From Desulfosporosinus acidiphilus SJ4 (GTDB lineage Bacteria > Bacillota > Desulfitobacteriia > Desulfitobacteriales > Desulfitobacteriaceae), in contig NC_018068.1 in assembly GCF_000255115.2 (NCBI RefSeq), positions 1,240,001 to 1,304,000 on the forward strand: DNA of 64,000 bases. The letters are read 5' to 3'. The translations under genes and the position numbers were made by a program. This document shows, piece after piece, positions 1 through 64,000 of this stretch; the first letter of the stretch is position 1; each line of letters opens with the position of its first letter. The notes beneath the pieces are model-generated. The model had not been told where the DNA came from. It did not search any database and worked only from the letters and a program-made list of their open reading frames with translations.

Positions 1-213
1 GGGCGATTCGTCCCGAGAGATCTCATGGATAATGGAGTAAAGAACCTTCTCAACGCTCAGAAAGCCAATGGTTCCTTTAAGCCGTCATATGGCGGGATTT
101 ATGCTAAGGGATGGAATTATGAAGAACCCCTTACAACGGCTTTAACAGCTATCCGGGCTCTGGGGCGCTATCAAACGTTATATGTCACCAAACGAGCATT
201 TCTCGGCTTTTAA
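1..213 (+). CDS. Terpene-cyclase/prenyltransferase-repeat protein, C-terminal end (partial)
   Basis: The reading frame is open from base 1 and stops at 213, so only the last 70 codons of a gene that begins before the window are present. The visible segment has a QW-like repeat (LLNAQKANGSF) followed by GWNYEEPLTTALTAIRAL, the pattern of the alpha/alpha-barrel repeats of squalene-hopene cyclases and protein prenyltransferase-like domains. I infer a repeat protein of that fold. Substrate and full length cannot be judged from 70 residues. It points the same way as the AarF kinase gene that follows 114 bp later, so the two could be co-transcribed. Confidence 0.55.
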   Translation, partial: GRFVPRDLMDNGVKNLLNAQKANGSFKPSYGGIYAKGWNYEEPLTTALTAIRALGRYQTLYVTKRAFLGF

Positions 214-327
214 GGAAACAGTGATCTCGTTTAAAAACATGTTGATACTGGATAAAGGGTCATTATTAGGTATCTTGGAATATTATAGGTTATGACGTCA
301 GGAAGCTTGAAAAGGAGCGCTTTTCCT

Positions 328-1671
328 GTGTTTGGAATGATTTTTCAGCATTTTGGCCGCTATCAAGAGATTGTATCTGTGCTGATTCGCCATGGATTTG
401 GTTTTATTCTTTTTGAGAGCATGGGTCTAAAAAGTCAGGGCAAAACAGATATTGTCATGGCACGTCTTGGCCAACGCATTCGACTTGTGTTGAGTGAGCT
501 GGGTCCAACGTTTATCAAGCTTGGTCAATTTGCCAGTACGCGCCCGGACATTATCCCCATGCCTATTATTTATGAATTGGAACAGCTTCAAGACAGAGTC
601 CGGCAAGTCCCTTTTGCAGTTATGCGCCGGACCGTGGAACAGGAATTAGGGGCTTCGCTGGAAGACCTTTTTCAAGAGTTTGATCCCTCTCCGCTGGCAT
701 CAGCTTCAATTGGTCAAGTCCATTTTGCCCGCCTGAAAACCGGCGAATCTGTTGCAGTTAAAGTGCAGCGCCCGAATTTGGAAATAATCCGGACAGATTT
801 AGAAATTCTTAAAGAAATTATTCCCTTAATAGAAAATCGTTTTCCAAAATTAAAATCCTATTCTCTCCGGGGAATCCTAGGGGAATTTTCAAGATGGCTG
901 GAAGCCGAGCAAGATTATTTGGCAGAAGGTAAAAATGCTGAGACCATAGCCAAGGGATTTGCCAGAGATTCTCAAGTGATTTTTCCTCGAATCTTTTGGA
1001 CTCACACTACCAGGCGCGTTCTGACCATGTCGTATCTTGAGGGGATCAAACTCAATGAGCGGGAGAAAATCTTAACCCTCTATGATGGCCGAACCATCGC
1101 CGAACTTCTCGGCGGCGCGTTGCTCCGGCAAATTTTAAGAGATGGTTTTTTTCATGGAGATCCTCATCCCGGAAATATCATTGTCTTGTCTAAGGAGAAG
1201 ATTGGGTTAATCGATTTCGGGATTGTGGGAGTTTTGAATCAGCGTTTAAAACGCAAATTATTGAAGGTCATCTTGGCTTTAAAGAGACGCGATTCCAAAG
1301 CCATGGCTGAATCTTTGCTGCGTCTGGGAATCTCGCCGAAAAAGGTGGACTTTGGAGGCTTATGCCAAGATCTGACGGAGATTTGCAGAAGTCATTTGGA
1401 TGTTCCTTTCTGTCAAGTAGATTTACGGAAAGTCATTAATGACTGTATGAACTTGGCGTTTCGATATGAGATTCAATTTCCGCCTGAGTTTGTCTTATTA
1501 GGAAAATCGCTCCTAACCCTCGAAGGAATCATCCATAAACTGGACCCTTCCATGAGCTTAGCGGAGTTAATCAAACCTTTTCGGAGTTACTGGTTTTTAG
1601 AGCATTGGAGTATTAAAGAGTGGTTTAAAAGTTTTTTGTCTAAGAAGGTGTTAAACCATGATCCAGGTTAA
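328..1671 (+). CDS. AarF/UbiB (ABC1) family atypical kinase
   Basis: Protein-kinase-like protein of the UbiB/AarF/COQ8 family, which acts as an ATPase supporting isoprenoid-quinone and lipid metabolism at the membrane. The family-defining KxGQ motif is present (FIKLGQFASTRPD, about residue 65). Also visible are the Ala-rich loop ASASIGQVH that replaces the usual Gly-rich loop, the ATP-binding lysine in VAVKVQRP, the catalytic-loop equivalent FHGDPHPGN and the metal-binding LIDFG. I prefer the GTG at 328 because AAAGGAGCG lies just upstream; an in-frame ATG at 292 lacks such a site. This gives 447 residues, slightly shorter than many family members because only a short C-terminal tail follows the kinase core. 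It overlaps the next gene by 14 bp, which suggests an operon with the ABC transporter. The gene's partner lipid is unknown. Confidence 0.88.
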   Translation: MFGMIFQHFGRYQEIVSVLIRHGFGFILFESMGLKSQGKTDIVMARLGQRIRLVLSELGPTFIKLGQFASTRPDIIPMPIIYELEQLQDRVRQVPFAVMRRTVEQELGASLEDLFQEFDPSPLASASIGQVHFARLKTGESVAVKVQRPNLEIIRTDLEILKEIIPLIENRFPKLKSYSLRGILGEFSRWLEAEQDYLAEGKNAETIAKGFARDSQVIFPRIFWTHTTRRVLTMSYLEGIKLNEREKILTLYDGRTIAELLGGALLRQILRDGFFHGDPHPGNIIVLSKEKIGLIDFGIVGVLNQRLKRKLLKVILALKRRDSKAMAESLLRLGISPKKVDFGGLCQDLTEICRSHLDVPFCQVDLRKVINDCMNLAFRYEIQFPPEFVLLGKSLLTLEGIIHKLDPSMSLAELIKPFRSYWFLEHWSIKEWFKSFLSKKVLNHDPG

Positions 1672-2587
1672 CGGATTGTCAAAAGTGTATACAAACCTTC
1701 GACGAAGGAATACGAAGGCAATCTCAAACTATGTTGCGGGGCTTAAAGAAATCACGTTTCATGTCCGACAGGGAGAAGTGTTTGGTTTATTAGGACCAAA
1801 CGGTGCAGGAAAAACGACCGTGATTCGTCACCTTATGGGGTTTATTAAACCGGACTCCGGATATGCCCGGATCAATGGCTTAGATTGTTGGGAAGAATCT
1901 AAGGACGTAAAGGCCTTAGTGGGATATCTTCCGGGGGAAATGAATTTTCTCAGAGAGATGACAGGCCATGAGTTTTTGAACCTTATGGCCGGAATGCATG
2001 GTAATTCCCCCGTTTTTCGGAAACGGCGCGATGCTCTGGCTGAGCGTTTAGATCTTAATCTAAAACAGTCTATTAAGAAGATGTCCAAAGGAATGAAACA
2101 AAAATTAGGAATTATTAACACCATGATGCTGGATGCCCGGGTGTTGATTTTAGATGAACCTACGTCAGGTCTTGATCCACTGATGCAAAAAGAGTTTATT
2201 GAATTAGTTTTGGAAGAGAAAAGCCGGGGCAAAACGATTTTAATTTCTTCTCATATGTTTCCTGAGGTGGAGCGGACTTGTGACAGGGTTGGAATTATCC
2301 GGGCGGGAGAGTTGGCTGCGGTTGAAGGTATTCAAAAACTAAGACAAGAGCAGCGCCGGACCTTTGAAATTACCGTAGAAACTTCTGAGCAGGCTCAACG
2401 TATTTGCGAGAGCGGTTTGAAGGTAAATCTAAGGGAGGCTGATCAAGTTTCTGTTCAAATTGAAGGAGATTTAAATCCGCTCTTAAGGGCATTGGCTCAA
2501 GTTCAAGTTAAAGATTTTTCCCAGAAGATGACGGAACTGGAAGAGGCCTTCATGGTATTTTATGAAAGGGGGGAGGGTTCTGAATAA
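1658..2587 (+). CDS. ABC transporter ATP-binding protein
   Basis: Cytoplasmic ATPase of an ABC exporter of the CcmA/NatA (drug- or lipid-export) type, 309 residues. Visible motifs are Walker A GPNGAGKTT (about residue 46), the signature SKGMKQKLG in place of the usual LSGGQ, Walker B VLILDEPTSGLDP and the switch histidine in ILISSH. A C-terminal domain of about 80 residues follows the nucleotide-binding domain, as in NatA-like exporters. The start overlaps the AarF gene by 14 bp and the end overlaps the downstream permease gene, so the three are translationally coupled. Its membrane partners are most likely the two related permeases at 2562-3380 and 4468-5274. Confidence 0.9.
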   Translation: MIQVNGLSKVYTNLRRRNTKAISNYVAGLKEITFHVRQGEVFGLLGPNGAGKTTVIRHLMGFIKPDSGYARINGLDCWEESKDVKALVGYLPGEMNFLREMTGHEFLNLMAGMHGNSPVFRKRRDALAERLDLNLKQSIKKMSKGMKQKLGIINTMMLDARVLILDEPTSGLDPLMQKEFIELVLEEKSRGKTILISSHMFPEVERTCDRVGIIRAGELAAVEGIQKLRQEQRRTFEITVETSEQAQRICESGLKVNLREADQVSVQIEGDLNPLLRALAQVQVKDFSQKMTELEEAFMVFYERGEGSE

Positions 2588-3380
2588 GGCATTATTTCGA
2601 GCCATGTTCAAGCGGCAAGGCAGAAAGACATGCCATTATGCCTTTGGTCTGTCGCTCTATAACCTTTTGTTGATTGGTGTTTTTCCCTCCTTGTCCCAGT
2701 CTAAGGGGATGGCAAAACTAACTGAGAATTTACCGAAACTGGCGCGGGTTTTCAGATTGACTTCAGACTCTGCTCTTAACCGTTTTGAGTCCTTTGTGGC
2801 CAGCCAATGCTTTGGGCAGGTATGGGTGTTGGTTATGGGGATTTATACAATAAGCACAGCCAACGAATTAATCGCCCAATATGTCGCTGAGGGGGGAATG
2901 ACCTATTTGCTTACTTCCCCGGCAGGTCGTTCGGAAATCTTTTTGACCCAGACTGCTGTCCTCATTAGCGGCTTAATTCTCATGGTGACTCTGACTGAAC
3001 TGGGAATATGGGGGGAAGCAAAATTATTTTCGCTTTCCATGGATAAAAAGGCGTATACCAGTCTGGGAATTTTGGCTTTGGCCTTATTTCTTAACGTAGG
3101 CTCTTATAGCTTATTATTTTCTACCCTATTTAATAATGAGGAGAATGTCGTGCTAAGCGCGGCCTGTATAACCTTTATCTTTTATGCTCTCGACACTTTT
3201 TCCAGCCTTGATGATCGTTTTCTCTGGGTTAGACGACTTACGATCTTTGGCTGGTTCCGGCCCCAAGAGGTGTTGGAGGGTGAAACATCATTGCTGCCAA
3301 CCTCGTTGTTATTGGCCCTTTCTACAATGTTTATGGGTCTCGCAGGCTATATTTTCGAGAGAAAAGATTTCTGCGTTTAA
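2562..3380 (+). CDS. ABC-2-like permease, copy 1
   Basis: Hydrophobic protein of about 270 residues with roughly six predicted membrane segments and no recognisable enzymatic motif. It is clearly paralogous to the protein at 4468-5274: both share the C-terminal FGxFRPQEVLxG motif, SxxNxL in the second segment and similar spacing throughout. The ATP-binding gene ends inside it. The ATG at 2562 has no Shine-Dalgarno of its own, whereas AAAGGGGGGAGGG lies just before an in-frame CTG at 2580, so translation may begin at a non-canonical codon or by coupling. I infer a membrane half of an ABC-2 type exporter powered by the protein encoded at 1658-2587. Confidence 0.78.
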   Translation: MKGGRVLNKALFRAMFKRQGRKTCHYAFGLSLYNLLLIGVFPSLSQSKGMAKLTENLPKLARVFRLTSDSALNRFESFVASQCFGQVWVLVMGIYTISTANELIAQYVAEGGMTYLLTSPAGRSEIFLTQTAVLISGLILMVTLTELGIWGEAKLFSLSMDKKAYTSLGILALALFLNVGSYSLLFSTLFNNEENVVLSAACITFIFYALDTFSSLDDRFLWVRRLTIFGWFRPQEVLEGETSLLPTSLLLALSTMFMGLAGYIFERKDFCV

Positions 3381-3415
3381 GGATCAAGTATAAAAAGTAT
3401 AGAGGAGTGAGCCGC

Positions 3416-4462
3416 TTGGATGTAAGTATGTTGGCTTTGCTGGCAAAAACCACAACAATCATGGAATATCTTGGATTTTTGTGGGTGACGCAAACGGGCT
3501 TGGAGCTAAATCTGTGGGCGGAGCTGGAAAAAGCAAGCAGTTTAGAAGAGATCATGACCTTGCATCCGGATTGGGACGAAATTCTATTGGATCACTGGTT
3601 AGAACAGGCTCACTATCTGGAGCTGCTCACCAGAAAGAATGACCGTTTTCAAACAACCAAATTAGCCAAAGCCGTTAATAAATACCGAAACTTCGGCTTG
3701 GAGGCATTATATAAGGAACTCACACAGCATTGGACCAGAGGATTTGCTGAACTTCCTGGTCTGATGATGAAACAGAGGGAAAAGTTAACTTTAGAAACGG
3801 ATATGCAGGAAGAACTGATTTCCAAAGCCTCTTTGGCCTCGGAACCATTTGTCTGGCCATTTTTACGCACGAAGTGTCAAAAAGAACGATGGAAAAATGT
3901 CCTGGATCTAGGCTGTGGGGAAGGCAGGTATTTAAAAAACTTAAGTGAGGAATTTGGAGACTTACGGGGAGTGGGATTAGAAATGAATCCTGCTGTGGCG
4001 GGCAGGGGGCAGGAAATGGCTAAGGCATCTGAGGGTCGAATTCAAATCCTCTGTAAAGATATATTTTCCCTCGTTCATCAGCGGAAGGAGTCGCTCTCGG
4101 AATTAGGAACCTTTGATCTTTGTCTACTGAACAACAGCATTTATTACTTTACCCAGGAACAAAGGATTGAGCTCTTACAAAGTATTAAAGAATTTCTGAA
4201 GCCGGGAGGGCAAGTGGGAATTTTGACAGCAGTTCGCAAGGGCGAACCGGTCCGAGTCTTTCACACCCATCTTCCTCAGAATCTTATGAGTTTTTTTCTG
4301 GCTTGTCATCAGGGATTTTCAGGTCTTCCCACTGCAGGAGAAATTACCTCCTTGCTGGAACGGTCGGGTTACAGCGATGTGGATATTTCCGTGATGCCTT
4401 TAGGAACATCCCACTATTTCTTTGCCAAAAGAACGGATGAACCTATAGAAACATCGAGGTGA
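3416..4462 (+). CDS. Class I SAM-dependent methyltransferase
   Basis: Cytosolic methyltransferase with the Rossmann motif I VLDLGCGEGRYL at about residue 160, followed by the acidic post-I segment GVGLEMN and the motif IV region FDLCLLNNSIYYF. The N-terminal 150 residues look like the helical dimerisation region of O-methyltransferase-type proteins (winged-helix-like), so a small-molecule substrate is plausible but not shown. I chose the TTG at 3416 because GAGGAG sits 8-9 bp upstream; GTG at 3407 overlaps that site. The gene lies between two paralogous ABC permease genes and its stop overlaps the next start, so it probably modifies the compound, lipid or quinone handled by this transporter cluster. 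Confidence 0.82.
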   Translation: MDVSMLALLAKTTTIMEYLGFLWVTQTGLELNLWAELEKASSLEEIMTLHPDWDEILLDHWLEQAHYLELLTRKNDRFQTTKLAKAVNKYRNFGLEALYKELTQHWTRGFAELPGLMMKQREKLTLETDMQEELISKASLASEPFVWPFLRTKCQKERWKNVLDLGCGEGRYLKNLSEEFGDLRGVGLEMNPAVAGRGQEMAKASEGRIQILCKDIFSLVHQRKESLSELGTFDLCLLNNSIYYFTQEQRIELLQSIKEFLKPGGQVGILTAVRKGEPVRVFHTHLPQNLMSFFLACHQGFSGLPTAGEITSLLERSGYSDVDISVMPLGTSHYFFAKRTDEPIETSR

Positions 4463-4467
4463 CGGCT

Positions 4468-5274
4468 TTGAACGATACCTTATATTGGGCCATGCTTAAA
4501 CTGGAGAGCAAAAAAGTTTTAGGTTATTCTCTGGGGTTGATGTCCTATGAATGGTTAATTACCTGGGGTTATCCCATTCTAATTGAATCACCAATTATCC
4601 AGGATATTCCTAAAAGTTTTCCGGTGCCCGTCCAACGAGCCTTTGGAGTTTCAACGGAAGAACCCGATATTTCCTATGAAGCTTATATTTCAGCGCAATT
4701 ATTGGGAAGGTTCTGGACGCTGCTTATTTCTGTTTATGGAATAAGCTCATCAAATGCCCTGATGGCGCATATACTTGAACAAGGTTTTATGGCATATCCA
4801 TTATCGACACCGGTTTCCCGCCGGGAAGTGATCAATACTCAAATCGGAGTGCTGCTCACGGAATTGATTTTGGTAACCTCCGCCACGTTAGGTGGAATAT
4901 ATTCAGCAACAGCTTTCTTTGAGGTAGAAATTGACCGCTGGCAATTTTTCAGAATGGGAATCTTGGGATTTTGTTTGAGCGCAGTTGTGAGCAGTTACAG
5001 CATGCTTTTGGGTGTGCTTCTTAATTCAGAAGAAAAGTCAGTTGCTCTAGTAAGCGCAATAACTTTTGTTTATTACGGACTTGATGTTGTGTCATCCCTG
5101 AATGAAGGATTTTCCCGGCTTCAAGATTTCACACCCTTCGGATTGTTTCGTCCCCAAGAAGTACTCCAAGGAAGCGTCTTGCCGGGCACAAGATGCCTGG
5201 CCTTGAGTTTGATCTCGGGACTGCTGCTGCTGGTAACAGGGTTTGTATTTCAACGTAAGAATTTGGTTATTTGA
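4468..5274 (+). CDS. ABC-2-like permease, copy 2
   Basis: Second membrane protein of the cluster, about 268 residues with around six hydrophobic segments, paralogous over its whole length to the product of 2562-3380 (shared FGLFRPQEVLQG motif near residue 230, GISSSNALMAH matching TISTANELIAQ). The TTG at 4468 has CGAGGTGA at a good distance upstream; GTG at 4459 overlaps the preceding stop. The two permeases probably form a heterodimer that uses the single ATPase at 1658-2587. No promoter is seen between these genes, so 328-5274 is probably one transcript. Confidence 0.78.
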   Translation: MNDTLYWAMLKLESKKVLGYSLGLMSYEWLITWGYPILIESPIIQDIPKSFPVPVQRAFGVSTEEPDISYEAYISAQLLGRFWTLLISVYGISSSNALMAHILEQGFMAYPLSTPVSRREVINTQIGVLLTELILVTSATLGGIYSATAFFEVEIDRWQFFRMGILGFCLSAVVSSYSMLLGVLLNSEEKSVALVSAITFVYYGLDVVSSLNEGFSRLQDFTPFGLFRPQEVLQGSVLPGTRCLALSLISGLLLLVTGFVFQRKNLVI

Positions 5275-5791
5275 TCCGAGTTATTTAGCCTCAATGTCTT
5301 CTATATAACACGTATAAAGTATTATGTATATTAGGCAATAACTTATTGACAGAGCATGTATTGCACTATATCATCATATTAAAAATGATTCTGACAATAT
5401 TTTTTGCCCATTATTGACAGTTTTTGCGTAGACAACGGTGTCTGCAGGGACAAGTTGGTGAAATGGAATAAACTTTATTACCAAATTATTACTTTTAAAC
5501 CTACTATAGGGTATAATGTTAATAATGGATTAATGTTTATTGATTATTGATTATGGATGTGTGTGGTGCTGCTTCTTGCGGTACCTTACCTTCATTATAG
5601 TTCCTATTCTCATGGAGAATTTTGATCTTTTAGAATCCAAGAAATCTAGTCTCTTTTCATTCTGAATTAAACTGGCCCGATCGATGTTTTACCTGTCACT
5701 TGTTATATGAAGAACTTCGGAATTGGAGGTGAGGAGCAGGGCAGATAACTAAAAATACATACCTATATAAGAATGAGGAGGGGTAAGTAAG
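5275..5791 (+). promoter_or_regulatory. Long leader and probable sigma-A promoter of the LIV importer
   Basis: The 517-bp gap holds no gene. A TTACTT box at 5489-5494 lies exactly 17 bp before TATAAT at 5512-5517, a reasonable sigma-A promoter. It would give a 5' leader of about 270 nt before the solute-binding protein gene. Further upstream, AGACA at 5430 and TGTCT at 5439 form a short inverted repeat that could bind a regulator. I could not match the leader to a known riboswitch class. Confidence 0.5.
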
Positions 5792-6964
5792 ATGTCCAAA
5801 AAGTTTCTAAGTATGCTTGCTGTGACAATTCTGTCCTTTACGGTAATTGTTACAGGCTGCGGTACGCAAGGCAGTGCACCTTCAGGTACATCATCCAATT
5901 CATCCGATACACAATCCACGGCCGGCAGCGGAGATATTAAGATTGGGTTACCTTTGCCTATGACCGGGTCAGAGGCAACTTACGGCAAAGATATGGAAAA
6001 TGCTATTAAAATGGCAGTTGACGAAGTGAATGCCAAAGGCGGGATTAACGGCAAAAAACTAGCAACCGTTACCGGTGATGATGCTTGTGATCCGCAGCAA
6101 GCAACAGCTGCTGCTAATAAACTGGTTTCCGAAGGGGTGGTAGCCATTGTCGGAGGATATTGCTCCGGCGCGGTTGTTCCAACCCTGACCATTTACAATG
6201 AAAAGAATCTTCCCTTTATCGTTGAGGCCGCTAACTCATCGAAAATTACAGATCAAAATCCGGGCAATACCTTCCAAATTAATGGTACTGCCGTGCACCA
6301 AACTCAAAAAGCCGTGGAGCTCTTTAAAAAGTTAGGTGCCAAAAACGTTGCTATCGTAGAACAAGGGGATGCTTATTCCTCAGATTTGGCGAAGCAGACC
6401 GAAGCTGCGTGGAAAGCTGCAGGCAATACAGTGGTTTCCCATGATGTGACAACTAAAGGAGAACAAGATTTTTCTTCCTTAGTCACGAGTTTGAAATCTA
6501 AAAATGCCGATTTGGTCTTTTGGACAGCCTATTATGCCGATGGTGCTCTCTTAATTAAACAATTGCGCCAGGGAGGTTACAAAGGTTCCATTGTTGTTGG
6601 TGACGGCAGCAGCGACCCCAAACTAATTCAAATGGCCGGAGCTGCCGGGGAAGGTACTTATGTTCTCTCGCCACCTGTCGCAGAATTCCTCCCGTCTGCC
6701 AAACAATTCGCCGATGCCTATAAAGCTAAATTTAATCAAACCCCGGGAGCTTATGCCCCACTTGCCTATGATGGAATTAACCTCTTGGCAGATGCTATGA
6801 AACGAGCCGGAAGTACCGATGGCAAAGCCGTTATTAAAGCGTTGACTGAGACCAAGGACTTTCCGGGCTTAGCAGGTAAAGTCACCTTCGCTCCCAATAA
6901 GACGTTACAGGAAAGTAACTTTATTGTTCTGCAAATTAAGAACGGACAATTCGTTTTACAATAA
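5792..6964 (+). CDS. livJ: ABC transporter substrate-binding lipoprotein, branched-chain amino acid type
   Basis: Periplasmic-binding-protein fold (type I, LivJ/Leu-binding family) of 390 residues, expected to be anchored outside the membrane as a lipoprotein. The signal peptide ends in the lipobox VTGC with Cys23, followed by a Ser/Gly/Thr-rich linker. The mature part begins KIGLPLPMTGSEATYGKD, the usual start of this family. AATGAGGAGGGGTAAGTAAG supplies the ribosome-binding site. It heads a five-gene importer locus that ends just before the hydroxyproline-degradation genes. The ligand may therefore be proline, hydroxyproline or another compound used by the glycyl-radical enzymes rather than leucine. 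That is an inference from position only. Confidence 0.9.
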   Translation: MSKKFLSMLAVTILSFTVIVTGCGTQGSAPSGTSSNSSDTQSTAGSGDIKIGLPLPMTGSEATYGKDMENAIKMAVDEVNAKGGINGKKLATVTGDDACDPQQATAAANKLVSEGVVAIVGGYCSGAVVPTLTIYNEKNLPFIVEAANSSKITDQNPGNTFQINGTAVHQTQKAVELFKKLGAKNVAIVEQGDAYSSDLAKQTEAAWKAAGNTVVSHDVTTKGEQDFSSLVTSLKSKNADLVFWTAYYADGALLIKQLRQGGYKGSIVVGDGSSDPKLIQMAGAAGEGTYVLSPPVAEFLPSAKQFADAYKAKFNQTPGAYAPLAYDGINLLADAMKRAGSTDGKAVIKALTETKDFPGLAGKVTFAPNKTLQESNFIVLQIKNGQFVLQ

Positions 6965-6975
6965 AATCAACTGAT

Positions 6976-7014
6976 TCTAAGGACGGCGGGGAACTTTTCC
7001 CTGGCGTCCTTAGA
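6976..7014 (+). terminator. Hairpin between livJ and livH
   Basis: TCTAAGGACG (6976-6985) pairs perfectly with CGTCCTTAGA (7005-7014), with further GC pairs inside. There is only a weak U tract after it. Such hairpins between the binding-protein gene and the permease genes usually stabilise the upstream message or terminate partially, giving more binding protein than permease. Confidence 0.6.
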
Positions 7015-7057
7015 CAATCTTTAACAATAGTTCAAAGAGGGTTAAGGGGTGCATGCC

Positions 7058-7978
7058 ATGACAGTCTTTTATATCATTATTCAGCAGCTTGTGAATGGTT
7101 TAATTCTCGGTTCCTTTTATAGCCTTGTCGCTCTCGGCTATTCTATGGTTTACGGCATTATAAAACTCCTCAATTTTGCCCACGGGGATATCTACATGGT
7201 AGGGGCTTTTGTGGGATTTGGGGCTCTTGGTATTTTCGGAGGTGCCTTAGGAATTGGTTGGTTAGGAATTACTGTCGCTTTAGTGATTAGCATGGTTCTG
7301 GTGGGTCTTTTGGGGATTGTAATACATAGGGTTGCCTACCAGCCCCTCTTAAATAAAAATGCCCCCCGCATGTCACTATTGATTACGGCGGTGGGTGTAT
7401 CTTTTACCTTATTTAACGCAGTTATGGTGATGACCAGCGGGGAATACAAAGCTTTCACCACCAGCTTGGGCTACGACGGCATCAGTGTTGGGCCTGTTAA
7501 TATTACCTATACTCAGATAATTATGGTGGTTGCAACGGCTGTTCTGATGCTTTGTTTGTACTGGTTTATTAACCGGACGATGTACGGCAAAGCCATGCGC
7601 GCCATAGCTCTTGACCAGGACGCCTGCCGCCTGATGGGAATCAATGTTACGAAGACCATCAGCTTAACCTTTTTTGTCGGTTCGGCCTTGGCCGCTGCGG
7701 CAGGGGTTATGGCGGGAGTTTACTACGGAAGCATTCAATTTTATATGGGCTTTATCATCGGCTTAAAAGCATTTACCGCAGCAGTTATCGGCGGGATTGG
7801 CAGCATACCGGGAGCTATGCTCGGAGGTCTTATCCTCGGCCTCTTAGAAACAGCCGGAACTCAGCTGCCTTTTGTTGGCTCGGCTTGGAAAGATGTATTT
7901 ACCTTCGGAATTTTAATCCTATTGCTGGTTACAAAACCGACCGGAATTTTGGGTAAAAGCGAGATTGAGAGGATGTAA
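7058..7978 (+). CDS. livH: Branched-chain amino acid-type ABC permease LivH
   Basis: Integral membrane permease of the LivH family, about 306 residues with eight or more hydrophobic segments. The family N-terminus is clear (QQLVNGLILGSFYSLVALGY), followed by MVYGIIKLLNFAHGD and the cytoplasmic ATPase-docking loop with RAIALDQDACRLMGI. The ATG at 7058 has AAGGGG 8 bp upstream; the GTG at 7049 is an alternative three codons earlier. It is followed 3 bp later by livM and should form the heterodimeric membrane channel with it. Confidence 0.92.
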   Translation: MTVFYIIIQQLVNGLILGSFYSLVALGYSMVYGIIKLLNFAHGDIYMVGAFVGFGALGIFGGALGIGWLGITVALVISMVLVGLLGIVIHRVAYQPLLNKNAPRMSLLITAVGVSFTLFNAVMVMTSGEYKAFTTSLGYDGISVGPVNITYTQIIMVVATAVLMLCLYWFINRTMYGKAMRAIALDQDACRLMGINVTKTISLTFFVGSALAAAAGVMAGVYYGSIQFYMGFIIGLKAFTAAVIGGIGSIPGAMLGGLILGLLETAGTQLPFVGSAWKDVFTFGILILLLVTKPTGILGKSEIERM

Positions 7979-7981
7979 CGG

Positions 7982-8938
7982 ATGAGTAATTCTGTTGGTT
8001 TTAAAGATCGTCTAAGTGAAAGGATGAAGGGCAAAAAAACACGTACTTTTTTGCTAACCTTACTGGTCGTGATTGTCACCTTATTGCCCTTGGGTGTCAA
8101 TAACTATGTCGAGGAAGTAATGACCAATACTTTTTTTTATATTATTCTGGCCTTGGGATTAAATATTGTGATTGGTTATGCCGGTCTGGTTGACCTTGGA
8201 TACGCGGCTTTTTTTGCTGTGGGAGCTTATACCACAGGAATTCTCATGAAATATGGCTTGAATTTTTGGCTAACTATACCTATTGCCGTGATTTTCTGTG
8301 TTATCGCCGGAATTATTATTGGAGGACCGACCTTAAGACTGCGCAGCGACTATTTAGCCATTGTAACTCTGGGATTTGGAGAAATCACCCGGATTACTGC
8401 CCGCAACTTAAAGATTACAGGTGGGGCCAGTGGTTTGGTAGGTATTCAACGGCCAAGTATTTTTGGCCATAAGCTCTATCAGATTTCTGACTTTTATTAT
8501 ACATTTTTTGTCTTGGTAATTTTAGCAATTATTGTTTCGCTGCGAATTTATCATTCGCGACTGGGACGTGCTTGGCAATATATTCGCGAGGATGAAGATG
8601 CTGCCGAGGCCATGGGGATCGACCCGGTAAAAACCAAACTTTATGCCTATATGATTGGGGCAGCCTTTGGCGGTGTGGCAGGAGCCTTTTTCGCTGTTAA
8701 AATGACAGCTATTTCGCCGGAGACCTTTGCTTTTACTCAATCGGCGATGATTCTTTTGGCGGTTATCTTAGGAGGCATGGGTAAGATTCCCGGAGCGATT
8801 TTGGGTGCAGTCTTTCTTGTCTTCTTCCCAGAGATATTTCGAGAAATTGGCCAGATGCGGATGCTCCTTTTTGGCATTTTGTTGGTTATCATTATGGTAT
8901 TTCGCCCCCAAGGACTCTGGCCGGAACGAAAAAACTAA
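7982..8938 (+). CDS. livM: Branched-chain amino acid-type ABC permease LivM
   Basis: Second permease of the importer, 318 residues. After a short basic N-terminus it shows the LivM signature NIVIGYAGLVDLGYAAFFAVGAYTTG (given here as landmark around residues 60-85), the LRSDYLAIVTLGFGE segment and the docking loop REDEDAAEAMGIDP. Gene order and 3-bp spacing to livH support co-translation. A structured intergenic repeat (8951-9060) separates it from the two ATPase genes. Confidence 0.92.
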   Translation: MSNSVGFKDRLSERMKGKKTRTFLLTLLVVIVTLLPLGVNNYVEEVMTNTFFYIILALGLNIVIGYAGLVDLGYAAFFAVGAYTTGILMKYGLNFWLTIPIAVIFCVIAGIIIGGPTLRLRSDYLAIVTLGFGEITRITARNLKITGGASGLVGIQRPSIFGHKLYQISDFYYTFFVLVILAIIVSLRIYHSRLGRAWQYIREDEDAAEAMGIDPVKTKLYAYMIGAAFGGVAGAFFAVKMTAISPETFAFTQSAMILLAVILGGMGKIPGAILGAVFLVFFPEIFREIGQMRMLLFGILLVIIMVFRPQGLWPERKN

Positions 8939-8950
8939 TAAAGGCATTTT

Positions 8951-9060
8951 TGTCTGCAGACAATCGAGCGTTTTTAATACTCTCAGAAAGTATAACTTCG
9001 TTGCATAGAATGGCTTATGTGCGAAGACAGTGTTTTCGTCCTCCCGCATAAGTGCAACTA
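8951..9060 (+). repeat. Intergenic hairpin repeat, copy A
   Basis: This gap begins with the 12-bp palindrome TGTCTGCAGACA (8951-8962). It continues with a nested hairpin at 9000-9058: GTTGCA pairs with TGCAAC, CTTATG with CATAAG, and CGAAGAC with GTTTTCG around AGT. The segment from about 8983 to 9060 is related to 53391-53477, with the same order of elements and changes that keep the stems paired. It is intergenic and contains no credible ORF. It belongs to the dispersed family described in the findings. Confidence 0.65.
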
Positions 9061-9123
9061 GGGCCGAGTTTTTTTAGAAAGCTGCTTATATTTTCCGGAA
9101 CTTAGAAAAGAAGGATGAGTAGA

Positions 9124-9894
9124 ATGCCTATCTTAGAAGTGAAAAATTTAACTCTTCGTTTTGGCGGGTTAACAGCTGTCAATAACCTCAGCTTCGATAT
9201 TGAAGAAAATTCGATCATGAGTCTCATCGGACCTAATGGGGCAGGCAAGACGTCAGCCTTTAACTGCCTGACAGGTTTTTATAAAGGCAGTGAAGGGGAT
9301 ATCCTGTTCCAGGGCCGAACTATTTTCCGGCAGAAGCCGTATAAAATTACGAAAATGGGAATGGCGCGAACCTTTCAGAATTTACGCTTATTCAAAGATA
9401 TGACTGTTTTAGAAAATGTTATGTCAGGCATGCACAGCCGTACCTCTGCCGGGGTTCTGGGAGCCGTTTTAAGACTCCCGAGTCAGCGTCAGGAAGAAAA
9501 GAAAATACGGCAGGTGAGCGAAGAGTGCCTGGATTTTGTGGGCATCTTGGATAAGAAGGACCGTCTGGCCCGTAATCTGGCCTACGGTGACCAGCGCCGA
9601 GTGGAATGGGCCAGAGCATTGGCAACACACCCCAAACTTATTTTGCTGGATGAACCGGCCGCCGGGCTTAATCATGATGAAAAGGATCAGTTAGTAGACT
9701 TGATCCATCGTATTCGCAAAGATCTAGGAATCACAGTCTTGTTGATTGAGCATGATATGGGCCTGGTCATGAAAGTCTCGGAAAAAATCGTCGTTATTGA
9801 TTATGGACAAAAAATTGCCGAAGGGACTTCGGAGGAAGTCAAAAATAATCCAAGAGTCATTGAAGCTTACTTGGGTAAGGAGGATGAGGAATGA
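9124..9894 (+). CDS. livG: ABC transporter ATP-binding protein LivG
   Basis: First ATPase of the LIV-type importer, about 256 residues. It has Walker A GPNGAGKTS, the LivG-specific segment MARTFQNLRLFKDMTVLENV, signature LAYGDQRRVEWARAL and Walker B LILLDEPAAGLNHDE, with the H-loop LLIEHD. The ATG at 9124 is preferred because the GAAGGATGAG site is then about 9 bp away; the ATG at 9115 sits almost on top of it. The 3' end overlaps livF by four bases. Confidence 0.92.
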   Translation: MPILEVKNLTLRFGGLTAVNNLSFDIEENSIMSLIGPNGAGKTSAFNCLTGFYKGSEGDILFQGRTIFRQKPYKITKMGMARTFQNLRLFKDMTVLENVMSGMHSRTSAGVLGAVLRLPSQRQEEKKIRQVSEECLDFVGILDKKDRLARNLAYGDQRRVEWARALATHPKLILLDEPAAGLNHDEKDQLVDLIHRIRKDLGITVLLIEHDMGLVMKVSEKIVVIDYGQKIAEGTSEEVKNNPRVIEAYLGKEDEE

Positions 9895-10607
9895 GCGACT
9901 TAGCACTCGTCCTGCAAAATGTGGAAACCTTTTATGGCAAAATTCATGCCCTTAAAGGGGTTAGCTTAGAAGTACCCAAGGGGAAAATCGTGACACTGCT
10001 TGGCTCCAATGGTGCGGGAAAGACCACGACCTTAAAAACGATTTCGGGTCTGATTCAAGCGTCTGCGGGTAAGATTGAGTTTTACGGCCGGGATATTGTT
10101 AAAGAGAAAGCTCACAATATTGTCAGTATGGGATTAATCCATGTCCCTGAAGGACGGCGGATTTTTAAAGACTTAACTGTGAAAGAAAATCTTGAATTAG
10201 GGGGTTTTACCCTCAAAGATGATTCGTTGCGCCGCAATCGAATTGAGCATGTTTTTGAAATGTTTCCCCGCTTGAAAGACCGGCAAAAGCAAATCGGGGG
10301 AACCCTCTCAGGGGGCGAACAGCAAATGCTGGCTATAGGCCGCGCTATGATAACGGACCCGAAACTTCTTTTATTAGACGAGCCCTCCATGGGTCTTGCT
10401 CCTCTGATTGTCCAAGATATTATGAGAATTATTAAGCAGTTGAATGCTGAAGGTACAACAGTTTTGCTGGTGGAGCAAAATGCGAAGATCGCCTTAAAAT
10501 TAGCGGATTACGGTTATGTTCTAGAGACCGGAGAGTTAGTCATGGAAGGGAATAGTGCGGAGCTCAGGAAAGATGAGAGAGTGACAAAGGCTTATCTTGG
10601 CGAATAG
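9891..10607 (+). CDS. livF: ABC transporter ATP-binding protein LivF
   Basis: Second ATPase of the importer, 238 residues, with Walker A GSNGAGKTT, the LivF-typical VPEGRRIFKDLTVKENLELG, signature LSGGEQQMLAIGRAM, Walker B LLLLDEPSMGLAP and LLVEQN. It overlaps livG by ATGA. With livJ, livH, livM and livG it completes a five-component importer. The next gene in the same direction is the first glycyl-radical enzyme. Confidence 0.93.
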   Translation: MSDLALVLQNVETFYGKIHALKGVSLEVPKGKIVTLLGSNGAGKTTTLKTISGLIQASAGKIEFYGRDIVKEKAHNIVSMGLIHVPEGRRIFKDLTVKENLELGGFTLKDDSLRRNRIEHVFEMFPRLKDRQKQIGGTLSGGEQQMLAIGRAMITDPKLLLLDEPSMGLAPLIVQDIMRIIKQLNAEGTTVLLVEQNAKIALKLADYGYVLETGELVMEGNSAELRKDERVTKAYLGE

Positions 10608-10906
10608 ATCGAGGTCTTTGCTCTTTACAAGGACCTTAACTTCGGCTTCTCATATCATGGAATAAGTATAGAGCGCGGGTTGCTCCAAACGCGATATAAA
10701 CATTGACGGTGAGAAGATTTTGGCTATGGGAGCTATTGTTGTTCAGACGGTTTTTAACTGGAGCGCACCGTTAATCATGATAGAGTTACCATGATAGTGG
10801 AAGAAGACTATAGATGACTGGCAGCAGGAATGATTTTAGAAATAGAAGAGGGGGATATCCGAATGAGGTGACCCTGATCCTAGAATCGTTGAGCGGGGGT
10901 GTGAAT
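10608..10906 (+). other. Leader region before the first glycyl-radical enzyme
   Basis: About 300 bp with no independent gene. It holds short inverted repeats (ACGGT/ACCGT around 10748-10770 and GCG..CGC around 10674-10693). I found neither a clear sigma-A pair nor a sigma-54 GG-N10-GC element. The 5' end of the downstream frame (from 10814) is open here but reads unlike a glycyl-radical enzyme N-terminus, so part of this stretch is probably untranslated leader. Confidence 0.4.
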
Positions 10907-13300
10907 GTGCCACAAAGAGCCGAGAACAGCTACATGGAGCGCGTGAATCGCCTCAAGCAGAGAGTACTGGGAACTCGTCCCGAGATGGATCTGGAGAATG
11001 CCAGAATTCTTACCGAGGGCTTTCGGGAGACTGAAGGTCAGCCTCTCGTCCTGCGTAAAGCCAAGGCTTTTCGCAGACAGTGTCAGGAAAAGACCGTGAA
11101 GATTTGGGACGATGAGCTGATCGTGGGGTGTTCCGGAAGCAAGATGCGGGGGGGAATTCTATGCGCTGACACCTGCTGGTCGGTGCTCAATGAAGAATTG
11201 GAAACCATTAATGACCGCCGCTATGACCCTTTTTATTTAAAGCCGGAAGACAGCAGAGTTTTTGAAGAAGAGATCCGTCCTTACTGGCAAGGAAAATCCA
11301 CCTATGAGGAGTGGTTAGCCCAGATTCCAGAGGACACCCGTATTCTGAGAGATCATGGGGTCATCTACATTAACCGCAAAGCAGTCCGTGGCTGGGGGGA
11401 AACTACGGCGGGTTATGAATGGCTGATCCACGAAGGTGTCAGCGGTATTCAAAAACGAGTGGAAGAGAGAAAAGCTACCTTAGATATTACCAAACCGGGA
11501 GATTATGAAAAAGATTACTATTTAAGCGCTCTCCTGATTGTCGCTGAAGGGTTAAAGACCTTAGGGAAACGCTATGCCCAGGAAGCAGAAAGACTGGCGG
11601 CATTAGAAGAACATCCGCAGAGGAAAAAGGAACTTCTGGAGATTGCTGCAGTTTGCCGTCAGGTGCCGGCTAATCCGGCACGGACCTTTCGCGAGGCTTT
11701 GCAGTCTTTTTATTTTTATCAAACGGCCATCTTTATGGAACAGAATGCAGCAAGCTATAATCCTGGACGTATGGATCAGTACCTTTGGCCCTACTATCAA
11801 GCCGACCTTGAAGCAGGGCGCCTAACATCCGAGGAGGCCCAGGAACTTTTAGACTGTCTGTGGGTTAAGTTCAGTGAACCCTGTCTCTTTCAGGATGCTG
11901 TTACGGCGGAATTTGCCGCCGGGTATCCCATGTTTCAAAATGTTTGTGTCGGTGGTGTAGACAGTTCCGGCAGGAACGCCGTTAATGATCTTTCCTATTT
12001 AATCCTGCAAGCGACTATGGACGTTCAGCTCTATCAGCCTTCCCTTTCAGTTCGCTATAGCCTGGCCAAGAATCCCAACTCCTTCTTGAGAAAAGTCGTA
12101 GAGCTCATTTCTCTCGGAACAGGATTCCCGGCCTTCCATAACGATGATATAGGGATTAGGATGCTCTTAAATAAAGGAATTCCCCTGAAAGAAGCCTTTA
12201 ATTGGAATCCCTGCGGTTGTGTTGAGACGAATTTGGAGGGACGTCTGCGTCAATACACTGCTCTGGCGGATATTAATCTGGGGAGTATCGCGGAGTTCGC
12301 TCTTCTGGACGGAAGAAACAGGAAAAGCGGTGATTATATCTCCGAGCGAACAGGAAACCCCCTGAATTTTAAGACTTTTGCTGAGTTTCTGACTGCGATA
12401 AAGAAGCAGATTGATTATGCCACCCGGGCCGTGGTGAAAGGGAGTCATGTGATTGATGAAATCGGTATGCATCGTCCGGTTCCGGCTCTTTCCTTGACCT
12501 TTAAAGAATGTATCGAGCAGGCTAAAGATTATGCCTGGGGCGGAGCTAAATATAATGTGGGTAATGGAATTATTTTGATAGGGGTTGCCGATTTAATCAA
12601 CAGTTTAGCTGCTGTGAGACATATTGTATATGAAACGAAACAAGCGACTATGGAACAGCTTCTTAAAGCTCTTGACTGTGACTTTGCAGGATATGATGAT
12701 ATCCGCAAGCTTTGCTTAGACTCACCTAAGTACGGCAACGATGATCCTCTGGTTGACGATATCGCGGGAGAAATGTTTACCTATATTGCCGATGAAATTG
12801 AGAAATACAGCAGTAAATTCGGACGCATGACACCGGGTATTCTCCCTGTGTCCGGCAATACTCCATTTGGTTTGGAAGTGGGTGCACTTCCCTCAGGCCG
12901 CCGGGCTTGGAAACCTCTGGCGGACGGGGTCAGTCCCAGCGGAGGAACAGACTTCAACGGTCCGGGATCGGTTTTGAAGTCTGTGGCTAATATTCCCCAC
13001 GACCGGTTTGTTCAGGGAACTTTGCTGAATATGAAAGTTGAGCCGGAGCTATTATCTACAGAAAACGGCATGATTCAAATGATGGCTCTGCTTAAAAGCA
13101 TGTGCAGTCTGGGAGTCTTCCATGTCCAATTCAATGTCATTGACCAGGAAAAATTAGTGCAGGCACAGAAAAATCCCGAAGAATACCGGGGCCTGCTCGT
13201 TCGGGTTGCCGGTTATACGGCCTATTTTGTGGAACTTGGCAAAGATGTTCAAGACGAGATTATTGGGCGTACCGTACAGCAGGGAATTTCGGTGGGATAA
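10907..13300 (+). CDS. Glycyl-radical enzyme of unassigned substrate
   Basis: Anaerobic radical enzyme of the pyruvate formate-lyase superfamily, about 797 residues from the GTG at 10907 (GAGCGGGGGTG upstream); GTG 10868, GTG 10901 and ATG 10934 are alternatives. The thiyl-radical cysteine and the catalytic base lie in NPCGCVETNLEGR (Cys438, Glu440). The glycyl-radical loop is LLVRVAGYTAYF (Gly769). The Cys-X-Glu pair is shared by dehydratases, C-N lyases and aryl-acetate decarboxylases, not by pyruvate formate-lyase. Residues that mark HypD in the neighbouring enzyme are absent, so it is not a duplicate. I also do not see the decarboxylase histidine 33 residues after the cysteine, nor a small HpdC-like subunit gene. 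Context (LIV importer, HypD, proline genes) suggests an amino acid or betaine substrate, perhaps a hydroxyproline C-N lyase, but this is a guess. Confidence 0.85.
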   Translation: MPQRAENSYMERVNRLKQRVLGTRPEMDLENARILTEGFRETEGQPLVLRKAKAFRRQCQEKTVKIWDDELIVGCSGSKMRGGILCADTCWSVLNEELETINDRRYDPFYLKPEDSRVFEEEIRPYWQGKSTYEEWLAQIPEDTRILRDHGVIYINRKAVRGWGETTAGYEWLIHEGVSGIQKRVEERKATLDITKPGDYEKDYYLSALLIVAEGLKTLGKRYAQEAERLAALEEHPQRKKELLEIAAVCRQVPANPARTFREALQSFYFYQTAIFMEQNAASYNPGRMDQYLWPYYQADLEAGRLTSEEAQELLDCLWVKFSEPCLFQDAVTAEFAAGYPMFQNVCVGGVDSSGRNAVNDLSYLILQATMDVQLYQPSLSVRYSLAKNPNSFLRKVVELISLGTGFPAFHNDDIGIRMLLNKGIPLKEAFNWNPCGCVETNLEGRLRQYTALADINLGSIAEFALLDGRNRKSGDYISERTGNPLNFKTFAEFLTAIKKQIDYATRAVVKGSHVIDEIGMHRPVPALSLTFKECIEQAKDYAWGGAKYNVGNGIILIGVADLINSLAAVRHIVYETKQATMEQLLKALDCDFAGYDDIRKLCLDSPKYGNDDPLVDDIAGEMFTYIADEIEKYSSKFGRMTPGILPVSGNTPFGLEVGALPSGRRAWKPLADGVSPSGGTDFNGPGSVLKSVANIPHDRFVQGTLLNMKVEPELLSTENGMIQMMALLKSMCSLGVFHVQFNVIDQEKLVQAQKNPEEYRGLLVRVAGYTAYFVELGKDVQDEIIGRTVQQGISVG

Positions 13301-13364
13301 ATGTTACAAGGGTAAAGATTATCGGGGAAAAGATTCCGAGGCTAAAGTTTATGGGGTGAAGGTT

Positions 13365-14426
13365 ATGACGGAATTAGAAAAGACTAAAATGCCATCCCAG
13401 AGGTCTCTTGGAGATACAGCAGGTGATGCCGAAGGTTCTGTCTTAGGTCGCGCTGAATCTTCAATTAGAACATCGATTAACACATCTGAGGAATTAATGG
13501 GATTAGTGCTCAGAATCGAGCGGACATCAATCCACGATGGGCAGGGGCTGCGAACAGTTATTTTCCTCAAAGGCTGTCCGCTTCGCTGTCAGTGGTGTTC
13601 CACACCTGAATCTCAGAGACATGAACCGGAAAGAGGGTACGTAACTGATCGCTGCAATGGCTGCGGTACATGTGTGAACATATGTCAGCAAGGTGCCCTT
13701 GCCATAGCTAAGCAAGAGGGCAAGGTCATCATCAATTCCTCAAAATGCCGGGTATGTTTCGTTTGTGCTGAGAAATGTCCGCAGAATGCCATAAAAAAAT
13801 ATGGACGTTTAATGTCCGCGACAGAAACAGTCCGGGAAATCTCCAAGGATGAGATTTTCTTTTTTTATTCCGGCGGCGGTGTTACTATTAGTGGAGGGGA
13901 GCCTCTGGCCCAGTCAGAGTTTGTCTCAGAAATCCTGAGAAGGTGCCGGGGACAGGGAATTCATACGGCTATGGAGAGCAGTCTTTACGCCCCTTTTGAG
14001 AGTGTCTTGAAGGTTTTGCCCTGGCTGAATGTCTTATACGTTGATCTCAAACACATGAATGAAGAATTACATAAACAATGGGCAGGAAGAGATAATTCTC
14101 TGATCCTCGCTAACCTGAGAAATGTTGATGATTCAGATACCCCGCTGGATATTATTGTGCGCATCCCCTTAATTTCGGGAGTGAACGATTCAGATGCGAA
14201 TCTCATGGCTGCTGCGGAATTTTGCCAATCCCTGCGCAAACTGCAAGAGATCGAGCTCTTGCCTTATCACCGGCTTGGTCTTGAAACCTATAGAAATCTT
14301 CAGAGGGATTACCCTTTAAAAGACTTGCTGCCGCCGGTGGGAGAGAGAATCTTGGAGCGGGCTGGTTTTCTTGCCCGGCAGAATCCCAAAGTGCCGGTCC
14401 GTGTCGGCGGAGAGTTGGTAAATTGA
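13365..14426 (+). CDS. Glycyl-radical enzyme activating protein (radical SAM)
   Basis: Radical SAM activase that installs the glycyl radical on its partner. The SAM-cluster motif is in FLKGCPLRCQWCSTPES (CxxxCxxC). A ferredoxin-like insert with two [4Fe-4S] motifs follows (CNGCGTCVNIC and CRVCFVCAEKC), as in activases of non-PFL glycyl-radical enzymes. SGGGVTISGGEPLAQ is the SAM-binding GGE region. The ATG at 13365 (GGGGTGAAGG upstream) gives 353 residues with a Ser/Glu-rich N-terminal extension of about 45; the ATG at 13497 after GAGGAA would give 309, matching the second activase. It directly follows the unassigned enzyme and probably activates it. Confidence 0.9.
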   Translation: MTELEKTKMPSQRSLGDTAGDAEGSVLGRAESSIRTSINTSEELMGLVLRIERTSIHDGQGLRTVIFLKGCPLRCQWCSTPESQRHEPERGYVTDRCNGCGTCVNICQQGALAIAKQEGKVIINSSKCRVCFVCAEKCPQNAIKKYGRLMSATETVREISKDEIFFFYSGGGVTISGGEPLAQSEFVSEILRRCRGQGIHTAMESSLYAPFESVLKVLPWLNVLYVDLKHMNEELHKQWAGRDNSLILANLRNVDDSDTPLDIIVRIPLISGVNDSDANLMAAAEFCQSLRKLQEIELLPYHRLGLETYRNLQRDYPLKDLLPPVGERILERAGFLARQNPKVPVRVGGELVN

Positions 14427-15349
14427 CAGACGGAGTGTTGAATGTGACGCAAGGCAAGATCATTAATATTATGAAATATTCCATCCACGATGGACCGGGT
14501 ATTCGAACCGCTGTTTTCTTTAAGGGCTGTCCCCTTAATTGTCTTTGGTGTCATAATCCGGAAAGTCAGAAATATGACCAAGAGTTGTTCTATTGGCCGG
14601 ATCGCTGTATCGGCTGCGGCCAATGCTTGGCGAGTTGTGTTAACGATGCGATTAGACTGGCAGAAGACCAATTAATATTTTACCGCACTCAGTGTCAGGC
14701 TTGCGGAGACTGCTGTAAGGTCTGCCATGCCGGGGCGCGAGATTTGGCAGCTAAAACGATGTCGGTGAGCCAAGTGATGGCTGAGATTGAAAAAGACCTC
14801 GTATTTTATGACGAATCGGGAGGCGGGGTAACCTTTTCAGGCGGAGAAGCCTTGATGCAGCCGGTCTTCCTTACAGAACTGCTGAAGGAGTGTCAAAAGA
14901 AGGAGATACACACGGCTGTTGAGACCTGCGGCTATGCTAAGCCGGAAATTCTCCATACCATCAGCCCCTTCGTTAATCTCTTCTTATACGATCTCAAACT
15001 TATGGATTCCCAGCGACACCAACACTACACCGGGGTGCCCAATGAACTTATCCTGGACAACCTGCGCTGGCTGACAGAGCACCATCCCAAGGTTCATGTC
15101 CGCGTACCTATCATTCCCGGTTGTAATGATGATAAGGAAAATCTTCACCAACTGGGAGAATTCGTTGCCTCCCTGAAAAGAATTCAAGAACTCCATTTGC
15201 TGCCCTATCACCGGGCGGGAGTGGATAAATACAAACGGTTGGGTCTGGAGTATCAGCTGCCGGAGATCCAAGTTCCTGAGAATGAACAGATGGAGAAGAT
15301 CAAGATGGAATTGGAACGATATGGGTTAAAGGTTAAAATCGGCGGTTAA
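14423..15349 (+). CDS. Glycyl-radical enzyme activating protein (radical SAM), HypD partner
   Basis: Second radical SAM activase, 308 residues, starting at a TTG that overlaps the stop of the first activase by four bases. It has IHDGPGIRTAVFFKGCPLNC with CxxxCxxC, two ferredoxin clusters (CIGCGQCLASC, CQACGDCCKVC), SGGGVTFSGGEALMQ and a C-terminal LLPYHRAGVDKY region. It ends 26 bp before the HypD-like gene, the usual arrangement for hypD and its activase. The two activases are similar but clearly diverged, so each probably serves one of the two flanking glycyl-radical enzymes. Confidence 0.92.
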   Translation: MTDGVLNVTQGKIINIMKYSIHDGPGIRTAVFFKGCPLNCLWCHNPESQKYDQELFYWPDRCIGCGQCLASCVNDAIRLAEDQLIFYRTQCQACGDCCKVCHAGARDLAAKTMSVSQVMAEIEKDLVFYDESGGGVTFSGGEALMQPVFLTELLKECQKKEIHTAVETCGYAKPEILHTISPFVNLFLYDLKLMDSQRHQHYTGVPNELILDNLRWLTEHHPKVHVRVPIIPGCNDDKENLHQLGEFVASLKRIQELHLLPYHRAGVDKYKRLGLEYQLPEIQVPENEQMEKIKMELERYGLKVKIGG

Positions 15350-15375
15350 TAATTTTTGAGGGAGGAGAGGTTGAA

Positions 15376-17733
15376 ATGAATGAACGAGTAACCATGCTGA
15401 GGCAGCAGAGTCTAGAAACCGAAGCCTATATTTCAGCGGAAAGAGCAGAATTAATGACGGAATTTTATCGTCAAGCCGGTAATACCTCCGTGCCTGTCCG
15501 AAGAGCCTTAGCTTTTAAGTACATGCTGGAACGCAAAGCGATCTGCATCAATCCGGGAGAATTGATCGTAGGAGAACGAGGACCTGCTCCCAAGGCGACG
15601 TATACCTATCCTGAGCTTTGCTGTCATTCCCTTGAGGATTTAGATATTCTCGACTCGCGGCCCAAGATTTCCTTTAAGGTAAGTCAGGAAGTTCGTGAGG
15701 TTTACAAACAGCAAATCATTCCTTACTGGCAGGGAAATTCTATGCGCGACCTGATTTTTCAGGAGATGTCCGAGGAATGGAAAGCGGCTTATGATGCGGG
15801 AATATTCACAGAATTTATGGAGCAGAGAGCACCGGGCCATACCGTTCTTGATGATAAAATCTATCGCTTAGGCTTTTTGGATTTTATAGAGAAAATTGAG
15901 GACCAATTAGCAAATCTCGACTATTTGAATGATCCTGAAGCCTATCAGAAGCAGGAAGAGCTTAAGGCCATGAGAATTTGCGCCGAGGGAATCATAACAT
16001 TCGCTAAGCGGTATGCCCAAAAAGCTAAAGAAATTGCTCAAGGTGAGACAGACCCGCTGCGCAAGTCAGAACTGGAAACCATTGCCGAAGTATGTTCCTA
16101 TATACCGGCTCATGCTCCGAGAAATTTCTGGGAGGCCCTGCAAGCCTATTGGTTTGTCCATCTCGGTGTTATTCTGGAACTTAATACCTGGGATGCCTTT
16201 AACCCCGGGCGATTGGATCAGCACCTGTATCCTTTTTATAAGAAGGCTTTAGCCGAAGGAACTTTGACTGAAGAAAAGGCCAAGGAACTTTTACAGTGTT
16301 TTTGGGTTAAGTTTAACAACCAGCCGGCACCGCCTAAAGTGGGGGTAACCGCGGCAGAAAGCGGGACTTATACGGATTTCGCCAATATCAACAGCGGCGG
16401 ACTTAAAGCGGACGGGTCGGATGGGGTCAATGACGTCACATACCTCGTGTTAGATGTTATCGATGAAATGCGCCTTTTGCAGCCTAGTTCCAATATTCAA
16501 TTGAGCAAAAAAAATCCTGATCGTTTTATCAGGCGAGCGGCTCGCATTATCCGCAAGGGTTGGGGCCAGCCTTCCGTTTTTAATGCCGACTCTGTGGTTG
16601 AAGAGCTGCTGCGCCAGGGCAAATCCATTGAGGATGCCCGTCAGGGCGGTACTAGCGGCTGCGTTGAGACAGGTGCCTTTGGCAAAGAAAGTTATATCCT
16701 CACAGGATATTTCAACTTACCGAAGATCTTTGAACTGACCTTACACAATGGGATTGATCCGAAGACCGGTGGGCGATTGGGCCTGGAAACCGGAGATCCC
16801 GGAGGATTTAGTTCCTATGAGGAACTCTTCGAAGCCTTTAAAAAGCAGCTTCACTATTTCCTTGACATTAAGGTTAAAGGGAGCAATGTTATCGAGCGCC
16901 TCTATGCAGCCTATATGCCTTCTCCCTTCCTGTCCATGCTCATCGACGATTGTATTCTTAAAGCTAAGGATTACAATGACGGGGGTGCCCGTTACAATAC
17001 GAACTATATTCAAGGTGTCGGCCTGGGCAGCCTCACAGATACCTTGTCAGGCATTCGCTATCATGTTTATGATCAAAAAGATCTGACCATGGAACAACTG
17101 CTTAAGGCTTTGGAGCAAAACTTCGAGGGACATGAAGGAGTTCGCCAGCTGCTGCTGAACAAAACGCCCCATTTTGGCAATGATGATGACTACGCCGATG
17201 AAATCATGGTCGATATTTTTAACGCCTACTATAATGAAGTCAATGGACGGCCCACGATGAAAGGCGGGGTCTATCGCATTAATATGCTGCCCACCACCTG
17301 CCACGTCTATTTCGGCTCGGTCATCGGCGCTACGGCTGACGGCCGCAGGGCTTGGGAACCGCTTTCCGAGGGGATTTCTCCCGTTCAAGGATCTGATCGC
17401 TTAGGGCCGACGGCAGTTATCAAGTCCGCTTCCAAAATGGATCATGCCCGCACCGGGGGGACTTTGCTGAATCTGAAGTTTACTCCCCAAGTGGTGGAGG
17501 GAGATGAAGGGCTTGAGAAATTAGTCCAGCTGGTTCGCTCCTACTTCAAGTTAAGCGGCCACCACATTCAGTTCAATGTTGTCAGCGCCAAGACCCTGCG
17601 GGCGGCTCAGAAGGAACCGGAAAAGTATCGTGATCTCATTGTCCGCGTTGCCGGATACAGCGATTACTTCTGTGACCTCAGTGAAGCTTTGCAGGAAGAG
17701 ATTATTACTCGGACAGAGCATACAGCTTTTTAA
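15376..17733 (+). CDS. hypD: trans-4-hydroxy-L-proline dehydratase (glycyl-radical enzyme HypD)
   Basis: Dehydrates trans-4-hydroxy-L-proline to (S)-1-pyrroline-5-carboxylate with a thiyl radical. The protein is 785 residues. The thiyl cysteine and base are Cys429 and Glu431 in TSGCVETGAFGKE; the radical glycine is Gly760 in RVAGYSDYF. I recall the active-site residues of Clostridioides difficile HypD as His160, Asp278, Ser334, Asp339, Phe340, Cys434, Glu436, Tyr450, Thr645 and Gly765. Here His155, Asp273, Ser329, Asp334, Phe335, Cys429, Glu431, Tyr445, Thr640 and Gly760 occupy the same places with a constant offset of five, which is strong support. The upstream GAGGGAGGAGAGG is an excellent ribosome-binding site. 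The P5C product would feed the P5C dehydrogenase encoded at 23600-25231. Confidence 0.92.
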   Translation: MNERVTMLRQQSLETEAYISAERAELMTEFYRQAGNTSVPVRRALAFKYMLERKAICINPGELIVGERGPAPKATYTYPELCCHSLEDLDILDSRPKISFKVSQEVREVYKQQIIPYWQGNSMRDLIFQEMSEEWKAAYDAGIFTEFMEQRAPGHTVLDDKIYRLGFLDFIEKIEDQLANLDYLNDPEAYQKQEELKAMRICAEGIITFAKRYAQKAKEIAQGETDPLRKSELETIAEVCSYIPAHAPRNFWEALQAYWFVHLGVILELNTWDAFNPGRLDQHLYPFYKKALAEGTLTEEKAKELLQCFWVKFNNQPAPPKVGVTAAESGTYTDFANINSGGLKADGSDGVNDVTYLVLDVIDEMRLLQPSSNIQLSKKNPDRFIRRAARIIRKGWGQPSVFNADSVVEELLRQGKSIEDARQGGTSGCVETGAFGKESYILTGYFNLPKIFELTLHNGIDPKTGGRLGLETGDPGGFSSYEELFEAFKKQLHYFLDIKVKGSNVIERLYAAYMPSPFLSMLIDDCILKAKDYNDGGARYNTNYIQGVGLGSLTDTLSGIRYHVYDQKDLTMEQLLKALEQNFEGHEGVRQLLLNKTPHFGNDDDYADEIMVDIFNAYYNEVNGRPTMKGGVYRINMLPTTCHVYFGSVIGATADGRRAWEPLSEGISPVQGSDRLGPTAVIKSASKMDHARTGGTLLNLKFTPQVVEGDEGLEKLVQLVRSYFKLSGHHIQFNVVSAKTLRAAQKEPEKYRDLIVRVAGYSDYFCDLSEALQEEIITRTEHTAF

Positions 17734-17812
17734 ATAACTGTTTGCTAAGGAACATTTGCAATCTGATTACTCTACAGGTTTTCAATAAAGAACGCTCTCC
17801 CAGTGTACTAGT

Positions 17813-18097
17813 GACGCTAATGAAGACTTAGACAATATCATTTCGTATATTGCTGTTCAACTCGATAAGCCCATGGCTGCAGCAACATTTTTAAATGAAG
17901 TTGAAAGATGCTACGGCTTTTTAAAAAGTAATCCGTTTATGTATGAAAGATGCCATGATGTTCTTTTAGAAGCAGAAGGTTTTCGCAAGGCAACAATTAA
18001 TAACTATGTTCTGGTTTATAAGGTGAATGAGATGACAAAAGCTGTAATTATCTATAGGTTTTTCTATGGAGCGCAAAACTATATTCTATTGATATAG
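17813..18097 (+). pseudogene. RelE/ParE-family toxin remnant
   Basis: The frame reads DANEDLDNIISYIA, then FLNEVERCYGFLKSNPFMYERC, then NNYVLVYKVNE and IYRFFYGAQNY. This is the typical order of a ParE/RelE mRNA-interferase or gyrase-inhibiting toxin. The N-terminal beta strand is missing: upstream of 17813 the frame runs to a stop at 17786 with no start codon, and the first in-frame ATG is at 17873, inside helix 1. No antitoxin gene precedes it. I read it as a toxin gene that lost its 5' end and its antitoxin. Translation from 17873 (74 residues) is possible but would probably not give an active fold. Confidence 0.7.
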
Positions 18098-18233
18098 GGG
18101 AGTGTAATCCTCTAACTGAAATTTTTGTTTTGACACTAGGATTATCATACTGCATAAACGCAACCGTGACGAGGGACCTACCCTGATGAATTAACAATGA
18201 GGTAACATTATCCCACGTGAATAGAGTGATTTC

Positions 18234-18267
18234 AACTGACGGCTTAAAATTAGGCTGTCAGTTTTTC
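18234..18267 (+). terminator. Rho-independent terminator
   Basis: AACTGACGGC (18234-18243) pairs with GCTGTCAGTT (18254-18263), one G-U pair, followed by TTTTTC-type sequence. It would end rightward transcription coming from the glycyl-radical operon and the toxin remnant. Confidence 0.75.
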
Positions 18268-18359
18268 TGCTTTTCTGTAAAGATGTATCCAACAGTTAGT
18301 TTTGTAATTTTCTAATACGTCTCCAAAATTATGGGGTAATCAGCAAATATGAGTTAAAC

Positions 18360-18397
18360 AATAGTGTTCAAAGTGTTTAAACACTTTGAACACTATT
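18360..18397. repeat. 38-bp perfect palindrome
   Basis: Each 19-bp arm is the exact reverse complement of the other, centred on GTTTAAAC at 18378/18379, with no spacer. It lies between the rightward terminator and the 3' end of the leftward trans-3-hydroxyproline dehydratase gene. It has no U-run on either side, so a normal terminator is not obvious. See findings. Confidence 0.85.
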
Positions 18398-18451
18398 AAA
18401 CAGAGTGGACAATTCAAGATTGTTATAGATCAAGAGTTTAGAAAACTTAAA

Positions 18452-19471
18452 CTAACTTCCAATGATCCTAAATCCTTCGGGCAGCGGGTCCTTGGGATCA
18501 AGCACTAAATGATTAAATCCGGTAATTTGCGCAGTTCCGGATACCTCAGTAAGAACGGCAGGGTAGTCCCCAATCTTTGTTTCTTCTACAAATTTGCCTG
18601 CAAAGGGAGTATCTATAATGCTGTAATTGATCAGGGTATCTTCTTTTTTCATTTCACCTCTATGATAATGGAGAGCAACTCTCCCGCCTGTTCCGGTCCC
18701 GGTAGGAGAACGATCAACTTGCCCCTCGGCGAAGATACAAACATTTCGGGTCGTAAGTATACTTCCTTCTCGTACAGGCTTTTCGTAGAAAATCGTTCCA
18801 TAGAGCCAATTGACACCGGATGAGGGATGATTAAATTCCATAACTGACATTACTTTGTGCTTAATTTCCATACCAGTCGAGACCAGTTTTTCAGTGTTTT
18901 CTGGGGTAATTGTCAAGTTTATTTGTTTTGTATCCAAATATACATAAAAGGCGCCGCAATAAACAACATCGCCCGTAACTTCCCCGATACCCTCGACTTT
19001 GACAGTGATGTTCTCTCGATAGACAAAACAGGGGACGTTTTGAAATCTAACTCGTTCAACTTCCCCATTTTTGACATCGGCAAAGGCTTTAATTCTTCCG
19101 GCCGGCGAGTCTATTTTAACGACTGTTTCACCTTCCTGAGCGACAATCATTCCGGTTTCAATAGCAACTTTAGTTACCCCAATAATGCCGTGTCCGCACA
19201 TGGAGCTTAATCCCTCGTTATGAGTAAATAAGACGCCAAAATCTCCATCTTCTGTTACCGCAGGAAGGAGGATACAGCCGTACATTCCGCTGTGTCCCCG
19301 GGGTTCCAACATGATCATCTTGCGCAAGTGATCATAGTTTTCCAGCATATATTGTCTTTTTTCTAGCATCGTTTTGCCTGGAATAGGCGGTAAGCCGGAG
19401 GTAACAATTCTAAGAGGTTCTCCCGCTGTATGGGCGTCTATGCAATGTATGGAGTGCTTAAAATTCATCAA
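18452..19471 (-). CDS. trans-3-hydroxy-L-proline dehydratase (proline racemase superfamily)
   Basis: Member of the proline racemase / 4-hydroxyproline epimerase fold, 339 residues. The first catalytic position is Cys92 in SSMCGHGIIG. The second, which is Cys in racemases and epimerases (DRSPCGTG), is Thr257 here (DRSPTGTGTGGR); the DNA codon is ACC on the minus strand. The Cys/Thr pair is the hallmark of trans-3-hydroxy-L-proline dehydratases such as human L3HYPDH, which form 1-pyrroline-2-carboxylate. I therefore call a dehydratase rather than a racemase. The product normally needs an ornithine-cyclodeaminase-family reductase to become L-proline, and a truncated gene of that family lies just upstream on the same strand. 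It runs opposite to the surrounding catabolic genes. Confidence 0.85.
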   Translation of the reverse strand: MMNFKHSIHCIDAHTAGEPLRIVTSGLPPIPGKTMLEKRQYMLENYDHLRKMIMLEPRGHSGMYGCILLPAVTEDGDFGVLFTHNEGLSSMCGHGIIGVTKVAIETGMIVAQEGETVVKIDSPAGRIKAFADVKNGEVERVRFQNVPCFVYRENITVKVEGIGEVTGDVVYCGAFYVYLDTKQINLTITPENTEKLVSTGMEIKHKVMSVMEFNHPSSGVNWLYGTIFYEKPVREGSILTTRNVCIFAEGQVDRSPTGTGTGGRVALHYHRGEMKKEDTLINYSIIDTPFAGKFVEETKIGDYPAVLTEVSGTAQITGFNHLVLDPKDPLPEGFRIIGS

Positions 19472-19558
19472 TATGCTTCAATTCCTTTCTCGTTTAAAAG
19501 TTTTAAGAAACTAGAACAATTTTTCTCTAGTCTTAGCCGATCTTAAGAAGATTTGAGA

Positions 19559-19765
19559 TCAAATATGTCTTGAATTTTCCCGAATTTCTCCTGAAAACTT
19601 ATCTTTGCTGATTCTTTTGCGAGATAAAGGAATAATAAAATCTCCTGCTTCCGCCAGGACAGCTTCTACAGAGTCAAAGAAAATCTTATCGGCATCTCTT
19701 ACGGCTTCTACTGGATCACGCATTGTAAAAACCAGTTGAATTTCTTTTTTGGTAAGAAGTATCAT
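19559..19765 (-). pseudogene. Truncated ornithine cyclodeaminase / ketimine reductase-family gene
   Basis: The 68-residue product begins MILLTKKEIQLVFTMRDPVE and continues AVRDADKIFFDSVEA and then IIPLSRKRISKDKFSG. This looks like the N-terminus of ornithine cyclodeaminase/mu-crystallin family enzymes (usually about 310-340 residues, with the pattern L-S/T-x-x-D/E-V-x-x-x-x-x-M-x-D-A-I/V-E). The Rossmann domain is absent, and no continuation is found in the 87 bp before the next gene in any frame I checked. In hydroxyproline loci this family supplies 1-pyrroline-2-carboxylate reductase, the exact step needed after the neighbouring dehydratase. I read it as a decayed reductase. A genuine small protein is the alternative. 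Confidence 0.6.
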
Positions 19766-19854
19766 ATTACACTTCTATCCGTTAAATATATTATACTACA
19801 CTGTTGGACTTGGATAAATTTGTTATAGATTAAAGTGGGTGAAAATAGAGCAAG

Positions 19855-19896
19855 GGCGCTGTCACTTTACTACTAGAGTAGAGTGACAGCGCCTTT
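19855..19896. promoter_or_regulatory. Inverted repeat: terminator-like hairpin or sigma-54 enhancer site
   Basis: GGCGCTGTCACT (19855-19866) and AGTGACAGCGCC (19882-19893) are perfect 12-bp arms, with TTTCTTCTT after the right arm. On the plus strand it can act as a terminator, but no rightward gene lies upstream to need one. It sits about 150 bp before a sigma-54 promoter, a usual distance for an activator site, and its TGTCA/TGACA core resembles the repeat at 33713-33738 near other sigma-54 promoters. Confidence 0.6.
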
Positions 19897-19929
19897 CTTC
19901 TTAGGTGAGCAAAGCGTAAATTTAACGAA

Positions 19930-19975
19930 GGGGGCCGCTTTCATATGAAGGAGTGGTCCCCGTACTTCTTTTTAT
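19930..19975 (+). terminator. Second hairpin with U-run upstream of the dehydrogenase operon
   Basis: GGGGCC..CTTTCAT pairs imperfectly with ATGAAGG..GGTCCCC around 19932-19961, followed by CTTCTTTTT. With the hairpin at 19855 it makes a tandem pair ahead of the sigma-54 promoter. It could isolate the promoter from read-through on the plus strand. Confidence 0.5.
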
Positions 19976-20018
19976 CCAGAAAATTTAATTCCAAATGTTT
20001 CAGTTGACAGTATGCAAA

Positions 20019-20036
20019 TTGGCACGAAAATTGCTA
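20019..20036 (+). promoter_or_regulatory. Sigma-54 (-24/-12) promoter of the amino-acid dehydrogenase operon
   Basis: TTGGCACGAAAATTGCTA contains the invariant GG and GC exactly 10 bp apart and matches the sigma-54 consensus (TTGGCAC-N4/5-TTGC) at every core position. Transcription would begin near 20045, ahead of the GTG at 20091. The activator encoded at 26912-28657 is the closest candidate regulator. Confidence 0.9.
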
Positions 20037-20090
20037 TTTATATTTAAGTTCAATCAAGTTCTTGGATTACAACCAGGGGGAGTGACGTCT

Positions 20091-20396
20091 GTGCGAATTA
20101 ATGATCATCCTATTTTGGACTTCCAGCGAGGAGAAGAGATCACCTTTTCCTTCGATGGTCAGGAAGTTAAAGGTTATGAAGGAGAGACCATCGCTGCCGC
20201 CCTTCATGCTGCGGGGGTTAGGGTTTTAGGCCATAGTCCGGAAAAGCATAGGCCGAGAGGACTCTTTTGTGCTATCGGCAATTGTTCATCCTGTCTCATG
20301 ATCGTCGATGGAGAACCCAATGTCAGAATTTGTGTAGAAAAGGTTAAGCAAGGCATGCAGGTGCAAACGCAGCAAGGAAAGGGGTGCCTGCGTTGA
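20091..20396 (+). CDS. [2Fe-2S] subunit of amino-acid dehydrogenase (HcnA-like)
   Basis: Small plant-type [2Fe-2S] protein of 101 residues, like HcnA, the LhpF-type subunit of hydroxyproline dehydrogenases and the small subunits of opine oxidases. Cluster ligands are in LFCAIGNCSSCLMIVDG with a further Cys in VRICVEKV. The GTG at 20091 follows GGGGGAGTGACG and lies after the sigma-54 promoter; upstream in-frame codons precede the transcription start. It is the first of five overlapping genes for a flavin/iron-sulfur dehydrogenase. Confidence 0.85.
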   Translation: MRINDHPILDFQRGEEITFSFDGQEVKGYEGETIAAALHAAGVRVLGHSPEKHRPRGLFCAIGNCSSCLMIVDGEPNVRICVEKVKQGMQVQTQQGKGCLR

Positions 20397-21487
20397 AAGA
20401 GATAGAAGTTCTCATTATTGGCGGCGGACCGGCTGGGCTATGCGCCGCAGCAGCGGCGGCCGAATTGGGTGCCGGTGTTCTTTTGCTGGAGAGGGATGAC
20501 AAACTCGGCGGACAATTAGTCAAACAAACCCATAAGTTTTTCGGTTCTAAAAAACAGTACGCCGGTGAGCGGGGCTACCAGATCGGAAACGTTCTGATTG
20601 AGCAGTGTTCCGCTAAGCCGAAGGTTGAAGTATGGTCGGAAGCTACCGCTCTGGGAATTTATGATGATGGTGTTGTCACGGCAGAAAAAGACGGCCAACA
20701 TATAAAAATTAAACCCAAAAAAATTATCGTGTCAACGGGTGCTTCTGAGAAGATGATAGCCTTCCCCAATAACGACATGCCCGGTATTTACGGAGCCGGG
20801 GCAGTTCAAACTCTCATGAATGTCCATGGCATTGTTCCAGGGCAACGTGTACTTATGGTTGGTGCCGGAAATATAGGACTTATTGTTTCTTATCAATTGC
20901 TTCAGGCAGGAGTTGACGTGGCAGCGATCATTGAGGCTGCACCAGCGATTGGTGGATATTTGGTCCACGCTTCAAAGATCCGGCGTGCCGGTGTTCCTAT
21001 CCTGACCTCTTATACCATTAAAGAAGCTTACGGCAAGGAAAGTGTTGAGGGCGCAATCATTTGCCAATTGGACGAACATTGGCAGGAGATTCCCGGGAGC
21101 GAACAGGACTTGACGGTCGATGTTATTTGTCTGGCAGTCGGATTAAGTCCCTTAACAGAACTTTGCTTTCAGGCAGACTGCCAGATGAAATACGTTCCGG
21201 AACTTTCCGGACACGTGCCCCTAAGAAACGAATATTTGGAAACCACCCGTCCTGGGCTCTATGTAGCTGGGGATGTCAGCGGGGTTGAAGAGGCCAGTTC
21301 TGCTATGGTCGAAGGACGCTTGGCCGGAATAAGTGCTGCTTATAGTTTAGGTTACGGCCAGGATACGGCAGCGAAACTTCAAGAAGATGCCTTGGCAGAG
21401 TTAAGTGAATTGCGGGCGGGACCTGCCGGGCAAAAGACCTTGCAAGGACTTAAAAAACTGACGGAAAAGGGGGGAGCGGGATGCTGA
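20393..21487 (+). CDS. FAD/NAD(P)-binding subunit of amino-acid dehydrogenase (HcnB-like)
   Basis: Pyridine nucleotide-disulfide oxidoreductase-fold subunit of about 364 residues. The N-terminal FAD motif is VLIIGGGPAGLCAAAAAAE; a second dinucleotide motif is VLMVGAGNIGLIVSYQLLQ near residue 155; the C-terminal FAD motif is GLYVAGDVSG. TTG at 20393 after AGGAAAGGGG or GTG at 20384 can start it; both overlap the [2Fe-2S] gene. In HcnB and LhpE this chain carries a C-terminal Bfd-like iron-sulfur domain. Here that domain is a separate gene (21974-22261), as in archaeal PDH1-type proline dehydrogenases. Confidence 0.85.
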   Translation: MKEIEVLIIGGGPAGLCAAAAAAELGAGVLLLERDDKLGGQLVKQTHKFFGSKKQYAGERGYQIGNVLIEQCSAKPKVEVWSEATALGIYDDGVVTAEKDGQHIKIKPKKIIVSTGASEKMIAFPNNDMPGIYGAGAVQTLMNVHGIVPGQRVLMVGAGNIGLIVSYQLLQAGVDVAAIIEAAPAIGGYLVHASKIRRAGVPILTSYTIKEAYGKESVEGAIICQLDEHWQEIPGSEQDLTVDVICLAVGLSPLTELCFQADCQMKYVPELSGHVPLRNEYLETTRPGLYVAGDVSGVEEASSAMVEGRLAGISAAYSLGYGQDTAAKLQEDALAELSELRAGPAGQKTLQGLKKLTEKGGAGC

Positions 21488-21984
21488 ACAAAACTGGGAT
21501 TCCCACCGCTGAGGATGTAAAAACTGTTACCCCCACTGAGGAACGGCTGAAGAAAGGTCCTGTTGCTATTATCGAATGTTTCCAAAAGATACCCTGCAAT
21601 CCTTGTACGGAAGCCTGCAAGCAAGGTGCTATTCAGCCGATGGAGGAAATCAATGACTTGCCCAGGATGGACTTTGATAAATGCAATGGCTGCGGTGTTT
21701 GCCTCAGTCGTTGTCCGGGATTGGCAATTTTTATAGTTGATGGTTCCTATAGCGCGGAAGAAGCCATTGTCAGAGTTCCTTATGAATATCTGCCGGTTCC
21801 GCAAGTTGAGGAAGAAGTGGTTGGGGTTGATCGTGCTGGTAAAGAACTGGGTACCTTTAAGGTGAAAAAGGTCCAGTCCGGCGGCCCGAAAAATAAAACT
21901 TACACTGTGTGGCTGGCTGTACCCCAGGAACTGGCCATGGAAGTGCGCGGTATTCGCTTGGGAGGGGTTAGACATGCTGGATAA
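21481..21984 (+). CDS. 4Fe-4S ferredoxin subunit
   Basis: Iron-sulfur protein of 167 residues. The first cluster motif is CNPCTEACKQG, the second CNGCGVCLSRCPG. The C-terminal half (about 80 residues, including VDRAGKELGTFKV) is not a standard ferredoxin and may bind the larger subunits. Its start overlaps the FAD gene by seven bases and its stop overlaps the Bfd-like gene, so all five subunits are translationally linked. It probably passes electrons from the flavin subunits to a cellular carrier. Confidence 0.82.
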   Translation: MLNKTGIPTAEDVKTVTPTEERLKKGPVAIIECFQKIPCNPCTEACKQGAIQPMEEINDLPRMDFDKCNGCGVCLSRCPGLAIFIVDGSYSAEEAIVRVPYEYLPVPQVEEEVVGVDRAGKELGTFKVKKVQSGGPKNKTYTVWLAVPQELAMEVRGIRLGGVRHAG

Positions 21985-22261
21985 AGAGACCATCGTCTGT
22001 CGTTGTGAAGATATTACTTTAGATGAAATCCAAGCCTTGATAAAGCAAGGCTACCGGACCATTGACGAAATTAAACGGGTTCTTCGCGCCGGGATGGGAC
22101 CTTGTCAGGGACGGACCTGCCGGATGTTAATTGCCCAAGAACTGTCAAAGGCCTATGGGATTCCTGTTTCCGAAGTCCTGATGCCTACCTTCCGGCCGAC
22201 AGTCAAACCGGTGAAACTAGGAACCTATGCGGGGGGTGAAGCAGTTGCAAAAAACAGCTAA
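21974..22261 (+). CDS. Bfd-like [2Fe-2S] subunit
   Basis: Protein of 95 residues with the BFD-type [2Fe-2S] pattern: CRCEDI near residue 10 and GMGPCQGRTC near residue 45, plus the helical linkers ITLDEIQALIKQGY and IDEIKRVLRAGMG. The same domain forms the C-terminus of HcnB, opine oxidase subunit A and LhpE. Here it stands alone. The long tail after residue 65 (MPTFRPTVKPVKLG) is the usual linker of this family. Confidence 0.85.
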   Translation: MLDKETIVCRCEDITLDEIQALIKQGYRTIDEIKRVLRAGMGPCQGRTCRMLIAQELSKAYGIPVSEVLMPTFRPTVKPVKLGTYAGGEAVAKNS

Positions 22262-23393
22262 TGTTGTCATTATCGGCGGGGGGATTACCGGCTGTGCCGT
22301 AGCTTATGAAATGGCCCTGCGCGGTGTTAAAGATATTGTCGTGCTTGATAAACAATACCTTGCTTCGGGAGCCACAGGACGCTGCGGTGCCGGGGTTCGC
22401 CAGCAGTGGGGAACAGAAACCAATGCAATTCTTGCCCGGGACAGCGTGAAACGCTTCGAAGGCATGAATGAAGAATTGGATTATGACTTGGATATTGAAT
22501 TTAAACAGGGCGGCTATCTGATGGTGGCCTATACTGAGAGGGAATGGGAGCAATATAAAAAAAATGTGGCAATTCAGCATAGCCTAGGGATTCCCACCAA
22601 AATGATTACGCCCCAAGAGGCTCAAGAGATCGTACCTCATTTAAATATAGAAGGTTTGATCGGAGCGACCTTCTGTCAATCCGACGGACATGCTAATCCC
22701 TTCCATGTGGTGGATGCCTATTATAAAGCCGGGCGGCGGCTGGGGGTTAACTATGAAACCTACACCACGGTTACTGGAATTAAACGTGAGAAAGGCAAAG
22801 TTACCACTGTCCAAACCACGAAAGGGGACATCGATACACCCATCGTCATTAATGCCTGCGGTTATGCCGCCGGCACAATCTGTAAGATGGTCGGCTTTGA
22901 TCTTCCTCTTTATCCCCAGCGCCATCAAGCCTTGGTGACGGAACCTGTGGAACCTTGCCAGGGCCCTATGGTCATTTCCTTACATCATCGTTTATACTGC
23001 CAGCAGACTCCCCACGGCAGCTTTATCATGGGAGTGGGCGACCCTAACGAACCGAAAGATTTTGACATCCGTTCCAGCTGGGAGTTTTTGGAGGATGTGG
23101 CCCGCCAAGCGACTACCGTATTGCCCCTTCTGAAGAATCTGCGTGTTGTGCGTCAATGGTCGGGTCTCTATGACATGAGTCCGGATGCGAATCCCATTTT
23201 CGATGAAATTCCTAATGCCCAAGGAATGTGGGTAGCCGCGGGTTTCAGCGGCCATGGCTTCATGGTAGGACCTCAGACCGCCGTTCTTTTAACTCAGAAA
23301 ATTCTGGGTCAGGAATGTTTTATGCCTATTGAAAAATTTGGTTTAGACCGTTTCCGCAGAGGAGAACTCTTGCTTGAGCCTGCTGTGGTGTAA
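22245..23393 (+). CDS. FAD-dependent amino-acid dehydrogenase, catalytic subunit (DadA/HcnC-like)
   Basis: D-amino-acid oxidase-fold flavoprotein of about 382 residues, the probable substrate-oxidising subunit. FAD motif VVIIGGGITGCAVAYEMALRG, then ASGATGRCGAGVRQQWGTE, and the C-terminal signature GLYDMSPDANPIFDE with AAGFSGHGFMVGP. Relatives are sarcosine oxidase beta, HcnC, LhpB and the beta chain of PDH1-type L-proline dehydrogenase. TTG at 22245 follows GGGGGGTGAAG; ATG at 22227 is an alternative. Given the P5C dehydrogenase that follows, L-proline to P5C is the most economical reaction. Oxidation of a D-hydroxyproline is the alternative. Confidence 0.83.
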   Translation: MQKTANVVIIGGGITGCAVAYEMALRGVKDIVVLDKQYLASGATGRCGAGVRQQWGTETNAILARDSVKRFEGMNEELDYDLDIEFKQGGYLMVAYTEREWEQYKKNVAIQHSLGIPTKMITPQEAQEIVPHLNIEGLIGATFCQSDGHANPFHVVDAYYKAGRRLGVNYETYTTVTGIKREKGKVTTVQTTKGDIDTPIVINACGYAAGTICKMVGFDLPLYPQRHQALVTEPVEPCQGPMVISLHHRLYCQQTPHGSFIMGVGDPNEPKDFDIRSSWEFLEDVARQATTVLPLLKNLRVVRQWSGLYDMSPDANPIFDEIPNAQGMWVAAGFSGHGFMVGPQTAVLLTQKILGQECFMPIEKFGLDRFRRGELLLEPAVV

Positions 23394-23599
23394 TGATTCA
23401 GAATTTATTAAGGCTCTCAATGAACTTGGTCTGCAAAACTGTACATCAGGAGTCTCGGTGGGGGGCTTTAGCCTCTGCGGAGAAACCGAAGGAGTAACCC
23501 CACTTGTAGAAGTGCAAATCTAGATGTAGAAGAGGGAATCTAGAAGGGATAAGTTTTGTAATCGTTACTTTATGGATTCAAAAAATGGGAGGAATTATA
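23394..23599 (+). other. Structured intergenic segment
   Basis: Between the dehydrogenase and P5C dehydrogenase genes, GTGGGG at 23458 pairs with CCCCAC at 23498. Inside that outer stem GGCTTTAGCC and TCTGCGGA form small hairpins, giving a multi-branched fold of about 46 nt. No gene is seen. It could be a processing or partial termination site. Confidence 0.4.
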
Positions 23600-25231
23600 A
23601 TGAATAATGCTTATTTTGAACTTAAATTTCCCGAGAATGAACCTATCAAAGGGTATATGCCGGGTTCTCCGGAACGTACTGCTTTAAAGGCAGAACTGGA
23701 CCGTCAATTAACAAGCTTTGTTGAAATACCGGTAATTATCGGCGGCAAGGAAATTCGGACCGGAAACAAAGTTCAGATGATTTGTCCCCATGATCATCAA
23801 AAAGTTCTTGGCGAATACCATGTGGCCGGGGAAAAAGAATTGCTCCTGGCTATTGAATCCGCAGAAGCTGCCAGAGAAGAATGGGAGAATATGCCTTGGG
23901 AGCATAGAGCAACTATTTTCTTGAAAGCCGCCGATTTGTTAACAGGCAAATACCGAGCCAAAGTAGCGGCTTCCTGTATGCTTGGACAAAGTAAAAATCC
24001 CTTCCAGGCTGAAATCGATGCTATTTGTGAATTAGCTGATTTCCTGCGTTTTAATACTTACTACACCCAAGAAATTTATAAACAACAGCCTATGAACACA
24101 CCCGGTGTCTGGAATCGGGTGGAATACCGCGCCTTGGATGGCTTTGTCGCCGCAATTACTCCCTTTAACTTTACGTCGATCGGCGGCAATCTCTCCACGG
24201 CTCCGGCCATGGTAGGGAACACTGTTTTGTGGAAACCCTCATCCACGGCCGTTCTCTCCAACTATTATTTTATGCAAATTCTCATGGAAGCAGGTTTACC
24301 GGCCGGGGTTATCAATTTCGTACCTTGCAGGGGGGCGGACTTTGGCAGGATCGTGGTAAGTCATCCGAAGATGGCGGGTTTCCACTTTACCGGGTCCACG
24401 GCCGTATTCAACGGGATCTGGAATCAAGTGGGCACAAATATTAACAAGTATGTTTCCTATCCGCGTCTTGTGGGTGAAACCGGCGGCAAAGACTTCATTT
24501 TTGCCCATGAATCTGCAGACGTTGAAGCTCTTGCCTGCGCTATGGTGCTTGGGGCCTATGAATATCAAGGGCAAAAATGCTCGGCTGCCTCCCGTGCCTA
24601 CATTCCGGAAAGCCTTTGGGGTGAACTCAAAGGACGCCTTGAAGAAGAAATCGGCAAGATCAAGATGGGTGATGTTCGCAATTTTAGCAATCTCATGAAT
24701 GCCGTTATCGATCAGAATTCCTTCACGAATATTAAGAACTATCTTGATTACGCCAGAGAATCTAAGGATGCAGAGATCCTTATCGGCGGAAAATGCGATG
24801 ACAGTGTTGGTTATTTTGTAGAGCCGACGGTTATCTTAGCTAAAACGCCCAACTTTAAAACCATGGTAGAAGAAATATTTGGACCTGTTATGACTGTTTA
24901 TGTTTATCCCAACGACAAACTGGAAGAAACTTTAAAAGCCTGCGATACTGCGACGATCTACGGATTAACCGGTGCTGTTTTTGCCCAGGACAGAGCCGCA
25001 ATTATCAAGATTGCCAGAGCCTTAGATCATGCGGCAGGGAACTTCTATATTAACGACAAGCCCACCGGTGCCGTTGTCGGACAGCAACCCTTCGGCGGAA
25101 GCCGGGCTTCAGGAACAAATGATAAAGCGGGCAGCGCCATCAACCTATATCGTTGGATGAATCAACGGGCTATAAAAGAGATGCTGATTCCCCGTACCGT
25201 TGTTAGTTACCCTTATATGACAGAGGAATAA
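23600..25231 (+). CDS. 1-pyrroline-5-carboxylate dehydrogenase (ALDH4A1-like)
   Basis: NAD(P)-dependent aldehyde dehydrogenase of 543 residues that oxidises P5C/glutamate semialdehyde to glutamate. The catalytic cysteine is Cys327 (YQGQKCSAASR) and the general-base glutamate is Glu293 (VGETGGKDF). The C-terminal half is close to animal mitochondrial ALDH4A1: GGKCDDSVGYFVEPT, EEIFGPVMTVYVYP, AAGNFYINDKPTG and VGQQPFGGSRASGTNDK all match family landmarks. ATG at 23600 follows GGGAGGAATT; an in-frame ATG at 23585 contains that site. It completes the path from HypD and the dehydrogenase to glutamate. Confidence 0.95.
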   Translation: MNNAYFELKFPENEPIKGYMPGSPERTALKAELDRQLTSFVEIPVIIGGKEIRTGNKVQMICPHDHQKVLGEYHVAGEKELLLAIESAEAAREEWENMPWEHRATIFLKAADLLTGKYRAKVAASCMLGQSKNPFQAEIDAICELADFLRFNTYYTQEIYKQQPMNTPGVWNRVEYRALDGFVAAITPFNFTSIGGNLSTAPAMVGNTVLWKPSSTAVLSNYYFMQILMEAGLPAGVINFVPCRGADFGRIVVSHPKMAGFHFTGSTAVFNGIWNQVGTNINKYVSYPRLVGETGGKDFIFAHESADVEALACAMVLGAYEYQGQKCSAASRAYIPESLWGELKGRLEEEIGKIKMGDVRNFSNLMNAVIDQNSFTNIKNYLDYARESKDAEILIGGKCDDSVGYFVEPTVILAKTPNFKTMVEEIFGPVMTVYVYPNDKLEETLKACDTATIYGLTGAVFAQDRAAIIKIARALDHAAGNFYINDKPTGAVVGQQPFGGSRASGTNDKAGSAINLYRWMNQRAIKEMLIPRTVVSYPYMTEE

Positions 25232-25725
25232 GGGCACAAAGCAGAGATGACTCCATCCGCCAGTGATAGGTTCATTTAAAACAGGGTGTAAAAGGGCCAT
25301 ATTCCTAAATCAACTCGAAAGCTCCGAATGCTGAATGTTGTGTTGAACGGACGAAGGATTTACGCCGAATAGTTAAACGAGGCTTTTTAGTGTTAATACT
25401 AATAGCCTCGTTTAACTTTTTTATGATTTAGTTAAATAAACTTTTCATTAGTAGGGGCCGTGTTGAAACTTAGTTTCTCACGGCCCCCTCTTACCCGATT
25501 TTCAAATTATTAAAGAAACGTTTTTGTTTTTTTGGGAATTAGGCCCCTCGAAAGATTACTTTTATCTAGTCCCGGACTTTAAGCCGGATTAGGTTTGTGG
25601 AATTATTTACCTTGAAAAGATGGGCTTCTTGTGGGAAAGATATTAAGAATCTGTTTAATATATTAAATTTAAGCTTATATAACTCCAAATAAACCATTAG
25701 ATCAAACTAAGAAGGAGAATAAAAA
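25232..25725 (+). terminator. Gene-free gap with the operon terminator (25372-25422) and a second hairpin (25454-25487)
   Basis: GTTAAACGAGGCT (25372-25384) pairs perfectly with AGCCTCGTTTAAC (25404-25416), then TTTTTT: a strong terminator for the P5C dehydrogenase transcript. A second hairpin, GGGGCCGTG (25454) with CACGGCCCC (25479), has an inner GAAAC/GTTTC stem and a weaker U tract. The rest of the gap up to the ribosome-binding site AGAAGGAGAA holds nothing I recognise. Confidence 0.85.
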
Positions 25726-26778
25726 ATGAATACTTCGGAGCAATTTACAAGTCAAACTCCAATGGATACAATCCCGCATAATATCAGTAATATAATGCCA
25801 ACTTCTGCAGAAATTGGATTCCTATGGCAAAGCTACTTTGCCGAAACAATGTCTCTTTGCATGTTAAAATACATTATCGCAAAATCCAAAGATCCTGCCT
25901 GTAAGCCGGTTTTTCAACATGCTTTGGATGTCTCAAGTCAGCGGGTAACGTCTATGGAGGACATTTTTAATACCATTAAACATCCTATCCCGGATGCTTT
26001 TGGGGAAAAAGATGTAGATATCAATGCCAGTGAATTATTTTCCGAGGATTATTTGCTGACTTATACAAAGTTCACTAATAAATATATTTTATTACACTAT
26101 TGTCAGGCCTTTGCTATTTCAACTCGGACCGATTTTATAAACTTCTTCAACGAATGTATCGATACATCACGACAAATAAACAAAGAAGCCAAAGAAGTGT
26201 TACTAGCTAAAGGACTTCTTCTGAAGCCTCCTTATATTGTAATTCCCGATAAGGTGGATTACGTCCATAATGATGATTATTTCGGCTCGTTTTGGGGCAG
26301 AAGTAAACGGCCTCTTAACGCTTTAGAAGTCGGATATTTATATGATAAAATCGAGTCAAAACTCGTCTTAGAAACGTTAAGTACAGGGTTAGCTCAAGTC
26401 GTTGAAGATAAAAAGGTCAAGGATCACTTGATTAGAGGGAAGGAAATCAGTAATAAACAGATTGAAGTTCTCAGCTCAATATTAGAAAGTGATGACTTAC
26501 CTTTACCATCGACATCAAATTTTCAAATTACAACATCCAGGGAATCACCATTCAGTGCTAAATTAATCTTGTTCCACTCCACCGTCGTGACGGCGTTTAC
26601 TATCTTAAGCTATGGCCTGGCTTTAACAAATAGCGCCAGAAAAGATGTGGTAGCATCATTCGGTCGACTTATTGTTGAACTTCTCGAATACTCCAAAGAC
26701 GGTACGGACCTGCTTATTGAGAGAGGGTGGCTGGAAAGAGTTCCCGAAACAGCGGATCGTAAAAAGTTATTGCAATAA
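25726..26778 (+). CDS. DUF3231 family protein, two tandem domains
   Basis: Protein of 350 residues made of two copies of a helical ferritin-like DUF3231 domain. The first begins PTSAEIGFLWQSYFAETMS (about residue 25) and the second PLNALEVGYLYDKIESKLV (about residue 200). FGSFWGRSKRPL links them. The family is common in spore-forming Firmicutes and has no established biochemical role. It has its own ribosome-binding site and no same-strand gene close by, so it is probably monocistronic. Its placement beside the hydroxyproline locus may be incidental. Confidence 0.85.
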   Translation: MNTSEQFTSQTPMDTIPHNISNIMPTSAEIGFLWQSYFAETMSLCMLKYIIAKSKDPACKPVFQHALDVSSQRVTSMEDIFNTIKHPIPDAFGEKDVDINASELFSEDYLLTYTKFTNKYILLHYCQAFAISTRTDFINFFNECIDTSRQINKEAKEVLLAKGLLLKPPYIVIPDKVDYVHNDDYFGSFWGRSKRPLNALEVGYLYDKIESKLVLETLSTGLAQVVEDKKVKDHLIRGKEISNKQIEVLSSILESDDLPLPSTSNFQITTSRESPFSAKLILFHSTVVTAFTILSYGLALTNSARKDVVASFGRLIVELLEYSKDGTDLLIERGWLERVPETADRKKLLQ

Positions 26779-26911
26779 CAAAATCTTGCCCATTCTACAA
26801 TTACTTGATAATTTCTTGCCTTTAGTACCATGTTCGTTGGGCTGAGTGAGTTCATATAGCTTTTAAAAAAGGCAATTAGAGAGGAGTTTAAGCTGAAAGC
26901 TCAGTGGAGCG

Positions 26912-28657
26912 TTACCCCAAATTGTATTGTTTAAGCTTATAGTAGAGAGTTCCTCGTGAAATGCCGAGAAGTTTGGCAGCTGCTGATTTATTGCCATGGG
27001 TCTTTTCCAAAACGCCGCAAATTTTTTCGATTTCGCTAGATATAGTTAACTCTTTAGAATTGGCGCGGCCAAACTGAGAGGGTATTGGATTCGATAAGGT
27101 GAGGGATTCGACCTTAGGTCGCTTAAGGGCTAGAGGCAGATATTTCGTTTCGATAATACCTTCGTCAGCCAAGACTGCTAATCGTTCGGCGACATTGTGG
27201 AGTTCTCTGACATTGCCCGGCCAGTGATAGTTGAGAAAGGCTACAATGACTGCGGGATCGAGGGAGGGCATAGGCCTGTTGTGTTTAAGAGCAGATTCAT
27301 GTAAAAAAGCTTGAGCTAATTCGGGAATATCTTCTGTTCGTTCTCTGAGAGGCGGTACTTCTAAAGTGATGACATTTAAGCGATAATAAAAGTCTTCACG
27401 AAATTCCCCTGTTTGCATCATTTTTTCCAAATCACGGTTTGTGGCCGCAATAATCCGAGTATTGACCGTAATGGGTTCCGTACCCCCTAAGCGATAAAAG
27501 CAGCGATCCTGAAGCACACGCAGTAATTTGACTTGGAGACCCAGAGGCAATTCTCCAACCTCATCCAGGAAAAGGGTTCCTCCGTGGGCCAACTCCAATT
27601 TGCCGGGTTTCCCTTTTCTTTCGGCCCCGGTAAAGGCTCCGCCGTGGTAGCCAAAGAGTTCACTTTCGAAAAGGGCCGCTGGTATAGCCCCGCAATTAAG
27701 TGTAATTAATGGTTTTTTTGCCCTGGGGCTGGCCATATGTATTGCTTGAGCAAACAACTCTTTGCCGACACCGCTTTCTCCTGTAATAAGAACAGTCGCT
27801 TCGCTTGAGGATATTTTACGAGCAACAGATATTGTATGTCGAATGGATTGCCCCTTACCGATGATCTTAGCAAAAGGATCTTCGGGAGGGGAAATTTTTT
27901 TCTGCAGATCACGCAGTTCAGAGCTCGTATTCGTAAGTTTTTCGTTGAGCCTTACGATTTGGGTAACATCCTGCTCACAGGATATCGCACCCAGAATTGT
28001 TCCGTCATAGATGACGGGTGAGGCATTAATGAGTACATGAGTTCCCGGGCGAGGGCTATGATAAGATTGACGAACCGGACGGCCTTCATCCAGAATTTTT
28101 AGGGTAGCTAACGTTTCTTGTTTAAAAAAGTCGGCAATATGTTTGCCGAGAATGTTTTGCTGGGGGATTGAATAGGTGTCTTGAGCCACTGAATTCCAGT
28201 GACTTACGGTTCCTTCTTTAGTAACCACAGTGACTGCCTCATTGACGGTATCAAGTAAAGTTTTAAAAAAAGAGTTCATTATTTCGCAATGTTTTAAAAG
28301 GCTATCTATTAACTCAAGGGCTGAGATGACTCCTAATACGCTTCCGGAATCATCAAGAATGACCACGGGGCGAAAATCTCCGAAGTGTTCTTGATAGAAG
28401 GGCAGTGCTTTAGTATCGATTGAAGCTAATAAAGGTCTCTCCCAAGTAAGGTTTATAGCGAGTGATTTCGAATCTGTCGAATTTCTTAAATTTCTTGAAT
28501 CTCTGACGAGGACCTCAGTGGGTTGACTATTTTGAATAAGGACGAGATGGCTGGAACTGCTTAATGCAGAAGTGTCAGCAGGACTTGGCTTAGAGCTTAG
28601 AAGTTTTACGTTTCGCTCCATAAGGTCGGCAAGGAATAACGAGTTCAATAGTATCAC
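26912..28657 (-). CDS. Sigma-54-dependent transcriptional activator (N-terminal CBS-like, PAS, AAA+, Fis-type HTH)
   Basis: Enhancer-binding protein of 581 residues. Residues about 35-120 resemble one or two CBS repeats ([21 protein letters not shown]). A PAS domain follows (about 130-235, [20 protein letters not shown]). The AAA+ domain has Walker A GESGVGKE, an intact sigma-54 contact loop [10 protein letters not shown] and Walker [12 protein letters not shown]. The Fis-type helix-turn-helix at the end reads [21 protein letters not shown]. It is the activator nearest to the sigma-54 promoter at 20019, so control of the amino-acid dehydrogenase genes is likely but unproven. The N-terminal domains imply a small-molecule signal. 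Confidence 0.93.
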
Positions 28658-29002
28658 TCCCTTGCTCTTAACCTAACATAATAAAAAGAGGTTGTCACTA
28701 GGGCAAATACGCTTAAAAATATGGAGGGCATTTGTTCTTGGCTACGCGCTTTCAGCGAAACTGTCCACAGGACACTTTCGTCACCGAAGCCCCGATATTC
28801 ATCTATAGCCGAACGAGTTTACTTGTTATGGTCTCTAATTGTGTGTATGGGGAAAGCGTTTAAATATCTCTACGAGAGGGACGTTAAAAACTTGTTATAG
28901 TAAATCCATAACAAGGGAGGGAAATTATCAGACAGCTCAGAATAATAATAGAGATAAAGACTTTCGCTAAGAACATATTAACGTGAATTAAGGAGGGGAA
29001 AT
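28658..29002. repeat. Divergent gap with hairpin repeat copy B (28746-28821) and an inverted repeat (28891-28915)
   Basis: Repeat copy B at 28746-28821 aligns with 53304-53380 at about three quarters identity. It keeps the hairpin GAAACTGTCC/GGACACTTTC, whose pairing partners change together relative to the other copy. Nearer to the plus-strand gene, CTTGTTAT (28891-28898) and ATAACAAG (28908-28915) are perfect 8-bp arms around 9 bp, a possible operator. No gene is seen. Confidence 0.6.
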
Positions 29003-30073
29003 GTGAAAAGAGCAATTAATAAAAGTAAGTTTTCGTTTATTGGCGAGGAATTGGATTATTATAGAATGAACGGATTAATTAGTGATCAGCAAACGAAAGA
29101 TATATTGGAAATTTATGAAATCAAAGAAGGACTGAACTTCATTCGGACCCTGGTTACTATGGGTGCTATTTTGGTGGGACTCGGAATCTTAAGTTTTATT
29201 GCCAGCAATTGGGATGGACTTAACAATATGGCAAAACTTAGTATCATCTTCATTGCCTTTGGGGGTTCAAACTTTGCCGGATATGTTTTAGAAGACCATT
29301 ATCCCAAGACAGGGCGGAGTTTGATTTATCTTGGGACATTAGTCTATGGAGCAGGAATTTTCCTCATCGGTCAACTATATAACTTCGGAGGAAATTTTTC
29401 GACTGCCTTTCTTCTTTGGGCGTTGGGAGTTGTGCCAATGGCATTACAGCTTAAGGATAAGTATTTAATGCTGTTCGCGAACGTACTATTCGGAATTTAC
29501 CTGGCTGGTACTGTTCAACAGGGCTTTCCCTACGCAGCCGTAATTGGCCTCCCGGTACTGTATTATGCCTTTAAGTTCCTGAACAGATCAAAACTACTCT
29601 TATTTTTTGCTAATGCCGTAAGTTTAGAATTTATTTTGGTGCTGCTTTTGAGGTGTGAAACAAAAGGATTGTATGTTGCCCTGACTTTTTTGCTGATTGG
29701 TCTTTTGATGTATGGAACAGCCAATAGATTTAAGCGGGGAATAGTGAAGATTCAGGGTAATATTATACTGGGAGTAAGCGGTGTTTTCCTGACATTTCCG
29801 GGATTTTGGGAGGTGCTTGTTAGTTTGCAATCAGCACGCATAGCAAGCATCATCTTTTCACTTCTTTTTGTAGGTCTGCTCTTTGCACTGATCCGAAGAG
29901 GCAGTGTTATCAGTTTGATCTTTGTGTGTCTCACTATTTTTAGATATTACATTGATACGTTTGCTTTTTTACCGAAATCTTTGTTTTTTATCCTTGGAGG
30001 TTTGTTATTGCTTGGGTTTGGTTTTTACATTGAACGAGTGAGGAAACAGTCGAAAGGGGGAATACTTCCATGA
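29003..30073 (+). CDS. DUF2157 membrane protein
   Basis: Integral membrane protein of 356 residues starting at GTG with GAATTAAGGAGGGG upstream. A cytoplasmic N-terminus of about 45 residues (EELDYYRMNGLISDQQTKDIL) precedes some ten hydrophobic segments, including GAILVGLGILSFIASNWDGL, a DUF2157 landmark. No catalytic motif is visible. It overlaps the following GDYXXLXY gene by ATGA; the two domains are often paired or fused in other bacteria, pointing to one membrane complex of unknown function. Confidence 0.85.
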   Translation: MKRAINKSKFSFIGEELDYYRMNGLISDQQTKDILEIYEIKEGLNFIRTLVTMGAILVGLGILSFIASNWDGLNNMAKLSIIFIAFGGSNFAGYVLEDHYPKTGRSLIYLGTLVYGAGIFLIGQLYNFGGNFSTAFLLWALGVVPMALQLKDKYLMLFANVLFGIYLAGTVQQGFPYAAVIGLPVLYYAFKFLNRSKLLLFFANAVSLEFILVLLLRCETKGLYVALTFLLIGLLMYGTANRFKRGIVKIQGNIILGVSGVFLTFPGFWEVLVSLQSARIASIIFSLLFVGLLFALIRRGSVISLIFVCLTIFRYYIDTFAFLPKSLFFILGGLLLLGFGFYIERVRKQSKGGILP

Positions 30074-30573
30074 CTAAGAAAAAATCTTTTCTTTTGGCTG
30101 CGGCAATTCCTCTCCTGATTCTCGTGGCAATGACGATAAAGCCTGAGGCTACGGTTCTTTTCGGACGAGAAATATTTTTGGAAACGAGAGCAGTTGATCC
30201 CACAGATTTGTTTAGAGGAGATTACGTTTCCGTGAACCTGGCAATTGCAGAAATTCCTAAGTCGATGGCCCCTGAGCCGATAGAGAAACTTAGAAAAAGG
30301 ACACTTTATGTGAGCCTGAAGCAGGACGGAAAGTTTTATGTGGTTGATCAAGTCAGTGTAACAAAACCGCAACAGGGAGTTTACCTCAAGGGAAGAATTA
30401 GAAACTCCTACTCACCCTTGAGTACTTTTCAGGTGGACTATTCCCTGGATAGATATTTTGTGAAGCAAGGCAGCGGTCAAGATCTTGAGCATAGGTCTCA
30501 TATCGGAGGGCTGGTCGGAACGGTCAAGGTGCTTGGCGGATATGGGGTTATAACAGGACTGGCTCAACCTTAA
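30070..30573 (+). CDS. GDYXXLXY-domain protein
   Basis: Protein of 167 residues with an N-terminal membrane anchor (FLLAAAIPLLILVAMTI) and an outside domain carrying the family motif in DPTDLFRGDYVSVNLAI (residues about 38-55). It also has the conserved LYVSLKQDGKFYVVDQV strand. It is translationally coupled to the DUF2157 gene. Function is not established for the family. Confidence 0.88.
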   Translation: MTKKKSFLLAAAIPLLILVAMTIKPEATVLFGREIFLETRAVDPTDLFRGDYVSVNLAIAEIPKSMAPEPIEKLRKRTLYVSLKQDGKFYVVDQVSVTKPQQGVYLKGRIRNSYSPLSTFQVDYSLDRYFVKQGSGQDLEHRSHIGGLVGTVKVLGGYGVITGLAQP

Positions 30574-30687
30574 AATAATAAAGGAAAATAGGAGGGGGTT
30601 GAACCAATAAAATCAATCTAATCAATTACTTAATAAGTGTTAAATTTAGTTATGTTTAATTTAATTAAATTAAATTAATAGTAAGTG

Positions 30688-30735
30688 AAGTGCCCTGTCA
30701 GCTGTCTACAACACTGACCAGGGCACTTATTTCTT
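30688..30735. terminator. Terminator between convergent genes
   Basis: AAGTGCCCTG (30688-30697) pairs with CAGGGCACTT (30719-30728), with an inner TCAG/CTGA stem, followed by ATTTCTT. It lies between the GDYXXLXY gene and the 3' end of the leftward acyl-CoA dehydrogenase gene. Confidence 0.78.
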
Positions 30736-30803
30736 GGGATGGATTTATGCACATTTTAAAACGTAATCCGCGCTTGCGTCTCCGCCGTTGGAATATCGCC
30801 CTA

Positions 30804-31943
30804 TTAAAAGAGCCGTTTGGCGATGGTTATTTTCTCGATTTCTTTAGCTCCTTCGTAGATTTCGAGAATTTTAGCGTCGCGATAGAAACGCTGGATGTCG
30901 TATTCATCAATATAACCGTAGCCGCCGTGCATCTGCAGTGCTTTGTCGGTTACCCAGACGGCGGTTTCCCCGGCATAATATTTAGCCATGGCATTCAGTG
31001 AGGGATCTAACTGTCCATTGTCGGCTTTCCAAGCCGCTTTATAAATGATGTTGCGGGCTAATTCAATACGCATTGCCATTTCGGCTAACTGGAACTGAAT
31101 TGCTTGGTTGGCAGCGAGTGGAAAGCCAAAGGTTTTTCGTTCCTGAACATATTTGAGAGCCAAATCTAAGGCTCCTTGAGCTAACCCTAAACCTTGGGAA
31201 GCAACCATAATGCGAGTCATATCAAAAAAATGCATGAGTTGGTGGAATCCGTTTCCTTCTTTGCCTACCAGGTTTTCCTGCGGGACTCTCACATCCTCAA
31301 AATTAATCTCAGCAGTGTCTGAGGCACGGATACCCATTTTGCCTTTAATTTTTGTGCGGGTGATTCCTGGGGTATTGGCATCGACTATTATCAAGCTATG
31401 TCGTCCGGTTTTCTTCGGTGTATCCGGGTTTGTGACACACAATGCTACCATATAGTCACAAATCGTCCCGTTGGTGATGAACATTTTACTGCCGTTAATC
31501 ACATAATCGCTTCCATCTTTAACAGCTTTGGTGGTGGTTCCCGCTACATCACTGCCGGCGTTGGGCTCAGTGTAGGCTCCGGCAAAAATAGCCTGTCCTG
31601 TTGGGAGCAGTGAAAGGTACTTCTTTTTCTGTTCCTCAGTGCCGTAGTTCAGAATGTTTTCCGAACCAAAGGTTGCTGCCATGACGGCCAGGCCCAGCCC
31701 CATATCTATTCGAGACAGTTGTTCGGTGATCAGGGCTGTTTCCATCCATCCGCCGCCGGGGCCACCATACTCCTCGGGAATAGCAATTCCAACTAATCCG
31801 GCTTCACAGGCCTTTTGCCAGAGTTCGCGAGGGTATTTCTCTTCCCGGTCACATTCCTTGGCGAGGGGTTCAAATTCTTTAAGAGCAAATTTATAGGCTA
31901 GATTTTGAAAAGCTTTCTGCTCTTCGGATAATTCAAAGTTCAC
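30804..31943 (-). CDS. Acyl-CoA dehydrogenase
   Basis: FAD-dependent dehydrogenase of 379 residues that introduces the 2,3-double bond in fatty acyl-CoA. FAD-binding strands FAGAYTEPNAGSD and MFITNGTICDYMV are clear. The catalytic glutamate sits in LEIYEGAKEI near the C-terminus, the position used by short/medium-chain enzymes. The GTG at 31943 is preceded by AAGGAGGATGATTT at good spacing; the frame is open further upstream but without protein similarity. It follows the acyl-CoA ligase gene on the minus strand and is probably driven by the sigma-54 promoter at 33678-33695. No ETF genes are seen nearby. Confidence 0.93.
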   Translation of the reverse strand: MNFELSEEQKAFQNLAYKFALKEFEPLAKECDREEKYPRELWQKACEAGLVGIAIPEEYGGPGGGWMETALITEQLSRIDMGLGLAVMAATFGSENILNYGTEEQKKKYLSLLPTGQAIFAGAYTEPNAGSDVAGTTTKAVKDGSDYVINGSKMFITNGTICDYMVALCVTNPDTPKKTGRHSLIIVDANTPGITRTKIKGKMGIRASDTAEINFEDVRVPQENLVGKEGNGFHQLMHFFDMTRIMVASQGLGLAQGALDLALKYVQERKTFGFPLAANQAIQFQLAEMAMRIELARNIIYKAAWKADNGQLDPSLNAMAKYYAGETAVWVTDKALQMHGGYGYIDEYDIQRFYRDAKILEIYEGAKEIEKITIAKRLF

Positions 31944-31987
31944 GTGTAAATCATCCTCCTTAAGAGTTGTTCTTTTTAAAATGCTTC

Positions 31988-33631
31988 TCAGACGCCGGTG
32001 CGAGAAGGTACTCCAGAAGTACAAGCTATTTCAGAGAAACGTTCCCGCAGAGCCGCTTTGTAGAACTTACCAACACTTGTTCTGGGAATGGCCTCAATAA
32101 ATTTGATATAATCCGGGAGCCATAGTTTGGGTACTTTGTCTTTGAGAAAATCGAGGATGTCTTGAGCTGTCACATCCCCTTCATAGTTCTGGTTCAGAAC
32201 CACACAAGCCAAGGGACGTTCATCCCACTTGGGATGTGGAATTGCTATCACGGCTGCTTCCGATACGGCGGGATGGCTCATGAGCGTATTTTCCAGGTCC
32301 AGAGAGGGTATCCATTCACCGCCGCTTTTGATGAGATCTTTACTGCGGTCGGCGATACTGACATATCCTTCTTCATCCACAGTCACTATGTCTCCTGTTC
32401 GCAGCCAGCCGTCGATAAAGGCCTCCTTAGAACGAACAGGATCCTTATAATACTCCTTGGCAATCCATGGTCCGCGCAGCAGAAGCTCGCCCATGGTTTT
32501 CCCGTCCCAAGGGATTTCCTTCCCCTTTTCTCCAATGACTTTCATTTCCAGTCCAGGTACGAGCAACCCTTGCTTGGCCGACAACCGGTATTTTTCTTCC
32601 AAGGAAAGATTCTTCATGGTGCTTTTGGGCCGCGAAACAAGAACCACAGGTGTCGTTTCGGTCATGCCATAGGCATGGAGAATGGAAACACCCAGCTTTT
32701 CATAGTAATTGCGGATTAAGGAGATAGTTGCGGCGGAACCGCCGTTAACCAATTGGCGGAGAGAGGAGGGATCATAACTTCCATTGGCCCATAACGGATA
32801 GGTTGCCATCCAGATGGTTGGTACTCCGGCTGCCATGGTTACTTTATAATCTTGGATGAGCTGACAAATATCTTCAGCCTGTGGGCGTGATCCGGGAAAA
32901 ACCTGAGTTGTTCCCAGCCAAGTGCAGGCAAATGGTAATCCCCATGCATTGACATGAAACATGGGCACAAAGGGCAAGACACGATCTGATTCACGCAGAT
33001 CCAAACAATCGGGCAGACAAGCCGACAGGCAATGGAGAACTAAAGCCCGGTGTGTATAGACTACCCCTTTGGGACTCCCGGTTGTAGCGGTGGTATAGCA
33101 CATAGCGGCAGGGTCCCATTCAGAGATGTCCGGATATTGAAACGTTTCGTCGGCTTCAGCCAGAAGTGCTTCATAAGAAAGCGGATTCTCGAGGCCGCAG
33201 GCTGGAATATCTAAGGTGTCGGACAGCACAATGATCCGTTCCACAGTGGTTAACTGATCCCGAAAGCTCTCCAGCAGAGGGACAAGGTCTTTGTCCACAA
33301 AAATTACTTTATCTTCAGCATGATTAATAATGTAGACCAGTTGGTCCGTTCCAAGCCGTAAATTCAGGGTATGAAGGACTCCTCCGCTAATAGGGACGGC
33401 AAAATAGAGTTCAAGGTGGCGATGATGATTCCAAGCAAGAGTGCCCACGCGATCTCCCTTGGTGATTCCCAGATCTTTGAGGACGTTGGCAAGTTGAAGA
33501 GTTCGTTTGTAGAAATCGCCGTAAGTATAGTGAAAGATTCCGGAAAAATCCCGTGAGATAATTTCCTTCTTGGCATAGAGACTTGAAGCCCGTTCAAGAA
33601 TGGCTCGCAAGGTGAGATCATAGGCCATCAT
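31988..33631 (-). CDS. Acyl-CoA synthetase (AMP-forming), fatty-acid type
   Basis: Adenylate-forming ligase of 547 residues that activates a fatty acid with ATP and CoA. The P-loop is YTTATTGSPKGVVYTHRAL. Further motifs are HAYGMTETTP, WLRTGDIVTVDEEGY and the C-terminal lysine loop PRTSVGKFYKAALRE. The whole-length pattern, including FVPMFHVNAWGLPF, is that of medium/long-chain ligases of the AlkK group. It starts at ATG 33631 with GGAGTG upstream and is the first gene of the leftward sigma-54 transcript. Confidence 0.92.
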   Translation of the reverse strand: MMAYDLTLRAILERASSLYAKKEIISRDFSGIFHYTYGDFYKRTLQLANVLKDLGITKGDRVGTLAWNHHRHLELYFAVPISGGVLHTLNLRLGTDQLVYIINHAEDKVIFVDKDLVPLLESFRDQLTTVERIIVLSDTLDIPACGLENPLSYEALLAEADETFQYPDISEWDPAAMCYTTATTGSPKGVVYTHRALVLHCLSACLPDCLDLRESDRVLPFVPMFHVNAWGLPFACTWLGTTQVFPGSRPQAEDICQLIQDYKVTMAAGVPTIWMATYPLWANGSYDPSSLRQLVNGGSAATISLIRNYYEKLGVSILHAYGMTETTPVVLVSRPKSTMKNLSLEEKYRLSAKQGLLVPGLEMKVIGEKGKEIPWDGKTMGELLLRGPWIAKEYYKDPVRSKEAFIDGWLRTGDIVTVDEEGYVSIADRSKDLIKSGGEWIPSLDLENTLMSHPAVSEAAVIAIPHPKWDERPLACVVLNQNYEGDVTAQDILDFLKDKVPKLWLPDYIKFIEAIPRTSVGKFYKAALRERFSEIACTSGVPSRTGV

Positions 33632-33677
33632 AATGCATCACTCCTTAGCTTAATATTACTAAGTCTATTCTGAATAT

Positions 33678-33695
33678 TTGCAATATATATGCCAA
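33678..33695 (-). promoter_or_regulatory. Sigma-54 promoter of the acyl-CoA ligase/dehydrogenase operon
   Basis: Read on the minus strand, TTGGCATATATATTGCAA has GG and GC exactly 10 bp apart and conforms to the sigma-54 consensus. It lies about 50 bp before the ATG of the ligase gene, a normal distance. Confidence 0.85.
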
Positions 33696-33712
33696 GAGCC
33701 GGTCTCTCAATT

Positions 33713-33785
33713 TGTCAGTATTCGAGGTGTTACTGACACTTGATAAAATGTCCTTTTTGTTGTCAACTGTCCGTTATAAAGGACA
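33713..33785. promoter_or_regulatory. Paired inverted repeats between divergent sigma-54 promoters (putative enhancer sites)
   Basis: TGTCAGTA (33713-33720) and TACTGACA (33731-33738) are perfect arms around 10 bp. TGTCCTTT (33749-33756) and AAAGGACA (33778-33785) are perfect arms around 21 bp. Both lie between the two sigma-54 promoters. The activator gene at 35984-37798 is in the same locus and is the obvious candidate to bind here. Confidence 0.65.
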
Positions 33786-33858
33786 CCTATTCTTTTAGGA
33801 TTATTTTTAAGGGAAGAGTAATTATTGGCTCTTATGTCTAAGCAAAAGAGTAAAGATG

Positions 33859-33876
33859 ATGGCATAGTAATTGCAA
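33859..33876 (+). promoter_or_regulatory. Sigma-54 promoter of the thiolase operon
   Basis: ATGGCATAGTAATTGCAA has GG (33861-33862) and GC (33873-33874) separated by exactly 10 bp. It stands 52 bp before the thiolase ATG and points in the correct direction. Confidence 0.85.
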
Positions 33877-33927
33877 TAGGCTAAGGTCAAAAAGAAGTTT
33901 CAGAATATTTGGAAAGGTGGATATTTA

Positions 33928-35079
33928 ATGAAAGAAGCTTTAATTGTCGAAGCAGTAAGAACCCCGGTAGGGCGCAAAAAGGGTTCCTTAAGTGGAGTTC
34001 GGTCTGAAGATATGGCAGGGATGGTTTTAAAAGAACTGATGATACGGACGGGCTTAAAGCCCGATCTGGTGGAGGATGTCATTATGGGATGCGTCTCTCA
34101 AGTTGGGGAGCAAGGATTTTGCATTGGCCGTCAAGCTGCTCTCATAGCTGATTATCCTTTTCATGTACCTGGTATATCTATTGACAGGCAATGCGGATCA
34201 AGCCAACAGGCAGTTCATTTCGCAGCACAGGCAATTCTTGCAGGAGATATGGACGTTGTTGTAGCTGCCGGAGTTGAAAATATGTCCCGAACTCCCTTGG
34301 GCTCCAATGTTAAAGGGACAGAATTATCTTCGGAGTTAACTTCACGCTACGAGATTATTCATCAGGGTCTTTCAGCCGAGAGAATCGCCCAGAAATGGAA
34401 AATCAGCCGTCAGGAAATGGACGAATTCTCTCTCGAAAGTCATTTGAAAGCGCTGAGGGCTCAAAAGGAAGGCCGCTTTGAGCGGGAGATTATGCCGATC
34501 CCTGTTCAGCTGCCTGATGGAAGTCAGATTGATGTGAGTAAGGATGAGGGCCCCCGGCCGGATACCAATCTAGAGAAACTTTCTAATTTAAAGTCTCCCT
34601 TCTTGGAAAATGGTCAAGTCACCGCAGGAAACGCCAGTCAAATTTCAGACGGAGCAGCAGCAATCCTTATTATGTCCGGCGATAAGGCGGCAGAATTGGG
34701 CCTTAAGCCCCGATTCCGAATTATTGCCCGCAGCGTTGTGGGCTCTGATCCCACTTTAATGCTGACGGGACCTATTCCCGCTACGGCTAAAGTTTTAGCC
34801 AAAGCCGGTTTGAAACTTGAGGATATCGATGTTTTTGAAGTCAATGAAGCCTTTGCAGCCATACCTCTTGCGTGGTTAAGAGAAACCGGAGCTGATCGGG
34901 AAAAACTAAATCCCTGTGGGGGAGCCATCGCCCTCGGACATCCCTTAGGAGCCAGTGGTGCTCGCTTGATGACAACCATGATGCATGAATTGGAACGAAG
35001 TGGAGGGAGATATGGACTGCAAACTATGTGTGAAGGGCATGGCATGGCAAATGCTACGATTATTGAACGACTGAATTAA
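33928..35079 (+). CDS. Thiolase (acetyl-CoA acyltransferase)
   Basis: Thiolase of 383 residues that cleaves 3-ketoacyl-CoA with CoA. The nucleophile is Cys89 in DRQCGSSQQAV. VNEAFAAIPL and GGAIALGHPLGASGAR carry the catalytic Asn and His. The second cysteine is in MCEGHGMANA, a variant of the usual CxGxGxG loop found in FadA/AtoB-like proteins of sulfate reducers and actinobacteria. GGAAAGGTGG provides the ribosome-binding site. The sigma-54 promoter lies directly upstream. Degradative thiolase of fatty-acid beta-oxidation is the likely role. Confidence 0.93.
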   Translation: MKEALIVEAVRTPVGRKKGSLSGVRSEDMAGMVLKELMIRTGLKPDLVEDVIMGCVSQVGEQGFCIGRQAALIADYPFHVPGISIDRQCGSSQQAVHFAAQAILAGDMDVVVAAGVENMSRTPLGSNVKGTELSSELTSRYEIIHQGLSAERIAQKWKISRQEMDEFSLESHLKALRAQKEGRFEREIMPIPVQLPDGSQIDVSKDEGPRPDTNLEKLSNLKSPFLENGQVTAGNASQISDGAAAILIMSGDKAAELGLKPRFRIIARSVVGSDPTLMLTGPIPATAKVLAKAGLKLEDIDVFEVNEAFAAIPLAWLRETGADREKLNPCGGAIALGHPLGASGARLMTTMMHELERSGGRYGLQTMCEGHGMANATIIERLN

Positions 35080-35106
35080 GATTTTTTGAGAAGGAGGCCG
35101 CGTTCA

Positions 35107-35874
35107 ATGGATATGAAACAGGTGGTTGGTTTTGTCACGGGAGGGGCTTCTGGTTTAGGAGAAGCAACGGTTAGGCGAATAGTCAATGACGGCGGGAAGG
35201 CAATCATTGCCGATCGAGACGAAGCGAGAGGGAAAAAGCTTGAGGCAGAATTGGGAGACAGCGCTTGTTTTCAAAAAACAGATGTTACAGATACGGAGAG
35301 TATTCAGGCAGCCTTAGGAAGCGCCCAGGAAAAATTTGCGCGAGTGTCTGTCGTTGTTAATTGCGCAGGGATCGCGGCTGCGGAAAAGATACTGGGGAAA
35401 AAGGGTCTGCATACTCTGGAGAGTTTTTCGCGGGTTATCCATATAAATCTTATAGGCAGTTTTAATGTTATTCGCTTGGCTGTGGAAAAAATGACTGAAA
35501 ATTTGCCTAACCCAAGTGGGGAACGTGGGGTTATCATTAACACTGCTTCAGTGGCCGCCTATGAAGGACAAATTGGACAGGCAGCCTACAGTGCCTCAAA
35601 GGGAGGAATCATTGGCATGACGCTCCCTATTGCTCGTGAAATGGCTCTTCATGGTATTCGGGTTATGACCATCGCTCCGGGTCTCTTTGAAACTCCGATG
35701 TTTGATTCCCTGCCGGAAGAAGCCAGAAAGTCCTTAGGTTCAATGGTTCCTTTCCCATCGCGCCTCGGCTACCCCGAGGAGTTCGCCCTATTGGTACGCA
35801 GTATTATTGAAAATCCAATGTTGAATGGCAGCACCATTCGTCTCGATGGCGCAATACGCATGCAGCCAAGGTAA
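35107..35874 (+). CDS. SDR-family 3-hydroxyacyl-CoA dehydrogenase-like oxidoreductase
   Basis: Short-chain dehydrogenase of 255 residues. The NAD motif is [17 protein letters not shown] and NCAGIA follow, and the active site is [11 protein letters not shown] with YSASKGG. The N-terminal and C-terminal regions ([21 protein letters not shown]) resemble type II 3-hydroxyacyl-CoA dehydrogenase (HSD17B10-like) proteins, which fits a beta-oxidation step between hydration and thiolysis. The ATG at 35107 follows GAAGGAGGCCG; the frame is open upstream from the thiolase end. No enoyl-CoA hydratase gene is present in this cluster. Confidence 0.88.
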
Positions 35875-35983
35875 ATAGTAAAAAGAAAATTTTGAAAATT
35901 AGAGGAAAATATGTTTATCGGGAGAATACTACGAAGGCTAGGGTTTGACTTTTTCGGAGAAGGCTTTTGGGGAGGGATCGGGG

Positions 35984-37798
35984 ATGTTAATGGGTGACAT
36001 GATGACGCGTGAGGTTCCGTGTCTCCATCCCCATGATACTCTTAGGCAAGGTGTTACGGTTTTGCGCAGAAATAAACTTGATGCGCTTCCGGTGGTGGAC
36101 GAAGAGGGATGCCTCATTGGCATCTTTACAAAATCTAACGTTCTGGATGCATTTCTGGCTGGCGTTGATTTAAGGGAAACTATCGCAGGGTATTTCAACC
36201 CCCAGGTTGTAACTGTCGAAGTCAATACGCCCTATGAAGTCATCGAACAACGAGCTAAGCAAACTTCTGTGGGGACAGGAGTTGTCATTGATGATGAGAG
36301 AAAGGTCCTGGGAATTTTTACTAAGATTGATATGATTTTAGCCCTATTTCACGAAACAGAGCAAATGGCAGGGAAACTTAATGCCGTTTATCAGGCAATG
36401 CCTAATGGACTTATCGTTGTAGAGGAACTTGAAGCTACCAAGCGCCTTTATGAAACACTATTGACTGTGATGAATATCGCTTACGAAGCAATTGTCGTCG
36501 TCGATAGTCAAGGAAAGATCACCCTAATCAATGAGGCCGCTTGCAGTTTTTTTGGCAAGAAGGAAAAGGATATCCTTCATAGGCCAATTGAAGAGGTTAT
36601 TGAAAATATTCGCCTGCGGCGAACGTTAAAAACCGGATTGGCAGAAACGAATGAAATACAGGTTATTCAAGGAAAGACTTGTATTGTTTCCCGTTCCCCC
36701 ATTGTCAGACAAGGGAAGATTATAGGAGCTGTGGGAAAAATCGTCTATCAGAAAATCGAGGAAGCAAAGGATGTTGCAGAACGACTGGCTCAAATGGATC
36801 GTGAATTACAGCTCTATAAAGAAAAAGTCGGCTCAATCCCCGCGTCGGTGACCTTTAATCAGATTGTTACCGTGAATCCTGCCATGCGGCGTCTTAAGAA
36901 AGAAGCCGAGATGGCTGCCCGGGGGAATTCAACGATCTTACTTACCGGAGCCAGCGGCACGGGTAAGGGACTGTTTGCCGAGGCGATCCATCAAGCGAGC
37001 CCACGGCGCAAAGGCCCCTTTGTTAAGGTGAATTGTGCAGCAGTTCCGGATAATCTCTTGGAATCTGAATTCTTTGGCTATGCCAATGGAGCATTTACGG
37101 GAGCCCAAAGGGGAGGAAAACTGGGAAAGTTTGCGCTTGCTCACGGCGGGACGTTATTTTTAGATGAAATCGGTGATATGTCCCTGAATTTACAAAGCAA
37201 ATTACTTCGGGTTTTGGAAGATAAAAGTTTTGAACCTGTCGGAAGCAATGAATCGCTAAATGTTGACGTAAGGATTATTGCAGCGACAAACCAGGACCTA
37301 TTAAAAAAAGCAGAGGTTGGGGAGTTTCGCAGTGATTTATATTATCGTTTGAATGTTATCAATTTCCATTTGATTCCATTGCAGCGTCGTTCAGAAGATG
37401 TTATCCCGCTTGTCCATGTTTTTTTAGAACGCTTAAATCAGGATTTCGGTAAAAAAATTAAGGGAGTATCCATAGCGGTCCAAAGGGTTCTCCATTTTCA
37501 CCGCTGGCCGGGCAATGTGCGTGAACTCAGAAATGTCCTTGAAAGAGCGGTTAACTTTGCCGAAGGGGATTTTTTAGAGATCGAAGATTTGCCATTTTAT
37601 CTCCGTGAGCAAACAATAGAACCAACAACAGATTATGAAAAAGGATGGAACCTGGAGATTGCTCGTCGTAATCTAGACAAAAATACTATCAAAAAGGCTT
37701 TGACTGAGACAAAGGGAAACAAATCGGAAGCTGCCCGAATGCTGGGAATCTCCCGCTCATGGCTTTATGAGAAAATACAACGCTTCGATTTGACTTAA
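35984..37798 (+). CDS. Sigma-54-dependent activator with CBS pair and PAS domain
   Basis: Enhancer-binding protein of about 604 residues. The N-terminal 120 residues form a CBS pair (GDMMTREVPCLHPHDTLRQG; LPVVDEEGCLIGIFTKSNV). A PAS domain follows (MNIAYEAIVVVDSQGKITL). The AAA+ core has Walker A GASGTGKG, the loop GAFTGAQRGG and [11 protein letters not shown], and the Fis-type HTH reads NKSEAARMLGISRSWLYEKI. CBS pairs commonly sense adenine nucleotides. I use ATG 35984 after GGAGGGATCGGGG; a frame start at 35945 is possible. It probably controls the two sigma-54 promoters in this locus. Confidence 0.92.
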   Translation: MLMGDMMTREVPCLHPHDTLRQGVTVLRRNKLDALPVVDEEGCLIGIFTKSNVLDAFLAGVDLRETIAGYFNPQVVTVEVNTPYEVIEQRAKQTSVGTGVVIDDERKVLGIFTKIDMILALFHETEQMAGKLNAVYQAMPNGLIVVEELEATKRLYETLLTVMNIAYEAIVVVDSQGKITLINEAACSFFGKKEKDILHRPIEEVIENIRLRRTLKTGLAETNEIQVIQGKTCIVSRSPIVRQGKIIGAVGKIVYQKIEEAKDVAERLAQMDRELQLYKEKVGSIPASVTFNQIVTVNPAMRRLKKEAEMAARGNSTILLTGASGTGKGLFAEAIHQASPRRKGPFVKVNCAAVPDNLLESEFFGYANGAFTGAQRGGKLGKFALAHGGTLFLDEIGDMSLNLQSKLLRVLEDKSFEPVGSNESLNVDVRIIAATNQDLLKKAEVGEFRSDLYYRLNVINFHLIPLQRRSEDVIPLVHVFLERLNQDFGKKIKGVSIAVQRVLHFHRWPGNVRELRNVLERAVNFAEGDFLEIEDLPFYLREQTIEPTTDYEKGWNLEIARRNLDKNTIKKALTETKGNKSEAARMLGISRSWLYEKIQRFDLT

Positions 37799-37858
37799 TG
37801 ATCAAGATGAGAATGGCTTCCATCGTGCCTCAAAGAGTAAGCCGTTGACTATACTAAA

Positions 37859-37892
37859 AAACCCTCCTAAGCATTTAAGCTTAGGAGGGTTT
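37859..37892. terminator. Bidirectional terminator
   Basis: AAACCCTCCTAAGC (37859-37872) and GCTTAGGAGGGTTT (37879-37892) are perfect 14-bp arms with U-runs on both strands. It serves the convergent sigma-54 activator and zinc-ribbon genes. Confidence 0.92.
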
Positions 37893-37906
37893 GGTTTAAC
37901 AATAGT

Positions 37907-38209
37907 TTACCAATTGCTGCGGGTACGTGGTTGATAACAATCGCGGCAATAGACTGGTTTGTTGCCGGAAGGCTGGAAAGGAACAGTGGTTTCTTTTCCG
38001 CAATTAGAGCAAACAGCAGGGAACATTTCCCGTTGGCGCGAAAAACCGCCGCCGTTATTTCTGGTTTGAGCCTTTCTGGCAGCGCGGCACTCTGGGCAAC
38101 GGCTGGGTTCGTTGGTGAATCCTTTTTCAGCATAGAACTCTTGTTCAGATGCAGTGAATTCGAAATCACGTCCGCAATCACGGCAAGTAAGAATTTTGTC
38201 AGCAAACAT
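37907..38209 (-). CDS. Zinc-ribbon protein (zf-trcl type)
   Basis: Small protein of 100 residues with four CxxC knuckles: CRDCGRDFEF, CPECRAARK, CSNCGKETTVPF and CRDCYQP, enough for two zinc ribbons. The first matches the probable zinc-ribbon domain family with the FTASEQEFYAEKGF segment. The middle is Asn/Gly/Arg-rich (KAQTRNNGGGFSRQ). Such proteins are common in Firmicutes and may bind nucleic acid, but the function is not known. It is monocistronic. Confidence 0.87.
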   Translation of the reverse strand: MFADKILTCRDCGRDFEFTASEQEFYAEKGFTNEPSRCPECRAARKAQTRNNGGGFSRQREMFPAVCSNCGKETTVPFQPSGNKPVYCRDCYQPRTRSNW

Positions 38210-38432
38210 TTTAAAATACCTCCACTATAATTTACCCGCTACATGGTAAGTTCAGCAGCCTCTTCCCAGAGCCGGAGCTATAGAGAAGGTTCGTGTAAAT
38301 CCATCTAATTAACGAGTTTATATTAATATAGCTTAAAATACTATATATGTCAATTAAATCAAAGGATCTGTGCATAAAAAACGTCATATTAGGGTATTGA
38401 GATATACCAAAAATCGGAGTATTACGCTAACT

Positions 38433-40046
38433 TTAGCTGTACATTGATTGCAGCAATGCTTGAACATCTTCGTTTTCCAAGTATTCATCAAAGGTCATTC
38501 TGCGATCAAGAATTCCTTGGGGGGTAATTTCCAGAATACGATTGGCTATCGTCTGAACAAATTGATGGTCTTGGGAAACAAAAAGAACGTTTCCATCCAG
38601 GTTCATTAAAGAATTATTCAGCGCTGTAATGGATTCCATATCCAAATGATTGGTTGGCTCGTCAAAGAGGAGAACGTTAGCGCCGCTAAGCATCATTTTT
38701 GCAAACATACAGCGGACTTTTTCACCACCGGAGAGAACTCGGGCCGATTTCAACGATTCATCTCCGGAAAAAAGCATTCTGCCTAAGAAACCGCGAACGA
38801 AGGACTCGTCTTGATCTCTGGAAAATTGCCGGAGCCAATCAACTAGATTGAGATCAGTGTCAAAGTAAGCGGAGTTGTCCTTAGGGAAATAGGCTTGAGT
38901 CGTTGTAATCCCCCAATTGACCTCTCCTTCATCGGGAATAATTTCCCCCATTAAAACTTTAAATAATGTTGTTTTAGCAGTGCTGTTAGGACCTACTAAG
39001 GCAATTTTATCTCCTTTATTCATGAGGAAGGAGATGTTGTCAAGGATTTTTTCGCCGTCAATACGAACGGTTAAGTTGCTGACCGACAAGATATTATTAC
39101 CTGCCTCGCGATCAGGGGTAAAGGCAATGTAAGGGTATTTGCGAGAGGAGGGTTTAATATCCTCCAGGGTTAATTTTTCGAGTTGCTTTTTGCGCGAGGT
39201 GGCTTGTTTTGCTTTTGAAGCATTGGAACTAAAGCGTTGAATAAATTTCTGCAGTTCCTCTATCTTATCTTCTTTCTTTTTGTTGGCTTCTCTCATTAAG
39301 CGTAAGGCTAATTGACTAGACTCATACCAGAAGTCGTAATTTCCGACATAGAGCTGAATTTTTCCGAAATCGATATCAGCAATATGAGTGCATACTTTAT
39401 TTAAGAAATGGCGGTCGTGGGAGACAACGATCACAGTATTTTCATAGTTATAGAGGAAATTTTCCAGCCAAATAATGGACTGGAGATCTAAATGGTTAGT
39501 AGGCTCATCCAAGAGAAGAATATTCGGATTGCCAAAGAGCGCTTGAGCTAAGAGCACGCGAACTTTTTCATTACCGGACAGATCCTTCATCTTTTTATTT
39601 TGCAGGTCTTTGGGGATTCCCAAGCCCATCAGGAGTTCGGAAGCTTCGGATTCTGCCTGCCAGCCATTAAGTTCGGCGAATTCTCCTTCCAATTCAGAGG
39701 CCTTTAGCCCGTCTTCATCGGAAAAATCGGGTTTCGCATAAAGAGCGTCTTTCTCTTCCATAATCTCATAGAGTCTGGCATGCCCCATGATTACAGTTTT
39801 CAGAACTTCAAACTCTTCGAATTGAAAGTGATCCTGTTTTAATACCCCGATTCGTTCTCCCGGTGTTATAATGACCTCTCCGCTGCTGGAATCCAGCTCT
39901 CCAGAAAGAATTTTCAAAAATGTAGATTTGCCGGCCCCGTTGGCTCCAATTAAGCCGTAACAGTTCCCGGGCAAGAATTTTACATTAACATCCTCGAATA
40001 AAGCGCGTTTTCCGAACCTAAGGGTAATTCCGCTGGTACTAATCAT
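38433..40046 (-). CDS. ABC-F family ATPase, YkpA/YbiT-like
   Basis: Soluble protein of 537 residues with two ABC ATPase domains and no membrane part, as in ABC-F translation factors that act on the ribosome. Walker A motifs are GANGAGKST and GPNSTAKTT; the second has Ser-Thr-Ala in place of Gly-Ala-Gly. Walker B motifs are NILLLDEPTNHLD and VLLFDEPTNHLD. The linker between domains is rich in Lys/Arg/Gln (SNASKAKQATSRKKQLEKL). The N-terminus (ISTSGITLRFGKRALFEDVN) is that of the YkpA/YbiT branch. The substituted second Walker A is worth noting. Confidence 0.92.
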   Translation of the reverse strand: MISTSGITLRFGKRALFEDVNVKFLPGNCYGLIGANGAGKSTFLKILSGELDSSSGEVIITPGERIGVLKQDHFQFEEFEVLKTVIMGHARLYEIMEEKDALYAKPDFSDEDGLKASELEGEFAELNGWQAESEASELLMGLGIPKDLQNKKMKDLSGNEKVRVLLAQALFGNPNILLLDEPTNHLDLQSIIWLENFLYNYENTVIVVSHDRHFLNKVCTHIADIDFGKIQLYVGNYDFWYESSQLALRLMREANKKKEDKIEELQKFIQRFSSNASKAKQATSRKKQLEKLTLEDIKPSSRKYPYIAFTPDREAGNNILSVSNLTVRIDGEKILDNISFLMNKGDKIALVGPNSTAKTTLFKVLMGEIIPDEGEVNWGITTTQAYFPKDNSAYFDTDLNLVDWLRQFSRDQDESFVRGFLGRMLFSGDESLKSARVLSGGEKVRCMFAKMMLSGANVLLFDEPTNHLDMESITALNNSLMNLDGNVLFVSQDHQFVQTIANRILEITPQGILDRRMTFDEYLENEDVQALLQSMYS

Positions 40047-40256
40047 TAATATCGTTCCTTTATCAAGAATTTTGACTTAAAAACGTATTATAACATTTTA
40101 AATCAAAAAATAATAGTAACACAGCAAAACCCATCCCTCTAAGTAAAGCTGTCCAAGCCTTTTCCTAAAAAGGGTCTCCCAAAAGTTTAAGGAATTCTAA
40201 GCGCCTATATGCTTAATAATATTGATGAAGCTTATAGTTTTATGAACCTATTCAGT

Positions 40257-40511
40257 TTAAAATGACCTTGCTCCGATATGTTCTGTCATTTTGTGCAAAC
40301 TGAATCCCCAGGTTACCTCTAGTATTTTTCTTAAGATTAATACTCCGGTCATAGTTTCAGGAAATCCTGAAGTCGGGGTTAAGTCTTTAATGTCATAAGT
40401 TTTATTAGTCAAACGATTATAGGATTTGCAGACTTTAATAACTCCTGCCTGAGGATCTAAAATGTAATTAGAATTGAGTCCGATAATGTCAAAATTAAAA
40501 TAGTCATCCAT
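40257..40511 (-). CDS. Small protein of unknown function
   Basis: Product of 84 residues (ATG at 40511 with AAGGAG at correct spacing; ATG 40520 overlaps the site). It begins MDDYFNFDIIGLNSNYILD and has no motif, signal peptide or membrane segment I recognise. The good ribosome-binding site and its own gap on both sides support a real gene. I cannot name a family. Confidence 0.6.
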   Translation of the reverse strand: MDDYFNFDIIGLNSNYILDPQAGVIKVCKSYNRLTNKTYDIKDLTPTSGFPETMTGVLILRKILEVTWGFSLHKMTEHIGARSF

Positions 40512-40593
40512 CAGCGGCATCTCCTTTGCATTTTCTTACATTGTTTGCCGCCCCATGGATGACTATGCATTTAAACCGTTTTTTTCGCTTGCT

Positions 40594-41982
40594 TTAATTA
40601 ATCGCGAGATGTCCTTCAATCCAGTCAATAAACTGTCGTGCCGTACGCGCCGAACGTCCGTTATACCACAAGGCCCATTGCAAGGCTTCTTTGTGCAAGG
40701 TTGTTTGGTCAATGGTTAATCTTCTGTGGGAAGCAATACCATCGACAATTTTTAGGTATTGTTTTTGATCCGGTGATGAGAAGACAACATTAATCCCAAA
40801 TCGATCGGCAAGGGACAGTTTTTCCTGCATGCTGTCTCCGGCATGGACTTCTTCGTCGCGATTAGCTGACTGCACGCCTGCTCTTTCGCTAAAATACTCT
40901 TTCACCAAATGGCGCCGGTTGGAGGTTGCATAGATAAGAATATTGGAGGTTTTGCTTTCCAGGCCTCCTTCAAGGACGGCTTTGAGGGAGGTATAGTTTT
41001 CTTCATTATCTCCAAAAACCAGATCATCAACGAAGAGGATAAACTTTTGCGATCGATTATTTAAGATCCGAAGGATTTGGGGAAAATCCGCCAAAAAAGC
41101 TTTGGGGATTTCGATCATGCGCAGTCCGAGAGGATGATACTCATTGAGGATGGCCTTGACGGTGGATGATTTGCCGGTTCCCCGGTCACCATAAAGGAGT
41201 ACGTTGTTGGCCGGATACCCTTTCAGAAACTGCATCGTATTTTCCAAAACCTTAGAGCGTTCATCATGATAATCAACTAACTCATGCAGGGTGATGGGAT
41301 CAGGCTGTTCGACACATTTGAGATAGCCTTGGCCTTCGGATCGCTCCCAGATAAAAGCGATACTGCGGGCAAAAATACCGCAGCCAAATTGGCGATGAAA
41401 CTGTTTCAGTTCCTCCAGGCAATCTTCCCAGCGGGGACTGGTAAGAAACGTTTCCTTTAAGGCCTGTACATGTTCTGGTTCCCGGTTGGCAAAAAGGGCA
41501 GAGGAAAATCCCCAATCCGGGAGACTCTGGAGGATGGATTGAAGATCGCTGTCGAGGATGTCAGCGGGGTCGTTTCCAGTGGCGTGAAGTTTGCAGCATT
41601 TTATTATTTCAGCTTTTATCGCCTTTGAATCAAGCTTGGCAATGATTTCGAGATTTCTGAGGTCACTGGAAACAGCTTGATCAAGAGTATTATCTCTCAT
41701 TGACGGGTGTATTGCCTGGGCATTCAAGGAAAAGGAGTTTTCCTCAAATATAATTAAGTTAAGAATATGATGAGCCAGCGAAAGACCAGGGCACCTTGCA
41801 AATTCGTAGTAGAAGTCATTGTAATCATTAACAATATCACGCAATTGGATATCAGCTTTCTCTAGACCTATGAATAATTCTCTGAGTTTCCGGAGTACGG
41901 AATCTTCTAAAAGGCCTCGGTAAACTGAAAGGGAATCAAGGGCCAATAAAAATAAATTGATTGAGCTGCGGCGTCTATTCAT
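40594..41982 (-). CDS. DUF815 AAA+ ATPase
   Basis: Protein of 462 residues whose C-terminal 250 residues form a DUF815 ATPase. Walker A is LLYGDRGTGKSSTVKAI, Walker B FILFVDDLVFG, and sensor 1 is LIYATSNRRHLVKEYF. The N-terminal 200 residues are helical and unlike a known domain. ATG at 41982 (ACTGGAGGAATC upstream) is preferred to longer alternatives. The family has no established function in Firmicutes. It is divergent from the MutS-like gene at 42204. Confidence 0.88.
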   Translation of the reverse strand: MNRRRSSINLFLLALDSLSVYRGLLEDSVLRKLRELFIGLEKADIQLRDIVNDYNDFYYEFARCPGLSLAHHILNLIIFEENSFSLNAQAIHPSMRDNTLDQAVSSDLRNLEIIAKLDSKAIKAEIIKCCKLHATGNDPADILDSDLQSILQSLPDWGFSSALFANREPEHVQALKETFLTSPRWEDCLEELKQFHRQFGCGIFARSIAFIWERSEGQGYLKCVEQPDPITLHELVDYHDERSKVLENTMQFLKGYPANNVLLYGDRGTGKSSTVKAILNEYHPLGLRMIEIPKAFLADFPQILRILNNRSQKFILFVDDLVFGDNEENYTSLKAVLEGGLESKTSNILIYATSNRRHLVKEYFSERAGVQSANRDEEVHAGDSMQEKLSLADRFGINVVFSSPDQKQYLKIVDGIASHRRLTIDQTTLHKEALQWALWYNGRSARTARQFIDWIEGHLAIN

Positions 41983-42203
41983 AGATGATTCCTCCAGTAA
42001 AATCGTCCCTCTAATCAATCGCCCCCTTAGCCCGGTTAGGGTAAGGGGGCAAAGGACAAACATTTAAATCTAGTATAGCACTCCCCAAAAGAGAAGAAAA
42101 GAAGGGATTCGACGCTGACTCTTCCCAAAAAGTGGTTATGCAGGGCGGGTTAGTGTATAATGACATAAATCTTTCTTTGGGGATAGTTTGGGGGATTGTC
42201 ATT

Positions 42204-44036
42204 TTGCCTGAGGCTGAAAATAGAAAAACTCCGTCAGAGTTATATCATAAACGGCAGCTGTTTTATGGCCGCAAACTAAAGAGTTTAACCGTTGACCTTA
42301 ATCGCCTAAGCAATTTTCGTCTTGTTGTTTTCTTCGCAGGTGCTATATTAACTCTCTGCTTTTATCTAAACAAGAAACCCTTTTGGACAATGGGAATTGC
42401 CTTTCTAACGGTGGCGAGCTTTATAACTTTGGTCTTTTGGCACCAATCCTTAAAGGCCAGGCAAAAGTATCTTGAAGTTCTCCGGGGAAACTATGATCAG
42501 GCCGTAAAGCGTATGGAGGGAGAGTGGAAATCCTTTGCCGACCTGGGAGACGACTTTAAAGACCCCGATCACCCTTATGCCCTGGACCTTGATATCGTTG
42601 GCTATGGTTCACTTTATCAATGGATTACCACAGCTAAGACCTTCCGAGGCCGGGAAAAACTTAAGCGAGTTTTGACAGAACCTCCGGAGACAGAGGAAGA
42701 GCTATTAAAAAGACAAAGGGCCATCCTTGAATTAGCCGGAACAATGGCCTGGAGACAGAGGTTTTTAGCCGAGGCAACTCTGGCAAAGCGTCCCATGACG
42801 TCTCCTGCGGCAATGTTTGCTTGGGCAAAAACTTATAACCCAAATTACCTTCGCCGGGATGTTCTCGTGTTGGCTCGGGCTCTTCCCTTAGTAACTTTAT
42901 CATTTTTGTTCTTATATTTTTTTAGGCACAATGTATCTTATGGGTACCCTTTGACGGGACTTGTGATTCAAGCGGCAATTCTCTTTATAGGAAGACAAAG
43001 GGGAAAAACTCTTAATGCGGTTCATACCTTTAAGGAAGATATTCGGGTCTACGAGAGAATGCTGGAAAGATTTGAAAAACGATTCTTTAAGGCAGATTAT
43101 CTGCAAGAATTGAGAAATGGCTTGCGCAATCGAGAGGATAAAGCAGCTTTTGAACAGATCAGAAAACTTTCGCGCTTGGCAGATCTCATTGCTAATCGCG
43201 GTAACGCCATGTTTCTGATTGTCAACATCCTAACACTCTGGGACATCCAGTGTATGATTTCTTTGGAAGCCTGGAAAGAAAGGTCAGGCCGATTTTTAGA
43301 GTCATGGGTGGATACTCTGGGCGAATTAGAAGCCCTCAGCAGTCTGGCAATCGTTGCTGCAGATCACCCGGAGTGGTGCCGCCCGGTATTTACTTCCGAG
43401 AAAACCGGGGTTAAAGCTTTACAGATAGCTCACCCGCTCTTAAAGAACCCGGTTTGCAATGATTTAACCATCAATAAGGAAACCGGAATTATCTTAATAA
43501 CCGGATCAAACATGTCCGGAAAAAGTACGATGCTCAGAACGGTAGGAATTAATCTCGTTTTGGCCTATGCGGGGGTTCCAGTATGCGCCCGGGAATTTTC
43601 CTGTTCGCTTTTCAAATTGTTTAGTTGTATGCGAGTCAGTGATAATTTAGGAGAAAACATTTCGTCGTTCTATGCAGAGCTGTTAAGGATTAAAAAAATT
43701 GTCGAGGCTTCGAAGCAAGAAGCGAAGATATTTTTTCTCCTTGATGAGATTTTTAAAGGTACAAACTCAGAAGATCGTCATGCCGGGGCTAAAATCTTAA
43801 TTCGGCAATTAAGCAAAGCAGGAGCTATGGGCATGGTATCAACCCATGATTTAGAACTGGGTGATCTTGAAAGTGAAAGCAGCCGCAAAATCCGGAATTA
43901 TCATTTCCGGGAGTATTATAAAAATGAGCAAATCTTTTTTGACTATAAGCTGCGGCCTGGAATCTCGACAACACGCAATGCTATGTATCTAATAAAAATG
44001 GCCGGTATTGATGTGGATGAATCGAACGATTGTTAA
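42204..44036 (+). CDS. MutS-family ATPase with membrane anchor
   Basis: Protein of about 610 residues with a C-terminal MutS ATPase domain: Walker A ITGSNMSGKSTMLRTVG, then FFLLDEIFKGTNSEDR and VSTHDLELGDLE. The MutS mismatch-recognition domains are missing. Instead, four hydrophobic segments appear (around residues 40-85 and 235-275), so it is one of the membrane-bound MutS-like proteins rather than a repair MutS. TATAAT at 42156-42161 suggests that transcription starts near 42168; I therefore prefer the TTG at 42204 after GGGGGATTG over the ATG at 42132. Confidence 0.85.
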   Translation: MPEAENRKTPSELYHKRQLFYGRKLKSLTVDLNRLSNFRLVVFFAGAILTLCFYLNKKPFWTMGIAFLTVASFITLVFWHQSLKARQKYLEVLRGNYDQAVKRMEGEWKSFADLGDDFKDPDHPYALDLDIVGYGSLYQWITTAKTFRGREKLKRVLTEPPETEEELLKRQRAILELAGTMAWRQRFLAEATLAKRPMTSPAAMFAWAKTYNPNYLRRDVLVLARALPLVTLSFLFLYFFRHNVSYGYPLTGLVIQAAILFIGRQRGKTLNAVHTFKEDIRVYERMLERFEKRFFKADYLQELRNGLRNREDKAAFEQIRKLSRLADLIANRGNAMFLIVNILTLWDIQCMISLEAWKERSGRFLESWVDTLGELEALSSLAIVAADHPEWCRPVFTSEKTGVKALQIAHPLLKNPVCNDLTINKETGIILITGSNMSGKSTMLRTVGINLVLAYAGVPVCAREFSCSLFKLFSCMRVSDNLGENISSFYAELLRIKKIVEASKQEAKIFFLLDEIFKGTNSEDRHAGAKILIRQLSKAGAMGMVSTHDLELGDLESESSRKIRNYHFREYYKNEQIFFDYKLRPGISTTRNAMYLIKMAGIDVDESNDC

Positions 44037-44121
44037 GCTGCTTAAGGCAATTAAAGAGGAAAAACTGAAAGTACGTTCATTTTGAACAAAGATTAAGGAA
44101 AATAATATGATATTAGGAGCA

Positions 44122-44166
44122 AAATGAAATCCACATGACATTTTTTTTGTCATGTGGATTTCATTT
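44122..44166. terminator. 19-bp perfect hairpin after the MutS-like gene
   Basis: The arms 44122-44140 and 44148-44166 are exact reverse complements around a 7-nt all-T loop. It is unusually long for a terminator, and the downstream U-run is weak (ATTTG). It probably ends the MutS-like transcript. Confidence 0.7.
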
Positions 44167-44234
44167 ATTTGCCAAAAAATATAGTAAAATTGATCGACTA
44201 TATCAGTGTTTTTTCGATATATGGAGGTGAATAT

Positions 44235-44378
44235 TTGACGACTGAGTTCGGAAATATCATAATTTGGAAGAAATATAAATTAATTATCGATTCCTGCTGT
44301 TTCGTGGGTTGTCCATTTGATTTAATCAATGAAATCTATCCGCGTAAATTGAACAATTGCAAAATTGCAGTGAAATGA
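44235..44378 (+). CDS. Possible 47-residue protein upstream of the chemoreceptor
   Basis: TTG at 44235 stands after ATGGAGGTGAATAT, a strong ribosome-binding site. The product begins TTEFGNIIIWKKYKLI and contains two Cys in DSCCFVGCPFD. It stops 16 bp before the chemoreceptor ATG. No family is recognised. A leader peptide or a small accessory protein are both possible. Confidence 0.4.
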   Translation: MTTEFGNIIIWKKYKLIIDSCCFVGCPFDLINEIYPRKLNNCKIAVK

Positions 44379-44394
44379 TTAGGAGAGAGCAGAA

Positions 44395-46407
44395 ATGAGA
44401 TTTCAACGTTCGATGTCAATCAAAACACGTGTAACTCTTTTAGTAGGGATTTTAATTGTTTTCGTGGTAATAGCACTCTCGGCGGCTGGGCTTTGGAATG
44501 CAGAGAAGATGCTGCAAACAAGTGAACTGCAAACGGAAAAGCTTGCTCAGCAAGGAATCCGGGATGAATTCAGCAACCGCCTGGATCAAGCTAAATCTTC
44601 AGTGTTGTCCTTGAGTATGAATCCGGATGTAGCTAAGGCCTTGGCAGAACGAGACCGGACGACTTTGGCACAGTTAGTTCAGCCTGTTTTTAATGAGGTT
44701 AAGAAGCAGGGCTTTAGTCAGCTTCAGTTTCATCTTGCTCCGGCGATCTCCTTCTATCGAGCACATTCTCCCAAAAAATTCGGAGATGACCTTTCAAAAA
44801 TTCGGCCGACGGTGGTGGCCGCCAATACAGACCATAAGATAATAGAAGGTTTGGAAGAAGGAGTCGAAGGCTACGGTTTTCGGGTTGTAGTTCCTGTAAA
44901 GTATCAAGATCAGTGGGTTGGTAGTGTAGAATATGGGATGGATTTTGGCGAAGATTTTTTAAAAACTCTCCAGACGAAGAACCCCGGAGATTATTTTATT
45001 TACCTCCTCGATCCCTCGGCCTCGTTAGTTAAAAGCGTAAAGACAAATGGGGGATTACTGGCGGGCATCGGCAAAGATAATTATCCGGTGGCCCAGGATA
45101 GGGTAAAAGCGCTGGCAAATGGACAGTCTCAATTTGTGGTAAGCGGAGATGGACAGTCAAACATTCTGCTCATTCCGTTTAAGGACTATCAAGGTCAGGT
45201 GAAAGGCTATATTAAGGCTGTCCTTTCGCGGAGTGCGGTGCTTAAGCAACTCAATGATTTAAAACTATGGTCCTTTTTGATCGGCTTGGTGGTTCTTGTC
45301 TTAGGAGTGTTTGCAGGTTACATATTTTCCCGGAGTTTCACACGTCCTCTCATTGAATTAGCCGAAAATGCGGAGGTATTAGCCCAAGGCGATTTGAGAA
45401 CGGCTATTAGGACTGACTGGTTCGGAGAGATAGGGACACTGGCTCTGGCTATGAGAAAGATGGTGGAAAACACGAAGGATATCTGCTCCTCGATCAACAA
45501 AGCGTTAAACCGGGTTGAGGATTCGACCAAGGAAATCTCAGTGGCCACAGATCAAACATCTTCAGGAATCGAACAAGTCGCCGAGAGCATTAATCAAGTG
45601 GCGATCGGTGCTCAAAAAATTGCTCAAAGCACAAGCGAAATAGGAGAACAAAGTTCAGGAATAAATCAAAGCGTCTTATCATTGGCCGGACATATGGAAC
45701 GTATCTCACATAGTAATAGTGATGTCACTGAGCGGACACAGCAGGGTGAGGAAATGATGAAGGATTTAGCTGCAAAGATGAGCGTTTCAGCCTCTAAGGT
45801 GGAGGAAATTCAAACGGCAAGTCAGAGCCTTAAAGATCAAACCGGAAAGATCCGTGGGATCACGCAAATTATCTCCGGAATTTCTGAGCAAACGAATCTC
45901 CTTGCTCTTAATGCTGCCATTGAAGCTGCTCGCGCCGGGGAAGCCGGACGGGGATTTGCTGTCGTGGCTGAAGAGGTTCGAAAATTGGCGGAAGGTTCTC
46001 ATCAAAGCGCCGAACAGATCGCTGAGCTCATTGATCAAGTGACTCGCAGCGTCGAGGCTTCAGCCCTCTCAACGGAAGAAGCTTTCTCCTTGATTCAGGA
46101 GCAGGTCGGGATTGGAAAAACAGCTCTGCAACGGTTTATGGATATTTCTCAAGGAATGCAGGGTGTTTCCAGTTCATTAGGGATAATGTCCGAAGAAGTT
46201 CAGCAAGTTGTCCGGATGAGCGAAACAATAGCTCATTCGATTCAGGTGATTAATGATATGTCCCAGGAAGATGCCGGTGCCTCAGAGGAAATTGCTGCTT
46301 CCAGTGAAGAAATGAGTGCCACGGTTACTTCAATTCGCGACAGTGTTGAGCAGTTGATCGTCTTAATGGAGGAATTGAAAACCCAGAGTACGAGGTTTGT
46401 CAGCTAA
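44395..46407 (+). CDS. Methyl-accepting chemotaxis protein
   Basis: Chemoreceptor of 670 residues. A first membrane segment ([20 protein letters not shown], residues about 13-32) and a second (about 290-312) flank an extracellular sensor of about 255 residues that looks like a Cache-type domain ([36 protein letters not shown]). A HAMP domain follows and then a cytoplasmic four-helix signalling domain. Its hairpin tip [20 protein letters not shown] and [14 protein letters not shown] bind CheA/CheW. The ligand is unknown. AGGAGAGAGCAG is the ribosome-binding site. Confidence 0.94.
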
Positions 46408-46428
46408 CGGCCGCCCTTTCACCCTCAT

Positions 46429-46457
46429 TTGAAGTTAAGGTGCCAATCAGGTATAAT
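46429..46457 (+). promoter_or_regulatory. Sigma-A promoter of asnS
   Basis: TTGAAG (46429-46434) and TATAAT (46452-46457) are separated by exactly 17 bp. The short leader to asnS contains CTCAA/TTGAG arms that could partly cover the GAGGAGG ribosome-binding site. No T-box leader fits in this space. Confidence 0.75.
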
Positions 46458-46511
46458 TGTTAATCAGGAAATTCTTAACCCTCAAGGGGACCTTTTTGAG
46501 GAGGAAAGCTG

Positions 46512-47903
46512 ATGCAAGCGGTAACGGTAAAACAAATTTTCAGAGAGACAGAGAAGTTTCTCAACCAAACGTTGGAGATATCTGGTTGGGTTCGTACCAT
46601 TCGCACCTCGAAAGCCTTCGGCTTTATCGAAATCAATGACGGTAGTTTTTTTGAAAACATTCAAGTGGTTTTTGACGAAAGCTTAACTAATTTTTTGGAA
46701 ATTGGCAAGTTAACCATTAGCTCTGCCCTTCGTATCCAGGGGACCCTTGTCCCATCACCGGGAGCAAAGCAGCCCTTTGAATTGAAGGCGGAACATATAG
46801 AGATTCTGGCCCTCTCAAGTGCGGATTATCCTTTGCAAAAGAAGCGCCATACCTTTGAGTACTTGCGGACAATTGCTCATTTGCGTCCAAGAACAAATAC
46901 ATTTGCCGCGGTCTTTCGCATTAGGTCTGTAGTGGCCTATGCCATTCACAAGTTTTTTCAAGAAAAAGGGTTTGTCTATGTTCATACCCCCATTATTACG
47001 GGAAGTGATGCCGAGGGTGCCGGAGAAATGTTCAGGGTAACGGCTTTAGATCCGGCCAATCTGCCAAAGACGGACTCAGGAGCCATTGACTTTGCCAAGG
47101 ATTTTTTTGGGAAGGAAACGAGTTTGACGGTCAGCGGTCAGCTTAATGTCGAGACGTATTGCATGGCTTTCCGCAATGTCTATACCTTCGGACCAACGTT
47201 CCGTGCCGAAAACTCCAATACGGCCAGACATGCCGCGGAGTTCTGGATGATCGAACCGGAAATTGCTTTCGCTGAGCTGAACGACAATATGAAATTGGCA
47301 GAAGAAATGATGAAGTATATTATTCAGTATGCTTTAGATTATGCTCCCGAAGAGATGGCCTTTTTCAATCAATTTGTTGATAAAACTCTCTTCGAACGCT
47401 TGGAAAATATCTTGAACTCTGATTTCGGTCAAATTACTTATACTGAAGCCGTGGAACTTTTGGAAAAGGAAAATTCCCAGTTTGAATATCCTGTGCATTG
47501 GGGCATAGATCTTCAAACGGAGCACGAACGCTATCTGACGGAAAAGATCTTTATGAAACCCGTGTTTGTTACGGATTATCCAAAGGACATAAAAGCTTTC
47601 TACATGCGGCTTAACGACGACAATAAAACGGTTGCAGCCATGGATCTCCTGGTACCGGGAGTCGGAGAAATTATTGGCGGAAGCCAGCGGGAGGAACGTC
47701 TTGAGGTTCTCGAAGAGCGGATGAAGGCGTTCGGCTTAAAGGAAGAGGATTATCACTGGTATCTCGATCTTAGAAAATACGGCGGTGTGAAGCATGCCGG
47801 GTATGGACTGGGCTTTGAACGGGTGATTATGTACCTGACAGGAATGTCGAATATTCGTGACGTTATAGCATTTCCTAGAACTGCCAACAGTTGTGAGTTT
47901 TAA
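46512..47903 (+). CDS. asnS: Asparaginyl-tRNA synthetase
   Basis: Class II aminoacyl-tRNA synthetase of 463 residues charging tRNA-Asn in the cytoplasm. An N-terminal OB-fold ([20 protein letters not shown]) precedes the catalytic core. Motif 2 is [20 protein letters not shown] and motif 3 is [15 protein letters not shown]. The segments [14 protein letters not shown] and [18 protein letters not shown] are typical of AsnRS. It has its own sigma-A promoter. The organism also encodes GatCAB (62882 onward), which would then mainly serve tRNA-Gln. Confidence 0.96.
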
Positions 47904-47926
47904 GTACTCAGCAATCCGAGGCTCGC

Positions 47927-48012
47927 TCACGTGTTTGTGCGTTAGAAGTGAACCGCCGGCCATGACGATAAGCGGAAGAGCTTATCGCCTCTCCATGTAA
48001 TGAGTTCACTTT
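47927..48012 (+). repeat. Intergenic hairpin repeat, copy C
   Basis: Outer arms AGTGAAC (from 47947) and GTTCACT (48004-48010) enclose the module at 47952-47989. That module contains CGATAAGC pairing with GCTTATCG and is identical at 37 of 38 positions to 56797-56834. The rest of the gap up to the GntR gene holds no further gene. Confidence 0.7.
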
Positions 48013-48201
48013 TGTGGGCGAAGTTACCTTCCTTTGAGGTCTATAGGGTTCGGGATGGTTTTTTTAGCGGGGTGAAGGAGATTTTCCTTCATCCCTATTA
48101 GTCATTTAGATCCTTTAGATCATTGACACCCCGATTTTGGCATGTTAAACTTAAAAAAATTTGCAATTTGCAGACAATTAAAGCAGGAATAGGTGTTTTT
48201 G

Positions 48202-48960
48202 GTGAGCCGAGAAGAAATAGCCATCGATAAAAATTCAGTGATCCCCATTTACTATCAGCTATTTAAGCTGCTCGAAGGACAAATTCGCAGAGGAGATCTG
48301 AAGCCCGGAGAGTCTTTGCCGACGGAAAATGATATCGCTACGTGCTATGAAATAAGTCGTATGACGGTACGCAGGGCAATTTCTGAACTGGTGGCTGCAG
48401 GCATGGTCTATGCTCAGCAGGGTAAAGGCACCTTCGTTGCTACCCCTAAACTGGATAACATCGTCTTTGAATTAAATGATTTTAATCAGGAAATCAATCA
48501 AAGAGGGTTGAATTATAAAACTACTTTATTGGAAGCTAAGATTATCCGGGCCAATGAAGAATTGAAATCTAAGTTTCAGATTCAGGAAGAGAACAAACGA
48601 TTTCTGTTTTTTCGAACGGTGCTTTCGGCCGAAAATGAACGGCTATCCTATGAGGTAAAATACACAATCTACAGCAAGAGCAAACCAATCCTTGAATCAG
48701 AACTAAAAGATCCGAGTTTGCCGGGTTTAATAGCAGCGCATACGGAATATGTGCCGGTCAGTTCGAAGAAGGTTTTACAGGTTGCCTCCTGTAGTCAGGA
48801 AGAAGCTGCAATTCTTGGGATTCCGCCTTATGCCCCGGTATTTCTTATAGAACAGACAATTTTTGATTCAGACCTTAAGCCGGTGGGGTGGAGCAAAGCT
48901 GTTTACAGGGGAGACAGGTATAAACTGACGAGTTATGACGGTTGGTATAAAAAAGACTAA
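48202..48960 (+). CDS. GntR family (HutC/UTRA) transcriptional regulator
   Basis: Repressor-type regulator of about 252 residues. The winged helix is at the N-terminus (IPIYYQLFKLLEGQIRRGDL, then YEISRMTVRRAISELVAAGM, YAQQGKGTFVA). A UTRA ligand-binding domain follows (LEAKIIRANEELKSKF; RTVLSAENERLSYEV). It sits directly before a corrinoid protein gene and upstream of the methyltransferase operon, whose promoter region holds GTATATAC (49871-49878), a match to the HutC-type operator GTNTANAC. GTG at 48202 is favoured (AGGTG upstream); earlier GTG/TTG codons are possible. Confidence 0.9.
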   Translation: MSREEIAIDKNSVIPIYYQLFKLLEGQIRRGDLKPGESLPTENDIATCYEISRMTVRRAISELVAAGMVYAQQGKGTFVATPKLDNIVFELNDFNQEINQRGLNYKTTLLEAKIIRANEELKSKFQIQEENKRFLFFRTVLSAENERLSYEVKYTIYSKSKPILESELKDPSLPGLIAAHTEYVPVSSKKVLQVASCSQEEAAILGIPPYAPVFLIEQTIFDSDLKPVGWSKAVYRGDRYKLTSYDGWYKKD

Positions 48961-48980
48961 GCTAATTGGGGGTTCATGAG

Positions 48981-49634
48981 GTGGAAGACGAACTACAAAT
49001 AGCGATGGCAGAATTGGATGAAGAAAAAACTCTAAGGTTGGTCAACGAAAGAATTCAGGCCGGGCACTCTGCTGTAGATATCATAGAAAGCTGCCGGCGG
49101 GGTGTGGAAATAGTCGGAGAGAAGTACAGTGACAGTGATTATTTTTTGTCCGATCTGATTATGTCCGAAGAGATTCTTAAAGAAGTTATGAGGATCCTGG
49201 AGCCCCACATTCCTGTTAAAGGGACCAATAATAGATTTCTGCCGATTGTTATGGGTACCATCGAAGGAGATATTCACGATCTGGGTAAAAACATTATCAT
49301 CTATCTTTTGCGATCCTCCGGGTTAGAAGTAATAGACTTGGGTGTTGATGTGACACCTGAGAAATTCGTTCAAGCCGTAAGTGAATCGAAGGCCGCGATC
49401 TTAGGGATTAGTGTGTTGTTATCTTTTTGTGTGGGCTCCATTAAAAAAGTTGTGGATCTGTTGACAGACGCAGGGCTTAGAGATCAAGTAAAAGTTGTGG
49501 TAGGAGGATACCCGGTAAATCAAGAGGTTAAAGAATACACGGGTGCGGATTTTTACGCCAACGACGTTACGGAAGCTCTGAAAATTTATCGTGATATTTT
49601 AGGAATTGGAGGAGGTCCGGTCTCGGGATGCTGA
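48981..49634 (+). CDS. Corrinoid (B12-binding) methyltransferase protein 1
   Basis: Methyl-carrier protein of about 217 residues, MtbC/MtaC-like. A helical cap domain (about 1-85) is followed by a Rossmann B12 domain. Its lower-ligand motif DIHDLG puts the cobalt-coordinating His at residue 99; further motifs are SVLLSFC and VVGGYPV. GTG at 48981 follows GGGGG at good spacing; TTG at 48966 would add five residues. It is co-transcribed with the GntR gene and ends in its own terminator, so it is regulated apart from the second corrinoid protein at 52427-53059. Confidence 0.9.
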   Translation: MEDELQIAMAELDEEKTLRLVNERIQAGHSAVDIIESCRRGVEIVGEKYSDSDYFLSDLIMSEEILKEVMRILEPHIPVKGTNNRFLPIVMGTIEGDIHDLGKNIIIYLLRSSGLEVIDLGVDVTPEKFVQAVSESKAAILGISVLLSFCVGSIKKVVDLLTDAGLRDQVKVVVGGYPVNQEVKEYTGADFYANDVTEALKIYRDILGIGGGPVSGC

Positions 49635-49650
49635 GACCGGATCCTTTTTT
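49616..49650 (+). terminator. Terminator overlapping the end of corrinoid protein 1
   Basis: TCCGGTCTC (49616-49624) pairs with GAGACCGGA (49633-49641), then CC and TTTTTT. The left arm and loop include the last codons and stop (49632-49634) of the gene. It separates this transcript from the next operon. Confidence 0.85.
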
Positions 49651-50147
49651 CTAAGGAATCTTATAATATTGGGCCGATACCATAGGGAGACATAAGCGCG
49701 GCGAAAGTCTTTGGCCGTGCCAATCAGCGCAAACCGAGGAACCAAGGTTTCTTTAGTTTTGAGACCATCATCATGGTGTTATTGACCAGACAAAGGAGTT
49801 GTGATACTATTTTAAAAATAGATAAAGTTATCTATACATTCTAAATAAATTAATAATTATTACAATATATGTATATACATCTAGACTATTTATTTTGATA
49901 TCGATTAGTGCTTTTACAGAGGCTAGAATTATCGTTCTCCAAGCTGATGTTAATCCCTATCGATTTTCAGAGTAAGCCTTGTCTTCAATACCCTACTGCA
50001 ATGGTGATAATACCGTTTTGTATGTAGGGTTAAACTTGTTTTAAGGGGGAAACTTCAGGACTTTAATAAGGAAGGTGATGCCGGTAAACTCTGACAGGAC
50101 AGCTTACATAGATTTCATAATTTTGACTTCGGGGAGGGTTAGAGACG
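49635..50147 (+). promoter_or_regulatory. Upstream region of the methyltransferase operon with probable GntR operators
   Basis: The 513-bp gap has no gene. ATAGATAA/TTATCTAT (49818-49835) is an 8-2-8 inverted repeat. ATGTATATACAT (49869-49880) is a perfect palindrome containing the HutC-type GTNTANAC. Either could bind the GntR regulator. Upstream, about 49694-49770 can fold into several stems (GCGCGGC with GCCGTGC; AAACC with GGTTT), but I could not match this to a known riboswitch. The start region carries a good GGGGAGGG site. Confidence 0.55.
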
Positions 50148-50945
50148 ATGTTGATTATAGGCGAAAAGTTAAACAGCTCTATTCCTAGCGTACGTCAGTT
50201 TATTAATAATAAAGACACGGCTGCTGTTCAGGATTTGGCACTGAGGCAATCCGCAGCAGGAGCTGATTATTTGGATCTCAATACAGCTCAAGGGGATGAA
50301 GCGCCTAATATGGAGTGGCTGGTGAGAACGGTGCAAGAGGTAACCGATGTGCCCTTATGTCTGGACAGCACTTCAGCCGCAGCCATTAAAAGAGGTTTGG
50401 CTGCGGTTCATGGGGATAAGAGCCGAGTTTTAATAAACTCCATTTCCATGGAAAGAAACCGTATTGAAGAAGTGCTCCCTTTAGTTCTCGAATATAATTG
50501 CTCGGTTATTGGGCTCACTCTAGATGACAACGGAATTCCCAAAACTGCCGAAGATAGAATAGCCATTTCCAATCAACTCATTGAAACCTTAACCAAATAT
50601 CAATATGACCTTGAGCAGTTGTATTTAGACCCCCTAGTCCTTCCCTTAGCGGTAAACCACCTGAATGCCACCATGTTTTTCAAGTGTCTTACGGAAATCA
50701 AACAGTCATTTCAGGTTAAAACAGTCTCTGGGTTAAGTAACATATCGTATAATTCCCCAAAACGAAAAATCATGAATCGTCATTTCTTAACTCTTTGTAT
50801 GGCTTTTGAAATGGATGCTGCAATTCTCGATCCCCTCGATGGAAAAATTATGACCTCAGTCATTACAAATGATTTTCTGTTAGGCAAAGACCGTTTCGGT
50901 AAGAACTATTTAAAAGCCTATCGCAGCGAAGTGCTGGAAGATTAG
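50148..50945 (+). CDS. Pterin-binding (dihydropteroate synthase-fold) methyltransferase
   Basis: Methyltransferase of 265 residues of the AcsE/MtgA/MeTr group. It is expected to move a methyl group between a corrinoid protein and tetrahydrofolate (methyltransferase II). The pterin-site landmarks are GADYLDLNTAQ, VPLCLDSTS, VLINSISME and KTVSGLSNISYNSP. It starts MLIIGEKLNSSIPSVR, as in this group. It is the first gene of the operon that also encodes a UroD-like methyltransferase and corrinoid protein 2, which makes a complete demethylation route feeding the Wood-Ljungdahl methyl branch. Confidence 0.9.
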   Translation: MLIIGEKLNSSIPSVRQFINNKDTAAVQDLALRQSAAGADYLDLNTAQGDEAPNMEWLVRTVQEVTDVPLCLDSTSAAAIKRGLAAVHGDKSRVLINSISMERNRIEEVLPLVLEYNCSVIGLTLDDNGIPKTAEDRIAISNQLIETLTKYQYDLEQLYLDPLVLPLAVNHLNATMFFKCLTEIKQSFQVKTVSGLSNISYNSPKRKIMNRHFLTLCMAFEMDAAILDPLDGKIMTSVITNDFLLGKDRFGKNYLKAYRSEVLED

Positions 50946-51017
50946 CACAGCTTGGGAATTGCGGTATGATAGTACCATACCATGGTTAATTATTTTAAGA
51001 GGAAGGTGTAAGCGACT

Positions 51018-52190
51018 ATGAATGAAAAGGAAACCCTTTATCAAAAACGATTAGCTCGTTACATCACTGCGATGGACTGCGGAAAACCGGATATGGTTCC
51101 CGTAGCCTTCGGCGTAGGGGAATGGATTGCTAAATATAAAGGCATCACTCTGCAAGAAGTATATTACGACCTTGATAAAAGTAATTCTATAGTTTCGGAA
51201 ATGTTGCCGGGCTTGGACTTTGATATTTTTAAAGGCGGCCCTTCTTTATGGTGGCCGCCAATGTTTGATGTCATGGGTTCAAAGTTATATAAATTTCCGG
51301 GAATTGGAGTCGATGAGAATTCAACCTTCCAATACAATGAGCAAGAATACATGAAACCAGAGGATTATGACGAATTTACTGCCAGTCCGACAGAATGGCT
51401 CGTCAATCACTTTTTGCCCAATATAAGTACGGAATTGGAGAATCCTGGGTCATACAGAGCTGCCGTTGCCCTGATCAAAGGTTCAGCAGCCTTTGCTATG
51501 TCCGGAAGTATAATGGCAGCCGCTTTCGAAAAATGGACAATGGACCATGGAATTGTCGGTCAAGGGACCGGGTTTACCAAGGCCCCTTTTGATACTCTCG
51601 GGGATGCTCTGCGGGGGATGAAGGGAATACTCTTAGACTTGCGCCGCCGCCCGGAGAAAGTATTAGCTGCTTGCGAAGCTATCACTCCTCACAATGTTAA
51701 TTGCGGCTTGGCCGGTGCCGGCGCAGACACGCGTTTCCCCTGTTTTGCCCCACTTCATCGCGGAGCTTATCCGTTCCTTAATCCGCATCAATGGGAAACG
51801 TTTTACTGGCCGTCCTTAAAAGCAACTATTGAAGGACTGTGGACTAAAGGGAAACGTATGTTGTTTTATGCTGAAGGAGACTGGACTCCCTATCTTGAAA
51901 AAATTGCCGAATTGCCAGATCGAAGTATTATCTTTCAGGTTGACACGACAGATCCTAAAAAAGCTAAGGAAATTCTGGGCGGCAGGTTCTGCCTGCAAGG
52001 TGGTGTTCCTACAACATTATTAACCTATGGAACACCGGAAAAGATTCGCGAACAGGTTAAACGGTCCATTGACGAATTGGGCCGTGATGGAGGCTTTATC
52101 TTGGATGCCGGCGGGGTTGTGATGGGAGACGCAAAACAAGAAAACGTCATGGCCATGATTGAGGCAGCCCGAGAATTTGGTGTTTATTAG
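51018..52190 (+). CDS. Uroporphyrinogen decarboxylase-family methyltransferase (substrate:corrinoid type)
   Basis: Protein of 390 residues with the UroD/MtaA/CmuA barrel. In this setting it is expected to transfer a methyl group from a donor to a corrinoid protein (methyltransferase I) rather than to make haem. Landmarks are LPGLDFDIFKGGPSLWWPP, FAPLHRGAYPFLNPHQWETF, MLFYAEGDWTPYLEKIAEL and CLQGGVPTTLLTYGTPE. Plausible zinc ligands are Glu and Asp in AEGD and the Cys in GRFCLQGG; the HxC motif of MtaA/MtbA is absent. The methyl donor (aryl methyl ether or other) cannot be deduced. Confidence 0.87.
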   Translation: MNEKETLYQKRLARYITAMDCGKPDMVPVAFGVGEWIAKYKGITLQEVYYDLDKSNSIVSEMLPGLDFDIFKGGPSLWWPPMFDVMGSKLYKFPGIGVDENSTFQYNEQEYMKPEDYDEFTASPTEWLVNHFLPNISTELENPGSYRAAVALIKGSAAFAMSGSIMAAAFEKWTMDHGIVGQGTGFTKAPFDTLGDALRGMKGILLDLRRRPEKVLAACEAITPHNVNCGLAGAGADTRFPCFAPLHRGAYPFLNPHQWETFYWPSLKATIEGLWTKGKRMLFYAEGDWTPYLEKIAELPDRSIIFQVDTTDPKKAKEILGGRFCLQGGVPTTLLTYGTPEKIREQVKRSIDELGRDGGFILDAGGVVMGDAKQENVMAMIEAAREFGVY

Positions 52191-52210
52191 AAAGATAGGA
52201 GGGAAAATCA

Positions 52211-52384
52211 ATGGCGGATAAGGAAAAATCATTCATAAATCCCAATCCTGGGGTCTGTGTGCCCTGGGAACTGAAACTTGAGGAATTCGGCGATCTTCCG
52301 GGAAACGAAGAAATTGTGAAAAAGGAATGGGAAAAGTTGGATGACTTTGCCTACAATTTCATTTGGTTTTGGGTACAACGATAG
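52211..52384 (+). CDS. 57-residue conserved-looking protein in the methyltransferase operon
   Basis: ATG at 52211 follows AGGAGGGAAAATCA, an excellent ribosome-binding site 21 bp after the UroD-family gene. The product begins MADKEKSFINPNPGV, contains CVPWELKLEEFGDLPG and ends with the aromatic tail FAYNFIWFWVQR. It stops 42 bp before corrinoid protein 2. Four Trp, four Phe and one Cys in 57 residues are unusual for a spurious frame. I do not recognise a family. It may be a small subunit or assembly partner of the methyltransferase I/corrinoid pair. Confidence 0.75.
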   Translation: MADKEKSFINPNPGVCVPWELKLEEFGDLPGNEEIVKKEWEKLDDFAYNFIWFWVQR

Positions 52385-52426
52385 AACTAAGAAATTTAAA
52401 ATACTTTTTGATTTCAAAGGAGTGGG

Positions 52427-53059
52427 ATGATGATGCTGACAGATGAATTATCGAAGGCCATAGCGGAATTGGAAGAACAGCAAGTGGCAGATCTAGTCAA
52501 AGAACGTTTGGCAAAGGGAGTAACGCCCTTAGAAATTGTAAATTCGCTGCAGCAAGGAATGGCAGAAGCAGGTGTTCGCTTTGAGACCGGAGAATATTTC
52601 TTGGGTGAACTCATCATGTGCGGAGAAATCATGCAGGATTCTATGGTCGTTTTAGAACCGCTCCTCACGGGCAGTAATGCAGAGTATAAGGGGAATATCG
52701 TCATGGGCACTGTGAAAGGGGATATCCACGATTTAGGAAAGAACATTGTGGTAATGCTCCTCAAAGGATCGGGTTATAATGTCATTGATCTCGGAGTGGA
52801 TGTTCCGAAAGAGAAGTTTATTGAAGCGATAAAAGAATTTAAAGCCCCCCTTGTAGGCATGAGTGTTCTGTTGACAGGATGCCAGGAATCTATGAAAGAA
52901 ACCATTGAGGCCATCAGAGCTGCAGGATTGGATTGCATAATACTTATCGGCGGCAACTATATTGATGAGGTCGTCAAAGACTACGTAGGTGCAGATTTCA
53001 GCGCTCAGGCTGCTACGGATGGCGTCAAGATTGCTGAAGAAATATTCGGAGTTGCCTAA
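52427..53059 (+). CDS. Corrinoid (B12-binding) methyltransferase protein 2
   Basis: Second corrinoid carrier, 210 residues, same architecture as the protein encoded at 48981-49634: helical cap, then the B12 domain with GDIHDLGKN (His101), VIDLGVDV, SVLLTGC and LIGGNYID. The two are related but clearly distinct in sequence. It lies in one operon with both methyltransferase genes. AAAGGAGTGGG precedes the ATG (three ATG codons in a row; 52427 used). Confidence 0.92.
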   Translation: MMMLTDELSKAIAELEEQQVADLVKERLAKGVTPLEIVNSLQQGMAEAGVRFETGEYFLGELIMCGEIMQDSMVVLEPLLTGSNAEYKGNIVMGTVKGDIHDLGKNIVVMLLKGSGYNVIDLGVDVPKEKFIEAIKEFKAPLVGMSVLLTGCQESMKETIEAIRAAGLDCIILIGGNYIDEVVKDYVGADFSAQAATDGVKIAEEIFGVA

Positions 53060-53572
53060 CAACGCTTAGCAAACAAGAAGGTTCACCGCGTCCCTAACTT
53101 CAAGACCGGTTAAGGAGGTGTCTTATGAGGTGCCTCCTAATTGTCTGTTCCGTTATCAGCCCCCCCATGCCGTTTAGCGGTATCACTGAAGAATTGAAAA
53201 TTTATCCGGATTTGAAGCCCCACACTTCTATAAGTGGGGGATCTTCGTAAACTTCAGGTGGGGTAGAGTCATCCTTCGCCGCGCAGTATTCTTTTAAGTA
53301 TAAGCGGCTTCGGCGATACTCTCCACTGGAGACTATCGTCATCTGAGACCCCGATGTTCAGCTTTAGCTGGACGAGTTCACTTTCCGAGGCAGAAAGTAT
53401 AACCTTCGGTTGTATACCGCAAGCAGGGCTAATATCTGCGAAGACAGTGCCTTCGTCTTCTAGCATAAGTGCAACTTGGCAGCCGCCTGCTCCGATGCTT
53501 GGCGCCCGCTAAGTTTTCTTTAGAGCGTTCTTGCACGTGAACATAATTTGTAGTAATTGTACAGACTAAAGA
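53060..53572 (+). repeat. Gene-free gap filled by hairpin repeat array D and an IS200/IS605-like end hairpin
   Basis: GCCCCACACTTCTATAAGTG at 53214-53233 and the Gs that follow fold into a hairpin resembling the ends of IS200/IS605 elements. Further modules follow: 53304-53380 (related to 28746-28821, with GATACTCTCC/GGAGACTATC) and 53391-53477 (related to 8983-9060, with GTTGTA/TGCAAC and CGAAGAC/GCCTTCG). Near 53113-53137 AGGAGG/CCTCCT arms sit beside a 41-codon frame (53125-53250) that I do not trust. Confidence 0.65.
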
Positions 53573-54832
53573 ATGGAGTTAATAAAACGAATGACAAAGG
53601 ATTCATTGCTTGAGACAACTGATCAAAATGAAGAACCTAAGAAGACGCAGCGATATTTAGGTGATAAGGGGCTCGTAGTCCTTATTGCTTTTTTAAGTGC
53701 GTTTATACCCTTATCTACTGATCTATATCTTCCTGCCCTGCCGAGGATGGCGGAGAATTTTAAAGCTTCTGCCGGTTTAATTAATCTTACGTTAATTATG
53801 TTTTTCCTTTTTTATGCCATCGGAACCTTATTTTGGGGGCCCTTAAGCGATAAATACGGTCGCAAACCAATATTGCTTACGGGTTTAGTGCTTTACACTA
53901 TTGCCAGTGTTTTATGCGCCTTTTCGGGAAATGTATATCAGCTTATTATTTTTCGAGTTTTCCAAGCTATTGCCAGCGGAGCGGCAACTTCTGTAGCTCA
54001 GGCTGTTGTAAAAGATTGTTATACCGGGAAGAAGCGGATATCTGTCTTAGCCGTGGTGTCATCAATGACTATGATTTCGCCAATCGTCGCTCCTGTTGTT
54101 GGGGCAGTAATCTTGAGGTTTACTTCCTGGCGGGGAGTGTTTTCTACCTTGGCAGTGATTGGGTTTCTAATCACAATGGCGGGAATTGCCTTCCAGGAAA
54201 CCATTGCTGAGCATTATACCGGGGGAATTCTTCAATCTCTGGGGAGATTGCAAGTTGTTGCTAAAAATCCGGGGTTTGTCTCACTTCTTTTGACATTTTC
54301 CTTAATGGGGATTCCGATGATGTCCTTCATTACCTCATCCTCCTATATTTATATTGATCAATTTGGCTTAAGCGCACAAGTTTACAGCTATTATTTTGCC
54401 TTTAATGCAATCTTTATGGTGATTGGTCCTTTGCTCTATTCGAGGGTAGCCCGGTATCTGAAAAGGGATTTTATTATTTCAGCCAGTTATTTTATCTCCT
54501 TTGTCAGCGGACTTTTAGTCAGTTTTATAGGGAGTATGAGTCCGGCGGTATTTGCCTTAACCTTATTGCCGGCTACGCTGGCAGGCAGCCTCACTCGCCC
54601 CCCCAGTGCTAATTTAATGCTGGAACAGCAAAAGGGAGACACCGGGGCGGCTGTATCATTAATGTCTTGTGCCTTTACGGTCTTTGGCAGTATCGGTATG
54701 ATTCTCATTTCCTTGAATTGGGCCAATCGGATAGAGGTCATGGGGCTCCTATATGCAATTCTTGCTTTAATCAGTTTAGGGCTTTGGAGTATAATTTCCA
54801 AAAAACCTTTTGTTCAGGCAGTTGAGAGTTGA
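53573..54832 (+). CDS. MFS transporter, Bcr/CflA family
   Basis: Major facilitator protein of 419 residues with twelve predicted membrane segments after a hydrophilic N-terminus of about 30. The Bcr/CflA landmarks LSTDLYLPALPRMAENF, FWGPLSDKYGRKPILL and FQAIASGAATSVAQAVVKD are present. The family usually exports drugs or small acids by proton antiport. Placed between the corrinoid methyltransferase operon and the corrinoid activator gene, with the latter overlapping in frame space, it may move the methylated substrate or demethylated product. ATG 53573 or ATG 53591 can start it; neither has an ideal ribosome-binding site. Confidence 0.88.
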   Translation: MELIKRMTKDSLLETTDQNEEPKKTQRYLGDKGLVVLIAFLSAFIPLSTDLYLPALPRMAENFKASAGLINLTLIMFFLFYAIGTLFWGPLSDKYGRKPILLTGLVLYTIASVLCAFSGNVYQLIIFRVFQAIASGAATSVAQAVVKDCYTGKKRISVLAVVSSMTMISPIVAPVVGAVILRFTSWRGVFSTLAVIGFLITMAGIAFQETIAEHYTGGILQSLGRLQVVAKNPGFVSLLLTFSLMGIPMMSFITSSSYIYIDQFGLSAQVYSYYFAFNAIFMVIGPLLYSRVARYLKRDFIISASYFISFVSGLLVSFIGSMSPAVFALTLLPATLAGSLTRPPSANLMLEQQKGDTGAAVSLMSCAFTVFGSIGMILISLNWANRIEVMGLLYAILALISLGLWSIISKKPFVQAVES

Positions 54833-54861
54833 CAAGTTGTTATAGCAAAGGAGTGACAGGG

Positions 54862-56691
54862 ATGATTGACATCACATTTTCGAACAAAGTTGTTCAGGTT
54901 GAGAAAGACACAACTATTTTGCAAGCAGTTGCTTTAGCCGGAAGGCAAGTTGAAAGCACCTGCGGAGGAAAAGGAACCTGCGGAAAATGTAAGGTTCAAA
55001 TTAAGACAGATGCTCCGTATTCTCCTACTTTGGCAGAAAAGAAATTTCTAACGGCTTCAGAGCTAGAGGCCGGTTGGGTCTTGGCCTGTCAACACACCCT
55101 TACTCACAATGCATCGATCCGGATTGAAGAACAAAAGGATGTCGTTCATCGGAAAACAGATTTGGCCGAGCTAAGGGAAATTGAGTTGGCCCCCAGTGTC
55201 TGCAAATATCCACTTGAACTCGAACGTCCCACAGTTGAAGACCAGAGGTCAGATTGGGAGCGTTTAGTGTCTGCTCTGCCTGAAAGGGGGCTGCGCTTTA
55301 GCCGTTCCATTGCTGCTACACTTCCTAAGGTGCTGCGAGACGGTGGATTTCAAATCACGGCGGTGCTGGACGGCCATAGATTATTGGCTGTAGAACCCCA
55401 TGACACTTCAAAGCGCTGTTTTGGCATTGCCATTGATATTGGTACTACGACGGTGGTGGTTTACCTTTTGGATATGCTCCAAGGCATTGTTGCAGCAAGT
55501 GGGGCGATGACAAATCCGCAGCAGATTTTCGGAGCTGATGTTATTTCACGAATCACTTATGCAGCGGGCGGTCCGGAAAAACTTCAGGAAGTTCAAGGGA
55601 AAGTAGTGGGCGGCCTTAACAAGATAATCAAAGAGCTATGCCAGGAGAAGAACATTAAGCAGGAAGAAATTTATCAGGCCGTGGTCGTGGGCAACACAAC
55701 AATGGCTCATTTGTTTTTGGGAATCGATCCCACCTATCTGGCTCCGGCCCCTTTCATTCCGGTTTTTCAGCAAATGGTCGATGTGGAAGCTAAAGAGTTG
55801 GGACTTTATATGCTCTCCACTGGACGGGTGCTGGTACTGCCGAATGTGGCCGGTTATGTTGGATCGGATACCGTTGGAGCAATGTTAGCGGCAAGAGCTG
55901 ATCATCTGGACGGAGTCAGCCTGATCGTTGATATTGGAACAAACGGCGAGATGGTTCTCAGCGGCAAGAACCGGATTCTGACTTGCTCCACTGCAGCTGG
56001 GCCGGCCTTTGAAGGAGCGGAGATCCGCTATGGAATGAGAGCGGCAGAGGGAGCAATTGAAGCGGTGAGTATAGCTCAGGATGTTGAATTAAAAACCATC
56101 GGAGGTGGAAAAGATCGAGGTATCTGTGGCTCGGGGCTGATCGATGCTATTGCCGAAATGTTTAAGGCGGGGGTTATTACTGCTTCCGGACGTTATGCCA
56201 GCGAACCGGAAGACTTGGAAATATTGCCTCCTCTGGTGCGTGAGCGGCTGCGTAAAGGTGAGCAGACTTTTGAATTTGTTCTTGCTTGGGGAAAGGATTC
56301 GGTCAGCGGCGAGGATCTTGTGCTTTCCCAAAAGGACATTCGAGCTTTACAGCTGGCGAAGGGGGCTATAAGTGCAGGAATTACACTGCTCGTCAGAGAA
56401 ATGGGAATTAGTCCTCTTGAGATAGACAGGGTGCTTCTGGCAGGAGCCTTTGGGAATTATATTAAGAAAGAAAGTGCCTTGGGCATCGGATTGCTTCCGC
56501 CTTTACCCTTGGAAAGAATTCATTCCATAGGTAATGCGGCAGGAGATGGGGCTAAAATGGCCTTGCTTTCCATTATTGAGCGAGGGCGCGCTGAGACTAT
56601 GGCTAAACAGGCAGAGCATATTGAGCTATCTAATAAGAAAGAATTTCAGGATGAATTTCTAAAAGGACTGGGTTTTGAAGGGATCTTCTAA
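54862..56691 (+). CDS. Reductive activator of corrinoid proteins (RACE/RamA-like, [2Fe-2S] plus ASKHA domain)
   Basis: ATP-dependent protein of 609 residues that reduces inactive Co(II) corrinoid to Co(I). An N-terminal plant-type [2Fe-2S] domain uses Cys34, Cys40, Cys43 and Cys76 (STCGGKGTCGKCK, LACQH). A linker region of about 100 residues precedes the DUF4445 ASKHA-type ATPase with AIDIGTTTVVVYLLD, VVGNTTMAHLFLG, LIVDIGTNGEMVL and LLAGAFGNYI. ATG at 54862 after AAAGGAGTGACAGG is the clear start. It completes the methyltransferase system and should serve both corrinoid proteins. Confidence 0.93.
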   Translation: MIDITFSNKVVQVEKDTTILQAVALAGRQVESTCGGKGTCGKCKVQIKTDAPYSPTLAEKKFLTASELEAGWVLACQHTLTHNASIRIEEQKDVVHRKTDLAELREIELAPSVCKYPLELERPTVEDQRSDWERLVSALPERGLRFSRSIAATLPKVLRDGGFQITAVLDGHRLLAVEPHDTSKRCFGIAIDIGTTTVVVYLLDMLQGIVAASGAMTNPQQIFGADVISRITYAAGGPEKLQEVQGKVVGGLNKIIKELCQEKNIKQEEIYQAVVVGNTTMAHLFLGIDPTYLAPAPFIPVFQQMVDVEAKELGLYMLSTGRVLVLPNVAGYVGSDTVGAMLAARADHLDGVSLIVDIGTNGEMVLSGKNRILTCSTAAGPAFEGAEIRYGMRAAEGAIEAVSIAQDVELKTIGGGKDRGICGSGLIDAIAEMFKAGVITASGRYASEPEDLEILPPLVRERLRKGEQTFEFVLAWGKDSVSGEDLVLSQKDIRALQLAKGAISAGITLLVREMGISPLEIDRVLLAGAFGNYIKKESALGIGLLPPLPLERIHSIGNAAGDGAKMALLSIIERGRAETMAKQAEHIELSNKKEFQDEFLKGLGFEGIF

Positions 56692-57339
56692 TGAAAGTCA
56701 TAGTGTGGTTCTGATTTTACGATAGCGAAGAACATCCAAGCAGACGCCGGCCATGGATTGGCCAAGTGTCTCTGGAGCCAAGGATGGCGGGAAGAGACCG
56801 CCGGCCATGACGATAAGCGGACGAGCTTATCGCCACACTGCAACTTAATAGGCCTACTCCTGCAGTGTGGATTTGGCCAAGTGTCTCTGGAGCCAAACAA
56901 GTGCGATAGTCTCCACTGGAGACTATCGGGATGGCAGGAAGAGACTGCTGACATCGATAGTCAAAAGGATAATGCAATGATGGAGAAATAAGGTTAATGG
57001 AGGGCTATGTCTCTATTAACCTTATTTATGCTGCTTGGGGTATATGGGCTAGTGAAAATAGAATGTTTTAATTCCTTATTTAAATCATTTAAAGCGAGAA
57101 TTAGCAATTTGTCACAAAAAGACATAAATCTACATGATAATCTACAGTTCAAAGGATAAATATTTCAAGATACTGGAATCAGAGGACTATAATTGGGGCT
57201 TTGCTATAACAATCATCATTACTAGGTATAGTAAAATTTAATAGCAAGTAACCTTTAGGTGAGTGCCGCCTTTAAATCAGACAACAGTCAGGACGAACAG
57301 TATGTTATAATATGTACAAGAGGAGAGGTGGAGTGGTTA
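56692..57339 (+). repeat. Gene-free gap with hairpin repeat array E (56758-56965) and pcrA promoter
   Basis: A 24-bp sequence is exactly repeated at 56758-56781 and 56873-56896, with TTGGC/GCCAA ends. Between and after them are the 38-nt module 56797-56834 (copy of 47952-47989), CCACACTGCA/TGCAGTGTGG (56833-56870) and a 25-nt palindrome at 56904-56928 centred on TCTCCACTGGAGA. AATAAGGTTAAT/ATTAACCTTATT (56987/57015) is a 12-bp inverted repeat. TGTTATAAT at 57303-57311 is an extended -10 element for pcrA. Confidence 0.7.
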
Positions 57340-59601
57340 ATGTATCGGTTGGACGATTTGAATTCAGTACAAAGGGAAGCTGCTGAGCATCAGGAAGGGC
57401 CGCTTCTTATTCTGGCCGGTGCAGGATCAGGAAAGACTCGCGTGCTTACTTACCGAATTGCTCATTTGATTGCTCGGGGTGTCGATCCAGGCGATATATT
57501 AGCAATTACGTTTACGAATAAAGCAGCTAAGGAGATGCGGGACAGGGTAACAACCCTCGTAGGCAGTGAAGGACGAGGATTATGGGTCAGCACCTTCCAC
57601 TCAGCCTGTGTACGCATTTTGCGGCGGGATATCGAGCATCTGCCGGGTTATACCCGGAATTTTGTGATCTACGATGCGGGAGATCAACTGGCTTTGATCA
57701 AAGGATGCTTAAAGGAAAAGAATCTGGATGAAAAGAAATTTTCCCCGCGTGGTGTAGCTTCGGTGATTAGTGATGCCAAAAATAAACTCCTGGACCCTGA
57801 AGGATTTGCTGTCCAGGCCAGCGATTATTTTCAGAGCAAAGTTGTTGATTTGTATCGGGATTATCAGAAAAAACTCAGAACGAATAATGCTCTGGATTTT
57901 GATGATATTATTATGCTTACGGTTAAACTGTTCAGAGAAAATGACAGGGTTTTGGATTATTATCAGGAGAAATTCCGTTATATTTTGGTGGATGAATATC
58001 AGGATACCAATCATGCCCAATACATGCTGATCAAGCTGTTGGCCAGCCGTTACCGCAATCTTTGTGTGGTAGGGGACGATGACCAGTCCGTTTATGGCTG
58101 GCGCGGGGCTGATATTCAAAACATCCTTGATTTTGAGCGGGATTACCCTGAAGCTAAGGTTATCAAGCTTGAGCAGAATTATCGGTCTACTCAAAAAATT
58201 CTTGATGCTGCCAATGCCGTTGTCAGGAACAATGAGGGACGCAAAGAAAAATCTCTCTGGACGGAGAATTCCTCAGGACAGCCAATCGTTTGTTATGTCA
58301 GTAATGACGAACGGGATGAAGCCAGGTATGTGGTAGAACGGATTCAGCGTTTGCATGAACTGGAAGGTCGTCCCTACAGTGATTTTACAGTTCTTTATCG
58401 AACCAATGCCCAATCTCGGATACTGGAAGAACAGTTGATGAAAGCCGCCCTGCCTTATCGAATTTTTTCGGGTTTAAAGTTTTACCAACGTTTAGAGATC
58501 AAAGATATGTTAGCCTATCTGCGGCTTATCTATAACCCTTCAGACCAAGTAAGTTTTGCCCGGGTGCTTAATGTTCCTAAACGGGGCCTGGGAGAAAGTA
58601 CTCTGGAGAAAATTCTGGAATATGCCGACGAACAAGGAATGCCTGTCTTGGACGCTATTTTGGAAGCAGACTATATTCCGGAATTAACAGCCCGGGCTAA
58701 GAAACCATTGTTGGCCTTTGCCCATCTGATGCAAGGTTTAGTTGAGTTTTCGAAAAATGCCACCGTTACAGAGTTAGTCAAGGAGATTTTGAATAAAACG
58801 GGTTACCAGGCGATTCTCGAAGCAGATAGTTCACCGGAAGCAGAAGCCCGCTTGGAAAACTTGTTAGAGTTTCTTTCCGTCACAACGGAGTTCGATGAAA
58901 AAGCTGCTCAATCTGAAACCGAAGGGGAGGAAGAACAGATCCTTGGCGGAGTCAGCGGCTTTTTAGAGCAAGTATCGCTGGTCGCTGACATAGACGAACT
59001 GGATCCTGCAGAAGAATCCATTGCCTTAATGACCATGCACAGCGCTAAAGGTCTGGAATATCCTGTCGTTTTCGTGGTAGGCATGGAAGAGGGCATCTTT
59101 CCCAGCGGACGTTCCTTTCTTGACCCTTCAGAGTTGGAGGAGGAACGGAGGCTGTGCTATGTAGCTATTACACGGGCACGTGAAAAACTGTACTTGTGCA
59201 ATTCAGAAATGCGTATGCTCTATGGCAAAACCCAGTATAATCCACCTTCGCGGTTTTTAGAGGAGATCCCGTCGGAGCTGATGACGGATATCGATCCACT
59301 CGATCCGCCTAAACTGCGTTTAAATACTTCACCCAAATCATTTCAGAGACAGGAGGGTAAACCAGATCGGAGAATTCCTTTAGGGTCCGGTTCCTGGGAG
59401 AAAGATTTTGGCAGCCCGGTGGTCATTAAAGGAGGTGAGGCTCATCACGTAGGAGAAAAGGTTGAGCATGTTAAATTCGGACGAGGAATAATAGTCTCAA
59501 TTAAGGGTGAAGGAAATCAGGCAGAATTGACAATTGTATTTGATGGTGGAATTGGAATTAAAAAACTCTTGGCAGAGTACGCCAAACTTACCAAACTCTA
59601 A
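57340..59601 (+). CDS. pcrA: ATP-dependent DNA helicase PcrA (UvrD family)
   Basis: Superfamily 1A 3'-5' helicase of 753 residues for repair and replication-conflict resolution. Motif I is LAGAGSGKTRVLTYRIA, motif Ia AITFTNKAAKEMRDR, motif II VDEYQDTNHAQY, motif III VVGDDDQSVYGWRGAD, motif IV EQNYRST, and motifs V/VI are TMHSAKGLEYPVVF and YVAITRAREKLYL. The Tudor-like C-terminus includes VGEKVEHVKFGRGII. ATG at 57340 stands after AGAGGAGAGGTGGAG and about 22 nt after the expected transcription start. Confidence 0.96.
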   Translation: MYRLDDLNSVQREAAEHQEGPLLILAGAGSGKTRVLTYRIAHLIARGVDPGDILAITFTNKAAKEMRDRVTTLVGSEGRGLWVSTFHSACVRILRRDIEHLPGYTRNFVIYDAGDQLALIKGCLKEKNLDEKKFSPRGVASVISDAKNKLLDPEGFAVQASDYFQSKVVDLYRDYQKKLRTNNALDFDDIIMLTVKLFRENDRVLDYYQEKFRYILVDEYQDTNHAQYMLIKLLASRYRNLCVVGDDDQSVYGWRGADIQNILDFERDYPEAKVIKLEQNYRSTQKILDAANAVVRNNEGRKEKSLWTENSSGQPIVCYVSNDERDEARYVVERIQRLHELEGRPYSDFTVLYRTNAQSRILEEQLMKAALPYRIFSGLKFYQRLEIKDMLAYLRLIYNPSDQVSFARVLNVPKRGLGESTLEKILEYADEQGMPVLDAILEADYIPELTARAKKPLLAFAHLMQGLVEFSKNATVTELVKEILNKTGYQAILEADSSPEAEARLENLLEFLSVTTEFDEKAAQSETEGEEEQILGGVSGFLEQVSLVADIDELDPAEESIALMTMHSAKGLEYPVVFVVGMEEGIFPSGRSFLDPSELEEERRLCYVAITRAREKLYLCNSEMRMLYGKTQYNPPSRFLEEIPSELMTDIDPLDPPKLRLNTSPKSFQRQEGKPDRRIPLGSGSWEKDFGSPVVIKGGEAHHVGEKVEHVKFGRGIIVSIKGEGNQAELTIVFDGGIGIKKLLAEYAKLTKL

Positions 59602-59643
59602 ATTCAAATGAGAAATTATGAAGAGAAAGGTTTAGGTGTTATA

Positions 59644-60573
59644 ATGGATAAGATTTATATTGTTGGTCACAAGAACCCAGATACAGACTCAGTTTGCTCC
59701 GCTATCGCTTTAGCTCGTTTTAAAGAACTTACAGGTGCTGAAAATTGTGTTGCCGTAACAGCCGGCAAAATCAATAAAGAGACCGAGTTTGTTCTCAACT
59801 ATTATGGAGTTCAAGTACCTGAAGTATTAGAATCCGTTGAGGCTAAACAAAAACTTATCCTCGTTGACCACAACGAATATGGTCAAGCTGTAGGCGGTGC
59901 TGATCAAGCTCAGCTCGTACAAGTTGTTGACCACCACAAAGTTGGCGGATTCCAAACTGCCGAACCTCTTTATGTACGTATCGAGCCTGTCGGTTCAACC
60001 TGTTCGATTGTTGCTCAATATTACAAAGAAAAAGGCTTAGTTCCTGAGAAAGCGATTGCAGGTATTTTATTAGCTGCTATTCTTTCTGACACAGTAATCT
60101 TCAAATCCCCAACTTGCACTGAGCTGGATAAAGTTATTGCTGCTGAACTCGCAGCCATTGCTGGAGTTGACCCCAAAACCTTCGGTATTGATATGTTCAA
60201 AGCGGGTTCCAACATCGCTGAGCGCACTCCGCAAAGCATGATTGAAGAAGATTTCAAAGCTTTCACCATGGGATCCCACAAAGTTGGCGTTGGCCAAGTC
60301 AGTCTGATGGGCATGGATGGATTTGAAGATGTTCGGGCAAACTTAAACAAAGAGCTGGAAAACTATCGCAATTCTCAAGGCCTGCGTTATATCTGCTTAA
60401 TGGTTACTGACATTTTAAGTGATTACACTGAACTGATTGTTAAAGGAGATAATCCGGAAGAAGTTGCTAAAGCCTTCGGCAAAGAACTTGTCAATGGCAG
60501 TGTTGAGCTTCCTGGCGTTCTCTCCCGTAAAAAACAAGTTGTTCCACCAATGACAACTTATTTTTCAGCTTAA
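59644..60573 (+). CDS. ppaC: Manganese-dependent inorganic pyrophosphatase (family II)
   Basis: Soluble DHH-family pyrophosphatase of 309 residues. Metal ligands match the Bacillus enzyme numbering exactly: His9, Asp13, Asp15 (VGHKNPDTDS), Asp75 (LVDHNEY), His97 (VVDHHK) and Asp149 (ILSDT). The C-terminal SRKKQVVPP motif binds pyrophosphate. No CBS or DRTGG insert is present, so it is the short unregulated type. Codon usage looks more biased than in the neighbouring genes, as expected for high expression. Confidence 0.97.
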   Translation: MDKIYIVGHKNPDTDSVCSAIALARFKELTGAENCVAVTAGKINKETEFVLNYYGVQVPEVLESVEAKQKLILVDHNEYGQAVGGADQAQLVQVVDHHKVGGFQTAEPLYVRIEPVGSTCSIVAQYYKEKGLVPEKAIAGILLAAILSDTVIFKSPTCTELDKVIAAELAAIAGVDPKTFGIDMFKAGSNIAERTPQSMIEEDFKAFTMGSHKVGVGQVSLMGMDGFEDVRANLNKELENYRNSQGLRYICLMVTDILSDYTELIVKGDNPEEVAKAFGKELVNGSVELPGVLSRKKQVVPPMTTYFSA

Positions 60574-60593
60574 TTAAAATACAAACATATTAG

Positions 60594-62597
<2,004 letters not shown>

Positions 62598-62881
62598 CAA
62601 TTGGGGAGGGGCCTAGCAAGTGTGTATTGGGGACGGTCCTTATTGCACATTTTGCATGATTTCATCAGGGTGTAAAGCAGGGATAGTCTTCTGTTACTTC
62701 CTCTGTAGCATAAGGTTAACTCAGGGACGGCTTTTTGTTGTATGCGGTCAGGCGTATACCAAAGAACCGTCCTTATTTGCACTTTTCAATAACTGTCCCC
62801 CTGACACATTTGTTGCCCGATTCTTCCAGATTTGCTATTATAGAAGGATAGCAAAAAAGTAGTCAAAGGACGGTGAATTTA
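62598..62881 (+). repeat. REP-like GGGGACGGTCC repeats and gatC promoter
   Basis: GGGGACGGTCCTTATTGCAC (from 62629), GGGACGG (62724) and GAACCGTCCTTATTTGCAC (62764-62782), with CTGTCCCC at 62793-62800, form an imperfect inverted-repeat cluster. It resembles REP/BIME-type sequences spread by Y1 (RayT/IS200-like) transposases. After it TTGCCC (62813-62818) and TATTAT (62836-62841) with 17 bp between, plus a TG extension, make a sigma-A promoter for the gat genes. Confidence 0.6.
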
Positions 62882-63172
62882 ATGGCAATTTCACGTGAAG
62901 ACGTTATATATGTCGCCGGATTGGCACGTTTAGAGTTAAACGAACAAGAAATTCAAGAATATACTGTGCAGCTGAACTCGATTCTTGATTACGCCGCAAT
63001 GTTGGAACGTTTGGATACTGAAGATGTTGTGCCTACGGCTCATGCTGTTCCCTTGCATAATGTGCTGCGGGAGGATGAGGTAAAAGGTTCCATTAAGCAC
63101 GAAAAGGCCTTAAGAAATGCCCCGGATGCGGAAGAAGGATTTTTCAGGGTTCCGAGAATTAGTCTCACATAG
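62882..63172 (+). CDS. gatC: Aspartyl/glutamyl-tRNA amidotransferase subunit C
   Basis: Small subunit of 96 residues that stabilises GatA in the GatCAB tRNA-dependent amidotransferase. It begins MAISREDVIYVAGLARLELN and contains VVPTAHAVPLHNVLREDEV and GFFRVPRI, the family landmarks. The ATG at 62882 follows AAAGGACGGTG. gatA begins 18 bp after its stop behind AGAAAGGAGGGG. Confidence 0.96.
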   Translation: MAISREDVIYVAGLARLELNEQEIQEYTVQLNSILDYAAMLERLDTEDVVPTAHAVPLHNVLREDEVKGSIKHEKALRNAPDAEEGFFRVPRISLT

Positions 63173-63190
63173 AAAGGAGGGGCTGCGCCC

Positions 63191-64000
63191 ATGATATTTG
63201 AGAAATCCGTGAGTGAGCTTCATGAACTCCTTGTGCATAAAGAAGTTAGTGCCACGGAATTAACCAACGCTTACATAGAGCGAATTCATAATTTAGATAA
63301 AGATCTGCAAGCTTATTTAACAGTCTTAGAAAAAGAAGCTCAAGCCCAAGCCTCGGAAATCGATCGGAAGATCGCTCAAGGGGGAGAACTAGGGGCTTTA
63401 GAAGGCATTCCTATGGCTATGAAAGACAACATGTGTACCGAAGGAATACGTACAAGTTGTGCTTCCAAAATTCTTAAGGAGTTTTATCCTCCCTATGATG
63501 CAACAGTAACAACACGATTAAAGGATGCAGGAAGTATTCTTTTAGGTAAATTAAATATGGATGAGTTTGCTATGGGCTCTTCCACAGAGAATTCAGCCTA
63601 TCTGAAAACACGAAATCCCTGGAAATTAGAATGTGTTCCAGGAGGTTCTTCCGGCGGTTCGGCGGTTTCCGTAGCGGCTGATTTGGCGGCCTTCTCCCTG
63701 GGATCTGATACCGGGGGATCGATTCGGCAGCCGGCTGCCTTTTGCGGGGTTGTTGGCCTTAAACCAACCTATGGAGCCGTATCCCGCTTTGGCCTCATAG
63801 CCTATGCCTCATCCCTCGATCAAATAGGCCCTCTAACAAAAACAGTAAGGGACAATGCCCTAGTGATGAATGCTATTGCCGGGTACGATTCTCAGGATTC
63901 CACCTCTGTTCGCTACGATAAACCTGATTATACAAAATTTCTGCTCAATGACATTAAAGGTTTAAAAATTGGCATACCCCGTGAATATTTCGGGGAAGGG
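63191..64000 (+). CDS. gatA: Aspartyl/glutamyl-tRNA amidotransferase subunit A (5' part)
   Basis: Amidase that releases ammonia from glutamine for Glu-tRNA(Gln) amidation. The first 270 codons are present and the frame is open to the window edge. The amidase-signature triad is Lys78 (PMAMKDNM), cis-Ser153 ([10 protein letters not shown]) and Ser177 ([10 protein letters not shown]), one residue off the usual Firmicute numbering. GatB should follow outside the window. Confidence 0.96.

Follow-up and report, generated by a model that had tools for sequence, protein, structure and literature searches.

A glycyl-radical enzyme beside HypD in Desulfosporosinus acidiphilus SJ4 is probably a dehydratase of the N-methyl-cis-4-hydroxy-L-proline dehydratase group

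Genes at the locus

The window analysed here, the whole stretch of 64,000 nucleotides from Desulfosporosinus acidiphilus SJ4 (contig NC_018068.1, positions 1,240,001 to 1,304,000), carries a glycyl-radical enzyme (GRE), which we call GRE2, between a LIV-type importer and the gene for HypD (Table 1). The GRE2 frame is open from ATG 10814, the start given in the ORF list, to the stop at 13300, and its start is likely the GTG at 10907, judging by a GGGGGTG stretch just 5' of it. The enzyme is intact: it scores 668 bits against the PFL-like and 102 bits against the Gly_radical Pfam profile, it has both the CVE and RVAGY loops, and the segments GYPMFQNVCVGG and GFPAFHNDD were verified in its sequence. 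The original prediction of a complete GRE with Cys-Val-Glu and Gly loops and its own activase was thus borne out by the ORFs, Pfam and TIGR02494. The subfamily model TIGR01774 provides the sole NCBIfam cut-off that GRE2 reaches, with no equivalog passed, which explains why the enzyme had looked unassignable.

Table 1 Features of the GRE2 locus, in window coordinates
Feature	Position	Strand	Basis
LIV-type ABC importer, complete, upstream of GRE2	5792-10607	+	ORFs; candidate substrate importer
LivJ	5792-6964	+	profile matches
LivH	7049-7978	+	named by sequence
LivM	7982-8938	+	named by sequence
LivG	9115-9894	+	named by sequence
LivF	9891-10607	+	named by sequence
GRE2, glycyl-radical enzyme, 797 aa	10907-13300	+	ORF list, Pfam/NCBIfam profiles, phmmer, AlphaFold model
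GRE2 Cys438	12218-12220	+	Cys-Val-Glu loop
GRE2 Glu440	12224-12226	+	Cys-Val-Glu loop
GRE2 radical Gly769	13211-13213	+	RVAGY loop
Radical-SAM activase of GRE2	13365-14426 (ORF 13206-14426; in-frame ATGs 13365, 13497)	+	TIGR02494, 320 bits
Second activase, HypD-activase type	14423-15349	+	NF043069, 407 bits, slightly below cut-off 425
HypD	15376-17733	+	NCBIfam NF043068, 1385 bits, cut-off 1100
Proline-racemase-family protein, Cys/Thr at two catalytic positions	18452-19471	-	NF045511 best profile, 398 bits, below cut-off 540
Sarcosine-oxidase-like/amino-acid dehydrogenase set, five genes	19995-20396, 20384-21487, 21481-21984, 21974-22261, 22227-23393	+	soxA/soxB-family matches far below cut-off
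L-glutamate gamma-semialdehyde (P5C) dehydrogenase	23585-25231	+	TIGR01236, 788 bits, cut-off 613.6

The spacing of the genes suggests that GRE2, the two activases and HypD form one operon. Further downstream, the Cys/Thr pair of the racemase-family protein is what we take to be a trans-3-hydroxy-L-proline dehydratase-like signature, and this protein, HypD and GRE2 would together form a hydroxyproline-isomer island. The P5C dehydrogenase would use P5C from HypD, and from GRE2 as well if the substrate of the latter is unmethylated. In the sarcosine-oxidase-like set, the protein encoded at 21481-21984 has no profile match at 1e-8. ProC does not adjoin GRE2 in the window. For Clostridioides difficile, PMC12899673 describes proC as a neighbour of hypD. 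As originally predicted, no thiolase was seen downstream of the gene: read by eye, the ORF list contains none at 10-26 kb of the window, and a lone thiolase-like ORF lies at 33928-35079. The predicted lack of microcompartment genes nearby held as well, the BMC-profile matches of the genome sitting about 380 kb away beside CutC, and a microcompartment-linked GRE2 was rejected on this ground.

Three further observations concern the surroundings. A remnant of the ornithine-cyclodeaminase family lies on the minus strand at 19577-19726 and is 61% identical to the stretch 230-280 of the protein at one locus of a GRE2 relative (L031; L numbers denote such loci). L031, L032 and L036 each have a gene of this family, 330-340 aa long, next to the one for the racemase-family protein. 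The racemase-family proteins of L056 and L065 have Cys/Cys, not Cys/Thr. Finally, positions 48193-56691 of the window encode a regulator, two corrinoid-type proteins, a methyltetrahydrofolate methyltransferase-type protein, a URO-D/MtaA-type protein, an MFS transporter and a RACE-type reactivator, which we read as a putative methyl-transfer system in a genome without an MttB match, the corrinoid, MFS and RACE names coming from sequence reading.

Closest solved enzymes and active-site residues

A phmmer search of the PDB with GRE2 returned 8id1 (1259 bits) and 8iof (956 bits), followed by CutC (about 600 bits, with one 1150-residue chain at 693), glycerol dehydratase (531), HypD (501) and HplG (361). 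GRE2 is 67% identical to 8id1 over its whole length and 52% identical to 8iof. Its AlphaFold model (pLDDT 83.3, pTM 0.87, 45-row alignment) superposes on 8id1 at 1.7 A over 753 residues with 64% identity (VIA-align, Z 48.5), compared with Z scores of 46.6 for 8iof, 42.4 for HypD and 40.3 for HplG, and Foldseek again placed 8id1 and 8iof as the top two. According to the PDB entry titles, from which the substrate names of 8id1, 8iof and HplG (7vua) are taken, 8id1 is the N-methyl-cis-4-hydroxy-L-proline dehydratase of Intestinibacter bartlettii and 8iof the N-methyl-cis-4-hydroxy-D-proline dehydratase of Clostridium sp. FS41. These functions were hidden by the chain labels of the PDB sequence file, where the two best chains appear as 'Formate C-acetyltransferase' and 'Benzylsuccinate synthase alpha subunit'. 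Both structures presumably come from the work of Jiang et al., ACS Catal. 2024, 14:4407-4422. A literature text search for the codes 8ID1, 8IOF, 8ID0 and 8ID7 gave no match.

Several named families were rejected on their NCBIfam scores: HypD (NF043068, 624.4 bits against a cut-off of 1100), CutC choline lyase (TIGR04394, 700.6 against 1050), and HpsG/HpfG, indoleacetate or hydroxyphenylacetate decarboxylase (630/1000, 496/1000, 408/1100 and 365/1150 bits). HplG is by its PDB title a C-N cleaving GRE acting on hydroxyproline, a precedent for ring opening by C-N cleavage in GRE2. With an identity of only 28% to 7vua, on which GRE2 was rejected as an HplG, the Z score and bit score given above, and no thiolase pair like OrtAB, the partner of HplG, seen near GRE2 in the ORF list as read by eye, we regard this reaction as very improbable.

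We mapped the HypD contacts onto GRE2 by alignment, using the HypD study (eLife 2020 e51420), which names 13 active-site positions, reports variants of His160, Asp278 and Asp339 as inactive, and describes Ser334 as touching the Hyp carboxylate. The claim that GRE2 has none of the HypD pocket residues proved nearly right. At 8 of the 13 positions the residue is replaced (His160 by Glu165, Asp278 by Ala282, Asp339 by Met342, Lys326 by Gln329, Phe152 by Arg157, Tyr450 by Asp455, Thr645 by Val648 and Ser334 by Ala337) and Trp277 falls in an alignment gap, but Cys434, Glu436, Arg156 (R161) and Phe340 (F343) are kept. GRE2 and HypD have these four positions in common, and both would be GRE dehydratases acting on a hydroxyproline ring, yet they are 34% identical and the three residues whose variants inactivate HypD are absent from GRE2. 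The replacements are identical in 8id1, except that of Ser334 by Ala337.

At 81 active-site-loop positions, chosen by us from the published contacts of HypD and the contacts of CutC rather than from the coordinates of 8id1, GRE2 is identical to 8id1 at 77, to 8iof at 57 and to the window HypD at 30. From GRE2 to 8id1, the differences include A337S, A452S, L453Y and I456Y, together with I516N and I556D. Arg161, Glu165, Cys438 and Glu440 are shared with 8iof, but A282S, F343T, D455E and other positions differ, and GRE2 lacks the 8iof-type pocket (Ser282, Thr343, Glu455), having Ala, Phe and Asp there. In the GRE2 model, segments 328-342 and 648-678, which hold pocket residues, have a pLDDT below 50.

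A scan of genome_contigs gave 208 GRE2 relatives, of which the best 80 were kept as loci. Among these best 80 of 208, many of which are metagenome bins, the record titles place the family in gut genera and also in Desulfosporosinus, Ca. Formimonas, Syntrophomonadaceae, Desulfobulbaceae/Desulfocapsaceae and Synergistota. In a 94-row tree, built by a quick method with SH-aLRT support only, GRE2 groups with 8id1 and not with HypD-type GREs. 8id1 belongs to a clade of 15 rows (support 100) that arises within the family, and 8iof sits on a long basal branch, its placement being unsure. Because GRE2 falls outside the 15-row clade, among other Desulfosporosinus rows, we claim membership for the wider 8id1 group only. 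A comparison of the 15 clade rows with the other 64 shows 19 columns in which the two sets have different majority residues, each at 80% or more, and in eight of these columns (337, 395, 453, 516, 556, 617, 686 and 780) both majorities reach 93%. Two of the eight, 337 (A to S) and 453 (L to Y), belong to pocket loops, and two more, I516N and I556D, markedly alter the type of residue. Position 337 does not switch cleanly: L114 and four of the other 64 rows carry Ser there as well.

The A337S and L453Y differences could alter isomer fit, and GRE2 might act on another N-methylated isomer or a betaine, such as N-methyl-trans-4-hydroxy-L-proline. We consider this unlikely: in identity and pocket, GRE2 is nearer 8id1 (L-cis) than 8iof (D-cis), and nothing found here pointed directly to a trans or quaternary substrate.

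Proposed reaction

The analysis establishes the family of GRE2, the fold predicted for it, its conserved loops, its pocket residues as aligned and its gene neighbours, and from these we deduce the substrate, the way it is oriented and the product. GRE2 is probably (at roughly 0.72) a glycyl-radical dehydratase and a member of the N-methyl-cis-4-hydroxy-L-proline dehydratase group, that of 8id1; the family-level assignment, to a dehydratase of a cis-4-hydroxy-L-proline-type ring, is strong. The original prediction had described a GRE with no assignable substrate and a candidate for undescribed chemistry. Neither description stands, the nearest solved relatives being the named dehydratases 8id1 and 8iof, and with the identity to 8id1 and the match at 77 of the 81 positions GRE2 largely falls within a characterised subgroup, pocket included. 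The guess made there, that the substrate is a hydroxyproline isomer or another cyclic amino acid, finds support in 8id1 and 8iof and in part of the gene neighbourhoods.

The most likely reaction of GRE2 is the dehydration of a cis-4-hydroxy-L-proline-type substrate, yielding (N-methyl-)pyrroline-5-carboxylate. If GRE2 works as HypD does, the activase encoded next to it would generate a radical on Gly769, from which it would move to Cys438. Cys438 would then abstract a hydrogen atom at C5 of the hydroxyproline ring, which has the (2S,4S) configuration. Loss of the 4-hydroxyl as water, aided by Glu440 and Glu165, and return of the radical would leave Delta1-pyrroline-5-carboxylate or its N-methyl iminium. 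Since HypD Tyr450, Thr645 and Ser334 are replaced and Phe152 has become Arg157, we infer that the carboxylate would be gripped by Arg157, Lys158 and Arg161, with the ring nitrogen near Asp455 and Glu165. A pyrroline-carboxylate product would also explain the ProC-like genes near some GRE2 relatives.

We keep N-methyl-cis-4-hydroxy-L-proline as the presumed default substrate, since we found no other substrate named for a close relative, with free cis-4-hydroxy-L-proline as the main alternative. The former 'unknown GRE' now has a two-member list of testable substrates, and an annotation transferred from 8id1 could mislead for relatives without methyltransferase genes.

Gene neighbourhoods and the choice of substrate

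Neighbours were counted at 79 loci, 65 outside and 14 inside the 8id1 clade, drawn from the best 80 of 208; L076 was dropped, its GRE being missed by the ORF picker, and L111, L112 and L113, whose contigs equal those of L089, L098 and L074 in length and were treated as identical to them, were not counted anew. The 65 outside loci do not form a clade. Labels came from phmmer with seed proteins at E 1e-5, by which divergent family members may be missed, and absences of neighbours are weak, a number of the contigs being short. Within 8 kb, an activase is present at 59/65 loci outside and 12/14 inside the clade. With Fisher p values uncorrected for shared descent, the corresponding counts are 0/65 and 3/14 for MttB (p 0.005), 11/65 and 0/14 for the racemase family (p 0.20), 14/65 and 0/14 for another GRE (p 0.06), 13/65 and 0/14 for LivH-like proteins (p 0.11), and 5/65 and 4/14 for ProC-like proteins, which are enriched inside (p 0.05). 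The 14 other GREs comprise seven HypD-like enzymes (63-94% identical to the window HypD), one partial enzyme at a contig end (L082) and six of a different kind in Synergistota.

At 51 of the 65 outside loci, short contigs included, no other GRE lies within 8 kb, as might be expected if GRE2 served an unrelated substrate and had reached the hydroxyproline island by chance. The subfamily-only NCBIfam match and the GRE2-bearing Desulfosporosinus genomes G012 (67% complete), G020 and G028, where HypD was not detected at a strict threshold, point the same way. We nevertheless find such a coincidence quite improbable, given the identity to a named dehydratase and the linkage of GRE2 to HypD-like genes, in differing gene orders, in both Desulfosporosinus and Syntrophomonadaceae-type loci.

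The lack of nearby MttB outside the 8id1 clade and of any MttB in this genome, along with HypD, racemase and LIV neighbours at some loci, makes the free amino acid a live alternative. It is possible, though we put it forward tentatively, that GRE2 and many relatives outside the clade convert unmethylated cis-4-hydroxy-L-proline to (S)-P5C. The context is one of plain hydroxyproline, with HypD in the same gene run as GRE2, and the other-GRE and racemase-family counts differ across the clade border in the expected direction. The MttB profile found no match in the D. acidiphilus SJ4 genome and none in six of nine other genomes: four of the six tested outside the clade (L066, L063, L078 and L070), and L097 and L103 inside it. 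A canonical ProC (279 bits, cut-off 197) adjoins GRE2 in Terrisporobacter mayombei (L066), whose genome has three ProC. If this reading were true, the operon might dehydrate both C4 epimers of L-hydroxyproline, trans by HypD and cis by GRE2, into one P5C pool for the dehydrogenase at 23585-25231. Sulfate reducers and syntrophs would then handle both epimers with one operon, and a dehydratase of free cis-4-hydroxy-L-proline would be the stock from which the N-methyl enzyme 8id1 later branched off.

Against the free substrate stands a pocket nearly identical to that of 8id1. In addition, L097 inside the clade and L071 outside it share a TRAP transporter, a Gfo/Idh protein, GntR and one ProC subtype, and the substrate therefore need not change at the clade border; L073 has the L071-type module, but without a labelled Gfo/Idh. 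At the genome level, MttB does not track the border either, since it is absent in L097 and L103 inside and present in L040 (67 matches) and L049 (one match) outside; L094, inside, has 15. A clean substrate border at the clade border was therefore not upheld. The Ser337 rows outside the clade count against the free-substrate reading too. The ProC residue corresponding to Thr238 of human PYCR1, which we take to be the one touching the imine nitrogen, was rejected as a test of methylated versus free product, as it gave no clean split between methyl and non-methyl cassettes. N-methyl compounds could also be imported directly, without MttB. Among the literature matches listed, no title concerns a GRE acting on free cis-4-hydroxy-L-proline. 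N-methyl-cis-4-hydroxy-L-proline remains our default.

MttB as an obligate partner of N-methyl enzymes was rejected on two close relatives of 8iof: L115 (92% identical) has ProC, activase, GRE, MttB and an MFS transporter within 9 kb, but L116 (90% identical) has no MttB in 20 kb. Nor is there any sign of GRE2 travelling with betaine demethylation in the genus Desulfosporosinus. Among 21 genomes, that of strain SJ4 included, MttB genes number 0-5 in the seven with GRE2 and 0-26 in the 14 without (Mann-Whitney p 0.018). GRE2 is found in 10 of 29 genomes of the genus, with HypD within about 10 kb in five of the ten (G000, G002, G008, G023 and G025). One further genome, G013, has seven GRE matches that are 28-34% identical to GRE2, the level at which benzyl/alkylsuccinate-synthase-type enzymes would be expected.

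The different GRE of the Synergistota loci (L072, L075, L077, L083, L087 and L090) lies directly upstream of GRE2. In the two loci tested, L077 and L087, it reached no NCBIfam equivalog cut-off, and the best solved match of the L077 protein is glycerol dehydratase, at 651 bits. Where undescribed chemistry is concerned, this second enzyme may be a more promising candidate than GRE2.
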